Positions 1-64,000 of a DNA stretch of 64,000 nucleotides are shown in pieces. How positions within the stretch are numbered: position 1 is the stretch's first letter; each line of letters starts with the position of its first letter. Source of the stretch: Cymbomonas tetramitiformis (lineage: Eukaryota; Chlorophyta; Pyramimonadophyceae; Pyramimonadales; Pyramimonadaceae); the NCBI GenBank assembly GCA_001247695.2, contig LGRX02035488.1, positions 1-64,000 on the forward strand, written 5' to 3'. The translations under genes were made by a program, and so were the position numbers. The notes beneath the pieces are model-generated. The model saw only the letters and a list, made by a program, of their open reading frames with translations, did not search any database and was not told the DNA's origin.

Positions 1-48
1 CACCTTTTGATTTTCCAGATGAACAGCTGCTCCTGCAGCCAAGCCAAT

Positions 49-1328
49 TTATGATTTCAGTAATTTCAACAGTTTCAAGCTCTTACTTCCTATGAGTGTA
101 AGTAGGAAAGGCGCATTTGCGTGGTCGAACGTATCCTCACCTTGCAAGTCTTCTGATGGGCAAGGTGCGGATACGGATCCCTCGATGACCGCATCAGCAC
201 GCGCTGCCAGAGCAGCAGCTCCAGCTTTGATCTCTGCCAGTTTTTCTTTCCTCTTCTGCTGCTTCTCCCTGAACTGCGTCGCTACCTCCTCCTCCTCCTC
301 CGAGAAATCGCTCAAGTAGTCGAGCAGGAGTCCGTCCAGGGTCGCATTAGCAGCACCCGCACCCAGCTGCTCCTCCGCCACATCCTGCCCCCCAGCGTCT
401 GCAGCAACCTCACCAGCAGCCTGCTCCTCCTCCACGATCGCCTGCTGCTGCCCCCCAGCAGCAGCTCCACCAGCAGCTCCAGCAGCCACAGCGTCTGCAG
501 CAACATCACCAGCAGCCTGCTCCTCCTCCATGATCGCCTCCTGCTGCCCCCCAGCAGAAGCTCCGGCAGCAGCTCCGGCAGCCCCAGCGTCTGCAGCGCA
601 ACCTCCCCAGCAGCCTGCTCCTCCTCCACGATCGCCTGCTGCTGCCCCCCAGCAGCAGCTCCAGCAGCAGCTCCAGCAGCCCCGGCGTCTGCAGCAACCT
701 CCCCTGCAGCCTGCTCCTCCTCCACGATCGCCTCCTGCTGCCCCTCAGCAGCAGGGCCAGCAGCTCCAGCAGCCCCAAGCCGAGTCCAAGGCTGGCTTCG
801 CGCCTTGAGCTCCGCCATCATCCCAGGAGGATATTTCGAAGGCAGGCAAAACTTGTGAAACCCAGCCATGCCATCGCATCCCGCGCGGTGGCACCAGTTC
901 ATGTCTGGGTTCTGCTTGAAGCCATAGGCGCACACTCCATGGAAACTGCGCTTGCAATTTCTACAGGAATGCCCGGGTGGCGAGCCATCCACCTTCCCCT
1001 TGGCGCAAAACAGGCAGAAGTCGTCCGACCAACTTCCGCACTGTCCGCATTCCCCGGGGTAGGCTGCCCCCGCAGAACAGACCCGGTGATAATACCCCCC
1101 ACACATTCGGCAGTTGTCATCCAATACGGGCACCCTGCCAGGAACCCGTGAATGCGGGCAGTAAGGCACGCAGCACACTTTAGGCTTTGCAAAGGCCAGC
1201 TTCTTCTTTGTCTTGGAGGCTTGTGAATCCCCAGCCCCCGTGCCCACCAAAGCGCCCCCACGCGCTAGCTGGGCTCTCCTCCCTGGTTTTTGGGTCCCTG
1301 TCTCTGACTTAGTGTTGCGGCGCGACAT
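49..1328 (-). pseudogene. Cys/His-rich zinc-finger protein with A/E/Q repeat tail, frameshifted
   Basis: The ATG at 1328 opens a basic N-terminus followed by about 110 residues packed with Cys and His (pairs such as CCVPYC, CRMCGGYYHRVC, CGQC, CLFC, CRNCKRSFHGVC, HKFC). The spacing resembles PHD or RING-type zinc-binding modules, suggesting protein or histone-tail binding. The second half consists of imperfect repeats rich in Ala, Glu and Gln, then an acidic, coiled-coil-like tail ending at 49. One repeat copy near 596-600 has GCGCAACC where its sisters have GCAACC; this 2-base gain moves the frame, so the protein reads in one frame from 1328 to about 600 and in another to 49. It lies divergently to the transposase-like gene at 2222 across a hairpin array, so it may be an accessory gene of the same element. 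Function is inferred only. Confidence 0.55.
400..780. repeat. four imperfect ~92-102 bp coding tandem repeats
   Basis: The block beginning CCTGCTCCTCCTCCA recurs near 420, 512, 614 and 710. On the minus strand it encodes a roughly 32-residue unit, IVEEEQAAGEVAADAG followed by an Ala/Gly/Gln stretch. One copy carries the 2-bp insertion that breaks the frame of the zinc-finger gene. Confidence 0.7.
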
Positions 1329-1330
1329 GC

Positions 1331-1543
1331 TTAATTATCGATCGGTTCCCAGTTGACACCAGGGGTCTCGTCCAATAACGCTTGGTCTATGAAATGTGTT
1401 TGAGCACAAGGGAGACACGCCCAATGCTCTGCGTAGTCTGCGATGTCCCACAAATAGCAATCTGGCCCCCACCAGCAACGTACTTGTGCTTTGTTCTTGT
1501 TGTCTAATAAACAGAATTCACACTCAAGCACGAAACGAGGCAT
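1331..1543 (-). CDS. small Cys-rich ORF (70 aa)
   Basis: This 70-codon reading frame begins with ATG at 1543 and holds CEFC, CWWGPDC and CLPCAQTHF, a spacing compatible with a small zinc-binding domain. Its TAA stop lies 2 nt before the ATG of the larger zinc-finger ORF and in another frame. The two may be exons or frameshifted parts of one zinc-finger protein rather than separate genes. No known family was recognised. Confidence 0.4.
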   Translation of the reverse strand: MPRFVLECEFCLLDNKNKAQVRCWWGPDCYLWDIADYAEHWACLPCAQTHFIDQALLDETPGVNWEPIDN

Positions 1544-1626
1544 TCTTAGGTAGTGACGGAGTAGTTAGAAATTGCACTTGGTGAGTTCTGGTGCAGAATG
1601 TGGTTTAGTTCTACATTCTACTGTCA

Positions 1627-2092
1627 CACCGCCCGTGCGATGAAAGCCCTCCCGTGACTAGGAACATCGCGCGGGCGGTGAGCTGCATTGTCGAAATTGT
1701 AGAATCTAATATAAACTCACCGAAACTATCACCGCCCGTGCGATGAAAGCCCTCCCGTGACTAGGAACATCGCGCGGGCGGTGAGCTGCGTTGTCGAAAT
1801 TGTAAGATCTAATATAAACTCACCGAAACTGTCACCGCCCGCTTGATGAAAGCCCTCCTGTGACTAGGAACATCGCACGGGCGGTGAGCTGGGTTGTCGA
1901 AATTGTAAGATCTAATATAAACTCACCGAAACTGTCACCGCCCGCTTGATGAAAGCCCTCCTGTGACTAGGAACATCGCGCGGGCGGTGAGCTGCGTTGT
2001 CGAAATTGTAAGATCTAGTATAAATTCACTGAAACTGTCACCGCCCGCTTGATGAAAGCCCTCCTGTGACTAGGAACATCGTGCGGGCGGTG
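1627..2092. repeat. five-copy 103-bp tandem array, each unit with a long hairpin
   Basis: Units start at 1627, 1730, 1833, 1936 and 2039, an exact 103-bp spacing. Each has a left arm CACCGCCCG..GATG and a right arm CATCG..CGGGCGGTG around a 22-nt loop that starts AAAGCCCTCC. The spacer contains TTGTCGAAATTGTA. The array lies between two divergent genes (1543 minus, 2222 plus), a position that suits a promoter or a transposase-binding array. That role is inference. Confidence 0.85.
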
Positions 2093-2221
2093 TTCTACTG
2101 TGTTGCTTTTTAACATGCAAGGTGCTAAAGCACAAGTTCATATTGTTTTTTCTGAACACTACATACACAAAGATGTAATACATCGCTGCTTATTAGTGGC
2201 ATATATTGATAGAAAGATATC

Positions 2222-3040
2222 ATGTTTTCGGATGGTTTTCTGCTGGATATGTTGCCTTGGCTGACTAGCATTGGTGTTCAGGCGAAAGATTTCCCAACAG
2301 ACTATCCTATTGCGGAGGAGAACGTGGAACGCGGGATTGAGCTGACTAGAGAAATATCAGAGTTTGCAGCGCATTGGCATGAAACAGGGGCGGAATGTGC
2401 GGGAACGCCGCTTGGAGACCAGGTCGTGGAGGTGGCTGAGCCAACTTCGACTGCGATCAAACGTCGTGCCAGCAATGTGCAACGCCAAAGGAATTCTCGT
2501 TCAAAGAAATGCCTGAAATTGGAGTCTACCGCGACATGCGCGGACGCTAGTAGAGCACAAGCCTCCGAGGTAACCGCAGTGGTCCCGCGTGGAAGCCAGT
2601 CGTACTGGAATAAGAAGATCGGCGCGGTGTTCCAGAACTCACCGGGAACTATAGCTGGGGCGTTGGCGAAGAGGCGAACTACATACGCACATTAAACGCG
2701 GATGATCAACGTCTCTTGCGCACGCAACTGGCCAGCGCAGAGGACAACGTTGGACAAATAATGGTCTCAAGTTTTCGGGCTTCATATTCAGCTTTGGCAA
2801 CAACCAGAACCAATCAGAACCAGGACACTCAACTATTTGGGGCTGCAATGGCGTTTGGAGAAGCCGCACGGGGTATGGAGAACACGATCGCGGAGGTATT
2901 GGGCATTCGACGTCCGGTTGTGCTTACTGGGATAATAGGGCATCGCAACTTGCTGGATGGAGCGAGCTTGGGGACTGTACAAAGGCTTCGAAGTGGGCTT
3001 CTGGAAGGCTTGGTTAGAAAGAATCGACACTTGGCTAACC
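2222..3040 (+). pseudogene. transposase-like protein, N-terminal part (element D)
   Basis: The ATG at 2222 opens a frame of about 130 residues; the sequence then continues in another frame from about 2614 to 3040 (TGNYSWGVGEEANYIRTLN is in the second frame), so there is a frameshift or lost splice near 2614-2640. The segment stops being gene-like at 3040, exactly where the Dualen-type element begins. Joining 3040 to 16540 restores one frame (HLAN at the left, QVANEQL at the right), so this is the N-terminus of the transposase-like gene continuing at 16540. No catalytic motif lies in this part; it contains Lys/Arg-rich stretches and an Ala-rich helical region. Confidence 0.6.
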
Positions 3041-3116
3041 TCGAACCGGAAAGCAAAAGAAAATCGGGAGCACTGGCGAGTCCAGGCCCCGTACTGGTCG
3101 CCCCGAAGGGGACCAG

Positions 3117-5186
3117 TTGGGACAACCTAAGTTGGGACAACCTGTTGGGACAACCAAAAAAAACGAAAAACAAAAAGAGCCAAACGAATCCGAGGGGGAA
3201 CCCCTGAGGGAAGAAAACGCATCAACAGTCCCACACACCAGAATCCAGGAGGCTCTCACGGAGCCTCTGGACATATTCGCGACGCCAGGGGTCGTGCAGC
3301 ACCCACCGAAGGCGATCCCGTCAGCAAAAAAGTTCCTAAAACAGATCTCGGATATGCCGAGAAGGCAAAGCTCGGATATGCCATCTGAGGAGCTGCCAGC
3401 AATATACATCAAAGAGCTGGCCGCCGGATACTGCGTCGACAAACGACCAGTCATCACGGCAGAGGACCCGCCTGCCCTCATAAGCAAACTGGGAGTCCCC
3501 ACAGAGGGCTCGGACGACAAGGAAGGAATCCATGTCCCTATGCACGTCCGGGCCCTCACGGGCTGTGAACTCAGCCCAGAACACACAACGCAAACGGGGC
3601 TGCCATCCAAAGGCAGGCCCCAACTCAAAATAACGGACCTGGCAGAAACAGTGGAGTCTGCCATCCAGTACCTACGGTACTTGGACGCTGCAATCAGACT
3701 CAGCACCGAAGATCCCTATACCAGGGTCTTCAACCACGAACACACCCACATCTGGCTCGACGAGCGGGGACGAGTAGCGCAGATAGACCTGGCTTTCAAA
3801 ACCAGGAAAATCGCGCTGCTCGTCCTACACAACCCAATATTCAGGCTGCCCATGCGCTGCAGGCCCCAGCAGCACCAAACCTTCTCTCCGGAGCAGCAGG
3901 CCATACCTTGTATATATGTATGGTCCCCCTGGAACCCCACCGTAGGGCCAGCGGCGGACCGTACCATACTGGTGTACGGGGAGGGTCTGGGAAAAGAAGT
4001 CATCCTCCGGGACGTGGCCTGCGCACTTGCAGGCCAGTTTATGTTTAAGGAGGAGGACCGTCACCCCCTCGGGCATCTCGTAGACAAGATCAAGAAGGGT
4101 GCAAAAAAAGAATCAGAAAAGGACTCGGGACTGAGGGAAGTCCTGCTGCTGGAAGCAGTCTCCCCCGAGGCAGCACAAGCCATCCTCCAGAACCCATATG
4201 ACTTCGGGGTCCCCACCACCTCTGTATGGCTCCCATCGAAACAACAAGCGGAGGAATCGAACAGGACCGGGGTGGTTGTCATCGACTACAAACAGGTACT
4301 GTTCACCTCACACCGCTCCAGTCTGGTGGAGGCCATCGCAGCTCACATACAAAAGCTGACGGCCTCCACCAACAAACTCGAAACCCTCCAAGACATCTTC
4401 CGACTCCACGTAGGAACGGGGCAGTGGGCCCCGTCCACCTGGGGGAACCCGGCGACCCTCATCCAGTGGAAGAGGAACGGGAACAGAACGATCAACCACT
4501 ACTGTGTCCTGACCCAGCCTGCATACGAAGCTCTGTACGAGGCTGGGCAGCAAGGGACACAGACCATCTCCGTACTGGCGGGGATAAACAAAGAAGGTAA
4601 GAAGCTCTACGCATCCGTTGAGCTGGAGGTGGGAAGGTGGAGCCAGAAGGGGCCCGGCACAGAAGCGGCGAAAATGAAAGGGGCCCCCCGCCAATCGCCT
4701 GGAAGGAAAGTAGGGGACGAGAAGCTGGGCGACCCCGGGCAGCAGGCTGCCGCCGCCATCCACCGAGTGGAGGCGGCGGCCAAGAGCGCAGTTAGGAGAA
4801 CTGCAGGTAAGGCTGACCAGGGAACGATCCCCCCCGAGGTCACCAAGACTCTCATCGACCTTACACATCAGCTGAAACTCTTCAACGACGGGCTCCCCGC
4901 CAACATACAAAGACTTCGTGACCTCCAGATAGCAGAGGACGAAAAGACCTCCGAACGTCACCGTGAACTACTCATCGTCCTGGGCGCGGTGGTCACCGGC
5001 CAGAAGGAGAGCTCGAAGGCCCTCATCGGTGAAGCACGAAACACCACGGCCTCCATCAAGGCACTGGTAGACACACTGACGAGCCAACAGCCGGTGCACG
5101 ACGGGGAGGGACGCCAGACAGCACCCCCCCCCAGGAGGAGGGGGGGCCACCCCAGACCGACCTGGGGCCGATCGACACGAGCCTAG
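3117..5186 (+). CDS. Dualen ORF1 protein (up to 689 aa)
   Basis: This long open frame lies just downstream of the 5' end of the element. The first in-frame ATG is at 3354; the frame is open upstream of it, so the start is uncertain. No standard LINE ORF1 domain (RRM, CCHC or esterase) was recognised. The central part is a mixed globular sequence (about residues 150-450). The last 170 residues are Ala/Lys/Glu-rich and predicted helical, which would suit oligomerisation or RNA binding. It ends at 5186 in a C9/G7-rich region, after which the ORF2 frame takes over. ORF1 products of non-LTR elements normally bind element RNA; here that is inference from position. Confidence 0.6.
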   Translation: MGQPKLGQPVGTTKKNEKQKEPNESEGEPLREENASTVPHTRIQEALTEPLDIFATPGVVQHPPKAIPSAKKFLKQISDMPRRQSSDMPSEELPAIYIKELAAGYCVDKRPVITAEDPPALISKLGVPTEGSDDKEGIHVPMHVRALTGCELSPEHTTQTGLPSKGRPQLKITDLAETVESAIQYLRYLDAAIRLSTEDPYTRVFNHEHTHIWLDERGRVAQIDLAFKTRKIALLVLHNPIFRLPMRCRPQQHQTFSPEQQAIPCIYVWSPWNPTVGPAADRTILVYGEGLGKEVILRDVACALAGQFMFKEEDRHPLGHLVDKIKKGAKKESEKDSGLREVLLLEAVSPEAAQAILQNPYDFGVPTTSVWLPSKQQAEESNRTGVVVIDYKQVLFTSHRSSLVEAIAAHIQKLTASTNKLETLQDIFRLHVGTGQWAPSTWGNPATLIQWKRNGNRTINHYCVLTQPAYEALYEAGQQGTQTISVLAGINKEGKKLYASVELEVGRWSQKGPGTEAAKMKGAPRQSPGRKVGDEKLGDPGQQAAAAIHRVEAAAKSAVRRTAGKADQGTIPPEVTKTLIDLTHQLKLFNDGLPANIQRLRDLQIAEDEKTSERHRELLIVLGAVVTGQKESSKALIGEARNTTASIKALVDTLTSQQPVHDGEGRQTAPPPRRRGGHPRPTWGRSTRA

Positions 5187-5248
5187 CCACCAGAAGTCAA
5201 ACGATCCCAAAACGAAAAAGCGGACCTGCAGGCACAGCTGCCGGTGAG

Positions 5249-8200
5249 GTGGAGATCGAGACGGAAAGCCCGACCAAGAAAAGGAGGGCCAAATCGGTCC
5301 CTCAAAGGGAAGAGGGACCGATCACCAGAACGGTAAGCAACGTGCCCATCCCCACTTACAGACCTCTTCTTATTTCAGAACGAACTGACACACCACTGAC
5401 ACACAGAGGGGGGGCATGCTTCACAGGCGGCGCTGTCCAGAAAGTTTTAGCTGGAACAAAAGACCACGAACCCCCAGTGGGTAGGATGAATGTAGAAGAC
5501 CTTGCAGTGAACACCTGTGTAGGTAGAACACAATTAATAGTAATATTCATCTATTTCCTGATAGCCTGCCTTCCTGCACTGTCTGTAGCATATGGCCAAC
5601 TTCCAAATAATCCAACGTGCCTGCCTGCCATTGCAACTGCCACTGACAAATGCTGTGAATACATGCACCCAGCAAGCACTTCCCACACTGACCACGCCGG
5701 GGGACCGAGCATTAACCACACACCGTTCGAAAGGAAAATGTCAATTCACCATAATAACTTACTACAAACTAACCGAAAACCAATAGCAACACCCCGGCAG
5801 ACAAAGAGTCCCCATGCCCATGAATGTGCTACTATGCCTACCTCCGAGCACAGGCGAAATGGCCATACCATATTCAGCGAGAATGGCCACACCATATACA
5901 GTTATAACTTCCCCAATGATAACCACGAAGATACAAAAATTAACATGAGCTTAAACCACTTTTCACACCACATAGCTGGCAACCCCAGCAATAATGGTAT
6001 GAACCCTACAGTAACCCTAAGAGGGACGGCCACAAATGGCCACACAACACCCAATGGGTGGGAAGGGTTGACGAAAAACTTTGTAGGATGGCTCAGCAGA
6101 GCAAGGGAAAGCGATGTGCGAAATGCCAGGACCGACCGCCAACCTTCGACCACAAGCGAATTCCTAAAACTGCTCTACGTAAAAATGATAAATTTCGCAG
6201 AACATTCCGAAACCCCCCGAAATTTTGGCACACCAAAGGGACGACATATACCAGGGGGGGGCCACCAAGAAAAAGATGTCAAGGGCGTTACAACAGGGGC
6301 TTTAGGGCAGTGTAACGCTGTAACGGTTAACTCGACGGCAACACAAGCACAGTGGACGCAACAAAAACGGGTGAGGGGGGGTAGAAACAAGCACCCCGAC
6401 CAGAAACTATGCCAAACAAGCAGGGACAAGCTACATGAGCCCCCACCCTGCAAACCAAAGGGCCCCCACCACAATATAAGCACCAACCCTACTGAAACCC
6501 TACCAAATAATGGTACAACCGACTCCACACAGGCCAGCAGAATGATAGGAACGCCGAAAAACTTTGGGAATATGCTAAGAAGAGTGGGAGGCAGCCACAC
6601 ACAAAAAATGAGAGCAAACTGCCGACATTCGACCACAAGCGAATTCCCGAAATTGCTCTACGTAAAAACAACCTTTTTTGGAAAACACGCCCAAACGCCC
6701 CAAAATTTTTACACAACCACGAAAATACACACAAAAAACGGGGCCCACCCTGAGAAAAGTGCTAGGGGTGTTACAGAAAGGGATTTAGGGCAATGTAACG
6801 CTGTAACCATAAACTCACGAATGCGAGCAGCACCACACAACCGGAGAGCAACACGACATGGAGCTGAACCACACTACCCAAGGGGGGCACGACACGAAGC
6901 TACCAGGCCACTATGGAACGCTGCACTAGCCATAACCCCGATACTCGCTATACTGATGATTACACTAACAACAAGTAGGAAAACTGGTCGCATGTGGGGA
7001 ACACACAACACGAACAGCAACGACATAACGCGCAGCCGCAGAACGCGAAGAAAACGGACCACAGCAAGGAATGCAGCGGCACGGTGGACACGACCACCCC
7101 ACGGCTACAAATTACTCAAGATAATTTACCGTAACGGTAAACCCTTCCTAGTTAGAACAAGGAGACCGGAACACGCAGTGACTGCGATAAAAGAAGGCAC
7201 CCCAACAAGAGGCAGACCACTAATGCGGGAGATTGAGCAAAGGATGAGGCGGCACACCCGGCGCTGGAAAACAAACATGACGGGTGGGGGGAGTCAGAAC
7301 CACACGGAAATATACCCGTACAACACCACTACGAAGGGACTATTCGAAAAGAAAGGCCGGCTGAACATGTTCCAAATGCAACATGCCCACTCACTGTATG
7401 AAGATGACCCATTGCCCCCCCTGGTAATAGCCACAATGAGAGAAACACTGAAACCGGGTAACAACAGAGAACCGCACACAACGAAGGCACTGCAGCTACT
7501 CGGGAACTCCCGGGGCTTCTGCATACCGGTTTGCGATGGCAAACACTGGAGGGCAGTGCTGGCCGGACCAGACAAAGGAAATGACAAACTGAAGTTCTGG
7601 ATATATGACTCCTCGAATGGGAGAACCAATGCAACGTCACGCAACACCAAAAGGCTAACAGCGGAAATAACCAACTGGACGGAACACTTGGCCGAGACAC
7701 TCAACAAACAAATAACAGTGGAACTGATGAATGTGGGCAACCAAAGCGCGCAGGACCAATACAGCTGCGGGGTATGGGTACTGATGGCCGCGGAAGCTTG
7801 GATGCACTACCAAAAAACATGCCCAGGGGGGCATTGGCCCACCCACTTCAACGAGGCAGTCAGCAAATGGGGGGCCACCGACAGAACGGCGATAACCGCC
7901 TATAGAAAGTCCATACAGCTGCCAGTAAAAGAGATGATAACCACCGCCGAGGGGCAAAGCCGGACGCAGGTGGAAAGCCAGCGAGCGGCAGAGACCCGGA
8001 GGCCTGCGGATGGCCTGAACACAAACCTAGAGGCTGGAAGACAGGCACCACAAACCCAGGAAAGGGGACGCAAAACTACTACGAAGCAACCAGGCCTATG
8101 GGAATGGCTACATAGATTAGCCCCCACAACACCCCCAGGTAATGACGGGCAGACACCTGAGGAGCAGCAAGCACAGGAAACCCACCTAAACGAAGAATGG

Positions 8201-11200
8201 GAGCAAACACAGGACGAACCAACAGCACGATGGGAAAGATTCGTGGACACACGGCTGGAAACACCAGAGGCGTGCCAGGACTCCCGAGAATACCAAACCC
8301 CTCTCACAGAACCAACAAAGACTGACATAGGAAAGGACCGTCTACACATGCTCACATGGAATGTGGCAGGACAAAGTGATGCCTGCCTTGACCTTGCCGA
8401 GGTCATTAACAAAAGAAGCCAAAACCAACAGAGTCTACAAGTAATTGTACTCACGGAAGTGAAACATGCACACGACAGTGTGATGAGGAGATTTAGAGAC
8501 ATGCAATATACTGCAATAGGCACCAAAACCGAGGTGCAAAAAGTGGAAGGGACAGCCGAACAAGCAATGAAAGGAGGAGTGGCAATACTCCTCGGCAACC
8601 CCTACAGCCATGCACACAACCACCATGTCGTCCCTGCGAAACACCTCGAGGGGTACCTCCTGCATGTCGTGCTGCACCTACCCGGAAAGGTGATGTACCA
8701 CGTGCTAGGCATTTACAACCCGCCAGGAGCAGAGGAGGGCAAAACCAGGGACAAAATACTCAAATATACAACAAACCTACTCAGGAAAACTGCGGGAAAG
8801 GCGAACGAGCATGTAGTCATAGGAGGAGACCTCAATGCGAGCAACACCAGCACAGGTAAAGGGATGACAAAAACCGACAAGCAATGGATGAAACTTGCGG
8901 AGGAGCTAGACCTCCACAATGTAGGCCCGCCAGTCGATACCACACTGAACTGGGCGAAACACAGGAACATTGACAGATGGCTTGCGCCAAGGAACAAGCA
9001 GGCGCAATACGAGATGGGGGACACCACACACCTCACCCGGCACCACACGAGTGACCACGAGATGGTAAGCCTAGCAACCCTCCAGTTGGACAGCATAGGC
9101 ACCCACGAACCATATGTGGACCGCGACCCCCAACCAGGGCACGTAAAGCTGGACACGCCCCTGAACAAAACACACAGGGAAACACTCCAAAGTGTCCTCC
9201 TCAGGACACACGACTATGCCAGAACCGCTCAACTGAAACGCATAACAGAGACAGCCACACAATGCAGGGAAGAGGACAACATGCAAGTGGCGCACGCCAC
9301 CATTGACAGAGCAGGGGAAACGGTACTAAACATACTCACAGAGGCGAACAAATGTGCGCTACAGGACGACGAACTACCAACCGCTACAGTTGGAGGCACC
9401 CCCAACCGAGTGGGAAAGGACCTGCTAATGAGCAAAAAGGACAGAAAGGAAAGGGACGCCGCGATACTCAAGATGCGAAGGCACAAGCAAACCAAACGAC
9501 ACCTACGAAACCCGCACACGGAACACTCAACCCTCCGAAACCTGAAAGAGGGAGAAATGAAAGGCCCAACGGACAGGGACAACGCAGATGCAAAGGAATG
9601 GGTGTCGTGGCTTACTGAGGAGGCCAAAAAAGAAAGGTCGGCGGCGCACAAGGTAGTAAAACAGCACTGGAAACAAGCCAAGCAAAGACACAATGACAAA
9701 ACCGTAAAGGAATATTGGAACAACCAAAAAAGATACCACAAAAGAATATATACCAAGGCGCAAGAAACAGGCCATGCCCCCACGGCGAACATACAGGCCC
9801 TACAGGACAGAGAAGGCAGCCTGGCTGTAGGCCACGGGAACATCGCTAACGCACTAGCAGACCACATGGCTCACTCGGCACCATACAGGATGGAGCACCG
9901 AAGTCCACCCGACTCGAAACCCCCACCATGGGAAGACCCAGCTCACAGGGAGCGCCTCATAAAATTGCCAAGACCAGACCCCAGTGGGCTGGACCTCACG
10001 ATAAGTCGACAGGGCTACAGCAAAGCGGTACACACCCTAAACAATAACAAAGCACCAGGCCCCACCAGGACCCCGAACGAAATTCTTAAGTACATGCCAG
10101 AGGACTTCCATGATGCACTACACGCACTCATGCTGGAAATGTGGAACAGCAAGCATGTCCCTCTCACCTGGAAAAAAGGGACATTCTGCTTCCACCACAA
10201 AAAAGGGGATGTCACCTTACAGCAAAATTACCGACCCATAGCCCTGCTCGAAGGGGTATTCAAGCTGTACACCTCACAGATAGCAAACATGCTCTCCACG
10301 TTCTGCGAAACGCAAGGAATACTAGCCCAGGCTCAGGAAGGCTCAAGGGAAAAAAGGAACACGCTTCGACAACTCACCAGAGTAACCAACGCGATTGAGG
10401 ATGCAAACGTCTCAGGACGAGAACTACATGGCCTGTATGTAGACTTCGAAAACGCGTACGGCTCAGTGGACCACGACAAACTACTCCAAACGATGCAGTA
10501 CCTTGGAATTCCCGACGAACTCACACAGGTGGTGCGGGATGTCCTAGGTACACAAAGCCATGACACAATGTCCATGAACACCAGAGTAGGAGGGGAAACC
10601 TCACACAAAACTGTACAGGTGCAAAGAGGACTCCTCCAGGGAGACAGCATGAGTCCCCTCCTTTTCATAATATACCAGGAACCGTTGTTAAGATGGCTAG
10701 AAGTGGGAGAGCATGGGTACCAACACAAGTATGCAGCAGAACAAGAAAGGCTAGGCCCCCTCAGGACGACAGCAGGGGCGTTCGTTGACGACCTGCTCAT
10801 ACTATGCCCTACGATTTGCCACATGAGGGCTCAGTTACACAAACTACAGGCATTCTCACAGTGGAGTGAACTCAAAATTAACCTCACCAAGTCAGCCATA
10901 ACCGGCATAAAAAATGGGGTCTCCATACCCGAACAACTCCATACAGACCTCAAAATGCTGGGACTGGACGGTAAGCTAAGCCACTTCAAGGTACTCAAGC
11001 CAGACGAAACGTACAAATACCTGGGAGTACTACTTGCATTCACAGGCAGGTGGGACAAAGAGAAAGAGGCCGCTAAGGAAGAGATGAACCACAGAATACA
11101 AGCTCTACTACGCTCCCCTCTAACACCAGACCAAAAAGAATACTCCCTTCACTCCGCAATACTGGGGAAATTCAGATATGGATTGCACCTGGGTCTATAC

Positions 11201-14200
11201 ACAGCGGGCGAAATAGACGACTTCAACAAAATAATAGGAGGGGCCACAAAGAACATACAGGGTCTGCCCCGCAACGGAACGCCAAACATTTTCACCACAC
11301 AGGAAAAGGAAAAGTTCGGCCTGGGAATGGTGCCACTCCAAGCAGTCTACGCCCAGTCGATTTGGAGCGGACTACTGGAGGCCATGCACAGCGAAGAGGA
11401 CAAGGGAACGGTACGAGGCCCGGCGTGGAGGCAAATAAACCTAAAGTCGAGACTCAGAATGTCCCACGTCAGCAGGTCCACCAGAGGACTTGTAGAATAC
11501 CACAGCACCACACGCAGGAACTGTACAGACCTCGACAAACTCTGGGGGGGGCACCAAACAAAACACAACACACTGAGGAAACTCAATGCCCTACTCAGAT
11601 ACAACATTACGCCCCAGGGGACGGAGGGGATGCTCAGACAACTCCAAACCCCAATACCAAAGATAATGGAACAGCTAGAAGGGGCGACCAGAAGGAAGTC
11701 CGACAAAGAAATGGAGGGAACAACAAGAAAAACGAAAGCAGGCAAAATAATTGATGGGGACATACCGACGCCTCCAGACTGGCAGGCAATGTGCACAGAC
11801 CAAACTGCCAGGCTCACAGTACCCAAGGACACGCCAACCGCGATAAATTTCACAACATGCCTCAAACTTTTTGCACACTTCCCGGACCTAGCGCTCCTCA
11901 CTACCCGAGATGGCCAACATGCGATTAGCCAGGTGAACGTCAGGGAACAATGCACAGATGCAACCCTCAACACAGACCGCAGTGCCATAGCAAAAGGCCT
12001 GGCACACCTATACCCATACCTATGTGAAGCCCAACCGAGGGACATAGCGAAACCGGGGGACTTCTACGACAGCCTTACAAACAGACGACTGAAGCAACAA
12101 TACAGGAGCATGCCCAGGGAGGGACCGCTGGACTCCCACGCAATGCGAACTAACCTCCCACGCCTCGACTCGGAGCAGCTGAGAGCAAAAATGACGGAAT
12201 GGGAGGCGAGACTGGTCCCCAGGGAAGAGATTCACAGGCAACTCTCCCTGCACCCGCTTACAAGGATTAACGAAACGGAGAATACCGGCCCGGTACCGGG
12301 GGAGGAAGAGGAAGAACCCCAGCCCCTCCACACACGCTCACAAACCAAATGGATAGATGAAATAGACCCCATGGCCGAAAAACTTGAGACAGGCTTCGAG
12401 AAAGGCCGAACGATTGACAAGCCGAAAGAGATTGTGGCAATGAGGACCCTACTCGTTGACCCAACAGACCCACACTCCCTAGTGACGCAGTACAGAACCC
12501 AGTGGAGACACCCAGAGGGGGATGACTCCTACTCGTGGAGTACAAGGGAAACCATAACCGACTACCTGAAACTAGCCAAACGAAGGGGCCAAAGCGCGAC
12601 CACCTTCCTAACCCTGAATAGAAGACTGCGAGCAAGGGGCTCCCAGGTGACCCACCCCACAGGCCTCAGAGAAATACTGGCCGGGAGGCCGCACCTGGGG
12701 CAGGCCTGGCCCACACTACATGCAGAGAACCTAACACTGGACCCGACAGAAACCAACCCAGAACAAGACATTGTGGACAACAGAGGGCACCACTGCCAGA
12801 TACGACTGGAGGGGGAACTCGCCCACAGCTACCACAGGAATGGGAAATACATAGGCACCCTCACGAAAGAAAAGCTCCTCAGACTACACGAAAGGTACAC
12901 CCAGGCAGTGGGTACCACACACCACCAAACCCCACACCAGCGTACACTACGCACCGAAATGTGGGAGGACCACAAAATACAGGTCTCCACGTTCGAGGAG
13001 GAAATAGGGCACCTCCTCATTAGGTACTCAAGCAAAGAAGAAAAGGAGGAACGAAAAAAGAACCTGCAAAACCATTGGACATTCCCTGCCCAAATGCAAA
13101 GGGCACTACAACAGGCATTCGGAATTACCACCGAACTGTTCGCCTCACCCCTCAATGTCCACCACAACACCACAACGTATTACGCCAAGTATGACAGAGA
13201 CAAGGTGTTCGGGGCCAGAGGCTCGGCCTGGACAGCAAATTGGATGAAACTGGGAGCCTACCAGTTCAACCCAGAATACACGCCACAGGACCTCAAAAAG
13301 GCACTGGACTTTGCCATAGCGGCCACCACCACACAAGAACCGGTGTTCGGGGTCGGGGTGTACCCGACATATGAGAAAACCCCGTACAGAAAGCTGTACA
13401 ATGCACATGCAGGGCACCTAATACACGAACTATTGGAAATACCACAAGGCAAGTTCACGTTTCTACCCCCTGACCACTGGATGGGTACCACCCACCAACA
13501 AGCGAAACAATGCAACTGGAACCTCAGGGTGCTGATAGTGGCCAACAAACAGGGATGGCAAGCACACTGCGGGGACCCAGACGCTGCTGCAGACTGTATA
13601 AGGAGGGCACTCACAACATGCCCGCAAAGCAAGGTCCGCACCACCTCAGCTGTCAAACAGCCGATGAGGGAGGCAAACCTACACGATGTGAATGAACCAA
13701 ACCAAGAAGTACGCACCCCCAGTGTAGACTGTGTGGTGGACACAAGACCATGGCAGCGATACGAACTCCCGGAAATTAAGACAAAGGACATGACGAATGC
13801 AATGGGAAGAATGTGCAGCACAGGGCCACATTTAAGGAACGACCTCTGCCCCCAGTGCTGCAACGTACAAGCGGAAGTGGAAACTTGGTGGGAGGACAGC
13901 CACCTCCACGTGGAAGAAGGACCAGCCAAATGGGAACTCCTCCCCGGAAGCAGAGGAGGCAAATGGAACATACACCCCCCCACCGTACAACAGGTGGTGG
14001 AAGCCAACACTTTACACACCAGGCTTACAAGACAGAATGACGCCCAAACGATATGGGACAAAGTAGCGAGGTCAAAAGTTGTCAGATACCCCACGGACTT
14101 CTGGCCCGAACACGAACCGGGAGCCCAAGGAAGGAGATGGGAATTGACAAGAGACCAAACAGAGGACCCCAGGAACCAAGCCCCGAGGAACACACCAACC

Positions 14201-16426
14201 CAATTGACATACCCCTCCCCTCTAAGGGCACACAAGGCAACCTCGTACCTTTACACGGACGGGAGCAAAAGAGAAATAGAAACAGAAGAAGGAGGCAAAG
14301 AATGGGCCTCAGGAGCTGCGGTATGGGACCCCAGGACCGGGGAAGGGGAGGCCCACATGATTCGATGGGAAGGCGAAGACCAAGAGGTGAACAGAGCGGA
14401 ACTTCTCGCCATACAAAAAGCGGTGACGCTCCCGCCACCACCAAGTGGCAACGGACTCACCATTTGCACGGACAGTGCCAACTCCATTAGACAACTGGAG
14501 AGCATGAGAACGAAACCCCACAACATGGAACACCACCAGCAAAGAGACCTCCTGTATGCCATACTGGTCAACATTGAGGCATTAGTAGCAGCAGGACACA
14601 CTGTCTCACTGCTAAAAGTCAAGGCACACACGGGAATTGTGGGGAACGAAAAAGCCGACGAGGCAGCCAAGCAAGCCTGTACTACGGGAACCCTCACGGA
14701 AGCGTGGGATAATAACGAGACAATAAAAGTCAAACCCATGATACCAGACGAGGACTCGAACAGCAGAGAGCTAAAAGGAAAACTCGCGGTACAAAAGTAC
14801 GTAACCACACTACTCCGTGAACGGCAAGCCCAAGAAAACAGTAGACTCTCAGCAAAAATGACCGACCTCCAGGGAGAACCCTCAACCTGGACCCACCAAC
14901 CGAAAACTGAGCGCAACTTCAGATGGGAGGCGCACCATGACCAAGCGCAGCAAACTGAAGAGGAACAAACGACAATACGGGACCCGGTACCCAACCAGCA
15001 GCAGCAAGCCAACCAGACCCGAGACGAAGAAGACAAGCAAATAAAAGCCATGATGGAACAAACGGAGGAAGAGGAGATGCTCCTTATGCGGGAGGTGCAG
15101 GAGCACCAAGAATACCAAGAAACAGAGGGCAGAGGGGACCCCACCCGAGGAAACGAACCCGAACCCGCAGGGACACCACCCCCACCCTCCGAAGGGGAGG
15201 AAATGTTTGAGGAGCTCAACGAGCTCGCAGAGAGACTAGAAGTGACCCAAGAGGTACAAAATGACGATGAAATCTTTGACATGCTAAATGAACTCATTGA
15301 GCAGCGGGAAAAGCCACAAGGGGAGCCGACAAAAGAAAAACAAGCTCACCATGACCGTGTCACAGAGGAGTCCAGAGTCCATGCAGTAATGGAGGACCCG
15401 ATGCCCAGAACAAGATGGAAACAGCGAAAACACGATATGGCACACAGCAGAACGGAAAAAAGGAACGCCCCCTCAGTTCAAGAGGGCAGGACCACAGACA
15501 GCTGGCTAAACGAAACAATGAAGCACCTCAAAGGAGACACGCCACTACACAAAGTAGCGAACGGCTTCTGGAAAAGAGCCACATTTGCGGTACGAAAAAC
15601 AATACTCAAATGCAGACTAAGAATACTGCCAGCACAAGACTATGAGACGGCGAAAAACTCAGCCGGAGGGAGCGGGAGGTGCACCCTGGAAGGATGCGGA
15701 CACAAAGGGGTGGACTACGCAAAGGGCTTCCTCATGAGGGTAGGGCACGCCCTAGGTGGATGCAACAACCCACAAATGAGAGGGATGTTCACGGACAGGG
15801 CAGATGCCCACGCAGATGAGCTAAAACACATACTTGACCACCATAGGAAAGGGGGATGCAAAGTACTCGCCTACACTGGAAAAAAGAGGGACCCAGGGAT
15901 TAAGCCAAGGGTACTCCCAAATTACATACTCACCAGGGGGCAATGCAGACACGACGGGAAGGACAACCCAGGCAGAAACGATGGGCCCGACACAATACCG
16001 AGTTTTGTAGACATAGTCATGATAGAGGGTCTAGAAGACCTGGAGGACGGATGGGAATGCACACAACAGGAAGCACCAGCAAGGGTAAGAAACCTACACC
16101 TCATTGAAGTGGCCCACACCGATGACGAAAAATGGGGACCCAAACTCCTGGAAAAATACAAGAAATACGGACCGCTACTACAATTGCTACGCAGGCACGG
16201 ATTCCGTGCCAAACTTCATGTGTTTGCAGTGGGCAGAACAGGCACGGTGTACAAACACAACCAAGACATACTCGAGCAACTTGGACTCAACAGAAAAGAG
16301 GCCACACAGGCACTACAGAGAATACACGACCTGACAGTAAACTATGCACACAGCACCTACCAGCTATACAGAAAACTCAGACAAGAAAAACAAGAGGAGG
16401 AGAAAGACAAGAACCACCCAGTATAA
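5249..16426 (+). CDS. Dualen ORF2 polyprotein: protease, APE, RT, RNase H, RLE (3725 aa)
   Basis: One uninterrupted frame. Domains in order, with approximate residues: a Lys/Arg-rich NLS-like start; a hydrophobic segment near 95-115; two copies of a ~70-residue repeat; a Ulp1/C48-like cysteine protease (His in DGKHWRAVL ~766, Cys in QDQYSCGVWV ~840); an APE-type endonuclease (LTWNVAGQ ~1033, LTEVKH ~1067, GGDLNAS ~1192, SDHE ~1268); reverse transcriptase (NYRPIALL, YVDFENAYGSVD ~1729, FVDDLLIL ~1845); RNase H (YTDGS ~3000, AELLA ~3048, CTDSANS ~3072, GNEKADEAAK ~3130); and a CCHC motif (CTLEGC...H...GGC ~3480) with a restriction-like endonuclease (VDIVMIE ~3585, LIEVAHTDDEKW ~3616, KYKKYGPL ~3636). 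This is the published Dualen domain set. The first ATG is some 70 codons inside, and the upstream frame overlaps ORF1, so translation may need frameshifting or reinitiation. RNase H lies over 1,100 residues after RT. Confidence 0.9.
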   Translation: MEIETESPTKKRRAKSVPQREEGPITRTVSNVPIPTYRPLLISERTDTPLTHRGGACFTGGAVQKVLAGTKDHEPPVGRMNVEDLAVNTCVGRTQLIVIFIYFLIACLPALSVAYGQLPNNPTCLPAIATATDKCCEYMHPASTSHTDHAGGPSINHTPFERKMSIHHNNLLQTNRKPIATPRQTKSPHAHECATMPTSEHRRNGHTIFSENGHTIYSYNFPNDNHEDTKINMSLNHFSHHIAGNPSNNGMNPTVTLRGTATNGHTTPNGWEGLTKNFVGWLSRARESDVRNARTDRQPSTTSEFLKLLYVKMINFAEHSETPRNFGTPKGRHIPGGGHQEKDVKGVTTGALGQCNAVTVNSTATQAQWTQQKRVRGGRNKHPDQKLCQTSRDKLHEPPPCKPKGPHHNISTNPTETLPNNGTTDSTQASRMIGTPKNFGNMLRRVGGSHTQKMRANCRHSTTSEFPKLLYVKTTFFGKHAQTPQNFYTTTKIHTKNGAHPEKSARGVTERDLGQCNAVTINSRMRAAPHNRRATRHGAEPHYPRGARHEATRPLWNAALAITPILAILMITLTTSRKTGRMWGTHNTNSNDITRSRRTRRKRTTARNAAARWTRPPHGYKLLKIIYRNGKPFLVRTRRPEHAVTAIKEGTPTRGRPLMREIEQRMRRHTRRWKTNMTGGGSQNHTEIYPYNTTTKGLFEKKGRLNMFQMQHAHSLYEDDPLPPLVIATMRETLKPGNNREPHTTKALQLLGNSRGFCIPVCDGKHWRAVLAGPDKGNDKLKFWIYDSSNGRTNATSRNTKRLTAEITNWTEHLAETLNKQITVELMNVGNQSAQDQYSCGVWVLMAAEAWMHYQKTCPGGHWPTHFNEAVSKWGATDRTAITAYRKSIQLPVKEMITTAEGQSRTQVESQRAAETRRPADGLNTNLEAGRQAPQTQERGRKTTTKQPGLWEWLHRLAPTTPPGNDGQTPEEQQAQETHLNEEWEQTQDEPTARWERFVDTRLETPEACQDSREYQTPLTEPTKTDIGKDRLHMLTWNVAGQSDACLDLAEVINKRSQNQQSLQVIVLTEVKHAHDSVMRRFRDMQYTAIGTKTEVQKVEGTAEQAMKGGVAILLGNPYSHAHNHHVVPAKHLEGYLLHVVLHLPGKVMYHVLGIYNPPGAEEGKTRDKILKYTTNLLRKTAGKANEHVVIGGDLNASNTSTGKGMTKTDKQWMKLAEELDLHNVGPPVDTTLNWAKHRNIDRWLAPRNKQAQYEMGDTTHLTRHHTSDHEMVSLATLQLDSIGTHEPYVDRDPQPGHVKLDTPLNKTHRETLQSVLLRTHDYARTAQLKRITETATQCREEDNMQVAHATIDRAGETVLNILTEANKCALQDDELPTATVGGTPNRVGKDLLMSKKDRKERDAAILKMRRHKQTKRHLRNPHTEHSTLRNLKEGEMKGPTDRDNADAKEWVSWLTEEAKKERSAAHKVVKQHWKQAKQRHNDKTVKEYWNNQKRYHKRIYTKAQETGHAPTANIQALQDREGSLAVGHGNIANALADHMAHSAPYRMEHRSPPDSKPPPWEDPAHRERLIKLPRPDPSGLDLTISRQGYSKAVHTLNNNKAPGPTRTPNEILKYMPEDFHDALHALMLEMWNSKHVPLTWKKGTFCFHHKKGDVTLQQNYRPIALLEGVFKLYTSQIANMLSTFCETQGILAQAQEGSREKRNTLRQLTRVTNAIEDANVSGRELHGLYVDFENAYGSVDHDKLLQTMQYLGIPDELTQVVRDVLGTQSHDTMSMNTRVGGETSHKTVQVQRGLLQGDSMSPLLFIIYQEPLLRWLEVGEHGYQHKYAAEQERLGPLRTTAGAFVDDLLILCPTICHMRAQLHKLQAFSQWSELKINLTKSAITGIKNGVSIPEQLHTDLKMLGLDGKLSHFKVLKPDETYKYLGVLLAFTGRWDKEKEAAKEEMNHRIQALLRSPLTPDQKEYSLHSAILGKFRYGLHLGLYTAGEIDDFNKIIGGATKNIQGLPRNGTPNIFTTQEKEKFGLGMVPLQAVYAQSIWSGLLEAMHSEEDKGTVRGPAWRQINLKSRLRMSHVSRSTRGLVEYHSTTRRNCTDLDKLWGGHQTKHNTLRKLNALLRYNITPQGTEGMLRQLQTPIPKIMEQLEGATRRKSDKEMEGTTRKTKAGKIIDGDIPTPPDWQAMCTDQTARLTVPKDTPTAINFTTCLKLFAHFPDLALLTTRDGQHAISQVNVREQCTDATLNTDRSAIAKGLAHLYPYLCEAQPRDIAKPGDFYDSLTNRRLKQQYRSMPREGPLDSHAMRTNLPRLDSEQLRAKMTEWEARLVPREEIHRQLSLHPLTRINETENTGPVPGEEEEEPQPLHTRSQTKWIDEIDPMAEKLETGFEKGRTIDKPKEIVAMRTLLVDPTDPHSLVTQYRTQWRHPEGDDSYSWSTRETITDYLKLAKRRGQSATTFLTLNRRLRARGSQVTHPTGLREILAGRPHLGQAWPTLHAENLTLDPTETNPEQDIVDNRGHHCQIRLEGELAHSYHRNGKYIGTLTKEKLLRLHERYTQAVGTTHHQTPHQRTLRTEMWEDHKIQVSTFEEEIGHLLIRYSSKEEKEERKKNLQNHWTFPAQMQRALQQAFGITTELFASPLNVHHNTTTYYAKYDRDKVFGARGSAWTANWMKLGAYQFNPEYTPQDLKKALDFAIAATTTQEPVFGVGVYPTYEKTPYRKLYNAHAGHLIHELLEIPQGKFTFLPPDHWMGTTHQQAKQCNWNLRVLIVANKQGWQAHCGDPDAAADCIRRALTTCPQSKVRTTSAVKQPMREANLHDVNEPNQEVRTPSVDCVVDTRPWQRYELPEIKTKDMTNAMGRMCSTGPHLRNDLCPQCCNVQAEVETWWEDSHLHVEEGPAKWELLPGSRGGKWNIHPPTVQQVVEANTLHTRLTRQNDAQTIWDKVARSKVVRYPTDFWPEHEPGAQGRRWELTRDQTEDPRNQAPRNTPTQLTYPSPLRAHKATSYLYTDGSKREIETEEGGKEWASGAAVWDPRTGEGEAHMIRWEGEDQEVNRAELLAIQKAVTLPPPPSGNGLTICTDSANSIRQLESMRTKPHNMEHHQQRDLLYAILVNIEALVAAGHTVSLLKVKAHTGIVGNEKADEAAKQACTTGTLTEAWDNNETIKVKPMIPDEDSNSRELKGKLAVQKYVTTLLRERQAQENSRLSAKMTDLQGEPSTWTHQPKTERNFRWEAHHDQAQQTEEEQTTIRDPVPNQQQQANQTRDEEDKQIKAMMEQTEEEEMLLMREVQEHQEYQETEGRGDPTRGNEPEPAGTPPPPSEGEEMFEELNELAERLEVTQEVQNDDEIFDMLNELIEQREKPQGEPTKEKQAHHDRVTEESRVHAVMEDPMPRTRWKQRKHDMAHSRTEKRNAPSVQEGRTTDSWLNETMKHLKGDTPLHKVANGFWKRATFAVRKTILKCRLRILPAQDYETAKNSAGGSGRCTLEGCGHKGVDYAKGFLMRVGHALGGCNNPQMRGMFTDRADAHADELKHILDHHRKGGCKVLAYTGKKRDPGIKPRVLPNYILTRGQCRHDGKDNPGRNDGPDTIPSFVDIVMIEGLEDLEDGWECTQQEAPARVRNLHLIEVAHTDDEKWGPKLLEKYKKYGPLLQLLRRHGFRAKLHVFAVGRTGTVYKHNQDILEQLGLNRKEATQALQRIHDLTVNYAHSTYQLYRKLRQEKQEEEKDKNHPV

Positions 16427-16539
16427 ATTGTCCCAACATGGCCGCCACTCGTGGCGGTCCGGCCCAGAGTAGGGCCGGGGAAATCAATATACTCATACGC
16501 CCGACGGGCGTGGTTTTTTCTTTTTTTCTTTTTCTAACC

Positions 16540-17673
16540 AAGTGGCAAATGAGCAGTTGATCGCGAAGATCCACGACTTCTGGCTCAGTCCTGGAATAAC
16601 ACGTGTGTCAACTTCCAAGCGGGACGTCCTGAAGTTGAAGCATCCTGACGGGACGACTGAGAAGGCCCCCAAACACTGGTTAGAGATGAGACAACTAGAG
16701 GTGTACCGCAAGTTCCAGAAGAAGGAGCCTGGCATCAAAATTGGGCTGCGGTGTTTCGAGCAGAACAAACCGAAGCAAGTGCGACGACTCACTAGACGGG
16801 ACACCATCTCCTGCTGCTGTAGATACCACGAGGATATGAGGTTGGCGGTGACCGCATACCAGCGGGCACACGAGCGTTTGCACTCCAAGTGTGAATACCC
16901 GGACAGGGAGTGTTGTCCTCACACTGGGGGACAGCGTGCCGTCATGTCCAATCGCAACCCACCTCGAGGGTTCCCAAATGTGGTATGTGGGCGGGCAGAG
17001 GTGACCCGTTCAACTTCAGGGTTTACAGACTCCTTGTTGTGTCCAAGGAGAACTCTGGAATCTGGCGAGCGAGCACACTTTCACGAGCTGGCTTGTTTGG
17101 ACCAATCTTGCAAAGACTGCGGGCCGCTGCAGAACCTGAGTTTGTGCGCGACGGAGGTGTCCAACCCGACACCAGTGGAGTGGAACACCTACGAGAGCGC
17201 CCTTGTGGGGGTCGATGAGGACGGCAAGAACAAGCACCGTGTTCAATACGTTCAAAAGCGGACCCCGATGGGCGAGCTCCTCGCAAAGCTGCAGAGTGCA
17301 CTCCTTGGGCACAAGCCTGGAGAGTCTCCCATCTGCGTATGCACGGGGAAGTTTGTGCTGAAAACCCCGGACGGTTGGGGGATAGGCAAGCTGGACGGTG
17401 TAGACGGACGGGCATGTCCGTTTCTGAAGCCATACGCCTACCATTGTTTCATAGCGCAGCACTCGATGAACATGTTCAATAAGTGTAAAGACAACTTGCC
17501 CATGGATCACACCCTCCTTCTATTCGATTTCAGCGAAAACCATTCCCTCAACATCCCGCGAGCTATCCAATCGCTGCATTGGATTGTGAAGCAAGCGTCA
17601 CTTTTGTGTTGTGTCTTATGGAGATACGCATATGGCCCGGTGGATGGTGTGCAGTCCACGGAGGAGAACCCCA
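16540..17673 (+). pseudogene. transposase-like protein, middle part (element D)
   Basis: The frame resumes directly after the 3' target duplication of the Dualen-type element and runs to the MITE-like insertion at 17674. It contains a Cys/His cluster (CCCRYHEDM, CEYPDRECCPH, CLDQSCKDC) that could bind zinc, then LLLFDFSENHSLNIPRAIQS and LHW. This resembles the 'DFSEN...EIQSAHW' signature of an uncharacterised transposase-like family scattered through animal and algal genomes. The acidic residues of that block are plausible RNase H-fold catalytic positions. No family name is claimed. The gene is broken by two insertions and a frameshift upstream. Confidence 0.65.
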
Positions 17674-17961
17674 GTGAAGATATCTTCCGGTGAGCTGGTA
17701 CGGCCCCAAATAAAAATTTATTTCGGCCCGCCTTCGGCCCGCTCGGTCCGAACTACAAAATGCCCGCCGCAGGCGCGAAATTTTTAATCTTAAGTATGGG
17801 AAAATGCAAAAATCGCAAAATTTTCATCAAAACTTTTAGATTTTGCGCCAAATTGGTTCGGCCCCAAAGCAATTTCTCTTTCGGCCCCTCTTCGGCCCGG
17901 GCCTCATTTTGGCGACTCAGTTCGGCCCGGGGCCGGCCAATCGGGGTAAGATATCTTCCCT
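17674..17961. mobile_element. 288-bp MITE-like insertion with 11-bp target duplication
   Basis: The 11-bp direct repeat GGAGAACCCCA flanks the segment (17663-17673 and 17962-17972). The ends are inverted copies of GAAGATATCTT followed by C-rich bases. The inside is built of repeated TTCGGCCCG-type motifs and an A/T-rich patch. Removing the insert plus one repeat copy rejoins the reading frame (EENP to IIIKDDY). A 9-11 bp duplication and short inverted ends would fit a Mutator-like non-autonomous element, though the superfamily is a guess. Confidence 0.65.
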
Positions 17962-19114
17962 GGAGAACCCCATCATTATCAAGGACGACTACATCTACCT
18001 CATGGGCGACGACATGCCACATAGCCATCGCTCCATCCAACACATGCGCAAGCTTTTTGTGAAGGACTATTTCATCAAGAGAGGCATCCCGCTGCCGAAA
18101 TTCGTACACGAGTGGGCGGATGGGAGCGGGGTGCAGAACAAGTGTGGAACGGCATTTGCGGACGTCGTGGAGAGCGGCCGCCCGATGTGCGCGGAGTGGG
18201 TGAGAGGGCTTGGGATCCCATGCCAGCGCAACTGTTTTGAGACAGCCCACGCACGAGGTGAGCAAGATGCAATGGGGGTGATTGTCAAGCATGAGGCGAG
18301 TCGAGTGGTGATGTCCACCCCGGACAAGTGGTATGGCCGGATAACATGCGCCAGGCATTTATGGCAGTTTTGTATTGAAAGGCTACAACACCCTAAGGAC
18401 ACCGCATGGAACCGAGGCTCACAGTTTTCCAAGCGGTTCTTTTTCCTGGTGGAAAAAGGCGCCGTGGATGAATCGGGTCCGGTTTTTGACACGGTCGACC
18501 GAACCCTCCGGTTGCACACCGTGCGCGCGGGGGTCGGACTGCTGGTGGGTTTGAAGCGGGACCGGCAGTGCTATTGTGAGTACTGCTATGCGCAGTGCGA
18601 GCGGACGCACCCGGATAGTACGGGGTGCCACTACAAGAGCCATGTGGACGAGTGGGTGCCGTTCACATTGACGGTGAAAGAGGCAACCCAAGCCCGGCAA
18701 ACACGACGTCAAGTTGCGGAGGCCGCGCATGAGATGGGCGTGATGGTTGCGCGGGGGAGCATTTTTGCAAGGCCTTCCGGGGGGGATGAGTTGCACCCCT
18801 ACTATTTAGTGAAGGCGCTCGGTGGAGTGCAAGTGGTTGAAGATGTGGCGGGGATGAAGGATGATTACTACAGCCCGGCGGGGGAAGGGGTGTATGCAAC
18901 GTGTGGAGAATATGTTGTGGAAGGCCGCTTCTTGGAATGGCGTGATGAAGAGACGTGCACGGAGTACTTTGTGGACACTAGTAAAAAATGCCTTACATAT
19001 TCCCACCACATTGCGTGTGTAGATGTGATCATGACCAAACACAGAATAGGAAGGAAAGATTATTATCATCTATCCGATGCGGAGCATCAACGCATCCTAG
19101 GATTGCTATTTTGA
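17962..19114 (+). pseudogene. transposase-like protein, C-terminal part (element D)
   Basis: The frame continues after the MITE-like insert to a stop at 19114. It includes HEWADGSGVQNKCGT and then CFETAHARGEQDAMGVIVKH, which match the 'SDG..SQYK' and 'HGKG..DG.GG..K' blocks that follow the DFSEN block in the same transposase-like family. A second Cys-rich patch (CYCEYCYAQC, CHYKSH) follows, and the C-terminus has a BAH-like or Tudor-like feel (VYATCGEYVVEGRFLEW, YFVDTSKKCL) that is not diagnostic. With the parts at 2222 and 16540 this would make a protein of about 1,000 residues, one of the two genes of element D. Confidence 0.65.
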
Positions 19115-19199
19115 TCACCTCTCGTGCCTCTCGTGCCTCTCATGCCTAAAGAATAGGCGGACGGTGAAGGTGTAACGGATAATTATTCAAGCTAATTAA

Positions 19200-20500
19200 T
19201 GTGTTGCCTTATACCAAAATCTAGATGTGCCTTAGAATTATGGTTTTGGGGTTAAGTAAGCTTTAAAGCATCAAAACGACGTCATTACACCATGCGCATA
19301 AGGCATTAATCACAAAAATAGACCTGAAATGATGAAAAATAGCCGAAAACAGGCCAAAACAGACGATTTATGAAGCAAATACAAATCATTTCATCATTCT
19401 AACAACTCGTTATGCCTTAGATAGGTTGCGGTGAGGTAAGGCAACCTTCAAAACTGCAAACATGTATCATTGCACCGTTGGCATAAGGCAACATTAGCAA
19501 AAAATGACCTAAAATGCAAAAAACCAGCCCGAAATTGATTTATTTTTCCCGCATTTTATTTTTTCCCCTTTTCCAAAAACTCGTTGGGCCTTAGAATTTT
19601 TGTGGTGGGGTAAGGCAACCTTCAAAACTTCGAAAACATAACATTAGACCGTAGGCGTAAGGCTATTAGAGCCAAAATACAGTAGGCCTATAATGCAGAA
19701 AACAGCCCAAAAACGGGACATAACTGGCGATTTTTCCGCATTTTATTTTTTCACCTCATTCCAAAAACTCGTTGCGCCTTAGGATTGCTGTGGTGGGGTA
19801 AGGCAACCTTCAAAACTTCGAAAACATAACATTGGACCGTAGGCGTAAGGCTATTTGAGCCAAAATAGGCCTAAAATGCAGAAAACAGCCCAAAAACGGG
19901 ACATAACTGGCGATTTTTCCGCATTTTATTTTTTCCCCTCATTCCAAAAACACGTTGGGCCTTAGAAGTGTTGTGGTGGGGTAAGGCAACCTTCGAAACT
20001 TCGAAAACATAACATTAGTCCGTAGGCGTAAGGCTATTTGAGCCAAAATAGGCCTAAAATGCAGAAAACAGCCCAAAAACGGGACATAACTGGCGATTTT
20101 TCCGCATTTTATTTTTTCCCCTCATTCCAAAAACACGTTGGGCCTTAGAAGTGTTGTGGTGGGGTAAGGCAACCTTCGAAACTTCGAAAACATAACATTA
20201 GTCCGTAGGCGTAAGGCTATTTGAGCCAAAAAAGGCCTAAAATGCAGAAAACAGCCCAAAAACGGGACATAACTGGCGATTTTTTCCGCATTTTATTTTT
20301 TCCCCTCATTCCAAAAACACGTTGGGCCTTAGAAGTGTTGTGGTGGGGTAAGGCAACCTTCAAAACTTCGAAAACATAACATTAGTCCGTAGGCGTAAGG
20401 CTATTTGAGCCAAAAAAGGCCTAAAATGCAGAAAACAGCCCGAAAACAGCGGTTTTCGGCCCATATTTCTCAGAAAATATTTTTTTCCAAAAACCGACTT
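19200..20500. repeat. ~183-bp satellite array, about seven copies
   Basis: The unit holding CGTTGGGCCTTAGAA, GTGGTGGGGTAAGGCAACCT and GGCGTAAGGCTATTTGAG recurs near 19583, 19771, 19954, 20137 and 20321, with diverged copies from about 19200. Spacing is 183-184 bp. The inner copies are nearly identical and the outer ones degrade, as expected under unequal crossing-over. No coding frame follows the repeat. Confidence 0.85.
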
Positions 20501-21360
20501 TCGTCGTTGTCTTAGGATTCATCCCTTAAATTCTAGCGACTTTCAAAACTTCCTAACGTTGAATTATGCATGTGACCACTATGTGACGTCATAGGGAAAT
20601 GCGACAGCTCAAGGCTCAGTAGGAATTAGTGCAGCAGCTAGCTTTCTTGTTCACCTGTTGCAATATTTTTCCTCACAGTGTTTTTAAGTGTTGCGAGTAC
20701 GTTATGCCACCTTGCTTGATAACTGCGTGTGCATGATTGTATGTAAGCACTAGTGATCGGTACTCCGTTCGGGGATATATAATTACTGTAACACAACACA
20801 TCAAGATGAGCTCGCATTGAACTCAATGTTCAGACTTTGGTCGATCATATATACTATTTGCTATAATCAATATGTGGGATGCAACTCCCCTAGCTTCTTA
20901 CTTTGGGTATAAATTACAAAGCAATGGCCATTTTCTAGCGTGCCAGACTTCTTAATTCGGCATAATTAAGCTGTCAATCGGTTGGTAACCTAGCGGCTAG
21001 TTTCTAACGACCTTCTTAAAATATGAAAAAAAACTAGCGACTAGTTTCTTATAGCCCGCCTTCTTCTTATATACCGCGTTTTACTTGCGCGATCGGAAAA
21101 TTTGTGTGCTTGTCCTCCTTCAGGAGTCGGTGGAGGATTTCAACGCAGTGGCGAACATCTGGGGTTCCACTCTGTTCCAGCGCAATAATATCGGGCGCAG
21201 TGAAACCCTCGCCAAAAAGTAGAGCACAGCGTTCTATTATGAAATTTGTACTAAAAAAGTTAAAGTGTAAGGACAAAGACGGTTCGTGTGTAAGTTTGCG
21301 AAAGTACTTTACTTTGTCGGGGTTACAGTAACTTTATGTAACTTTTAACTGTAACTTTAA
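20501..21360. other. non-coding AT-rich stretch
   Basis: No convincing gene was seen here. A short motif CTAGCG(G/A)CTAGTTTCT occurs twice near 20990 and 21040. Minus-strand ORF 21067-21276 (69 codons) has no recognisable domain and may be chance. Confidence 0.5.
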
Positions 21361-21364
21361 GTGT

Positions 21365-21500
21365 CGCGCGAGCATTGTTCGCGACCAAACGAACAATGCT
21401 CGAGCATTGTTCGATGACCAAACGAACAATGCTCGAGCATTGTTCGTTTGGTCGCGAGCATTGTTCGTTTGGTCATCGAACAACGCTGGAGCATTGTTCG
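21365..21500. repeat. cluster of direct and inverted GAGCATTGTTCG motifs
   Basis: The 12-mer GAGCATTGTTCG and its complement CGAACAATGCTC occur seven to eight times in about 130 bp, alternating with TTTGGTC/GACCAAA spacers. Head-to-head pairs form perfect palindromes centred on CTCGAG. Such a cluster can extrude as nested hairpins. Confidence 0.8.
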
Positions 21501-22084
21501 ATGACTGAACGGTCATGGTTTCGCAATATGCCGCTTCAGTTCTCAAATTCGAAAATTCAAATACTTACAACTATATACTTTGCGCGTTTAACAACTTTTT
21601 CACGAACGTATTGCTTGACTTCTCTACCACCATGTGCCAAGAAACAACCACAGAGTCGGAGTCAGAATTCGATTTCATCTCTGGTTCAGAAGATTATTAT
21701 TGTGGGAGGCTATACACTCTCACCCTGACTCATTCTGTATTATTGGTAGATAACGGTTACGGGGTATTGTGCAGCTGCCTAATAACACTACTAATGCTTA
21801 AGTGTGTATTACTGAGCTTAGCTGAATGCTTACAGCTCTTCGGAAATGCTTATCCGGACTACAATCAAATGCTTATGATCTGTAGGATTAACTTACAACA
21901 AACTTATTGACATATCACATATGTTACTCTTGAAACTCTGCATTTCTTGGCCTCGGCCGCTACATATTCACTCGTGTGCATATGGTCAGCATGGCCAAGG
22001 CCTCTAACATGTCAGACACCTGTATGCAGCAGTATGACACAGTGTGACACGGTCTCTGACACTACAGTGTTGTCCTAGCACAAC
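21501..22084. other. flank containing the presumed 3' LTR of element E
   Basis: Immediately outside the polypurine tract the minus strand reads TTGTGCTAGGACAAC, a plausible LTR start of the TG type. The matching 5' LTR would lie beyond 64,000, so the LTR length and outer edge cannot be set. The open frame 21515-21910 (+) has no recognisable domain. Confidence 0.4.
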
Positions 22085-22096
22085 TCCCCCCCCTCA
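22085..22096 (-). promoter_or_regulatory. polypurine tract of element E
   Basis: On the minus strand this reads TGAGGGGGGGGAG directly after the last ORF of the Ty3-type element and directly before TTGTGC. That is the expected place of the plus-strand primer for LTR retroelements. Confidence 0.6.
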
Positions 22097-22130
22097 GATG
22101 GGAAGCGTCCTCGCTGACGAATGCTACAGT

Positions 22131-24824
22131 TTATGATGCTGCACTCCTGTCGGACTCGGAGCCAGCTGTATCCCATCCACTGCTATCTGTATCTGCCGGC
22201 GTCGCTAGGGGTATGTGCATTTCAGGTAGGATCACTGGTTCCTCGTTATCGTCCTCGATGTACGTGAGGGTCTCGACAGCTACGGAATCTTCCACCAGCT
22301 CTTCTCTCCAAAGCACACAAGACAAGAATTCGCACACCTCTTCCATTGCTACGAGAGGTTGGCTGAGAGGTAGACATCTGAACAGTTGCTCTAATAAGGT
22401 TTTGGGGATGCCGTACACATGCCATCCGCCTCCCATGCCTCTTCTAGATTCTCCCGACATTCGACGTGAAGTACCACCCTGCGCCATCTTCTCGTGACGC
22501 CCATGTTGGCGTTTGAACTCGCAAGGCTCGTCAGCGTCGCACGCTTTTAGTGGTGCGTCCAGGGGCGCGTTAGTTCAGAAATGCGTGGGCTTCTTGTAAG
22601 GCATCCCGTACTTGCAATACGTAGCCAAGTGCGGGGGAGGCAGTCCTTGCATGCACCGGCGGGCATGCAGTCCATAGGGAGCTCGACCACGAGGATTTTC
22701 AATGAAGTAGAAGTCTGGCTTGAGATATTTAATGATTTCCAGCGTTCTTCGAACTCGTCGGTCTGCTGCACGCAGGTCTCTGACGCCCACTGTCTTCGCC
22801 TGACTGTACTCGGTGCATGGTGGGCTAGCCCATATGACGTCGAAGTGCCGAGGCTTGTACTGCTGGTAGTTGCAGCGGAGAATGTCCTCGCAATGCAGAG
22901 GGCCCCATTTGGGTTGAATATCCACGGTGACTACCTCGCACCCTGGGAACTGCTTACTGAACTGTTGTTCAACCGAACCAGTTCCGCAGAACAGTACGAG
23001 GATACGAGTAGGATGCTGTGGAGGTAGGCGTAGCTGCGCGGCCCCACGACCCGGACCACCAGCTGGCATGAAGCAAGTGGTAGACACGTGCGCGAATGTA
23101 CCCGTTTCCTCGTCAGGGTTTTCCACAGGAACCCAGGGCATATCATGGTGCCGCAGCTCCTCAGGCGTGGTCAACCATAGTACTGCGGCCGCCTCCTCGC
23201 GCCGTCGTTGGACTCGGCCTTTCTCTCGCTCCTTTTGCTTCATCTCAATTTTCTCAAATTCTTGGAGAGCTCGATTAGGAATACCTTTTCGGCCTTCTCC
23301 GTCGAACTCAAGATCCTCGCGGGTCTTCCTCTCATTCTGAGAACGAGGCATGCCTACCCATTTGACGCTGTACTCTGTCCACGTCCTACCGTTACGTTTC
23401 CTTGTTCGGGAGCGTTCGATGCACTCCACTGCTGTCTCCTTACGACCGCTGACATCCACAGGCGGGGGTGGGACTTCCTCGCTTCTGCCTGCAAACTTTT
23501 CGCTGGCCGACTCCACGGGAGTGAGTCTGTCCACCGTGAAGACGTCGTGTACCCTCCACTGGGGGGGCAACTTCAGTCGATAGGCCACAGGGGCCCCCCT
23601 GTCCTCGGGAGCTAGCTCCATCTGCCTGTCACTGTGGAACGCCGCAATCACCTCCATTGGGCCCAACCGTTTCTTCAGCAGTTTCTTGTGCAAACCTCGG
23701 TCTCCCGGCTGTGTAAGGTGTGTCGCATCCACCCACACCATGTCCCCTACAGCGTACTGGCGAGCTCGATGCCGGGCGTCGTACTGCGCCATCTGCTGTT
23801 GTTGAGCCACTAACAGCTTTTCACGGGCTGCATGTAACTGACGAACAAACTGTCGAGCAGTCTCGTGGGCCGTGCCTTTTTTAACTGCGTCTCCTCTTCC
23901 CCCCTTGGCACGGCCCCTACGGGCTGCCAACGCGGCCTCCACGAAAAAATCGAGTTGGGACGCAGGAGCGTGGCCATAACAAAGTTCGAAGGGGGTGAAG
24001 CCAGTGACCGCGGACCGGGAGTCGTTGATGGCATATTCCACCGGAGTACACCACAAGTCCCAGTTCAGCTGGTTGGCGTCGACATAGGCACGCGACATGC
24101 GTTCCACCGTATGGTTCGTGTGCTCCGCCTGGCCATCTCCCTGAGGATGATCAGGTGTAGTGGACGCCACCTGCACACCCATGAGACGATGGAGTTCTTG
24201 ATTAAACTGGTCCCGGAAACGTGAGTCCCGGTCGCAAACGATTTTCATCGGGGCTCCATGCAAGCGCCAAACGTGGTCGAAGTACATACGTGCCACCTGC
24301 TCTGCTGAGCTGTCTGAGTACAGCATGGGGACCACATGCACCATCTTGGACAACTTGTCGGTGAACGTGGTGAAGGCGTCGTAGCCACGTTCGGTGCGGG
24401 GCAATCCCGTGACGAAGTCGATGCTGACCACTTGCCACAGCCGGACCGGAATCAGCAGTGGGTTCAACTGGCCGTCTGGGTAGCTGTTACGGGGGCGCGT
24501 CTGCTGGCATATGAGACACGAGCGCGTCCAATCGGAGACGTCTTTACTCATGCGCGGCCACCAGAAACGACGCGCGATTCGATCGAGCGTCTTGTCTCGA
24601 CCCGTGTGTCCAGCGGTAGGAGACTCGTGTGCCTCACGTAACACTAACTCCCGGAGGTGGGAGTCCGACGACAGCACAAGTTGGTAACGGCCGTCAGTTA
24701 CCCTCCAAATCATGTCATCCACCATCCTGAAGGTGTCAGTGCGTTGATGTGGGGCGGCCAAGAGCTCTTCTCTCAGCATCGCGAGGTACGGGCTTCGGTC
24801 GTACTCAGCCCGTAAGGCCTTCAC
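22131..24824 (-). pseudogene. integrase, chromodomain-like and C5-cytosine methyltransferase fusion (end of pol)
   Basis: Residues 66-106 form the HHCC zinc finger (H66, H73, C103, C106). The integrase triad is D136 (SIDFVTG), D198 (VCDRDSRF) and E234 (GDGQAEHTN), with the canonical D,D35E spacing. Residues ~464-525 (AVECIERSRTRK...EYSVKWVG) look like a chromodomain, common at Ty3 integrase C-termini. Residues 605-749 are a DNA C5-methyltransferase: motif I ILVLFCGTGSVEQQF, motif IV ASPPCTEYS with catalytic Cys670, motif VI FIENPRGR, then YCKYGMPYKKPTHF. A TGA at 22575-22577 falls where related short phage-type enzymes have Trp; the same frame stays open to 22131, with Cys/His residues and GIPKTLLEQL, so the enzyme was originally about 150 residues longer. 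The upstream frame is open only back to about 24890 and differs from the preceding pol frame. Confidence 0.85.
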
Positions 24825-24889
24825 GAACTGACACGCTTTGAGAGGGGTCGCAACTGCTCGTGCCTTTGCCGCTGGTCCAGAGGGAGGTC

Positions 24890-25112
24890 ACTATTGGCTC
24901 GGAGGCGACTGATGGGGCACGTGCACGAGGATTCTGAGCCCGGGGCCGTGTTCTACCCGCCGCAGGAGCCCAGACAAGCAGCACAGGCCATCGTAAAGAA
25001 GGTCTGCCCCCATCTGGTGATTCAAACAAGTGTGTGGGTTGGCCCTTGCTGTCCTTGAGGTCGAACACCTTGACCACGTGCAGCCCATACTTGGGTTGGA
25101 CCAGAGTACGCC
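24890..25112 (-). pseudogene. Dam-like methyltransferase domain, C-terminal piece separated by transposon A
   Basis: The minus-strand frame (WRTLVQPKYGLHVVKVFD, then a Pro/Arg-rich tail) continues the Dam-like domain that breaks off at 31927. Joining the two at the AGGA duplication keeps the frame. The VVKVFDLKD...LRWPVLLVW segment sits where phage Dam enzymes have the beta strands after NPPY. The frame then runs into a stop near 24805, in a different frame from integrase, so a frameshift separates them. Confidence 0.6.
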
Positions 25113-25129
25113 AGGAAACGCTAGAATCC

Positions 25130-25657
25130 TAAAAATGATAGTCGGCGTGCTATCATTTCACTATCATTTTTGAAGATATTCGCAATGCGGTATATTTTGG
25201 GTGTTAAAGGTAAATTTATTGGTGCTAATACACGGACGATCTTTGATTTATGGAATTTTTTGGTTCAGAGCAGTTTTTGGGCGATATTTGTGCTCCGCGC
25301 GTGGCGCGGAGGACCCACAAATAGCAACATTTTGGAATATAAAGCAAATGATATATATGAAGGGTGTTTAAAGTACTTTTTTGGTTGCTAATACAGGCTG
25401 TTTTGTCCGAATTCTAAAAAACTTTGTAAACAGCAATTTTTGGGCCATTTTGTTGCCGCGCAGGAGTCATGCTTGATAGGGTTTAGGGTTCCCAAGTCAA
25501 TCTAAGCAAATTTGAGCCAGTTATGCGTTGGATATAAGAGACAAGCTGAAAATGGTTGTCTATATCCTCGTTTGTATGTCCAACTCTCCTGGGGCCGAAT
25601 GCCTGCTGAAAACACATTCGTCAAATTAACACATTATCACTTTATTGCCAGGGTTCA
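25130..25657. other. left subterminal region of transposon A, no gene seen
   Basis: It starts with AAAAATGATAGT and its inverted copy ACTATCATTTTT within 42 bp, likely transposase-binding sites. It then holds AT-rich DNA with a GC-rich palindromic core near 25300 (CCGCGCGTGGCGCGG). Confidence 0.55.
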
Positions 25658-25939
25658 TCAATACAGATTACGTCGATAGTACCATGCATACACGTCGTAC
25701 AACCAACGGCTGACTGCAGTCCGTGGGTGGGGGTACACATCGTTGTACCACCAGAACAGGGTGAATATTCTAGTGGACAGTGGCAAATGTAGATACGTAA
25801 AGCCCCAAGCAGATGCTGCCCCCATGTGATATGCCAAGGTTACGGGCAACCGGACCTCCTCATAAAGACGCCGTGACCTTCGAAGATCTCCTGTCCACTG
25901 CAGAACAATCCGCAAGGCAGCACTGGCTAGCTCCTCCGC
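25658..25939 (-). CDS. terminal 'WYY' exon of the transposon A accessory gene
   Basis: The exon follows an acceptor TTTTTGCAG and encodes 93 residues ending LYDVYAWYYRRNLY. The last 35 residues (FWWYNDVYPHPRTAVSRW then LYDVYAWYY) match the ends of the two exons at 57445 and 57985 in transposon B (FYWWSQHYKCPRLAITRW then LYDMHTWYY). The domain is rich in Trp and Tyr, with no transmembrane pattern and no known family that I recognise. Its conservation between two diverged transposons, always as a stop-bearing last exon, argues for a real function. Confidence 0.65.
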   Translation of the reverse strand, partial: AEELASAALRIVLQWTGDLRRSRRLYEEVRLPVTLAYHMGAASAWGFTYLHLPLSTRIFTLFWWYNDVYPHPRTAVSRWLYDVYAWYYRRNLY

Positions 25940-26088
25940 CTGCAAAAACAAAGCAATACGTTTCTGTTACCACTATATCGATGCATACAGACAGTTGGTT
26001 TTTTAAACTTGCTAGACACTCAACTGTATAACAACTAAAAGTTACTAAAGTCTCTTATATTTACAAATTTACAAACTATACGAGTATG

Positions 26089-28782
26089 TTATCTTCTAGC
26101 AACTAAGAGGTCCTCGACCATCTTAACTACCGCCTTCGCGTATATAGACTCCTTGCTGGTTGGTTGTGCATCGGCGGCCAGCTCTCGGTATTTAGCCAAG
26201 GAGACCATTGCAGCAATGCGTTTTGCCCTGTCCTCCGAGGCCATGTCCTGAACGATTTCCGAGGCCTCTTCGGCGGCCTGATTGTTCTCCTGAATGTCAA
26301 GGAACGGTTCTCCAACTGGCGTTGTCGGGATTGGGGCGGAGTCCGAAACGGTACTCGGCGCCGGGCTGTGTTGCAAGAGCTGCCCCCCCCGGTTTGGCAT
26401 TAAGCCCTGTGGAAAACAAAAGCCACGTGTCAAGTGAGCAATAGTTCCGTTATGCAGCTAGGCGCAACAAAGCCAAACAAGTTACTAACACATCGTTGTA
26501 AAAGTACGCCGTACCGCGATGAGCTGCGTGCACTGGTTTCGCTGGAACGTTAGCTCCGCAACCCGGGCTTCGTGGGTATAATTCTGCTGGTCGGCTACAA
26601 TGGTCCTTATCTCGTGGATGCTGTCCGACATCGTCTGCTTATACGCCTTCTGAAGCTCGAGAATGGTCTCTGCGTTCTTCTCGTTCATATCAGAAACCAG
26701 TTTCCGATTAGCATCAGCTTGGACGGAGTTGTCCTCCACCAGCTTCTCCTGGACACCAGTCAGCATCCTCGTGGTGTCGACCATGTCCGCCCGCATCTTG
26801 GACTCCCGATCAAGATGCTGCTGCTCCCGCGCTTTTGCCTCTGCCTTCTCCCGCTGAAGTGCGGCTTCATGCTGAGCTGCCAGGTTGGCCTTCTCCTCCG
26901 CATGTCGCTGCGCTAGCTCTTGAAGCTGGCTGTTGAGATTTGCCGAGGCTTCCTGCAGGCGCTTCACCTCTTCTTGCATCGCCAGGCTGCTCCCATACCT
27001 GGACTGCTCCTGCATGTTCTGTGCGGCCTGCCTCGTCAGTGCCAACAGCAAAGCCTTTTGATTTATCTCGCCGTCCGCGTTCTCCACCTCCTTCCGAAAG
27101 TCTTGCCTCCTCTGCTGCCTTTTGGTTCCACGTTTTGGGGGCGGAGGAAGAGGACTCTCCTCCACCAGTTCATCGTTGTTGAACGACTTCGTGCGGTCGC
27201 CAGAGTCGCCAGAGTCGCCAGAGTCGCCAGAGTCGCCAGAGTTCGCGCCCTCTTCAGAGATAGTGCCCCGATCCTTGGAGGCTTCTTGTTCCTTCTTCAA
27301 CGTCAGCTTCGGACGCTTTGCGACGTCAGCTTTCGCCTTCTCTTCAGCTTTCGCCGAAGGTTTCCGCTTCCTCGCAGCCGTTGAGGAAAAAGTGGGCGGA
27401 AAATCGGAGAACTTGAAAGTGGCTCCCCCCGTAGCTGCCACACCCATCGGTCGCATTAAAACTCCCGACGCCATGTTCGAGACAGCAAACCGCCATCGAG
27501 CTGCCGCCCCCATCCTCGTCCTATTCGCGTCAGTGTCTTTTGCCTCCTCGCTCGCCACCCGGCTCAGGAATGCTTTGCAGGCCTTCAAGTGGAGGTCGAC
27601 CTTCAGCTGCTGCTTCAATAAGTAGTTAGAAGAAAACTTCCATGCCTCATCACTCATATCTGGTTTCGGTCCCAACACATCACCGTACGAATGCAGCCGA
27701 ACATGCTTCCCCTCCGTCTTGGCCTTGTTCAGGTGGTAGACCGGAGAAGACTGGCAGTCGCCCTCCACCCGCTCGATGCTGAGACTCCTGTTCAAAAGCC
27801 CCGGTATCTGAAAGAACCATTAGACTTGTTTCTCGGCGCCCACGAACTGCTTCTCCTCACTTTCGCCGAGAGGCAGATATGCCATTGCCCAGTGGAAGTT
27901 TTTGTAAGCGCGACGAACCGGTAAGTGGTTTTTTCGTGCAACAAAAACGCGTACTCCTTCTTGAAGCACTGGTTGTTCACGGTCACTGGCATTCCTCGGA
28001 TGCAAGTGAACCGAAAGAAGTGCTTGTCGACGGTCTTGTCCCACGTAAATCCTGCATATACCTGTAAAGCCACAAAAAACGAAACCAAATCCATTCACTA
28101 CCCGACATGTCTCCGTGCTTTCCGTCACCCGGCAACCCTCTACTTTGTACAAAAACAAAGCGAGGAATCTCACCTCTTGAGTCTTCCCGTTTACTATCAA
28201 GACGTCCTTGCTTGAAAAAATCGTCTTGAACAAGGAGCCCGACCCAGAGGTTTTCTCAGTCAAAGGATACTCGAACTTCAGGGTATTGAGTGTCCTGCCT
28301 TCCCCGTCGGATGTATCTCGGAAGTGGTAAGTTTCGTCCAGTCCACGCGCGTTAGAGGGGCGCTCCACTGGTAAACGAACTTGTACTACGTCCACGATAT
28401 CCCCGTATTCCGTGATCGCGTACGAGACGGCTGTGTCAAACGTGGGAAATGTCAGCATGCCATCCCGTGTAGTCCTCGGGTCCAGGAGCACAAACCTGCC
28501 TCGCAGGCTGGATTCTGAAAGGTCGCTGACAATGGTCTCCACCAACGCAATGAATACCAGTGCCTCGATCTGCCGCCTGTTTTTGTTTGCCAGCTCCAGG
28601 AGAAAACCGATACGGTATCCGGATCCGGGTTTCCGTACGGTATCCGGACCCGGTCCAAAAGAATATGTCCGCATACGTTCAATTTTTTCGGGTACCGAAA
28701 AAAGCTCATTGGCGCCGCCATCTGTACCATACCTCTTAATAGCCCCAAGCACTCTACAATCTGAATAAGCCAGGAAGGTCAC
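26089..28782 (-). CDS. transposon A accessory protein, coiled-coil, four exons
   Basis: Exons inferred from GT-AG sites that all keep phase 0 are 28782-28174, 28061-27861, 27807-26515 and 26406-26089, giving about 806 residues. The first two exons encode a globular region of unknown family. The third has a basic segment (KRKPSAKAEEKAKADVAKRP), an acidic SGD repeat, another basic patch (PPKRGTKRQQRRQDFRK) and about 200 residues of heptad-like coiled coil (EEVKRLQEASANLNSQLQE). A further phase-compatible exon with its own stop (25658-25939) lies downstream, so alternative last exons are possible. The frame begins with GTG at 28782; the true start may lie in a lost upstream exon. No enzymatic motif was seen. 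Confidence 0.6.
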
Positions 28783-28792
28783 CAGATATTGC

Positions 28793-31290
28793 TTGTGGCC
28801 TCACAAGGTGAAGTCTCTGAATGAGAAGAAGCAGCATTTTTTCAATCTCCACCTTCAACTTACCATTCTGCACGGAACACGCTTGGTATTCCATGTGGCA
28901 TACCCGTGGAGTGCCCCTAAGGGTGCGAACATGATGCTGACGACGCTTTGCGGCTTGCTCCAATTGCAATGCCAGCCCGAGACGAACGGCCGCTACTTGC
29001 GGCGTACGCTGTGCTTGCAAGTGGACGGAGGCTTGGAAAACTGGAATCGGTACGTCTTCGGCTTCATGGCTCTCTTAGTGCACTACGACATCTACGAGAA
29101 AATAGAGCTTCATCGTCTCCAAGTAGGCCATACGCAAAAACGACGTGGACGGATGGTTTGGTCTCATGAAAATGCAGGTCTTTGGGAAAGATGCCACCAA
29201 AGCCGGCAAGTGGCTTATCACCTTGGAAGAGTACATCGACTGGATAAAGGGGTGGACAATCAAGAAGTTCGACAAGGATGTTTACGTGCAGGGCTCACAG
29301 CTGGACTTCAAAGAGTGGTTGCACCCCCATGTAAATCATGGTTTTACCGGGCATTGCGGTATCGAGCGCGTTGTGCACTTCCTGCACTTTGAGAAGGACA
29401 TTAACCAGTGCGTGCGGATGAAGTACAAAAACGGGGTGCAACTGAAGAGATTTCTGCCCGTAGGGGTAGAGAACGATTCGACGAAGGGCTTGATCCTTAT
29501 GAAGAGTTACCCGGATTTAACAACCTCGCCACCGTTAGCAAAGGTGACACCACTCGACGACGAGAAAGACACCAAACAGGCCTTCTTACGCATTCGTGAC
29601 AACCTTGACAATCGCATTACTGAGGAGCAGCACAATACCATCTTGATTTACTTCCCGTTACCCAAGAGCCTTGAAGACTACGCCACCTGGAGTGGTCCTC
29701 CACCGGACGTGCAACCTCCCTTGGACCTGCGTCTGCTGCAAAGCAGGGCATGGCATAATGCGCCGGCAGAACCTGCCCTGGTGCTACCGGTGGAAGAAGC
29801 GCAGGTGGAAACTCTTGCAGACGGAATCGGCGTTCGTGTCAAAGATCTTCCAGTTCAGGTCGACATGATTTTGGCCAAGGTCATCCACAAGGCAAAGTTC
29901 GTCGAGGATATAAACTACTGGTGAGTTTTGTGCAGGTTTTCGTTCGTGTATTTGTGCCGAAAATGCCTTGACATGTAAGGTTGATGCCTTGATATGCAGG
30001 TATAACATGCGGGAAGTGAAAGCCGTGTTGCTACACTTGGGCCTTTCAACTGAAGGTCGTGCCCTCGAACTGGCCACTCGACTATTGGAGCATACGGCAG
30101 AAGAACGGAAAGCTGCACGAGCGCGCTCTTCAGGGCGAGCACCTGCAGATGCCGGTGGGCGTGGAGGTGCTCCAGCGAGCGGCGGAGTTGCGGCTGATGT
30201 ATCCCGCAAAGGTGCTGGGAAAGGGAGCGTAGAGAGCGGCAGAGTTGCAGATGCCGGTGTGCTTGAAGGTGCTCCAGCAAGCGGCGGAGTTGCCACTGAT
30301 GTATCCCACAAAGGTGCTGGGAAAGGGCGTGCAGGAAGCGGCAGGGGTTCTGCCAAAGGTTCTGGGCGCGGCGGATCAGCTCAAGCTACCAGAGGAGGGA
30401 GCAAAGGAGGTCGTGGAGCTTCTGCAAAGCGCCCTCCATCGCAGACAGTTTCGCCAGTTGAAAAGCCACCCCCGAAGACTCATCGACGAGAGCAAGCAGA
30501 TGTGAGCAAACGAGCTCGAGATCCTGCGACCGGAGGCTCGCCGACCATGTCCCCCCCGCAGACCAAGCCACGTGGTCTGAGCGGCGCGGGGTCTCGACCG
30601 CAACGACGTTTATTTTCGGGGAAACGTGTGCAACTCACTCCGACGACGAGTACGGCAGCCGATCCAGGGACCAACTCTCCGCAGCCGCAAGAGCTGAATG
30701 CCCTTGTTGCTGATTTGGAGAAGAGCCTCGCCGCGAAAGCAGAGGACACAGACTCCGACGCGGACGAGTCTTTGGCAACACGCAGGAGACGTCTCCAGGC
30801 TACTGAGTCCAACACGTCATCAGATGAGGACATACCCCTGGCACACCGTTTTATGCCTAAGGACTACACTTTCGATATGCTGGATCCTGGGAGCTTTGCA
30901 GTAACCGCAGCGGGGGAGGAGAACGCTTCTGACGAGTGCTCGTTCAGGTTCAAGCTGTCACGGCGCAAGCTGTCTCCACCACTTCACATGGTCGAGGTCT
31001 TGGAGGTCGACAAGACCAAACAGCTTGTTAATTGGCAGTTTTGGCTACCTGTTAAGCAACATCTTGTCAAGAGCACACAGCGTACGTGCCGTACCTTCAA
31101 GAGCGTCGATACATTGTTTGAAGCAAACGCTTTCAGGCGCGGGAACGCCAAGCTTCAGGCATGGCATCCCTTCACCGCAAATGATATTTTGACTTGTTGG
31201 GATAAGGGAGCGATGGCACCCACGGGCGCCATTCCGAGCGGAGATGAGAAGCAGGAGCTATTGAAGGTAGCACGTGAGAATGCTGAGTAG
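28793..31290 (+). pseudogene. DUF7869-like transposase of transposon A, 5'-truncated and frameshifted
   Basis: The first exon encodes KSLNEKKQHFFNLHLQLT, KGANMMLTTL and LQVDGGLENWNRYVF...RLQVGHT, followed in another frame by DVDGWFGLM. The pattern D(N/G)...N(R/K)..F...VGHT.(E)DVD is the core of the DUF7869 family, an RNase H-like presumed DDE nuclease. One extra base in the A-run near 29130-29138 separates VGHT from DVDGWF. The exon ends at 29920 (GTGAGT) and the next begins at 30000. Exon 2 has a SAP-like stretch (VKAVLLHLGLSTEGRALELA), a long basic Ala/Gly/Ser-rich linker and a C-terminal domain (ANDILTCWDKGAM...GAIP) that matches the end of the transposon B transposase. The N-terminal zinc region of B has no counterpart here. 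Confidence 0.75.
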
Positions 31291-31913
31291 TTAGGCGCCG
31301 TACAGCGCCTTCACACACCGCACTTTTCACTTGCACAGTTTGTAACACTCAGTTTCGAACATTCCAGGCTCAAACCCTAACTTCTGGTGCTGCTCCGATG
31401 GTATTAATTGGCATTTTTTCGCCAAATCTGAACACATGTTCTGCACAGTATATCACGTGCTATAGTTTCTTGTTAGTTTTGATCTGTATGAACACTTAAG
31501 ATGAAATAATATTCCAAAGTCCAACATATATTCAACGAACCCTAGAACTCACTGTTTTTTCATAACGCGTACGACCCGAATAGTCCCCAAAAAGTGCCTA
31601 ATCACCAAGAAACCTAACTTCTGGCATTCATTCCACGTTTGTAATATTAATTCAGTTCAAGTTCACCTGGATAATCAGAAGTTTCGCTTAAATACGTACT
31701 TTTCGTCCGAATTCGTTTTTCGATTTTTGGCTGCCCCGCGCGACCCATAAATACAGCTTAAATCGAACATATTTACCGCCTTCCCACAAAATTCGCATAA
31801 AAAAACAGCGTATGTACTTATTAACACCATATGTGACTACTATAACCCCAAAAAACCAATAAAAACTGCCACTATCATTTTACTATCATTTCCATGAATT
31901 ACTATCATTTCCC
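31291..31913. other. right subterminal region of transposon A
   Basis: This AT-rich region has no gene. It ends with three direct copies of ACTATCATTT (31871, 31882, 31901) next to the terminal inverted repeat, mirroring the left side. Confidence 0.6.
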
Positions 31914-31926
31914 GGATTCTAGCGTT

Positions 31927-33088
31927 AGGAGGCGTCGTAGTCAGGCAGCAGGAACATCGCGGACGTGTTCTCGGGGTCAGCCCGCCATTCCGCGAGGAAG
32001 TGCCGTAAGATCTTTTCGATGAGGTCGTTATCTTTAGTGTACGGGGGGTTGCACCACACGTGCTTGCCCCGCCACTGCTGTTTGAGGCAATCTGTCCAGT
32101 AAGTGGGCACCTGCCGGTTGACCCCCATGGAGTCGCAGCACGCGTCGACGTCGAACTGACCATACTGCTGCACAATCTTCTCAAACTCATCCTTCACCAG
32201 CTTCCAGTCCTGTCGATCCACCACGTTCTCATAGTTCTGGCTTGGTGTGGCGGGTCTCGGAGAGTCATCACGAACTTCGGGCTTCGGGACTGGTGAGCTC
32301 GTAGGTGGAGGGGAAGATGGTTGCTCCTTGGGCTCTGGCTGACGTGCCTGAGAACGAGTGATCGGAGCGGCCAGAGTCGCTCCTTGTAGGGCTTGTTCGG
32401 CAAAGAGCAGGGTCTCAGCGGCGTCTTCCCACAGGTCGGGAGTTTCTGCCCATGTGAGCCCGTTGATCTGAGTGAGCTCGCCAACGATAAGCGGAGGGCT
32501 CACCGGGGGAGCGGAGTCATCTTCGGAGTCTGAGTACTTGAACATGGCGTCGAGAACTGAAGTGGGCTCGAGGTCCTCCGGACCGTTGCCTTTCATCGAG
32601 TCGGCGGAGTCTCGTCGGGGTCCATCGGTAGCGCGGTCGACCAACCCCTTCTCCTTCAGCCCTTCTCGGGCAGAAGACTGCCTGTAGTCCGGCCGCCTAG
32701 ACTGTGCGTCCGGTACCACCAAGCAGCGCCCGGGCACATGTTCCATCTGATGTACTCCGACTTCGACAAGGTCTTCATACCATCGCGCTTGACGCCGACT
32801 CAGTTCCCTTGCTGGCGCAAAGAGCCACTGCAGAGGCTTGTGGTCTCCCATGAGCTTGAAATTGGTGAAGATGAGGTAATGCCGCCATGACACCGCGGTG
32901 CAATGGTGAATAGCGCATAGCTCTCTTTCACCGGCGTGGTAGTTCTGCTCCGCGCTGGAAAATTGCCTGCTCTCAAAGGCTAGAGGTTGGAGACCACGCC
33001 CCAGGTCTTGCATGAGCACCCCCCCCCAATGCGACCGCGCTGGCGTCGGTTTGCACGCAAAAGGGGCGTGACCCGTCCGCTGCTGCAC
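31927..33088 (-). pseudogene. RNase H and N-terminal part of a phage Dam-like adenine methyltransferase (element E)
   Basis: The first 130 residues are Ty3 RNase H (GGVLMQDLGRGLQPLAFESR, AEQNYHAGERELCAI, MGDHKPLQWLF). The catalytic TDAS lies in another frame just upstream (CVQTDAS) because of a G8-run indel at 33014-33021, and a TAA separates RNase H from RT at 33090. After a Pro/Ser-rich linker, residues ~313-387 read FDVDACCD...W.G.HVWCNPPYTKDND...FLLPDYDAS. This is the fold and NPPY motif of phage N6-adenine methyltransferases (PF05869 type), which also occur in DIRS-type retroelements. The domain is cut at 31927 by transposon A. An adenine methyltransferase beside Ty3 RNase H would act on element DNA or host chromatin; target and activity are unknown. 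Confidence 0.8.
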
Positions 33089-33089
33089 G

Positions 33090-34421
33090 TTAGTCTGGTA
33101 GGGCTAGGGTCGGGGTAGAGATCAGGGCCATCTTCAATCGATGAAAGGCCCCCTTCTCCACCTCCCCCCAGGTCCAGTCCACACCCGTCTTCGTGAGGTG
33201 CGTCAACGGGTGGGCAAGGTGGGCAAACGACTGAATGTACCGTCGGTAAAACCCACACATTCCCAGGAACTGCCGCACGTGGGTGACCGTCTCGAGGTCC
33301 GGCCAATCACGAACGGAGGCGACTTTGTCCTGCTGTGGCCGGCATCCGTCCTTATCTATGACGTGGCCGAGAAAACGCACTGCTTTCATACATAGCTTCA
33401 ACTTGGATTTCTTGAGGTACACTTTGTGGAGGCGACAGGCAGCCAAAACCTGACGTACATGGTCGACATGTTCTTGTGGGGTGGCCGAAAAAATCATGAT
33501 GTCATCCACAAATACCCGGCAGAAAGGCAAGTGACCCAGGTACTGGTTCATCATTCTCTGCCAAGTGCTGGGAGAGTTGCTAAGTCCCATGGGCATGACC
33601 AACCACTCGTAGGCGCCGAAGTGAGTGGTCATAGCGGTTTTCTCAGCGTCACGCTCCTCCATTGGGACTTGCCAGAATCCCCAAAGGGCGTCCGCGGTAG
33701 AGAATACAGTTGCCCCTTGCATATCGTCCAAGAGGCACTGCACGTCAGGGAGGGGGTACTTGTCTTTGATGGTGATCTCATTGATCTGGCGGTAGTCGAT
33801 GACGAGCCTGAGCTCCCTAGGGGAGCTCGGCTTTGGCACCATCAAGACGGGGCAACCCCAAGGGGACGCAGAGGGACGTATGTATCCCTTGGCTAGCAGC
33901 TCGTCCAATTGCAGACGCAGCTGTCGCAGCTCCTCTTGAGACAACTTGTAGCCTCTGCGATGCAAAGGCTGCCCGTCCCAGTCTGGGCGAAGTCGGATGC
34001 TCGCTTTGTACTCCCGAGATTGTACCGACTCGGGCAGCTCAGTGCATATGACGTCTTTGAACTCCTCTTCGAGGTCGCGCAGCTGTTGCCCTATCTCTTG
34101 GGTCACATCCTCATCGACTTCGTCCTCCACCGTTTTAGGGGTTGTTGGCTTCAGCTCGGGATCTTGGGGCAATACGGGGTCGTCGGTCACTGCAGCAGCC
34201 AGCTCTGGTTCGGCAGGTGATGGAGGTTGATGATCCGCACAGACGTTCTTTTGGTCACTCCACCTCACACGCTTGCGTCGGGGGCGCCGCGTTGACAGAA
34301 TTCGGCGGCCTCGTTCCAAAGCTGCCGCCGCTTGCGCATACCACGTAGGAGGTTTGCCCTGGGCGTGGTCATCAATGGCCTGGTCACGTACATGCTCGGG
34401 TAGCAAGGCGAACGCCCCCAA
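33090..34421 (-). CDS. Ty3-type reverse transcriptase (element E)
   Basis: The 443-codon frame contains the Ty3 RT core: YKLSQEELRQLRLQLDELL, GYIRPSASPWGCPVLMV, LRLVIDYRQINEITIKDKYPL with its Asp, FSTADALWGFWQVPM, TAMTTHFGAYEWLVMPMGL, CRVFVDDIMIF (FVDD in place of YVDD), and connection motifs FLGHVIDKDG and RQFLGMCGFYRRYI. It copies element RNA into DNA in the particle. The leader (EEFKDVICTELPESVQSREY) occurs a second time in gag at about 39160-39270. The frame ends in TAA at 33090, before RNase H. Confidence 0.92.
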   Translation of the reverse strand: MGAFALLPEHVRDQAIDDHAQGKPPTWYAQAAAALERGRRILSTRRPRRKRVRWSDQKNVCADHQPPSPAEPELAAAVTDDPVLPQDPELKPTTPKTVEDEVDEDVTQEIGQQLRDLEEEFKDVICTELPESVQSREYKASIRLRPDWDGQPLHRRGYKLSQEELRQLRLQLDELLAKGYIRPSASPWGCPVLMVPKPSSPRELRLVIDYRQINEITIKDKYPLPDVQCLLDDMQGATVFSTADALWGFWQVPMEERDAEKTAMTTHFGAYEWLVMPMGLSNSPSTWQRMMNQYLGHLPFCRVFVDDIMIFSATPQEHVDHVRQVLAACRLHKVYLKKSKLKLCMKAVRFLGHVIDKDGCRPQQDKVASVRDWPDLETVTHVRQFLGMCGFYRRYIQSFAHLAHPLTHLTKTGVDWTWGEVEKGAFHRLKMALISTPTLALPD

Positions 34422-34436
34422 AGCCTCCCGTCGGCT

Positions 34437-35350
34437 CTAGAAGTGCCCTAGATGGAGGTCATCGGAAGGTGGATTGTCTTCCTGGAAGGGGCCAGAGGCG
34501 CCTTCTAGTGCCGCGACGTCAAACGTCGGGGGTCGGGAGCTATTCACCACCGCGTACACCTTGTCGAGGTGATCCTCCTCGCTGCTGCAAGATTCCCGCC
34601 TTACTGCTTCTCGAAGTTGCCTAGCATCCCCAGGCTCCGATTCTGATTCTGATGTCGACAGTGGACTCAGAGGCGGGGTTCCAAGCTGGTTGGGAGGGCT
34701 GGGACTCGTATGGTCGGTAGGGTCACACGCGCTAGGAGAAGAGGCCTGATCAGAGTCACTGTACTCGAACACGGCGTCGAGCACGGAGTCCGGTTCGTCC
34801 CCTTCACATGCTTCAGCGCCGAAAGTACCGTCCGGAGCTAGGTATACGACGAAGGCGTTCTCCTCTTTGGCTTGGAGTGCTCTGAGGTCCTTACGCGTCC
34901 TCTTGGAGTCGAGGAGGACTCCTTGCACAAGGCCCATAGAGTTGTCCTTGGGCCTCGAGGGGTCGGGGGTGCCAGGGGAGCACCCCGTGATGACCACCTT
35001 TTGGCTACCTCGACCAAAACGGATGGAACCCCACCGGGCGTAATCCAAAGTAACTGGTGAGTGAGAAGCCAACCTTGGACCCCCCAATATGACATCAACG
35101 CTGAGGTCGATAGGCATCACCCTCAGCTCCAGTTGCTGAACGTAGGAGCCCTTCGTGGTTTCCGCCTGAAGCCGGGGTCGGACGCACGTGTTGACATCGT
35201 ACGTCATGCCGTTGGCCACTCGAACACGCATGGCTTATTCATGAGGTCGAGGTGATAAGGAAGGGATGCTGTTCACCGTCTTGTTGGCTATAATGTTGGT
35301 GGAGCACCCGGAGTCCACCAACCTAACACTTTCACGCGGGTACCAGCTAT
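34437..35350 (-). pseudogene. retroviral-type aspartic protease region (element E)
   Basis: The active-site motif is VRLVDSGCSTNII (DSG), followed after an in-frame TAA near 35233 by VRVANGMTYDVNT and SVDVILGGPRLASHSPVTLDY, the usual second half of Ty3 proteases. An acidic Ser-rich linker then leads to RT. The protease matures the Gag-Pol polyprotein. The stop inside the domain inactivates this copy. The upstream gag-pol linker is in a different frame, so a frameshift near 35400 joins them. Confidence 0.75.
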
Positions 35351-36691
35351 GTACGCCCAAAACAACAATAGCGTGGGAGCTCTGCTTGACCCAACGGTGA
35401 TGCGTTGAGGTGGTGCTCGGGAAGACGATGCAGCGGCAAGAAGGCCGCTCCAGCCGGGTCTGATGTCGCCTGTCTCGGTGATGCAGTTCAGGTTACATTC
35501 GAGCGCAGCATCGCCCGAGGTGCCATCAGGAATAATATCCCAAGAGTCCCAGGGAAGCGGATACGTGCTAGCGTCCGCAAGCAAGCCTTGAGCCGTAGCT
35601 ACTTGCACTAACTCCTGTTTAGGTTGTTCCGGGGGGTACACAGCCACCTGAATGGCTTTGGTCACCGACGCCTGAACCACATCCACCTCCGCCAAGATGT
35701 TGGCTCTTTCGATCACCTTGCTCTCCACCTCTGCTTGTTCTTGACGTTGAGCAAGGGCATGGAAGAGTGCCTCGTCCTCATCATTGAGACCATGCTTCCG
35801 AGCTAGGTCCCTCCGTCGTCGAAGCTTGCCTTCTCGATCTAGCCAGCTCCTTCTCGGGACGCCCTCTGCTCGTGCTGCGTTTGTGGGGGATAGCCAGGGC
35901 CGGGGTCGTCGGGCTGTCGACGCTGGTGACGAAGGTGGCCTATCCGGAGCGGGCGTAGAGTCGTGAGCGATGAGCGTGGGCGCTCGTCCAGAAGTGATGC
36001 TTTGTCGACGTCGCCGATACTCCTGCACACGTTTGAGTTGGTCAAGGGCTAGAGGTAGATGGGATCGATCGCGCGCCTCTCGCTCGTTTGCTGAGACGCC
36101 TTGCGAGGGAGGCGACTGTGCACCCTCCAATCTTCTCCTATTGCGCCGACGTCCAGCTCTCCAAAGATGAGGGTCATCACCTTTCGGCGCACTGCTAGGT
36201 GACGATAGGTCTCTCTCGAGGGACTTGATGCACGCCCGCAAGCTCCGAGTTCCCAACTTAGGTTCTGCTCGAAGTTGACCCCTGACAGCTTGATAATGCC
36301 ACGAGGACAGGGCTTGTCCAGGCTGCGCCAGGTGCTTGCGATACCTCTCCGATGTTTTGAGAGAAGTACGGCGGGGTGATGGTTCGTCCTCGGACGGATC
36401 CTCGGAGATATCTTGGCTGGTACTCACTGGGGCTGTGGCCTCCCCACGGAGGCGAGCGTCCACCAAGGATCGCTCAGGTGCGATGGGGGGCTTGTCTAAC
36501 GCTTGGACTGGCAGCATGTCGAGACCGTCGAAGTCCAGGTGCTCCTCTGGTCGATGTGCCCTCCATTGCTTGTTCCGCCTGTTCCACCTCCATCTCTGCC
36601 GCAGTTGCTGCTCCGTCTTCTCAAGGAGCCCAACGCTACGTCCAGGTGTGTTAACCCCGGACTCTACGGGCACAAGGCCCGAGCTCTTCAA
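35288..36691 (-). CDS. gag-pol linker ORF, Arg/Pro/Ser-rich (element E)
   Basis: The 467-codon frame joins the CCHC ORF (4-nt overlap at 36688-36691) to the protease. It is rich in Arg, Ser and Pro, includes basic blocks (RAGRRRNRRRLEG, LRRRRDLARKHGLN) and short helical segments, and has no recognised catalytic domain. The last ~40 codons overlap the protease in another frame and are probably not translated as written. It may be a nucleic-acid-binding spacer of the polyprotein. Confidence 0.5.
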   Translation of the reverse strand: MKSSGLVPVESGVNTPGRSVGLLEKTEQQLRQRWRWNRRNKQWRAHRPEEHLDFDGLDMLPVQALDKPPIAPERSLVDARLRGEATAPVSTSQDISEDPSEDEPSPRRTSLKTSERYRKHLAQPGQALSSWHYQAVRGQLRAEPKLGTRSLRACIKSLERDLSSPSSAPKGDDPHLWRAGRRRNRRRLEGAQSPPSQGVSANEREARDRSHLPLALDQLKRVQEYRRRRQSITSGRAPTLIAHDSTPAPDRPPSSPASTARRPRPWLSPTNAARAEGVPRRSWLDREGKLRRRRDLARKHGLNDEDEALFHALAQRQEQAEVESKVIERANILAEVDVVQASVTKAIQVAVYPPEQPKQELVQVATAQGLLADASTYPLPWDSWDIIPDGTSGDAALECNLNCITETGDIRPGWSGLLAAASSSRAPPQRITVGSSRAPTLLLFWAYIAGTRVKVLGWWTPGAPPTL

Positions 36692-37398
36692 TTCCTGGAG
36701 GGCGCCCCGAGCTCGGGGGTGTCCTCCGCGGCAAAATCCGTCTGCAGCTCCTCGAACAGTACAGCGTTGAGGACGTCGTAGAACTCATCAGTCTCCATCT
36801 CGTGTTGGATCATGTCCAAGGTCTCTTTCATACGCGCCTTGGCCCATTCCTGCTTTCGAGTGGCCGACTGCGGGCATTCTCGAGCATAGTGGTCTTTGCT
36901 CTGGCACACTCGACAGCCGGTGTAGTCCGGAGACCACAGGCGTTGACCCGTGGGAGTCACCCCCGGTGGGCGGTTCTCCGCCAAGGCCAAGAGTTCCTCG
37001 GAAACCTCCACCGCCGCCATCAATTGGACTAGGGGCTTCCGACTCGTTGACGTGCTCAGCTGCTGCTCCGCCTCAATGGCGTACTCCAACGCCAAGCGTC
37101 GGTTAGCCGGGAGAGCGCGGTCGAGGGAGAGCAAAGGTGTGCCCTTGCGCTCTGCGATCTCGAAGGCCTCCTTCCGGACGTCCGCTCCTAGGCCGGAGAG
37201 GAACACGTCGAGCAAGTCGGTCTCTGGAACGGGGGTGGTGAGCTCGTGCGTCGCCAGCATGCTCACCACTCGATGGGCCAAGTGCAGCCCGTCCCAGAAC
37301 TCCCTCACCTTGCGTGGGGTCGCAAGGCGCCCTCGAGTTTGACGCACCCGGCGCAAGAACGAGCCCAGGGTGGCCATCTCACTCTTCAGCGGGACCAC
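36688..37398 (-). CDS. Gag C-terminal part with CCHC zinc knuckle (element E)
   Basis: The 236-codon frame has a helical retrotransposon-gag-like region (REFWDGLHLAHRVVSML, DLLDVFLSGLGADVRKEAF) and the zinc knuckle CRVCQSKDHYAREC (C-x2-C-x4-H-x4-C). This is the nucleocapsid module that binds element RNA. It overlaps the preceding gag ORF by 13 nt in another frame. Confidence 0.8.
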   Translation of the reverse strand: MVPLKSEMATLGSFLRRVRQTRGRLATPRKVREFWDGLHLAHRVVSMLATHELTTPVPETDLLDVFLSGLGADVRKEAFEIAERKGTPLLSLDRALPANRRLALEYAIEAEQQLSTSTSRKPLVQLMAAVEVSEELLALAENRPPGVTPTGQRLWSPDYTGCRVCQSKDHYARECPQSATRKQEWAKARMKETLDMIQHEMETDEFYDVLNAVLFEELQTDFAAEDTPELGAPSRN

Positions 37399-39497
37399 GA
37401 GCTTGGCGAGGGGACCACGATCTTCTCGAGACTTAAGGACTGGTCCTCCTCCGAGTCCACCAAAACTCCACGCAGCTCCGTTCCCGCCGAGCTAGGCGTC
37501 GGAAAGCAATGCTGCGTGAGCTCCTTCAGAAGGATATGCACCGAGAGGATGGGCTTGCCCACCTCAAAGGCGCTATTCGGCACATTGCACGGGGTGATCA
37601 TGGCCAGCTGCACCACTGGCAGCTTCAGGCACCGGTCGAACTCATCCACAAAGCGTAGCAACGGGCTGAAAGGGTTCGTGGACCCGTCCACTGGCGCGCT
37701 GTAGACCGACATGATGTCTTTTGCGGCCTTTAGGGCGTAGGAGTGCCTTGTGTATTCCTCCCGCTGCTGCCTGCCATCGTTGTACGACGACCTCCTGCTG
37801 GAGCCATAGCTGAAGTAGGTGGCCCCGTCATCGTCGTCCTCAGGGTCACCGCCACCGCCACTGCCTCCGCCGTGACGCTTGCTCGGACCACCACCATCTT
37901 CGTGTACACGCTTTGGCTCACAGTCTTCAGGTGCATCGGGTGTATTCCCCCCCCCTCGGTCGCTGCCGGGACCTCCCGAGCTGCCATCATCATCATCTCC
38001 GCCTCCCCCTCCGCCTTCTCCTCTCACGCTGGTCGAAGTCGGGGGTTTCGATGACACCGTAGGGAAGTGATCAAAGGCACCAGGCCAGACACTTCGTGTG
38101 CAATAGACACACAAAGGCACGAGCTTGGTCTCCTGGTGCATGCTCGGCAACACGCTCAACACACACTCCCATATGGCGACTGGAGGTGTAGGGCTCCGGG
38201 AGCATCTGCTGCATCGCACGTCGGCGGTGACTGCAGCAACCTCGCGTCCAACATGATGAACCAACGCCACTCCAGCTAGTTCAGGCGAAGGAAGTTCGGA
38301 GGCTGGTAGGTCCGAAACCGGTGGCCCGGAACCAGAAGCCAAGTCATGCTCTCGGTACTTCTTTGCAGTGTCATAGAACATGCGCTCCGCCAGCATTCCT
38401 TCTTCCCGTCCAACCGAATGCTCCAGTACCAGCTCGCGAATTGCAGTGACCGCCGGTACGCTAATGGATCTGAAGTCAAGCTTTGACAGGCGACGGTGAA
38501 CATCACTAGGTTCAAGCTCGAATGAAACTCCACGGGACGTGCGCACGTCGACAGTAGTGGTGGAGCCAGGCACCACCATTGCTTCAGGCGCCACCTCATT
38601 CGAGACTTCCGCCGTAGTCGTAGAACTCGAGAAAGGCGTCTCAGGCATCGTCGGCCGAGGTTGCACCTCGAGATGCATGCGAGCGTCCACAGCCTCGAGC
38701 GCTGCCCCCACGACCGAACGACCTTCATTGAGCTGCTTCTCCAACAACTCGTGCTCGTGCGCCGCTATCTCAAGTTGTCGGCGTTGCTCATCACTCACAC
38801 GCTGGAGGTCCCGCAGCTGATGCTCATGTTGCGTTGCCTCTTGTGATCGGAGCAATAGTGCCTGAGCTTGTTGATGTGCAAGTGCTTCCGAGGCTGCTTT
38901 CATTTGTTGTACGTGCTCACGCCGGAACTCCTCGGCGAGTGCAGCTGCAGCTTCCGATGCTCGTTGGGCTTCGACTTGTTGCTTCTGCCGCTCGAGAATG
39001 GCGGTGGCAGCAACGTCTTGCACTTCTTGGCGCATCTCGGCGAGGAGCCTCTGCTGCAGCTCAGCAGATTCTTCAGCGACACGTTGCATATTTGCTCGTA
39101 GTGCTTGGAGTTGAAGCTCGTGTGCTGTAGTCTCTCTCTCGCGCAGCTCCCCCTCCGTGATGTCACACTCTGGGCGAAGTCGGATGTTCGCTTTGTACTC
39201 CCGAGATTGCACCGACTCGGGCAACTCAGTGCATATGACGTTTTTGAACTCCTCCGTGATGGACTCTTGCAGCTGTTGCCCTTGCCGGCGGGCTCGAGCT
39301 TGTCGTTGCCGTTGGCGTCCTCCTTTACGAGAGCTCGGCAAGCTATGCTTAGGGGGCATGGAGTCGTCAGAGGAGGTACATGACGTGGAGAGTGTGGTTG
39401 CAGAGGAGTTTTCTTCGGTGGAGGTGCTAGGGGAGGTGTTCTCCCCATCTCCGCTTCCACCACGGCGCCTGAGCTTAGCCTGCTTGCGCTTGGCCAA
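37386..39497 (-). CDS. Gag-like protein with long coiled coil (element E)
   Basis: The 703-codon frame starts with a basic segment, then a duplicated copy of the RT leader (EEFKNVICTELPESVQSREY), then about 170 residues of Gln/Glu/Ala-rich coiled coil (AELQQRLLAEMRQEVQD, AHEHELLEKQLNEG). A Cys cluster (CSRCSRSP...CVYC), a Gly/Asp-rich low-complexity tract and a capsid-like C-terminus (LLRFVDEFDRCLKLPVVQL) follow. The coiled coil would suit multimerisation. It is followed in another frame by the CCHC ORF. Confidence 0.65.
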   Translation of the reverse strand: MAKRKQAKLRRRGGSGDGENTSPSTSTEENSSATTLSTSCTSSDDSMPPKHSLPSSRKGGRQRQRQARARRQGQQLQESITEEFKNVICTELPESVQSREYKANIRLRPECDITEGELRERETTAHELQLQALRANMQRVAEESAELQQRLLAEMRQEVQDVAATAILERQKQQVEAQRASEAAAALAEEFRREHVQQMKAASEALAHQQAQALLLRSQEATQHEHQLRDLQRVSDEQRRQLEIAAHEHELLEKQLNEGRSVVGAALEAVDARMHLEVQPRPTMPETPFSSSTTTAEVSNEVAPEAMVVPGSTTTVDVRTSRGVSFELEPSDVHRRLSKLDFRSISVPAVTAIRELVLEHSVGREEGMLAERMFYDTAKKYREHDLASGSGPPVSDLPASELPSPELAGVALVHHVGREVAAVTADVRCSRCSRSPTPPVAIWECVLSVLPSMHQETKLVPLCVYCTRSVWPGAFDHFPTVSSKPPTSTSVRGEGGGGGGDDDDGSSGGPGSDRGGGNTPDAPEDCEPKRVHEDGGGPSKRHGGGSGGGGDPEDDDDGATYFSYGSSRRSSYNDGRQQREEYTRHSYALKAAKDIMSVYSAPVDGSTNPFSPLLRFVDEFDRCLKLPVVQLAMITPCNVPNSAFEVGKPILSVHILLKELTQHCFPTPSSAGTELRGVLVDSEEDQSLSLEKIVVPSPSSWSR

Positions 39498-39503
39498 CTT
39501 CCT

Positions 39504-40788
39504 CTACTTGCGTTCCATCCGAGTAGCTTCTCGTTGACGAGTCTGCTCGAGGAGGTCTCGGACTCGGATAGCACGTTCTCGCTGTGTAGGTCGAGGTGCT
39601 CGGGCTTGGACGTTGCGTTGGGTAAGTGGTGTAGACGTGGGGTCCTCGCTCACTTCAGCGCTTGTGTCTTCGCTGTCGTCGGTCGTGAGGATGGCGTACT
39701 GGTTCCAGGTGCTCGTGGGCTTGAATGAGCGCACTAGTTCCGGTGGGTCCGGGGGATTCTCGCGGAAGTGCGTATGTCTCAAGACCCTCAACACCTCCTC
39801 GATATCGACGCCCAATAACGCAAGTTTAGCAGGTCGGTTGACTGGGACGATCGTGACCTCCACTTCCTGGCGCTCAGGATGGTTTCGTTGTAGGCGCTGG
39901 ACATGAAGGTCCACTGTAGCAGCCTGAGACATGCACATCCTGCGAGATGGAGTTGATCGGTCGGTCGTCCCAGGCATCTCCCAAGTGATCGCAGCAACCG
40001 CTTTCTGTTGGCCACCAAGGCGGCGCAAACGTCGGCGAAGAGTTGCCCACTGGCTCGGGGTCAACTCAGGAACGGCTGCCCCTTTTGACCATCGATGAAG
40101 GGATGCTCGTTTCACTCGTTGATCACGAAGCACCACAAATCTTCTACACTGGACCGCGAAGATTGCTGCTGATCTCCATGCGGGCATGCAACTTTCCAAG
40201 TGATGAAGTGACAACGCTGCAAAGCTGTCAGTGATGAGGTTCTGGAGTCGGCTTGCCTCTTGGCGCCAGGCGTTGAAGGCGCGGCCGATCTTGAGTTGTC
40301 GAACCGCCACAGTCACCCACGATCGACGACGTTTAGCTTGGACCCCAGGTGCCATGAACATAATAACGCCCTCATCGTCACATGTCGATGATGAGTGTCC
40401 ATGCTTCGTCTGCGACACGCTCTTTGTTCAATCGATTGCTGCCACCACTGTCGCATGGCACATCGAGCTAAGGTTGTGACGGCGTCCTCTCGATCACAGC
40501 GTAGTTGACGTCTACGGCTGGTGGGGTATGGTTCGTCGTCGGAGCCGTCGTCACAGTATCCTCCAACGTAGTCCTCGTCGTGATCGGAGAGGCTCCTGTA
40601 TGAGGTATCGAGGTCGATGCTACCGGAAGACAACTCGAGTGTGTCCTCCGGTCCACTACCGTCATGACTTGTAGGTGAGCAAGAGCGGGCAGCTTCAAGT
40701 GTGGCTGCTTGAAATATTCGTGCGCCTCCGGCTCCGTGTGCTGCTAATGCTCCGTGAGAAGATCGTTCCGAAAAATCGGCGGTGGTGA
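39504..40788 (-). pseudogene. Gag N-terminal region, part 2 (element E), up to the transposon B junction
   Basis: Frame 39504-40418 encodes a basic, helical protein segment with many Arg/Gln (LKIGRAFNAWRQEASRLQNL). Upstream, 40313-40788 is open in another frame (TTADFSERSSHGALAAHG, then acidic DDGSDDEPYP), so a frameshift lies near 40400. At 40788/40792 the frame meets transposon B. The piece at 63055 continues it in frame across the GAAC/GAAT duplication. Confidence 0.55.
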
Positions 40789-43439
40789 GAACAACACGCT
40801 ATTCGGTGAAAATGACATTATGGTAGAGAAATGACATTAGTTGTTTTTTGCAATATTCAGGAAATATATTCGTGGAAATTTTAATTGTTTGAAATATTTT
40901 TGCTTGCAGGCCACCGCGATCGTAAAATTTCAAGACATGTACCAAATTTTTTCCAAGACATGGTCAAGCATGCAATTTGTTTTCGGTGCGGAAAATGGAC
41001 GTGCACATGACATGTGAAAGCAATATGCAATTGACAAACATTATTTTTCTGATAATTGCATTTACATTATGTACATTGATCTTTGCGTCTAAGCAAGCTA
41101 TTTTTATTCACACCTCGACATCGCTGCCATCGTCTTCCTCATTTTCATCGTTTTCGCTAATTTCTAGATCGCCTTCCGTTTCTAGCATTTGCCCGTTATC
41201 AATTCGTCTTTTTTTGGCACGTTGCGCAAGCAGTGCGATTACGAGCTGTCCATACTGCTCTTCTGGGATACAGCCTTTCACTTCGCCAACAGCGATGTTC
41301 CAGGACAGCAATATCTCCCCACTATTGAAGGCTTCTGTTGACGGCGCGTCGGATGGGTTCTCCCAGAAGGCTCCCGCTTTACCCGCTAAAACTTTTCCGA
41401 GTCTTCTCTCGTCCGTGTCCGTGTATTTCTTCACTTTCAGGTACTTGTACTTCAACTGCTTCGCGTAGGCAATCCGTGCATGCACTCGGACAAGCATCAG
41501 GGGATCCGACCATTCTTTGGCATTGAGCTTGACGCGGAATTGGCATACGTCGTTAGCCTTCACGCCCGTGATTTGTCCAAGGCAAACTGCATAGCTGTTG
41601 ACGGTCATTTGCTCGTACGAAACCTCCCATTGTGGGTCAGCCACGTACGCTTCAGCTTTCCTAGAGGCGCGATTCGCCGCCTTGCGTTTGCCCGTGTACA
41701 TGGCAACCGGTGCACGCTCTACGCGTTCTTGAATTCGTGCTGGAATCTCTGCTGCTGCTGGTAGCTGAGTTTCAGCGAGTCTGAGAGGTGCTTCAAGAGC
41801 ATGCACCAAAGGAGCATTGAGACGGTGGTGTAATTTGCTCGGCAACACGAAAGGAACATCGGGTTCTTCAAACACGTTCTCCTCGGTCAGCTTTCGTTGC
41901 TTCCTCAACAACTCCGTCCACCACGCCTCGTGGGTAGGTGAAAAAGTCGTACTCAAAATGCTCCGCAATCCTTGCACCAGATCTTCCAGCTTCGCAAGAC
42001 CTTCGGTGGAGAACGCTTTCGGGTCGACAAATTCAGGAAGCTCCTCAGGCATAGAATTCAACACCTTCAGGCCCTCCTCGGGCAACCACTTGATGTCGGT
42101 AGAATACATCTTGTATTGCACAACCACATCGCCGTCCTCGTTCTTGTACGCCTTGAAGGTTTGTTGAGTTGAGATGCCACAAACGTTCTCGTAGCGCCCA
42201 CTGAACCAGCTCTTCAGATCACGCACTTTCGCCACCGCGGTCGTGAAGATGCCATCCGTGAAACACTCCTTCGCGATTTCCATCATTTCGTCCAGGGTCA
42301 GAGCAAGTCTGCGTTTTAAGCGCACCGAAAATCGAGAGAACATTTGGTCGATGTTCTCGTGGGTGTGGCCGACGATTAAGAAATTCACCTTCACCTTTTT
42401 GAAAGCGCCCGACATGACCAGCCAAGAGATGTAGGCCAACAGCATGATGCTCTTGTTCGTGCCCACGTTGTCCAGTTGAACGTACAAGACTTCCGGCATA
42501 GGGTACGGTTGTACGCCATCCCCTACACGACGGTGCTCGTGAATTCGAATCACGTCACGATGCAGCACATTCAGCAAAAAGTTGGCGTCGTCCCCGTAAT
42601 TCGCGTAGTTGAAGTCCATAAATCGCCCAACGTTCTCGATGATGCTACCCATATTATGCACGTCTAAGAAGTCCTTCCGGTCCAGATATGATGGCAGGCG
42701 CGTAAAATGGGGCAGGCGCGTCGTCCATTGGGTCATGCCGTCGATAATAACTGAGGCATATTTCCACCAAGTCTTATTTTCCTTGATGCTCTTGGTCATG
42801 TTGGATTTCCGACCATGTTTATAGAACTTCTCGCGTTCAGCACGCGCTTGATCAAGGTGTTTTTCTCGCATCGCGTCGTATGGACCTGCAAAACAATTTA
42901 ACACAAACTGTTACTAACTGACAAAACAATTCGGGGAAAATACCAACTATTTTTTCTTAGAAAATATTAGACGTTAGCTCACCGTGTTGAGATTTGGGTG
43001 TGCCCTCCTTCAACAGTTTGATTGAAGCACATACGCTGCACTGAGAGAACCGTTTGCACTTCGGAACTTTGAGCCAAGATTTAAACTTCTCCTTCCAGAT
43101 GCCGTAGAAGTAAGGGAGGGAAACTTCCTTGGTTGCGCGGTCGTGAATAGATAAAGTCTCTAAATACTCGTCCCAAATCTCTTCTCGCGTGACTCCCGAT
43201 GGCAGATGTGTCTCCGGTTTATCTGGCTGAGGTTCTCCTCTTTCTTCTGCGTATTTATTCAAGAAGGCGATAACATGTGACTTTTTGCTAGAACAGCGAC
43301 GATTTGCCTCGCACCCTGTCAATCCGTGGACAAAGTTCGATCTCCCAGAGAGGACGCGTTCACGGACATCGCAAAAGTAGCCTTGACTTACTTGAAACAC
43401 CTTCTGGTAGAACGCGGAGCATACCTGTGACAGCCATAG

Positions 43440-43951
43440 GAAAAAAGTGCTCATTAGCTTAATGAGCACTTTTGCTCAAACTGTGACAAAGATAGAAATT
43501 CAGGCGACATGTTTAGGTATTCAAGGTAAGTAGGAAAAAGTGCTCATTAGCTTAATGAGCACTTTTTGCCTAAACTGTGACAAAGATAGAAATTCCGGCA
43601 ACCTGTGTAGGTATTCAAGGTAAGTAGGGAAAAATGCTCATTAACTTAATGAGCACTTTTTGCCTAAACTGTGACAAAGATAGAAATTCCGGCAACCTGT
43701 GTAGGTATTCAAGGTAAGTAGGAAAAAGTGCTCATTAGCTTAATGAGCACTTTTTGCCTAAACTGTGACAAAGATAGAAATTCCGGCAACCTGTGTAGGT
43801 ATTCAAGGTAAGTAGGAAAAAGTGCTCATTAACTTAATGAGCACTTTTTGCCTAAACTATGACAAAGATAGAAATTCCGGCAACCTGTGTAGGTATTCAA
43901 GGTAAGTAGGAAATAGTGCTCATTAACTTAATGAGCAGATTTTCAGCGTAC
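43440..43951. repeat. intronic array of six palindromes, 94-bp period (transposase intron of B)
   Basis: Arms TGCTCATTA and TAATGAGCA around a 3-nt loop (GCT or ACT) occur at 43448, 43541, 43635, 43729, 43823 and 43917. In most copies the stem extends outward to AAAAAG / CTTTTT. The array fills the intron between exon 2 (donor at 43951) and exon 3 (acceptor at 43425) of the minus-strand transposase. Confidence 0.9.
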
Positions 43952-44249
43952 CGGTTTGTCACAGATAAAGTATTTAAATATGAACGTCGAGTCGATCGTG
44001 CGGGTACCATTTTTTGAAAGGTCTGATACCATCCATTCTTTACGGTCTTTTGAGAAAAATTCCAAAACATTTCTCGTTGCGCTGTCAGAGCTGAGATATG
44101 AAAATTCATAGAGCAATGAGTTTTGCAGTTGCATCTAAAAACAGCTATTTCTTGAATAGAGGCTTCAGAGAGGTTTCGAGCTTTCAAAGAAATTTGTTTG
44201 TTTTGCTTCTGTATCCTGACTGTGGACGTGCACTTTAACAAATATTTGT

Positions 44250-45720
44250 CTTAAATAGTGTTAAATAGTGTTAAAAAGTGTTAAATAGGCTCCGATTTAA
44301 CATTTCATGACCATATGTTAAAAATGGGGGTTGAAGTGTTAAAAATATTTAACCACACTTGTATAAAGTGTCATGGGCGGTTCAGTATTGGATGAGGACC
44401 ATATATAAGTATGACACAATGTTAAATAGTGTTAAATGGGGTGCGATTTAACATTTCAGGTCCATATGTTAAAGTTGGGGGTTGAAGTGTTAAAATTCAG
44501 GTCATAATGTTAAATGTCATAATGTTAAATTTTAACACTTTAGTGCGATATGTTAAAGTTGGAGGTGATAATGTTAAAAGGGAGGTGATAATGTTAAAAT
44601 GATTTAACATTATGACATGTCAAATTATGAACCGCATGTTTCCAAGGCATTTAACACTTTGTACGACATTGGTCTCAAGATGATTGGTTTTGATGCATTT
44701 AACACTATGACGTGTCACAATATGACACTCTCGTTTTCTAGGCATTTAACACTTTCTACTGCACATGTTACAAGCCGATTGGTTCTGATGCATTTAACAC
44801 TATGACATGTCAGAATATGACACTCTCGTTTTCTAGGCATTTAACACTTTCTACTGCACATGTTACAAGCCGATTGGTTTTGATGCATTTAACACTATGA
44901 CATGTCACAATATGACACTCTCGTTTCCTAGGCATTTAACACTTTCTATTGCACATGTCTCAAGGTGATTGGTTACGATGCATTTAACACTATGACGTGG
45001 CACTATGTGACACTCTCGTTTCTAGGCATTTAACACTTACCGCACATGTTACAAGCCGATGGTTCTTGGCTTATTTAACACTATGACATGTCGTAATATG
45101 ACACTTCCGTTTTCTAGGCATTTAACACTTTCTTTACCGCACATGTTACAAGCCGATTGGTTTTGATGCATTTAACACTATGACGTGTCAGAATATGACA
45201 CTCTCGTTTTCTAGGCATTTAACACTTTCTACTGCACATGTTACAAGCCGATTGGTTCTGATGCATTTAACACTATGACATGTCAGAATATGACACTCTC
45301 GTTTTCTAGGCATTTAACACTTTCTACTGCACATGTTACAAGCCGATTGGTTATGATGCATTTAACACTATGACATGTCACAATATGACACTCTCGTTTC
45401 CTAGGCATTTAACACTTTATATTGCACATGTCTCAAGGTGATTGGCTATGATGCATTTAACACTATGACGTGGCACTATGTGAATGCCTTCAACAGTGAG
45501 GCATTTAACACTTTGTACTGCACATGTCTGAAGCTGATTGGTTCAAATCCATTTAACACTATGACGTGTCACAATATGACACTCTCGTTTTCTAGGCATT
45601 TAACACTTTCTACTGCACATGTTACAAGCCGATTGGTTCTGATGCATTTAACACTATGACGTGGCACTGTGTGAAGCCTTCAGGTTCTAGGCATTTAACA
45701 CTGTGAACTGCATGTCTTTG
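44250..45720. repeat. left subterminal repeats of C: TTTAACA motifs and a ~95-bp tandem array
   Basis: The first 350 bp are strings of TTAAATAGTGT and TGTTAAAT. From about 44600 to 45710 a ~95-bp unit (GATGCATTTAACACTATGAC ... GGCATTTAACACTTT) recurs about eleven times (for example 44787, 44882, 44977, 45164, 45260, 45355). Each unit holds two TTTAACACT sites. CACTA elements usually carry such subterminal sites for the second transposon protein. Confidence 0.85.
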
Positions 45721-45779
45721 AATAATGTCTTTGGTTCGTCTCCAACTACTTTTGCTGGCTTGTAATAATTCAGATTGCT

Positions 45780-45876
45780 AGCATCCCTCAGGCCACACGG
45801 CCGTAACAGGACACAGAACTATAACGCATCCCTGCTGTCTGCATCCCTGAGGCCACAGGGCCGCAACAGGACACAG
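45780..45876. repeat. two 22-nt-loop hairpin motifs (C family)
   Basis: Copies at 45780-45817 and 45841-45876 have the core GGCCACA(C/G)GGCC followed by GTAACA or GCAACA between CATCC and GGA. The arms here are short and imperfect. Confidence 0.6.
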
Positions 45877-45932
45877 AGCAAGAACGCGCGCAGAGTAGGC
45901 AATCAAGGTGCGTGGAGCAGCTACACTATCTC

Positions 45933-47976
45933 CTATGTGGGCTTGCTGCGCAAATGTCGCAGCCCCCGGAACAAGTAAATTGCGTGCATGTCGCCACCAG
46001 CCTCGGGTCTATGGAAGATCACCTTGTTTTGGATGCAGCTAATAGGTAGAATGAGTTCCCGCGCGGAGGCCTCGTCCAAAACGTCGATTCCCACGCATTG
46101 CACGTTGGGTGCGGATTTTGTGGAGTAGATCCTCATTTTAGCAAGGCGGCAGATCACATTATTCTCTTCCTTGCCGAGTATCAAGTAAAAGGATAAAATG
46201 GTCGCATAGGTATGCTGCAATCCCCACGCAGGAGGGCACTGGATGCCAACATTGTAAGATACGCGCTGCTTGGCTAGAGTATATGCCACTGAAGTAAAAT
46301 CATCCCCATCCATATGCATTCTGGCATATTGTTTGAACACGGTAGTAAGTGGTTCCTCGCATACCTTCACCCCATGGAGTGCAAATATCAAATCTGTGAC
46401 CATCTCTTGAAGGACACGGTTGTCGCTGACAAGTTGAATATCGGTGCATGAGCTCCGGGTTGCTGCACCCAGGAAGTAAACGCCATCATCCCTGCATTTG
46501 TCCTCATCCCCGACAGGCCGTTTTCGAATTACTTTCCCTGGAACAATGCTGAGCAGATCAGCCAACTCTCGCATTTCCTGGTGTGAGAATTGGTAGTCAT
46601 CCAGTGACTGCCGCATGGTTAGGCGGTTTCCCATCACGATATCAGGGAAGTTCGTTGCATTTTGTACGCAGCCCTTCATCGCTTGAACCCCGCGTTCAAC
46701 CCAAAACTCCATGATGGCACTCACACTTCCAAGAACCAGCTCTTGGCGAGGGAGGTGGACCACACACAGCCGCAAATTCAAGGTGAGCATGTTCAGCGGG
46801 CATTGTTCCTCGAGGATACATGCAAACCTCCACATGTCCGAGGTTGCCTGCGTCCTGGCACTGGAAAAGGCTGCATCGTCCGTATAAACTGTTGCGCCGC
46901 GCATGTAAAACAAGCACGCTCGCCTCAGCAGATTCCATGCCTCATTTAGGTGCTCATTCAGATCCAGGAGCTCCTCCCCAAGCACAATCATTCCATAATA
47001 CAAGACAAAACTCAACATGTCCTCCATCGTATACATCCCTGCAAGGTGTGAGAGGGAAGGCCACTGGTTAGAACTCTCTCTCTCTCTCTCTCTATCAACG
47101 TCTAACTAAACACCATCTCTGCATTCACGCTATTCCAAGATGGTTTCAGTGAATACAAACTCGGGGGGTTTTAGAAAAGGGTGACCGCAAGAGGGCATAC
47201 CCAAATATTGAACAATGTCTTGGTATCCTCGTGCCATATCCGAAGGTGGTTGCAATCCAACACCCCTGGCTTGTATTCTGGATAAGGCCTCTGTCGAAAA
47301 CACACACTCATACTTCTCACAATGATCCACCTTTCCAAGCAGCATTTTGAAAAAGAGTTTGCTGATACCGTAACAGAAACTGTGCCCAAATGGTACACAG
47401 TAAGCCCAAATGGGATCAAAATAGGGGAGCTGCTCGAGTGGCCCTGATGAGTATCGCCCGCACGCCATCGGAGTATGCCCGCCGTTCACCACAGCATCCA
47501 CCAAATGAAGATGGTCCTCGTGGGATAGCATGGCGCGCTCATCATTTGCATACACCAGCTCGTCACCCATCCAAGTCTGTGATATAGGTTCCAAGTACCC
47601 TTTACTGTACATACCATGCCCATTAATTCCAGAGGTACCTTCCCACAGACTCCGCGCATCATTTCGACGAGCCGAAACTGGTGCGAAACAGCCTAGATCG
47701 TTCCTGGCCACAGTATCACAGTGGACAACTGACAAATACACGAACATCTACTCATGATGTTTTTTGAAGTGTCCATCATACACGCGGAACCCATTCATCA
47801 ACTCCAATAGTTCGCGTACAAATGGGTAGAGTAAGACGTGTACGTTTTTCCATTTCTGTCGTGGTCCCGGTGACAGGAAGACGGTGGCCACAAACCGCCC
47901 AGACATACGAAACTGCACACATTCCATGAATCGTGGCTCCACCACCCCATCCAACCCCACCCACTATGCTGACCAC
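45933..47976 (-). pseudogene. EnSpm/CACTA-like transposase of C (tnp2- and DUF4218-like)
   Basis: Three open blocks follow each other. Block 47976-47748 (ECVQFRMSGRFVATVFLSPG, VHVLLYPFVRELLELM) runs in the same frame, across a TAG at 47748-47750, into 47747-47130 (SVVHCDTVARNDLGCF, DDERAMLSHEDHLHLVDAVV-like acidic region, LPYFDPIWAYCVPFGHS). This is the tnp2-type pattern with HCDT and YFDPIW blocks. Block 47036-45933 has LRLCVVHLPRQELVLGS and EFWVERGVQAMKG, the DUF4218-like pattern that follows tnp2 in EnSpm transposases. An intron of about 90 bp containing a (CT)n run probably separates 47130 and 47036. The in-frame TAG suggests an inactive copy. Confidence 0.7.
47073..47096. repeat. (CT)n microsatellite
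   Basis: A run of CTCTCTCT... lies in the presumed intron between two transposase blocks of C. Confidence 0.8.
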
Positions 47977-48028
47977 GTTTCCACGCATTGAAAAGCATGC
48001 AATTGGTGAGACTATTCACTTTAAAAAT

Positions 48029-48973
48029 TCACTTGCTACATGCGTTTCTCCAACACACCTTTAATGGCAGGTCGCTTGGTCGTATGAATCCAAACCTGGA
48101 AGACCACTGCCTGAGCTTGAGCGCATCCCACCCCATCCCAAATAAACAACTGGCATGTGTTGTTCTCCAATTGCCATAGTCGGTGTCCCAGATGTGCGTC
48201 GGTACAACTCTACTCCAGGCGTAGCCCTCTGCCTGACCCTCTGCCTGGTTGATGTGCTCCGCCAATGGACTTCCCACCTTGACCATGTGAACACGCACAT
48301 ACTTCCAATCTCCGGGCATGGCAAGCACTGAGAGGCTGTTGCCATCGGTCAAGTCAAGGGACAACACAATACGATCAGCAAACGGATAGTTGGTTTGCAT
48401 TGTTTTGGGATGCAGCACACAGGTGCCAGAATTGCCAAATCCAATGGTCAGCACGAACCAGGAGGAAGTGGCCTTTCCTTGTAACAGGAAGGCCATGCGC
48501 TTGGCCCATGTGGTGATCCCGCGCAGCTCGAACTCGCCCTCTTTCGTTTGATGTTTTGCAAACACCACCCGAATGTCATGTTGACCATTAAAGGTACAAA
48601 ACCATCCCGCAGGCCTCCAAGTGAAGGCGCGGACGATGAGCTTGAACTCTCCACCAGTGGTCTTGACATACTTCACTGCCAACAAGTGAAGTGCGATCGC
48701 CACTGTGAAGAAATTTATCAAGACAACGAGTCCTTCTGTCATCTGATAACATGGAAACCAACCACAGGCCACATGGCCGTAAGAGGTATGGCCCCATGAC
48801 ATCGGGTGCACTTGAACAACGTATGGAATATGTGTGGACGGGAAATTCCGAATGGCATGACGTTGCTTGACATGCAGACTTTGGATTCCGCGGGAAAGAA
48901 ACCCAACTCTAAGCGACATATAGTCAAGTACTAATAAGAGCGCCTCAGTCGCTGTTTGTCCTACAAATCTCAC
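48029..48973 (-). CDS. ORF of unknown function upstream of the C transposase
   Basis: The 314-codon frame starts with ATG at 48973. It has one strongly hydrophobic stretch (LVVLINFFTVAIALHLLAV) and several Trp-rich segments, but no family was recognised. A copy of the GGCCACATGGCC hairpin (48755-48792) lies inside it, which is unusual for coding sequence. It may be the N-terminal part of the transposase, a second transposon protein, or partly non-coding. Confidence 0.35.
   Translation of the reverse strand: MRFVGQTATEALLLVLDYMSLRVGFLSRGIQSLHVKQRHAIRNFPSTHIPYVVQVHPMSWGHTSYGHVACGWFPCYQMTEGLVVLINFFTVAIALHLLAVKYVKTTGGEFKLIVRAFTWRPAGWFCTFNGQHDIRVVFAKHQTKEGEFELRGITTWAKRMAFLLQGKATSSWFVLTIGFGNSGTCVLHPKTMQTNYPFADRIVLSLDLTDGNSLSVLAMPGDWKYVRVHMVKVGSPLAEHINQAEGQAEGYAWSRVVPTHIWDTDYGNWRTTHASCLFGMGWDALKLRQWSSRFGFIRPSDLPLKVCWRNACSK
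48755..48792. repeat. 22-nt-loop hairpin motif, inside ORF 48029-48973
   Basis: CCAACC and GGTATGG flank the core AGGCCACATGGCCGTAAGA. Confidence 0.6.
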
Positions 48974-49528
48974 AATGTTTCCAAAATAATTAATACTAAG
49001 ATGCCTCTGTAGGTGGCTCTAATAAAGGCATTGATGCAAAGGTGTTCATATGAAGGTATTGGGATGGGCGTGGGATAAAACACACCTGACGGGTCCAATG
49101 CAAACAGTACACACAGACACGACAGGAAATCTAACATACCCCAAAGTAACCCTGACAACAGCCTTGAGGTGGCTCTACAGCTTGCTCTAAAGCAATGAGC
49201 ATCGAAGGCAATCAAAGGCAACAGGCACGATATGGGCGTGGTAGAAAGCACACCTTGAAGGAAGTGTAGCCTTGTGGAAAAGTAGTAGATGATGTACTCG
49301 ATCCAAGGGCGGATACTAGAAGCTATTAATAACCTTTGACAACCACGCGAAAATGAAACATCCAGCGGAAAATGAAACATCCAACAACCGTTCCCCAGCA
49401 ACCATTAGATTTTCATCAAACTTTCAACACAAGAGTTCAGCGCCGACTTCTAGTATTCAAGATGACACACCAGGCCACTATATATTCAGATTAACTTATA
49501 TAATACTATATAGTCAGATAGCAACTTT
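48974..49528. other. intergenic stretch of C without a supported gene
   Basis: A minus-strand frame (48970-49401) is hydrophobic and repeat-like, without any family signature. A 14-bp motif AAATGAAACATCCA occurs twice near 49350. Confidence 0.4.
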
Positions 49529-50014
49529 TTAGTTAACCAATGTGTAACGTCCCCATACATGATCGATCAACTGTGTACAGTAGGGGCATGTCCTATACCC
49601 TCTCGAGGCGCTCCGCATTACGGCTCCACAATGCTGCCTACATATGGCGAGGCCACAAATCCGGATCCTACGCTGTTGCCTGGGCGTCACTCCGTCAGCC
49701 TCAGGTTGGAGGCCATTTTGGAATCCTTCCTGGCGGCACAACTCGCACCCCAGGTAAACATCGTCATTACGGGGATGAGTGGTTTGGGGTATTGCTTCCC
49801 CAGGCAAATTGGCCCGACATACGTAGGATTCATAGGCATCCAACGATACTATGTCGGGGTTTGCTTCGGGGCCGGATACCACCTCCCAAGTCTCATCCCC
49901 TGCCTCCCAGAGAACTAGGGCCTCTTGAACCCGCTGTCTATTAACGGTACGGAACCTAACTCGCAAGATTGAATTCACGATGTAACGGTCATTTGTTAAC
50001 TCCATCACCTGCAT
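49529..50014 (-). CDS. chromodomain-RING-like protein of transposon C (161 aa)
   Basis: ATG at 50014. Residues ~8-65 (RYIVNSILRVRFRT...ALVLWEAGDETWEVV...IVSLDAYESY) follow the chromodomain pattern, including the W..(G)..TWE core. Residues ~90-150 carry CELC, CGLAICRQHCG and CPYC in a RING-like arrangement. A chromodomain could steer the element or its protein to methylated histone tails and the RING could act as a ubiquitin ligase; both are inferences. It lies just downstream of a hairpin (50022-50062) and codes on the same strand as the transposase. Confidence 0.6.
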   Translation of the reverse strand: MQVMELTNDRYIVNSILRVRFRTVNRQRVQEALVLWEAGDETWEVVSGPEANPDIVSLDAYESYVCRANLPGEAIPQTTHPRNDDVYLGCELCRQEGFQNGLQPEADGVTPRQQRRIRICGLAICRQHCGAVMRSASRGYRTCPYCTQLIDHVWGRYTLVN

Positions 50015-50021
50015 TCAAGAT

Positions 50022-50062
50022 GACACCACACCAGGCCACACGGCCGTAAGAGGTGTAGGGTC
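50022..50062. repeat. 22-nt-loop hairpin motif, 5' of the chromodomain-RING gene
   Basis: ACACC and GGTGT flank the core AGGCCACACGGCCGTAAGA. On the minus strand the hairpin lies just before the ATG at 50014. Confidence 0.65.
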
Positions 50063-50299
50063 ATGGACTACTCAGGGTTCACTGGTATTCAAGACGAAGA
50101 CAACACAGACCATAATGAGGGACCAGGATCTGAAGATCGATGCAGCGCGGGTCAAAACATGCACTAATTGTATACACACACTTTACAATAAACCGCTGCT
50201 CAAAGAGCAGAGCAGAGCTTCTGTGGTGACCTACACTACACTAATATGTGAACGTTTATCTCTGCGCGTATTCTGTCGGATCGGATATGCGCGTGGGGA

Positions 50300-52345
50300 T
50301 CACAACATCCCACTGAACCGCGCGCGGGGGCAGATGAGGAAATCACCATGCTAAACATGGCACTTGCCTGTTCAATGAAGCCTTCATGTCTCTCTGTCGA
50401 ATGTAGTGCTCCCCCCGCCTTGAGGTATGTAGCCTTTTGTTGACATACACACATTTGCAAGGAAGTAGAGCCCACTACATCCCACTCCTGTGAGACGCCG
50501 GTAGTAGAGTTTTGGGAAGCTAGCGGGGGTCGTGTAGAAAATAATGAGGGACCATGATCCCAGCAGGCAGCAGCCTAGCTACGCAAGTACAATGGCAGCA
50601 GCACAACATCCCACCTAACCGCGGGGGCAGATGAGGAAATCACCATGCTAAACATGGCACTAGCCTGTTCAATGAAGCCTTCATGTCTCTCTGTCGAATG
50701 TAGTGCTCCCCCCGCCTTGAGGTATGTAGCCTTTTGGTGACATACACACATTTGCAAGGAAGTAGAGCCCACTACATCCCACTCCTGTGAGACGCCGGTA
50801 GTAGAGTTTTGGGAAGCTAGCGGGGGTCGTGTAGAAAATAATGAGGGACCATGATCCCAGCAGGCAGCAGCCTAGCTACGCAAGTACAATGGCAGCAGCA
50901 CAACATCCCACTGAACAGCGGGGGCAGATGAGGAAATCACCATGCTAAACATGGCACTCGCCTATTCAATGAAGCCTTCATGTCTCTCAGTCGGATGTAG
51001 TGCTCCCCCCGCCTTGAGGTATGTAGCCTTTTGGTGACATACACACATTTGCAAGGAAGTAGAGCCCACTACATCCCACTCCTATGAGACGCCGGTAGTA
51101 GAGTTTTGGGAAGCTAGCGGGGGTCGTGTAGAAAATAATGAGGGACCATGATCCCAGCAGCCTAGCTACGCAAGTACAATGGCAGCAGCACAACATCCCA
51201 CTGAACAGCGGGGGCAGATGAGGAAATCACCATGCTAAACATGGCACTCGCCTGTTCAATGAAGCCTTCATGTCTCTCTGTCGAATGTAGTGCTCCCCCC
51301 GCCTTGAGGTATGTAGCCTTTTGATGACATACACACATTTGCAAGGAAGTAGAGCCCACTACATCCCACTCCTGTGAGACGCCGGTAGTAGAGTTTTGGG
51401 AAGCTAGCGGGGGTCGTGTAGAAAATAATGAGGGACCATGATCCCAACAGGCAGCAGCCTAGCTACGCAAGTACAATGGCAGCAGCACAACATCCCACTG
51501 AACAGCGGGGGCAGATGAGGAAATCACCATGCTAAACATGGCACTCGCCTATTCAATGAAGCCTTCATGTCTCTCAGTCGGATGTAGTGCTCCCCCCGCC
51601 TTGAGGTATGTAGCCTTTTGGTGACATACACACATTTGCAAGGAAGTAGAGCCCACTACATCCCACTCCTGTGAGACGCCGGTAGTAGAGTTTTGGGAAG
51701 CTAGCGGGGGTCGTGTAGAAAATAATGAGGGACCATGATCCCAGCAGGCAGCAGCCTAGCTACGCAAGTACAATGGCAGCAGCACATCCCACTGAACAGC
51801 GGGGGCAGATGAGGAAATCACCATGCTAAACATGGCACTCGCCTATTCAATGAAGCCTTCATGTCTCTCAGTCGGATGTAGTGCTCCCCCCGCCTTGAGG
51901 TATGTAGCCTTTTGGTGACATACACACATTTGCAAGGAAGTAGAGCCCACTACATCCCACTCCTGTGAGACGCCGGTAGTAGAGTTTTGGGAAGCTAGCG
52001 GGGGTGGTGTAGAAAATAATGAGGGACCATGATCCCAGCAGGCAGCGAGCAGCCTAGCTACGCAAGTACAATGGCAGCAGCACAACATCCCACTGAACAG
52101 CGGGGGCAGATGAGGAAATCACCATGCTAAACATGGCACTCGCCTATTCAATGAAGCCTTCATGTCTCTCAGTCGGATGTAGTGCTCCCCCCGCCTTGAG
52201 GTATGTAGCCTTTTGGTGACATACACACATTTGCAAGGAAGTAGAGCCCACTACATCCCACTCCTGTGAGACGCCGGTAGTAGAGTTTTGGGAAGCTAGC
52301 GGGGGTCGTGTAGAAAATAATGAGGGACCATGATCCCAGCAGGCA
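50300..52345. repeat. seven-copy ~296-bp tandem array
   Basis: The landmark GGGGGCAGATGAGGAAATCA recurs near 50331, 50628, 50924, 51214, 51512, 51806 and 52107 (spacing 290-301 bp). Units are 95% or more alike by eye. Each has short palindromes, CCATGctaaaCATGG and ATGAAGCCTTCAT, and the motif GGGACCATGATCCC. Open frames inside are short and repeat with the unit, so it is taken as non-coding. Confidence 0.9.
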
Positions 52346-52552
52346 GCAGCCAGCAGCATAGCCGTGCAGGTAGAACAGTTCACAGGTACAACAGGTACAG
52401 GCTGCGCACAACCAGGTACAATATAGGCTGCACCAGCCTCACATTTCAAAGATTCAATCCGTTTTGTCTGAGACAACTAAACATAAATAGATAGTTAAAT
52501 TACAGTACCAACTAGTTCAACTTAAAGTACAGGTTAACTTCTACTAGTTAAC

Positions 52553-52882
52553 TTAGCTCCAAACAATGTTACAAAGCGGGCAGGAAACACTTATCTTGCA
52601 ACTTCTAAGAAAAGCAGTAAAGCAAGGCAAGTGGTAAAAGACATTTTTGCAGCCACAACCTAGTCCATTTGTGGCTGCCTGGGTTTCACTAACCTCCTCT
52701 AAACAGATTGGACAAATCTTAGGCTCGACAGTTGGCAACAACTTGTCTAGGAGCCGTTCTACAGAGAAGTCTTCCTGACTCCCTTTGGAGCTTGAACCGC
52801 CTGTCTGAGTTTCAGAGGGTCTTTCGTCTTCAAAGCTTAGAAAAGGAAAGAGTATTTTCATAATTTCGTCGTCACTTTCCAT
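52553..52882 (-). CDS. RING-finger protein of transposon C (109 aa)
   Basis: ATG at 52882. An acidic N-terminus is followed by a C-terminal RING-like motif: CPICLEEV, CGCKNVFYHLPC and CPLCN (C-x2-C, C-x-C, H-x2-C, C-x2-C). RING proteins usually act as ubiquitin E3 ligases. The start codon directly follows the hairpin at 52883-52916, so in the transcript the stem would abut the AUG. It is coded on the same strand as the other C genes. Confidence 0.65.
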   Translation of the reverse strand: MESDDEIMKILFPFLSFEDERPSETQTGGSSSKGSQEDFSVERLLDKLLPTVEPKICPICLEEVSETQAATNGLGCGCKNVFYHLPCFTAFLRSCKISVSCPLCNIVWS

Positions 52883-52916
52883 GAATCCCTGAGGCCACAA
52901 GGCCGTAGCAGGATTC
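52883..52916. repeat. 22-nt-loop hairpin motif, touching the RING start codon
   Basis: GAATCC (52883-52888) and GGATTC (52911-52916) flank a 22-nt loop holding GGCC-ACAA-GGCC. Confidence 0.8.
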
Positions 52917-53064
52917 AGTGAACGATGGAAATAACAGGGAAAGAAAACTTAAAAGTTCAGCCGGCAAAAACAAAATCGATGAAAACAGTGCACACACGAC
53001 AAGTGTGCAATCACACACCAATGTAACCCTCACAGCATCCCTGCAGGCACAACACAGCACAGCA

Positions 53065-53102
53065 CAGCATCCCTGAGGCCACAAGGCCGTAGCAGGATGC
53101 TG
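53065..53102. repeat. 22-nt-loop hairpin motif with perfect 8-bp stem
   Basis: CAGCATCC (53065-53072) and GGATGCTG (53095-53102) flank the same 22-nt loop as the copy at 52883. Confidence 0.85.
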
Positions 53103-53340
53103 TCAAAGGTTGGAGTAAAAGTCCACCAACTGCAGACATAAAAAAAAACTAGCTCCACAAGCACAATGCAAGTCCCAGTTGCAAATGTTTTCATATTATC
53201 CTATGCTGGTGTATGTTCCCAAGAAAACTTGGGCACTTCTGTGGGCACTTCTGTTGGCCCAACGCAGCATACCAGTGTAAAACTATAGCATGAGGCAAAA
53301 AACCCCGATGAAAACAGTACACCCTGGAACGACTTTTAAC

Positions 53341-53560
53341 AAACCCCTTCAAACCGCTGACAACATCCCTGAGGCCACATGGCCGTAACTCGATACAGTC
53401 AGAGGTTTGAAGGGGTTTGACAATTAATTAAAAAGGAAAAACTGATGGATGAAAACAGTACACCCTGTAACGACTTCTAACAAACCCCTTCAAACCTCTG
53501 ACAACATCCCTGAGGCCACATGGCCGTAACTGGATACAGTCAGAGGTTTGAAGGGGTTTG
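53341..53560. repeat. tandem pair of long hairpins with the same loop core
   Basis: Two units (53341-53420, 53481-53560) have arms of about 21 bp, starting AAACCCCTTCAAACC and ending GGTTTGAAGGGGTTT, around CATCCCTGAGGCCACATGG and the rest of the loop core. The units are direct repeats about 140 bp apart. Confidence 0.8.
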
Positions 53561-53819
53561 ACAATTAATTAAAAAGGGGAAAACTGATGGATGAAAACAG
53601 TACACTCAAAGAAGACTTCTAACAAACCCTCACACACATACACATTACACACCCCATGAAGAATACAAGAAGAAAGCGTACCTCCTCTGCTGGCTGCTGA
53701 AGCTGCTTATAACTTCGTTAAAAACTTGGAGTAACTGTCCCACCAAAAAAAAAGAAACCAAACAACAGCCCGCTCCATCCATAGGTAACAATTAGCTAAA
53801 CCGCCCAGCGATGCGTTTT

Positions 53820-54137
53820 CTAGCAGGCTTCGCTCCATTCATAAGTACCAAATAAAGAATGCAGGTCAAGGAAAAGAGGAGTACGCGTACCTCCTACAAA
53901 AACTTTGCTGAAGACTTGATAAAGTGAAGTAGCTGCACAGCAATAAAGAAGGGTAGAAAAAACCTCCCAAAAGCTCGCTAAGATGCCAAAAACAATTAAA
54001 GCAATTAAAGCAAAGAGGGCACCCGCCCAGGCAAGGAAACTCGTTTGATTCTCTCTCCTATCTCTCCTGTCAAAGGTTGGAGTAAAAGTCCACCAACTGC
54101 AGATATAAAAAAACCTAGCTCCACAAGCACAATGCAA
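53820..54137 (-). CDS. possible small membrane protein in C (105 aa)
   Basis: The open frame contains a long hydrophobic stretch (AWAGALFALIALIVFGILAS, then FWEVFSTLLYCC) that could span a membrane once or twice. It begins inside a dispersed repeat and has no recognised family, so it may be chance. Confidence 0.25.
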   Translation of the reverse strand: MHCACGARFFYICSWWTFTPTFDRRDRRENQTSFLAWAGALFALIALIVFGILASFWEVFSTLLYCCAATSLYQVFSKVFVGGTRTPLFLDLHSLFGTYEWSEAC

Positions 54138-54227
54138 GTCCCAGTTGCAAATGTTAACATATTATCCTATGCTGGTGTAAAGCGGTCAAGCTGCTTGATT
54201 TACTAAGTACTAAGAAACTCGGAGAGA

Positions 54228-54386
54228 ACTGCGCAGTCCTTAGGCCACAGGGCCGCAACAGGACAGAAAACTAGAACGCATCCCTTATCTGCATCCCTGA
54301 GGCCACAGGGCCGCAACAGGACACAGAACTAGAACGCATCCCTGCTGTCTGCATCCCTGAGGCCACAGGGCCGCAACAGGACACAT
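54228..54386. repeat. three further copies of the loop-core motif
   Basis: Copies near 54228, 54291 and 54351 contain AGGCCACAGGGCCGCAACAG and short partly paired arms (AGTCC/GGACA; CTGT..TCC/GGAcACAG). Confidence 0.6.
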
Positions 54387-54689
54387 AGCAAGAACGCGCG
54401 CGGAGTTTCTTAACCTTAACTTAAAGCGAGGACACCAAATAAATCAATCTACTAATTACATGCAACAAGGAGGATTTCTACCTTCAGAATTTTCAAACTC
54501 GCGAATGGCTCGTAACTTGCTCCTAAGCTGTGCCTTATTCATTTGCCGCGGCCCCGCCCATACATCCCATGCATCGCTGTCCACGCAACGATGTGCTATA
54601 TATGTAATAGCCGCGCGCGTCACGCCACGTACCCGCGTCTGTCTATCTCCGCTAAAAAGCTTCAACCAATGAGCGAGCGAGTTACTCAT

Positions 54690-54940
54690 GTTTAACACGC
54701 CCCTAGAAAATATATATCAAGAATCGGTGGTACAGACATCAACCTGATCGATTTAACATTCTCACACCAATAATGTTAAATCTTGTCGACTGACTTCACA
54801 TCGTTGTTAAATCGGAGAGGTGTCCCTTTTTCTTTATCTTTTAAATTAGGGTAATGCATTTAAACGGAACTGCCCATATTTAACACTATTTAACACTATT
54901 TAACACTATTTAACACTATTTAAGACAAATACTCATTCCA
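54690..54940. repeat. right subterminal repeats of C
   Basis: Scattered TTTAACA and TGTTAAAT motifs end in four direct copies of ATTTAACACT at 54880-54922. They mirror the left end as part of the terminal inverted repeat. Confidence 0.85.
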
Positions 54941-55482
54941 GTGGTGTAAGCGGCTCTTTGCTTAGTAGTGTTTTTGAATTTCCCGTTTAGCACACTTTCG
55001 ATGTTTTCTTTCCCTACACTATGTGTGAGAAAGCTCGCCTCAAGGCTTTGAGTTATCCCATTAAAGTCTACACTCGCGATCTTTCTTGTAGTAGACTCTT
55101 GCGTGGCTAATGAGCAATTGCTACTGAATGAGCGCGTTGGCGACTTTGGAGGTAAAGCGGTAATCGGAGTTTCAGCTCTTAGCGAGTTGATTGGCGTACT
55201 CGCGAACGGAAAGCAGGGAAAGCATATTAACTCATCGACACAGTCTGACTTGTAGACCGATGAGCGAATCGCGTTCTCTGGCGATGAGCGAATAGCGGTC
55301 TTTGGCGATGAGCGAATAGCGGTCTTTGTCGATGAGCGAATAGCGTTCTGTGTCGATGAGCGGAGAACGTCAGTATTCAAGTCTACGACATCGTCTACTT
55401 CAGTTGCGTATGTTAACTTGTTTTGCGAAAGATCTATGATCTCGTCTATTTGGCCTGCAGAATTTGGCCAGAACGACTTCAT

Positions 55483-55878
55483 CGAAAAAATGGTTCATAA
55501 AACTTATGAGGCGATTTTCCGTTGAATGGAAACGACATGCCTTTTATCCTCGTTTCGTCTGGAAACTTGGAAATGACCATCGGTCATAAAAAATTCTTGG
55601 ATCGATCGAAAAGATATCATCCAATGAAATCATTTTTTAGTCGTAGTCGTGGATCGAAGTATTAATCATGCATGTCATCAATAGATATCGAATCAATGCG
55701 TCCAATCAAAAACCGGGATCTACAGATTCAGGATTAGGACACCAAAATTCGACAATGACCTGAACGTTTCTTGTGTCTCCAGTTCATTTCTGACTTCACT
55801 TCTCAAAAGCTTTAACCTACTTTGCAACGTAAACTTCCAGTCCATCAGCTTTCTAGTTAGCTCATTACTCGGAAAATA
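55483..55878. promoter_or_regulatory. divergent intergenic region of transposon B
   Basis: This 396-bp gap separates the ATG of the minus-strand transposase (55482) from the ATG of the plus-strand accessory gene (55879). It is AT-rich with several GATATC/GATCGAT-type motifs and no ORF. A bidirectional promoter is inferred from position only. Confidence 0.45.
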
Positions 55879-56406
55879 ATGGCTTCGCCAGAACAGTTCA
55901 AAGCGGTCGTGCAGTCAGGGAACACAACAGAGTTCTTACAGTTCCGATGGGCTGTAATGAGAAACAGCGCGAACCAATTAGAGCTTTAAATATTTCCCAT
56001 CGACGCCCTTGAGAGCCCACCGGTGTTGCACAAAATTCCGGTTTATACCCCGTCCGATACAGAGTCTCCCCTGCGCGTGTGCTATCCAGCTAAGCACGCG
56101 CAGGGGAAGGCAATGTATGTCATCATTGTCAGAGACTCGCAAATTACTTCCACCTGCCTTACCGCTGCAAACCTGATCAGCAGTTCGGTCGCGCCAGCAT
56201 ACACTACAAGGCGCGACCGTTTCGATGAGCTGGTTAGAGTAGCGAGCGGAAAGGAAGAGGCATTCTCCACCTTCATAAACGATATGTGGAGAAACAGCCA
56301 CAACGACGACTTCTGGAAAGCCCCTGAGAAGTCTGGTCAGTCGTACGCTACCTTGGACGAGACGATAGACACAGAGATGGGTGGAGTCAGTGTTCTGCCG
56401 ACACAG
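55879..56406 (+). CDS. exon 1 of the transposon B accessory gene (with in-frame TAA)
   Basis: ATG at 55879 opens MASPEQFKAVVQSGNTTEFL. After 36 codons there is a single TAA near 55987, and the same frame continues (IFPIDALESPPVLHKIPVY) to a donor CAG|GTACGA at 56406, phase 0. The continued frame shows protein-like composition (HAQGKAMYVIIVRDSQIT). The TAA is most likely a disabling mutation. Three downstream acceptors (57445, 57985, 58651) are all in phase 0 with this donor. No family was recognised. Confidence 0.6.
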
Positions 56407-56414
56407 GTACGAAA

Positions 56415-57320
56415 CCCGCTCATTAGCTTAATGAGCAGTTCTGTTCACTCTCCTTTGTCGTGTCATAGTATGACAAAACTGCCCTTCTTACCTGATCTTA
56501 AGTGTGTGTGATAGTAAAAGGTTTCTACTTTTTTCTATTGTCGTGTCATAGTATGACACAAAGCCACTTCCTACCTGAGCGTAGCTGTGTATGACCAAGA
56601 AAGTCCGAACCTGCTCATTATCTTAATGAGCAGTTCTGTACACTTTTCTCTTTGTCGTGTCATAGTATGACAAAAAGCCACTTCCTGCCTGAGCTTAGCT
56701 GTGTATGACCAAGAAAGTCCAAACCTGCTCATTATCTTAATGAGCAGTTCTGTACACTTTTCTCTTTGTCGTGTCATAGGATGACAACAAGCCACTTCCT
56801 GCCTGAGCTTAGCTGTGTATGACCAAGAAAGTCCGAACCTGCTCATTATCTTAATGAGCAGTTCTGTACACTTTTCTCTTTGTCGTGTCATAGTATGACA
56901 AACAGCCACTTCCTGCCTGAGCTTAGCTGGGTATGACCAAGGAAGTCCAAACGTGCTCATTATCTTAATGAGCAGTTCTGTACACTTTTCTCTTTGTCGT
57001 GTCATAGTATGACAAAAAGCCACTTCCTGCCTGAGCCTAGCTGTGTATGACCAAGGAAGTCCAAACGTGCTCATTATCTTAATGAGCGCTCCGTACACTT
57101 TCTCTTTGTCGTGTCATAGTATGACAAAAAGCCACTTCCGCCCGAGCTTAGCTGTGTATGACCAAGTAAGTCCAAACGTGCTCATTATCTTAATGAGCAG
57201 TTCTGTACACTTTTATCTTTGTCGTGTCATAGTATGACAAAAAGCCACTTCCTGCCTGAGCCTAGCTGTGTATGGCCAAGGAAGTCCAAACGTGCTCATT
57301 ATCTTAATGAGCAGTTCTGT
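56415..57320. repeat. intronic array of eight palindromes, 114-bp period (B, intron 1)
   Basis: TGCTCATTA / TAATGAGCA stems (loop mostly TCT) occur at 56612, 56726, 56840, 56954, 57068, 57179 and 57293, with a related first copy at 56419. Each unit also has a second palindrome, GTGTCATAGTATGACA. The first copy lies 12 bp from the 5' splice site. Confidence 0.9.
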
Positions 57321-57444
57321 ACACTTTTATCTTTGTCGTGTCATAGGATGACAAAAAAAGGCAGGTCCTACCTGAATTCAGCTGGGTATGACCGAGAAAA
57401 GTCGCCAATGTGTCACCATTTTTGTACTTGTTTTATTTTGGCAG

Positions 57445-57915
57445 GATGACTATGAAGCAAAATGGCAGATGATTGTCACAAGCATGAATGAATATGAACA
57501 ACGTTTTCGGGAAGCATTTTTTACAGTAGTGCTCCCTTGGATCAGTGTGACATTTAGGGGAACGAACGAACGCCGCGAACGTCGTTTTGTTAGGGATTGG
57601 GTTGAAGAAAGATTTCTATGGGCACTCGAAGAGAAAGTTATATTCCAACGATGGGACTACAGGAATGCCTCACATATTGATGTGGCGGTACCAGCCTCCA
57701 TAGCTTGGCACGACAATGTTTGGCGATTCGACAATAATGGACGAGACAATAATTTCATCATTGTTCAAAACTCATCTGGAGTTGTGAGATGGTTTTATTG
57801 GTGGCGACTTGAATGTGAACCTCGTTACAGGTGTCCTCGTTACGCAGTTACTAGGTGGCTGCATGACATCCATGTTTGGTATTACAGAGGTAGCATACTA
57901 GTAGTAGCAGATTAG
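57445..57915 (+). CDS. 'WYY' terminal exon a of the transposon B accessory gene
   Basis: The exon follows acceptor TTTGGCAG and encodes 156 residues from DDYEAKWQMIV to a TAG. It has REAFFTVVLPWISVTFR, RFVRDWVEERFLWALEEKV and a C-terminal RWLHDIHVWYYRG. It is clearly a duplicate of the exon at 57985 (about half of the positions identical) and shares its C-terminus with the exon at 25658 in transposon A. The repeated Trp/Tyr/Arg pattern suggests a compact helical domain of unknown function. Confidence 0.65.
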   Translation, partial: DDYEAKWQMIVTSMNEYEQRFREAFFTVVLPWISVTFRGTNERRERRFVRDWVEERFLWALEEKVIFQRWDYRNASHIDVAVPASIAWHDNVWRFDNNGRDNNFIIVQNSSGVVRWFYWWRLECEPRYRCPRYAVTRWLHDIHVWYYRGSILVVAD

Positions 57916-57984
57916 AACATCAATTTCTAATTAATTTTGTACACTGGAAATAAAAATTGTTTTTCTTGTTTTTATTGTTGACAG

Positions 57985-58461
57985 GACGAATATGAAGATT
58001 TGTTTCGGAAAGCATTCTTCACTGTAGTCATTTCTTGGATAAGCATAACAATACGAGAAGTGAATGAATACCGTGAAAAACGTTTTATTAAAGATTGGGT
58101 TGAAGAACGTTTTATGTGGGCGCTTGAGGAAAAAGTGTCCATGCATCGATGGGACTTTGGCAATGACACTAATGATGAAATCATGATTCCAGTTTCTCTA
58201 GCTTGGTATTCCTATCGGTTACCTGGCCGATTACCTAGTGTTGCCTGGTCATTTACCTTTTGGCAAGACTTTACCTACATCTATCATCAAGATTCTTCTC
58301 CAGTTTTCGAAAGATTTTATTGGTGGAGTCAACACTATAAGTGTCCTCGTTTAGCAATAACTAGATGGTTGTATGATATGCATACTTGGTACTACACGGG
58401 TAGATGGCACACTCCTAGAGGTGTAGAATACATTGATGAATACCCTGAACTCTCACAGTAA
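57985..58461 (+). CDS. 'WYY' terminal exon b of the transposon B accessory gene
   Basis: The exon follows acceptor TTGTTGACAG and encodes 158 residues (DEYEDLFRKAFFTVVISWIS, RFIKDWVEERFMWALEEKV, FYWWSQHYKCPRLAITRW, LYDMHTWYYTGRW) to a TAA. It is phase-compatible with exon 1. Exons a and b look like mutually exclusive last exons that arose by tandem duplication. Confidence 0.65.
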   Translation, partial: DEYEDLFRKAFFTVVISWISITIREVNEYREKRFIKDWVEERFMWALEEKVSMHRWDFGNDTNDEIMIPVSLAWYSYRLPGRLPSVAWSFTFWQDFTYIYHQDSSPVFERFYWWSQHYKCPRLAITRWLYDMHTWYYTGRWHTPRGVEYIDEYPELSQ

Positions 58462-58577
58462 AACACCATTTTTTTGTAAAGTATAATGAAAATATATTTT
58501 AAGAAATATTGCATAGCATGACATATAAGGGCATTTATGCACGTACGCAGCTGTGTATGACTGACAAAGTGAGAAAC

Positions 58578-58602
58578 TGCTCATTAGCTTAATGAGCAAT
58601 AT
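58578..58602. repeat. single copy of the intronic palindrome (B, intron before the ParB exon)
   Basis: TGCTCATTA-GCT-TAATGAGCA lies about 50 bp before the acceptor at 58650, in the same setting as the arrays. Confidence 0.85.
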
Positions 58603-58650
58603 TGCACCGTTTTAGTTTGTCACTAAATTTATTGGTGGGATATTTTGCAG

Positions 58651-61600
58651 ACTTACAAGACAGCTGTTGAGCTCGAAGAGATTGCAAAGTCTCATGGTCC
58701 CGGTGGTAGCTTACTGGATTACAAGCAGGGAGAAACTGCTAAACAGGCAAAAGCTCAGAATGAGGAGCTCGCTTCGCAGGATTGGAAGTCTCTTCTTACC
58801 TTGCCAAAGGTTAAACGTCCAGTCCAGGATGCAACTACCATTCGCTACAACATCGAGTTCCACCACCGGTACCCGAGGGTAGTGGATACCAAGGATGTGA
58901 TGGGATGTACATTCAGTATCCCCATTCAGTATATTCAGCAGGCTGAGGGCTACGAGCGAATCAGGGATGAGGATCGGGCTCAAGTCAACAATCTGAAAGA
59001 CAGCATGGCTTGGAACCCATACTCTTTCCAGAACAGCTCACTTGTATATGTTGTAGACAGAGCCACTGGTGAACAATTGAAGTCCGCCTCGGAGTTCAAT
59101 GTGAATCAAGTTTTAGAAGGCAAATATATTTTCGTGTGCTTTGGGCACCAACACAGTCTTACAGCTCGGCGCGAGCTTCATGCCGAACAGCCTACTAAGG
59201 AATCCTGGTGGCAGATCGAATGCAAGTTGTATATCAATTTGCAATCAGACATGGTCAGGTTCTTGGCCGACAAACAGAATATGGTCGACCAGAACACCAA
59301 GGGCAAGACTCATCAACAAATAATGAAGTCAATGCGCGTTGGTATGCAGGTAATTTTACTAAGTGATGATTGCATTTGTGCATGTATACAATCAAATTAG
59401 ACTTTTGTGACTGTAGCCTGTCTAAGTTGATGACCAAAATGGAATTTTTGCGGTCGGTATGCAGGCGCAAAGGGGCCCCCTCCACAAGCTGTATTGGCAT
59501 TGTGGTATCACTGAGTGGGACCCCGCCACCGATGACTGGAGGGAGCATGGATTCTTGGATTGGTGAAAGAGTTAGCTAAACAATATCCATCACTGTTTGG
59601 GCTACCAGAAGATCCAGAATCACGTTTGAATGTCTACACAAATCTTAGTAATCAGGATTGGAACAATGTAAATGCCTGGCGATTCTTTGGACAACAGGTA
59701 AAAAGAATTTATATGATGAATAAATATTATACATTGTTGCCTATACTTGGATGTGAATTACTGCATCAGTTCAGAAACTGCTCATTAGCTTAATGAGCAG
59801 TTTTGTCCAGTTTTACCAAGTCATACCCTATTATGACATCTTAGCCCCTATTATTCGTCCTTTACTGTGAATATCTGTATCAGTTCATAAACTGCTCATT
59901 AGCTTAATGAGCAGTTCTGCACCGTTTTACCAAGTCATACAATATTATGACATCTTAGCCCCTATTATTCGTCCTGTACTGTGAATATCTGCATCAGTTC
60001 ATAAACTGCTCATTAGCTTAATGAGCAGTTTTGTCCCGTTTTACCAAGTCATACAATATTATGACATCTTAGCCCCTATTATTCGTCCTTTACTGTGAAT
60101 ATCTGTATCAGTTCAGAAACTGCTCATTAGCTTAATGAGCAGTTTTGTCCCGTTTTACCAAGCCATACAATATTATGACATCTTAGCCTCTATTATTCGT
60201 CCTGTACTGTGAATATCTGTATCAGTTCAGAAACTGCTCATTAGCTTAATGAGCAGTTTTGTCCAGTTTTACCAAGTCATACAATATTATGACATCTTAG
60301 CCTCTATTATTCGTCCTGTACTGTGAATATCTGTATCAGTTCAGAAACTGCCCATTAGCTTAATGAGCAGTTCTGCACCCCCTTTGCTTATTCATGGCAT
60401 AATATGACGTCTTATTCACTCTTACCTGTACTTTGTTGTGTATGACTTCAGGTGCCAAATGGCAAATGGTGGCCTGTTTGGGATTATTTGACCGGGGCTC
60501 AGCAGAATCAAATCAAAGCGGAAGTTCTATACATGAATCACATCTCTGTGGCGAACGAGTACGCCACGAATTGGACAATTGCTACCACGCGCCAGGATAC
60601 TTGGGACCTTGTTTCAAAAATCATGCAGATGTTCCGTGAAAATTTGCTGAAGGGACAAACAAAGACCCCCTCCAAGGCTGGAAAGGGCAAACGCAAGGCT
60701 GCCTATGATCTAGACAGCGATGTCGTCGACTTGTCAACAGAAACAGCTGGAGCGGAGCAGGCGTTGCAAGACGTTGGTGTCGACCCCAAGCAGAAGAAGA
60801 CCGGTAAGAAGGCCAAGTCTAAACTTCTTCCTCGAAGCGCTGCTAACACGTTGAGTGTTGGGCAGCCGGCACAGCCTTTGCAGCAGGCGATCGTGAAGGA
60901 GTTGGAGAAGAAGGAAGTGAGTATGAGCCTGTTTCATAATATGCTTGGGTTTAACTCGAACATCGAGATAGACTACCTCAACAGTATACTACGGACGATC
61001 ACAAATATCGAAATTAGCATCCCTGAAGCCGGCGACATCATGAAGAAGTTCAAGGCCCAACGCAATGTCCAAGCCTGGATTGTGTCACAGTCCGGGGTGG
61101 CGGATTGGGATGCCTTCGAGACAAAATATGGTGAGCTTTGGGCAAGCCAAGAGAGCATCGAGCGGTGCATCAAGGCGGTGAAAGCTGGAAAATCAGGACG
61201 AGGCGGGAGTGTGCAACAGATTCCCAAGTCCATCATTCAATACGTCGCCGACGCCAACACGTGGCTTGAGAGGTGTGTTGCCGGAGCAGGAGACCTAGAG
61301 AAGCTGCCACTGCAATACACTTCCGCCGAAATCCGGGTGAGTGACAGAGACTGCACGCCATTTTGCATTACGGTTTCAAAAAAACTCACTACAACGGAAT
61401 TTTATATCGTTTAAGTATCGACAACGTGTTTTGCGGCACAGGCGAAACTACCCACACCCGTCGTGGAGGTGGGCGACGAACCGCCTGAGGTCGAGTATGA
61501 TACCAAAAGTCTCAAGCCCGCATACATGATCCTCGAGGACGAGTTGACGAAAATGGACACCATCCCCAAGTTGAATTATGTGGGGGTGATCGTTGACTGC

Positions 61601-62536
61601 GTTTACGAATTGGATTATGAGGAAGTTACGAACAGGCTATCTGAAGCCGAATTGATCAAGATCATCGACGCGTTTGCGGCGCTCACTACCGCGCCAGACT
61701 GGTCGGTAGTAATATTTTGTGGGTTCGCACAACAGTCCAACTTCCTGAAGATTCTGGAGAGCAAATGCAATGGTGCTGCCCAACGCATATGGTGGCACAA
61801 GAAGAATGCTTCAGTGGGAGCCAACAAAAACATCAGGTATAATGCCTTGGAGGCGGCGGTCATCGCGTTCCATATGGCTGAGGTAGAGCCCGGGGTACAA
61901 TCCACTCGCAAATCCTGGATGGCAGATTTCGACCTGGATATCGAGCACAAATCGAGGGCCAACGTTCTCAAGGGGTTTTCGGTGGTCAAGCAACCCTTTA
62001 GACTCGACGGAAAAGTCGTATGTGCTCACCAGAAGCCCCAACACCTATTGGAGGAGCTGATTACCTGCCACATGATGGGACCCGCACCCTTTACGGGATT
62101 AACGCACAACGCGATGCCCGATTCATCAACCAACTGGATCTTGGATGCCGGGTGCGGGGTTGCGACCGCCACCGTGGCTGCGCTCCGGATCGGCCTCAAT
62201 GCGGTCGCGTTCGACAATGATCCCGACATGGTGAGTGCCGCAACTCAGCGGCTCGGGAATATCGATAAGGAGGTGAACGGGAATACGGAATGCATGTCCC
62301 TGGAGGAGACTAAAGCACTCGAAAAAGAAAAGGAACAAGAGGAACAGAGGCAAGAGAATGCGGAGATCCTGAAAGGGCTAGAGGATGTGGAGGATGTGGA
62401 TGTGGAGTTTTTGCAAGGACTCGAGGCCGCAGCGCAAGCAGCGGAAGCCCGGCAAGCACCTGTTGAAAATCCTGCACCGGAGCGGGCGGCGGATGCTGAC
62501 GCGGAGAATGATGAAGCAGCATCGATGGCCGAATAA
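58651..62536 (+). pseudogene. ParB-like domain + beta-class N4/N6 DNA methyltransferase-like protein (B accessory gene)
   Basis: Phase-0 exons: 58651-59349, 59465-59697, 60452-61336, 61442-62536. Exon 58651 holds a ParB/Srx-like domain: VMGCTFSIPIQYIQQ, YERIRDEDRAQVNNLKDSM and YIFVCFGHQHSLTARREL (the last matches the G.HR..A..EL box). A one-base loss near 59555 separates HGFLDW from LVKELAKQYPS. Exon 60452 has a basic linker (KAGKGKRKAAYD) and helices. The last exon follows the beta-class order: motif IV position VGVIVDCVYELDYE (DPPY expected), SVVIFCGF, RIWWHKKN...YNALEAAVIAF, then motif I ILDAGCGVATATVAALRIG with NAVAFDNDPDM, and an acidic coiled-coil tail. ParB-methylase fusions are common in phages and bacteria, so lateral origin is likely. 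Catalysis is doubtful because of DCVY. Confidence 0.75.
59775..60375. repeat. intronic array of six palindromes, 114-bp period (B)
   Basis: AACTGCTCATTA / TAATGAGCAGTT stems occur at 59779, 59893, 60007, 60121, 60235 and 60349 (the last with one mismatch). Each unit also holds GTCATA..(A)TAT..TATGAC. The array fills the intron between 59697 and 60452. Confidence 0.9.
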
Positions 62537-62539
62537 TGC

Positions 62540-62875
62540 AAATGCTAGTCTTGAACAGTGAATACTTGCAGATATCGCGTACTAGATTGTGACCACGGTG
62601 TAGACCATCAGTTCTGAACATTAAATAAACATCTGTACAATTGAATTAGACTCCGCGTCATTTTGTATCTTGTTTATACCTTGAATTCTTGCATATGCTT
62701 GCGAATTATGAAATGCTTGTCTTGAACCTTGAAAAAACGCAGTTACCGCGTACTAGATTGTGACCGCGGTATAACCACCCTTTCTGAACATTAAATAAAC
62801 ATCTTTACAATTGAATTAACCATTTCGTCATTTTATATCTTGTTTTTACCTTAAATTCTTGCATGTGCTTGTGAA
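62540..62875. repeat. tandem duplication in the 3' region of the B accessory gene
   Basis: Two ~168-bp copies share CGTACTAGATTGTGACC and ATTAAATAAACATCT. Each carries a possible AATAAA-like polyadenylation signal, so the gene may have twin 3' ends. Confidence 0.75.
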
Positions 62876-63054
62876 TTTACTATAAACACTCATACGTGTC
62901 TATCTATTATCCACATCGGCAGCCGCGTTTATACTTGCGTCTCAAGTTTCGTCATGATACACGGTATTTTCATACGAACTTAGAATTATTTAGCCATCTA
63001 TAATTAAATTAAAAAATGACATTGCATAATGTCGTTTTCATCGAATAGCGTGTT

Positions 63055-64000
63055 GAATGACCTTTGTATCCTTCACGGGTTGTTGCACACGTGGTTCCCC
63101 TACCGAGCTTCGAGAAGAAGTTCCCAAGATATCGGTGGTGGCCACAGCAACCTTTGAGCGCAGCTTGGGGGTAGTGAGCTTCTCGATAGCGGCCAACGTT
63201 CTTCTCAAGATATCGGTGGTGACCACAGCAACTTTTGAGCGCAGCTTGGGGGTAGTGAGCTTCTCGATAGCGGCCGACATTTGCTCCCCCAGCTTCTTCT
63301 TAGTGGTCGGCTCCGGTGGTGTCGGGGTGGCTGCTGCCACCAGGTATAGCGCCTCGTCGAAGGGGTGCTTCTTCTTCTTGTCAAGGTTTACCATCACAGG
63401 AGTCGATAACGGCGTAGTTGGCTCGGGCGGTTCAGGTGCAACAGCCGCCAATATGTACTGCTCCTCGAGAGAGCGTTGTACTGTCCCTCCCCCCCCTTGG
63501 CCCGCCAGGAGCCCGAAGCCCTGTCCGCACTACGTAGAACGAAGAAGGGAGTAGGCCCCGCAGCACCGCGAGTGCTAGGCTCAAAAGGTCTCGCCGAGGC
63601 CGAAAGAACACGAGGAGCATCTCGACAATCCGCAGACATCTCACCCGGCCGGGAATTCCCCGCAGGCTGGTGCGCAACCCGACGCCGGTCTCGCCAGGCG
63701 ACTGGCGAAGACGGTGCAGGAGGCGGCACCGAAGTTGCCGAAAAAGTTGAAGTAGGTGGAGAAGAACTCGACGCCATTCCCGCAGAAATTTCGTCCAGCG
63801 CTTCCGCCGCAAGGGGTATGGGTGAAGAGTGAGGCAAAGCGCAAACTCAACCAGAGCGAAGATCTGCCAAATATAGCCAAACACAACAAGATCCGAAGAT
63901 CCGCGGCGTAATCCAAGCGCGCAGGCGTTTATGTCAGTGCGAATTGGGCAACCAAGACTGCTCAAGGGCTAGGATAACGTGTTCAAGACCACCCAGCGCG
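63055..64000 (-). pseudogene. Gag N-terminal region, part 1 (element E), right of transposon B
   Basis: Frame 63451-63055 encodes AAVAPEPPEPTTPL and two copies of AAIEKLTTPKLRSKVAV (a 66-bp direct repeat at 63110-63280), ending QPVKDTKVI at the transposon junction. It continues in frame with the piece at 40788. Upstream, 63837-63452 is open in another frame (Pro/Ser/Arg-rich), so the true frame further 5' is uncertain. The region runs off the window. No start codon or LTR is assigned. Confidence 0.5.

Follow-up and report, generated by a model that had tools for sequence, protein, structure and literature searches.

The 64,000 nucleotides of contig LGRX02035488.1 of Cymbomonas tetramitiformis analysed here (the window) contain a DUF7869-type TIR transposon with a divergent gene pair: a DUF7869 transposase on the minus strand and, on the plus strand, a multi-exon gene for a protein that joins a region described as ParB-like to an N4/N6 methylase domain (the ParB-methylase gene). 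The gene is real and is part of a multicopy transposon of this alga. The evidence set out below establishes the transposon and its mobility, the divergent orientation of its two genes, the homology to methylases, a D-x-x-Y motif IV combined with a kept cofactor motif, purifying selection between subfamilies and the link of the palindromic arrays to this element. With a confidence slightly short of even, we further propose that this is an accessory gene of a DNA transposon of the DUF7869 type, multiplied in Cymbomonas, and that its protein binds the palindromes and recognises its own element.

The whole element spans positions 40793–63054 (22,262 bp, or ~11.55 kb minus a nested CACTA-type element), as delimited by the TIR pair, an empty site and siblings with the same ends. 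The left TIR, AACACGCTATTCGGTGAAAATGACATTATG, is located at 40793–40822 on the plus strand and the right TIR at 63025–63054 on the minus strand. The TIRs are ~30 bp long; the 31-bp repeat that was detected corresponds to the TIR plus one TSD base. The flanking TSDs, read by eye, are GAAC on the left (40789–40792, plus strand) and GAAT on the right (63055–63058, plus strand), with one mismatch between them, and two sibling copies have identical 4-bp TSDs, ATGC and GACA. The empty site of the element is present in contig C225 (L017, 3270–3340). The nested CACTA-type element (44231–54943; TSD GTG, ends CACTT/CACTG) is missing from siblings L015 and L018, shows a weak DUF4218 match under the cut-off and lies outside the ParB-methylase/transposase system. 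The inverted repeat at 44.2/54.9 kb was rejected as an end of the DUF7869 element, being the end of the nested one. The main exon of the transposase (41111–42892, minus strand) matches DUF7869 (PF25273) with an E-value of 1.7e-43, which places the element among DUF7869 TIR transposons. It is 84–97% alike in siblings, with an omega of 0.14 against C10795 (window type versus common type). An upstream transposase exon with approximate ends lies at 42976–43434 on the minus strand. Membership in the Sola superfamily is defined by a 4-bp TSD together with a Sola transposase; of these, the 4-bp TSD is observed here. The TSD length is a point of likeness to the Ectocarpus transposon Sola1-1_Ec32. The initial annotation was right that a eukaryotic TIR transposon harbours a gene of several exons whose product has the beta-class N4/N6 methylase fold. 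The existence of this TIR element is confirmed, but its extent is greater than was claimed and takes in the DUF7869 transposase and the nested element; the annotation overlooked this partner transposase, the nested element, the palindromic arrays and the damage in the window copy.

The ParB-methylase gene occupies positions 55880–62536 of the plus strand. It was previously taken to begin at 58651; the exons then claimed are open (58651–59349, 60452–61336 and 61442–62536), and GHQHSLTARREL, DCVY and motif I ILDAGCGVATATVAALRIG are all found as described, but the gene starts upstream, at ~55880. The predicted protein comprises ~1145 codons across five exons, with splice sites inferred from phase and from relatives. 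Exon 1 (55880–56406, plus strand) contains an in-frame TAA in the window copy and is open in the relative P0013. Exon A (58651–59349, plus strand) encodes the ParB-like region (IPIQYI...NLKDSM...GKYIFVCFGHQHSLTARREL). Exon B (59465–59697, plus strand) carries a net frame change in the window copy; P0004 and P0010 read through it. Exon C (60452–61336, plus strand) is a linker without known domain, and exon D (61442–62536, plus strand) contains the beta-class N4/N6 methylase domain with DCVY as motif IV and DAGCG as motif I. The window copy is thus broken, by the stop in exon 1 and the frame change in exon B. Gene models of relatives link exon 1 to A (P0013) and B to C and D (P0004 and P0010). 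These models, the same exon order in sibling contigs and a relative in C5210 that keeps this order at just 32–38% identity refute the idea that the exons belong to unrelated genes joined by chance or misassembly, to which we attach practically no credence and in favour of which nothing was found.

At least 150 ParB-like A exons and at least 112 methylase D exons are present in the Cymbomonas genome, and 146 and 111, respectively, of those listed are free of stops. Among the 112 D exons listed, at least 49 have an A exon within 6 kb upstream. The complete divergent architecture with both TIRs is found in C23038 and C10795, and partial versions in C9638, C225, C14730 and C15913. Omega values estimated from the alignments show purifying selection between subfamilies (0.06–0.27): 0.06–0.11 for exon A of the window versus common type, where dS is saturated or undefined, 0.26–0.27 for exon C and 0.22 for exon D. 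Within subfamilies, omega reaches 1.2–1.5 for window exon A against its closest siblings, on few changes (against C225, 1.2 on 29 differences); within the common type it is 0.45–0.55 for exon A and 1.1 for exon D, again on few changes. The dN/dS below 1 for which the initial annotation suggested checking sibling copies is seen between subfamilies but not consistently within them.

As judged from its sequence, the methylase domain is of the beta-class N6/N4 type. The search against PF01555 returned paralogue P0007 over the cut-off of 26.7 bits (33.1 bits, E-value 7.1e-8) and window exon D below it (18.4 bits, E-value 0.0023). No NCBIfam model exceeded its own cut-off for the window exon or P0007, and matches to phrog_67 had values of 1.7e-5 and 1e-12. 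In an alignment with three phage enzymes of phrog_67 (from Geobacillus phages PT9.1 and PK2.1 and Rhizobium phage RHph_Y52) and P0039, motif IV and the KP block both precede motif I. The phage methyltransferases share this motif order, and their motifs IV and I and KP..LL block align with the algal ones; they differ in having the tetrad DLPY and in being encoded outside any transposon. The scan of viral contigs with the methylase alignment confirmed 0 loci. An AlphaFold model of the methylase core built from 8 sequences has a pLDDT of 48, too weak to prove the fold; its top Foldseek matches are N6-adenine methylases (CcrM, M.BceJIV and METTL3-METTL14), with TM-scores near 0.28.

The catalytic tetrad of beta-class enzymes is D/N/S-x-P-Y/F/W. 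In all 32 readable algal sequences, from four family groups, motif IV is instead D-x-x-Y without proline. The second position is free to vary (C, V, G, S, A), and Asp and Tyr are invariant. The position-3 proline is present in 4/4 aligned relatives (DLPY in the three phage enzymes, DIPY in P0039) and in 0/32 algal sequences. Because all 32 lack it, DCVY is not damage of the window copy, and we reject it as the mark of a dead copy or of loss of function in this copy. DCVY is indeed present and the proline is gone, but the nearest phage relatives have DLPY rather than the DPPY from which it was said to derive. What the sequences read have in common is the proline-less D-x-x-Y, not DCVY itself. 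We consider the chances about even that the protein is a pseudoenzyme in which the methylase fold is kept for DNA or SAM binding with no methyl transfer: the tetrad proline is lost in every group read, frames are mostly open and omega between subfamilies is low. The retained motif I argues against this, since loss of the SAM site is usual in pseudo-methylases such as METTL14. It is somewhat less probable, though still quite possible, that the protein is a putative active N6-adenine/N4-cytosine DNA methyltransferase marking its own transposon. Motif I is conserved, as are the KP..LL block and the acidic residue following it, Asp and Tyr of motif IV do not change, and the phage enzymes and P0039 also depart from DPPY; the missing proline and the freely varying second position argue against activity. 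Such self-marking of a transposon by a methylase has been proposed for a brown-algal relative (PMC12477816).

The ParB label for exon A is unproven. The initial annotation expected a PF02195 match, but window exon A has no Pfam hit of any kind up to E=5, the Pfam searches with relatives gave no ParB family either, and hhalign of the exon A profile to 51 ParB_N domains gave a P of 0.34, or 0.16 after adding the C5210 relative, neither being significant. Of 1336 scoring shuffles, 228 equalled or exceeded the ParB score of the window exon and 64 that of the common type. The weak Pfam matches of P0012 are to ubiquitin-like families (PF11543, E-value 0.04; PF22893, E-value 0.14). Similarly, a weak AlphaFold model of exon A (6 sequences, pLDDT 35) yielded 29 Foldseek matches, all with E >1 and mostly to PB1 or ubiquitin-like folds, and ParB was absent among them. 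FGHQH is constant across the window type, the common type and C5210; the counterpart of the conserved pocket arginine of ParB, that of GGRR, would be either the His of FGHQH or the Arg of ARREL, depending on the non-significant ParB alignment. The scan of viral contigs with the exon-A alignment confirmed 0 loci, and tblastn of exon A against phages gave a single match (E-value 6).

The introns of both genes contain a 21-bp palindrome, TGCTCATTAnnTTAATGAGCA. Its 21 sites in the window are all within the element and none is in the nested one; shuffles gave 0. An array of 6 palindromes with a 94-bp period (43448–43937) probably lies in a transposase intron. Intron 1 of the ParB-methylase gene holds 8 with a 114-bp period (56417–57313) as well as a second palindrome, TGTCATAnTATGACA, the intron between exons B and C holds 6, also with a 114-bp period (59779–60369), and a single site (58578–58598) is immediately upstream of exon A. 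Genome-wide, exact matches on the two strands number 562+589 = 1,151, versus 0 for the control. Most of the sampled array regions adjoin element exons (13/16); 2/16 are without an element exon, and one further region is a contig end. With sites accepted at up to 6/18 mismatches and units that are not independent, 1/1458 positions differ in the arms versus 219/6044 in the spacers; scored against the palindrome itself, the 117 sites taken together mismatch at 8/2106 arm positions. The transposase-intron arrays of two subfamilies have common arms and spacers only 38–40% alike, the arm identity being partly by construction because a near-palindrome pattern served to delimit the units. The arrays could be neutral minisatellites or RNA hairpins, given that they are tandem and intronic and that intronic hairpins can influence splicing. 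We regard this as improbable: arms are far more constant than spacers, the same arms occur among unrelated spacers, and hairpin function alone would permit compensatory changes in arms that barely vary. The C5210 relative, a single locus with the same gene order, has another palindrome, GGCGCATCCGCGGATGCGCC, with 15 sites (5/15 perfect; control 0). The arrays resemble docking sites for one of the element's own proteins, suggesting a candidate role.

This protein could be either the ParB-methylase or the transposase. If the palindromes served the DUF7869 transposase, for binding or regulation, and the ParB-methylase acted elsewhere, this would account for the common type: in the copies read, its arrays are observed only beside the transposase exon and are absent from the ParB-methylase introns. 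Transposases, those of plant CACTA elements among them, do bind repeated motifs, but these are subterminal and the sites here are internal; in the window copy 15/21 sites are inside ParB-methylase introns, and palindromes suit ParB-type dimers. We therefore consider transposase binding unlikely. In our preferred reading, the ParB-methylase would bind palindromes as a dimer via the ParB-like and neighbouring parts, recognise its own element through the intron arrays around the shared divergent promoter, and alter element chromatin or transposase output. The mechanism might be SAM-dependent base methylation by the altered tetrad; alternatively, the protein might bind SAM and serve as a reader or blocker, holding host silencing off by analogy with plant VANC on VANDAL intron arrays. 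A more specific version, which we find rather doubtful, is a prokaryote-derived self-recognition module at work in a eukaryotic transposon, whose ParB/methylase protein, its catalytic tetrad altered, would load onto arrays of parS-like palindromes in the element's introns, protein and palindrome coevolving between subfamilies.

This kind of protein is already known: transposons of brown, red and green algae are reported to carry ParB-methylase accessory proteins, with no role demonstrated (PMC12477816). Sola1-1_Ec32 is described there as a 21.5-kb transposon with an accessory 1104-aa ParB-like and N4C/N6A methyltransferase protein. Compared by description only, it and the Cymbomonas element are both giant DNA transposons with the accessory gene opposite the transposase strand and a ParB-like plus N4/N6 methylase protein of ~1100 aa. 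The main text on Sola1-1_Ec32 has 0 matches to "palindrom" or "minisatellite", and its passages on the protein mention no tetrad change. The palindromic arrays with their candidate role appear to be what is new here. The view of ParB-methylases as a phage and bacterial theme is supported by the account of the bacterial Bce_0392, in which an adenine methylase is linked to a ParB-like domain and nicking activity is reported (PMC5512222), and extended by the brown-algal case. By description, Bce_0392 has the layout of the Cymbomonas protein, whose ParB-like region would be a putative homologue, and differs in being prokaryotic and in its reported nicking. The VANC anti-silencing proteins of VANDAL elements are described as recognising motif arrays in TE-gene introns (PMC5735166). 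Like the Cymbomonas protein, they are TE-encoded accessories with tandem-repeat motifs in introns or upstream of their own TE genes, and their target motifs differ between related TEs, as the palindromes do here. VANC causes loss of host methylation; the putative target here is a 21-bp palindrome. To our knowledge, VANC is unrelated in sequence and has no methylase fold.

The palindromic arrays supply a concrete target site, with the C5210 palindrome as a control and, within a single alga, numerous copies that are open and multiplied recently, and the function of ParB-methylase proteins therefore becomes testable. If the proposal is true, a methylase protein with an altered active site would let an element recognise and manage its own copies, and, were it a self-recognition module, element identity would be epigenetic or partition-like, apart from host chromatin. 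Algal and plant transposons would then have gained self-targeting motif arrays independently, one of them via a prokaryotic methylase fold.

The inverted pair at 40792-40822 and 63025-63055 is 31 bp long (93.5% identity), and comparison with sibling copies sets the transposon ends, AACACG...CGTGTT, at 40793-63054. Target site duplications, read by eye, are GAAC (left) and GAAT (right) in this copy and are 4 bp long and identical on both sides in two siblings, ATGC on contig C10795 and GACA on contig C23038. An empty target, GGTGAGAAC-GAACTTTG, is present in contig C225 of the 851.7 Mb genome searched, in which the window is contig C25299. Nested in the transposon is a CACTA-type insertion (44231-54943; TSD GTG, ends CACTT/CACTG), missing from both siblings that span its position. 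Without it the transposon measures ~11.55 kb, and the TIR-to-TIR sizes are ~10.5 kb in C23038 and ~11.5 kb in C10795. These two siblings carry the whole divergent pair, with the transposase on one strand and the ParB-methylase gene on the opposite strand; portions of the pair are seen in C9638, C225, C14730 and C15913. The main exon of the transposase matches DUF7869 (1.7e-43), a family for which we found no paper in the literature searched (preprints and most subscription journals outside its scope). The nested element contains two tandem repeats, one of 95 bp close to the left end (44602-45702) and one of 297 bp (50301-52351), and matches DUF4218 weakly. Nesting also occurs reciprocally: at loci L017/L018 of C225, repeat sequence flanking the window transposon sits inserted within the C225 copy of that transposon. 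Elsewhere in the window, on visual inspection, decayed reading frames at 28769-29921 look like a DUF7869 transposase (VDGGLENWNRYVFGFMALLVHYDIYEKIELHRLQVGHTQ). A 3797-codon open frame spans 5033-16423, where the sequence is strongly enriched in A and AT skew reaches 0.52.

Exons 1 (from ~55880), A, B, C and D of the ParB-methylase gene join in phase, save for two lesions in the window copy: exon 1 contains an in-frame stop, and in exon B there is a net change of frame. The initial annotation had read such exons as one gene, and siblings and relatives bear this out, with the same gene pair in C23038 and C10795 and with the open relatives P0004, P0010 and P0013. Counting the window copy, stop-free sequences make up 146 of the 150 A exons listed (at least 150 in the genome) and 111 of the 112 D exons listed (at least 112), and one identical D exon is common to three copies on different contigs. 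Given the lesions here, the open relatives and the mostly stop-free A and D exons, the window copy is probably dead but the family is not. Omega is low between types and high, on few changes, within them. Between the window and common types, omega is 0.06-0.11 for exon A (dS 2.2-3.1 or undefined, thus saturated), 0.26-0.27 for exon C, 0.22 for exon D and 0.14 for the transposase. Within types, it is 1.2-1.5 for the window exon A against its three closest siblings (27-29 differences), 0.45-0.55 for exon A inside the common type (few changes) and 1.1 for exon D there (23 differences). The high within-type values are consistent with relaxed decay after insertion, and the sign of selection is confined to the between-type comparisons. 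Intron 1 also holds two related open stretches (57448-57912 and 57985-58458; 49% identical), each preceded by a splice-acceptor-like AG and kept at ~93-99% in siblings L013, L016 and L019; domain-profile searches gave no family match for them, and a third remnant lies at 25664-25861 on the minus strand.

The proposed N4/N6 methylase homology is supported: the PF01555 cut-off is exceeded by P0007, a paralogue at ~41%, and matches of the family to phrog_67 reach 1e-12. In the alignment, the tetrads of three phage enzymes (DLPY) and of the relative P0039 (DIPY) fall over DCVY, and HPTQKP..L...LDNCMGSGTT falls over HQKP..L...LDAGCGVATA. DCVY had been considered a possible loss in this copy; instead, all 32 readable algal sequences, from four groups (window type, common type, P0007 type and C5210), lack the proline and retain Asp and Tyr. 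The tetrad itself is not fixed (DVIY 14, DCVY 8, DCNY 5, DGNY 2, and DSMY, DAIY and DCEY 1 each) in this sample, a subset of the at least 112 genomic copies that includes the window and near-identical siblings. The motif was unmatched in 18 further proteins: some are fragments that lack this region, others belong to the ParB side, and one is P0039. The SAM motif is retained, too, and we put the odds of methyl transfer near even. In the gene model P0024 (CYMTET_20758), the C-terminal part of a window-like transposase runs, as judged by eye, into a methylase of this family. The EukProt protein P0036 is one model that has the family methylase C-terminus and also matches C5-cytosine methylases weakly (PF00145, E 0.039).

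The ParB-like assignment fared worse. No profile library searched gave a ParB match for the exon A region. Against 51 ParB_N domains (plasmid, chromosome, viral), hhalign aligned the first block only (31-33 columns, P 0.34-0.36), placing IPIQYI over VPLASLI plus the following helix, and P was 0.16 once the C5210 relative was added. A forced longer alignment is colinear across 93 columns and gapped at GHQH, HMM scores were no better than those of shuffles, and weak matches favour ubiquitin-like folds. We regard ParB identity as possible and unproven. A ParB-methylase protein has been described in a 21.5-kb Sola1 element of Ectocarpus, ParB-like being the authors' own label, and green and red algal cases are cited there (PMC12477816), so this kind of accessory protein is already known.

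The palindromic arrays are a new observation. The first palindrome, TGCTCATTAnnTTAATGAGCA, has 21 sites in the window when up to 2 mismatches are allowed, and every one is inside the transposon: six in the transposase intron, eight in intron 1 of the ParB-methylase gene, one before exon A and six in the B-C intron; the nested element, the flanks within the 64-kb window and the shuffles have none. A second palindrome, TGTCATAnTATGACA, has 17 matches, nine in intron 1 and eight, with one mismatch each, in the nested element. Genome-wide, the first palindrome is matched exactly 562 times on the forward strand and 589 times on the reverse strand, and its reversed-pattern control 0 and 0 times. Among 16 array regions on 14 contigs, drawn from 100 listed places on 16 contigs, the sites adjoin a transposase exon or exon 1 in 13; another region is a contig end with an A exon elsewhere on that contig, and in the remaining two, L103 (C532) and L104 (C935), there is no element exon within the 2.2-3.0 kb covered. 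In 15 arrays, departures from the array consensus occur at 1/1458 arm positions and 219/6044 spacer positions (modal-length units only, which are not independent). Against the palindrome itself, arms at all 117 sites show 8 mismatches in 2106 positions, with sites admitted at up to 6/18 mismatches. In the transposase-intron arrays of the window and common types, spacers are 38-40% alike and arms the same, partly by construction as units were cut with a near-palindrome pattern. No first palindrome was found in the ParB-methylase introns of the common-type copies read. That the palindromes are sites of the DUF7869 transposase, whose own intron bears them, seems to us rather unlikely.

The relative on contig C5210 has the same divergent order, with a DUF7869 transposase at ~24-26 kb on the minus strand (51-54% in the main blocks and 26-38% outside them) and a gene with ParB-like and methylase parts at ~32.0-34.7 kb on the plus strand (32-38%); its element ends were not found. 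Between both genes lie 15 sites of another palindrome, GCGCATCCGCGGATGCGC (up to 2 mismatches; five perfect), in two arrays with a ~73-bp period (Markov control, 0/200). This palindrome is absent from the window, and the first one from the 18.5-40.1 kb read on C5210, which also contains exons A-D from a copy of the common type. With the same layout but a different palindrome, this one locus is consistent with co-evolution of a site-specific protein and its sites.

Functionally, the strongest parallel comes from VANC of VANDAL elements: its motifs form tandem repeats located within introns of the element's own genes and upstream of these genes, and vary among related elements (PMC5735166). The main text of PMC12477816 has no match to "palindrom", and among the papers listed on ParB with transposons, methyltransferases and algae (preprints and most subscription journals outside the scope), no other title or abstract opening mentions palindromic arrays or a tetrad change in such elements. 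On the best reading, a protein encoded by the element, most likely the ParB-methylase, may recognise the palindromes as a dimer and would thereby target its own element, a reading to which we give slightly less than an even chance; the outcome might be methylation, anti-silencing or transposase control. In prokaryotes, parS-like sites are the parallel for palindromic arrays. It is a more doubtful proposition that the family is a prokaryote-derived self-recognition module, in which the ParB/methylase would load on parS-like palindromes. The weak ubiquitin-like matches and the arm mismatches lower the odds of both the self-targeting and the parS-like reading, and those of the transposase alternative rise slightly. 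Were such a module at work, protein and palindrome would change together between subfamilies.
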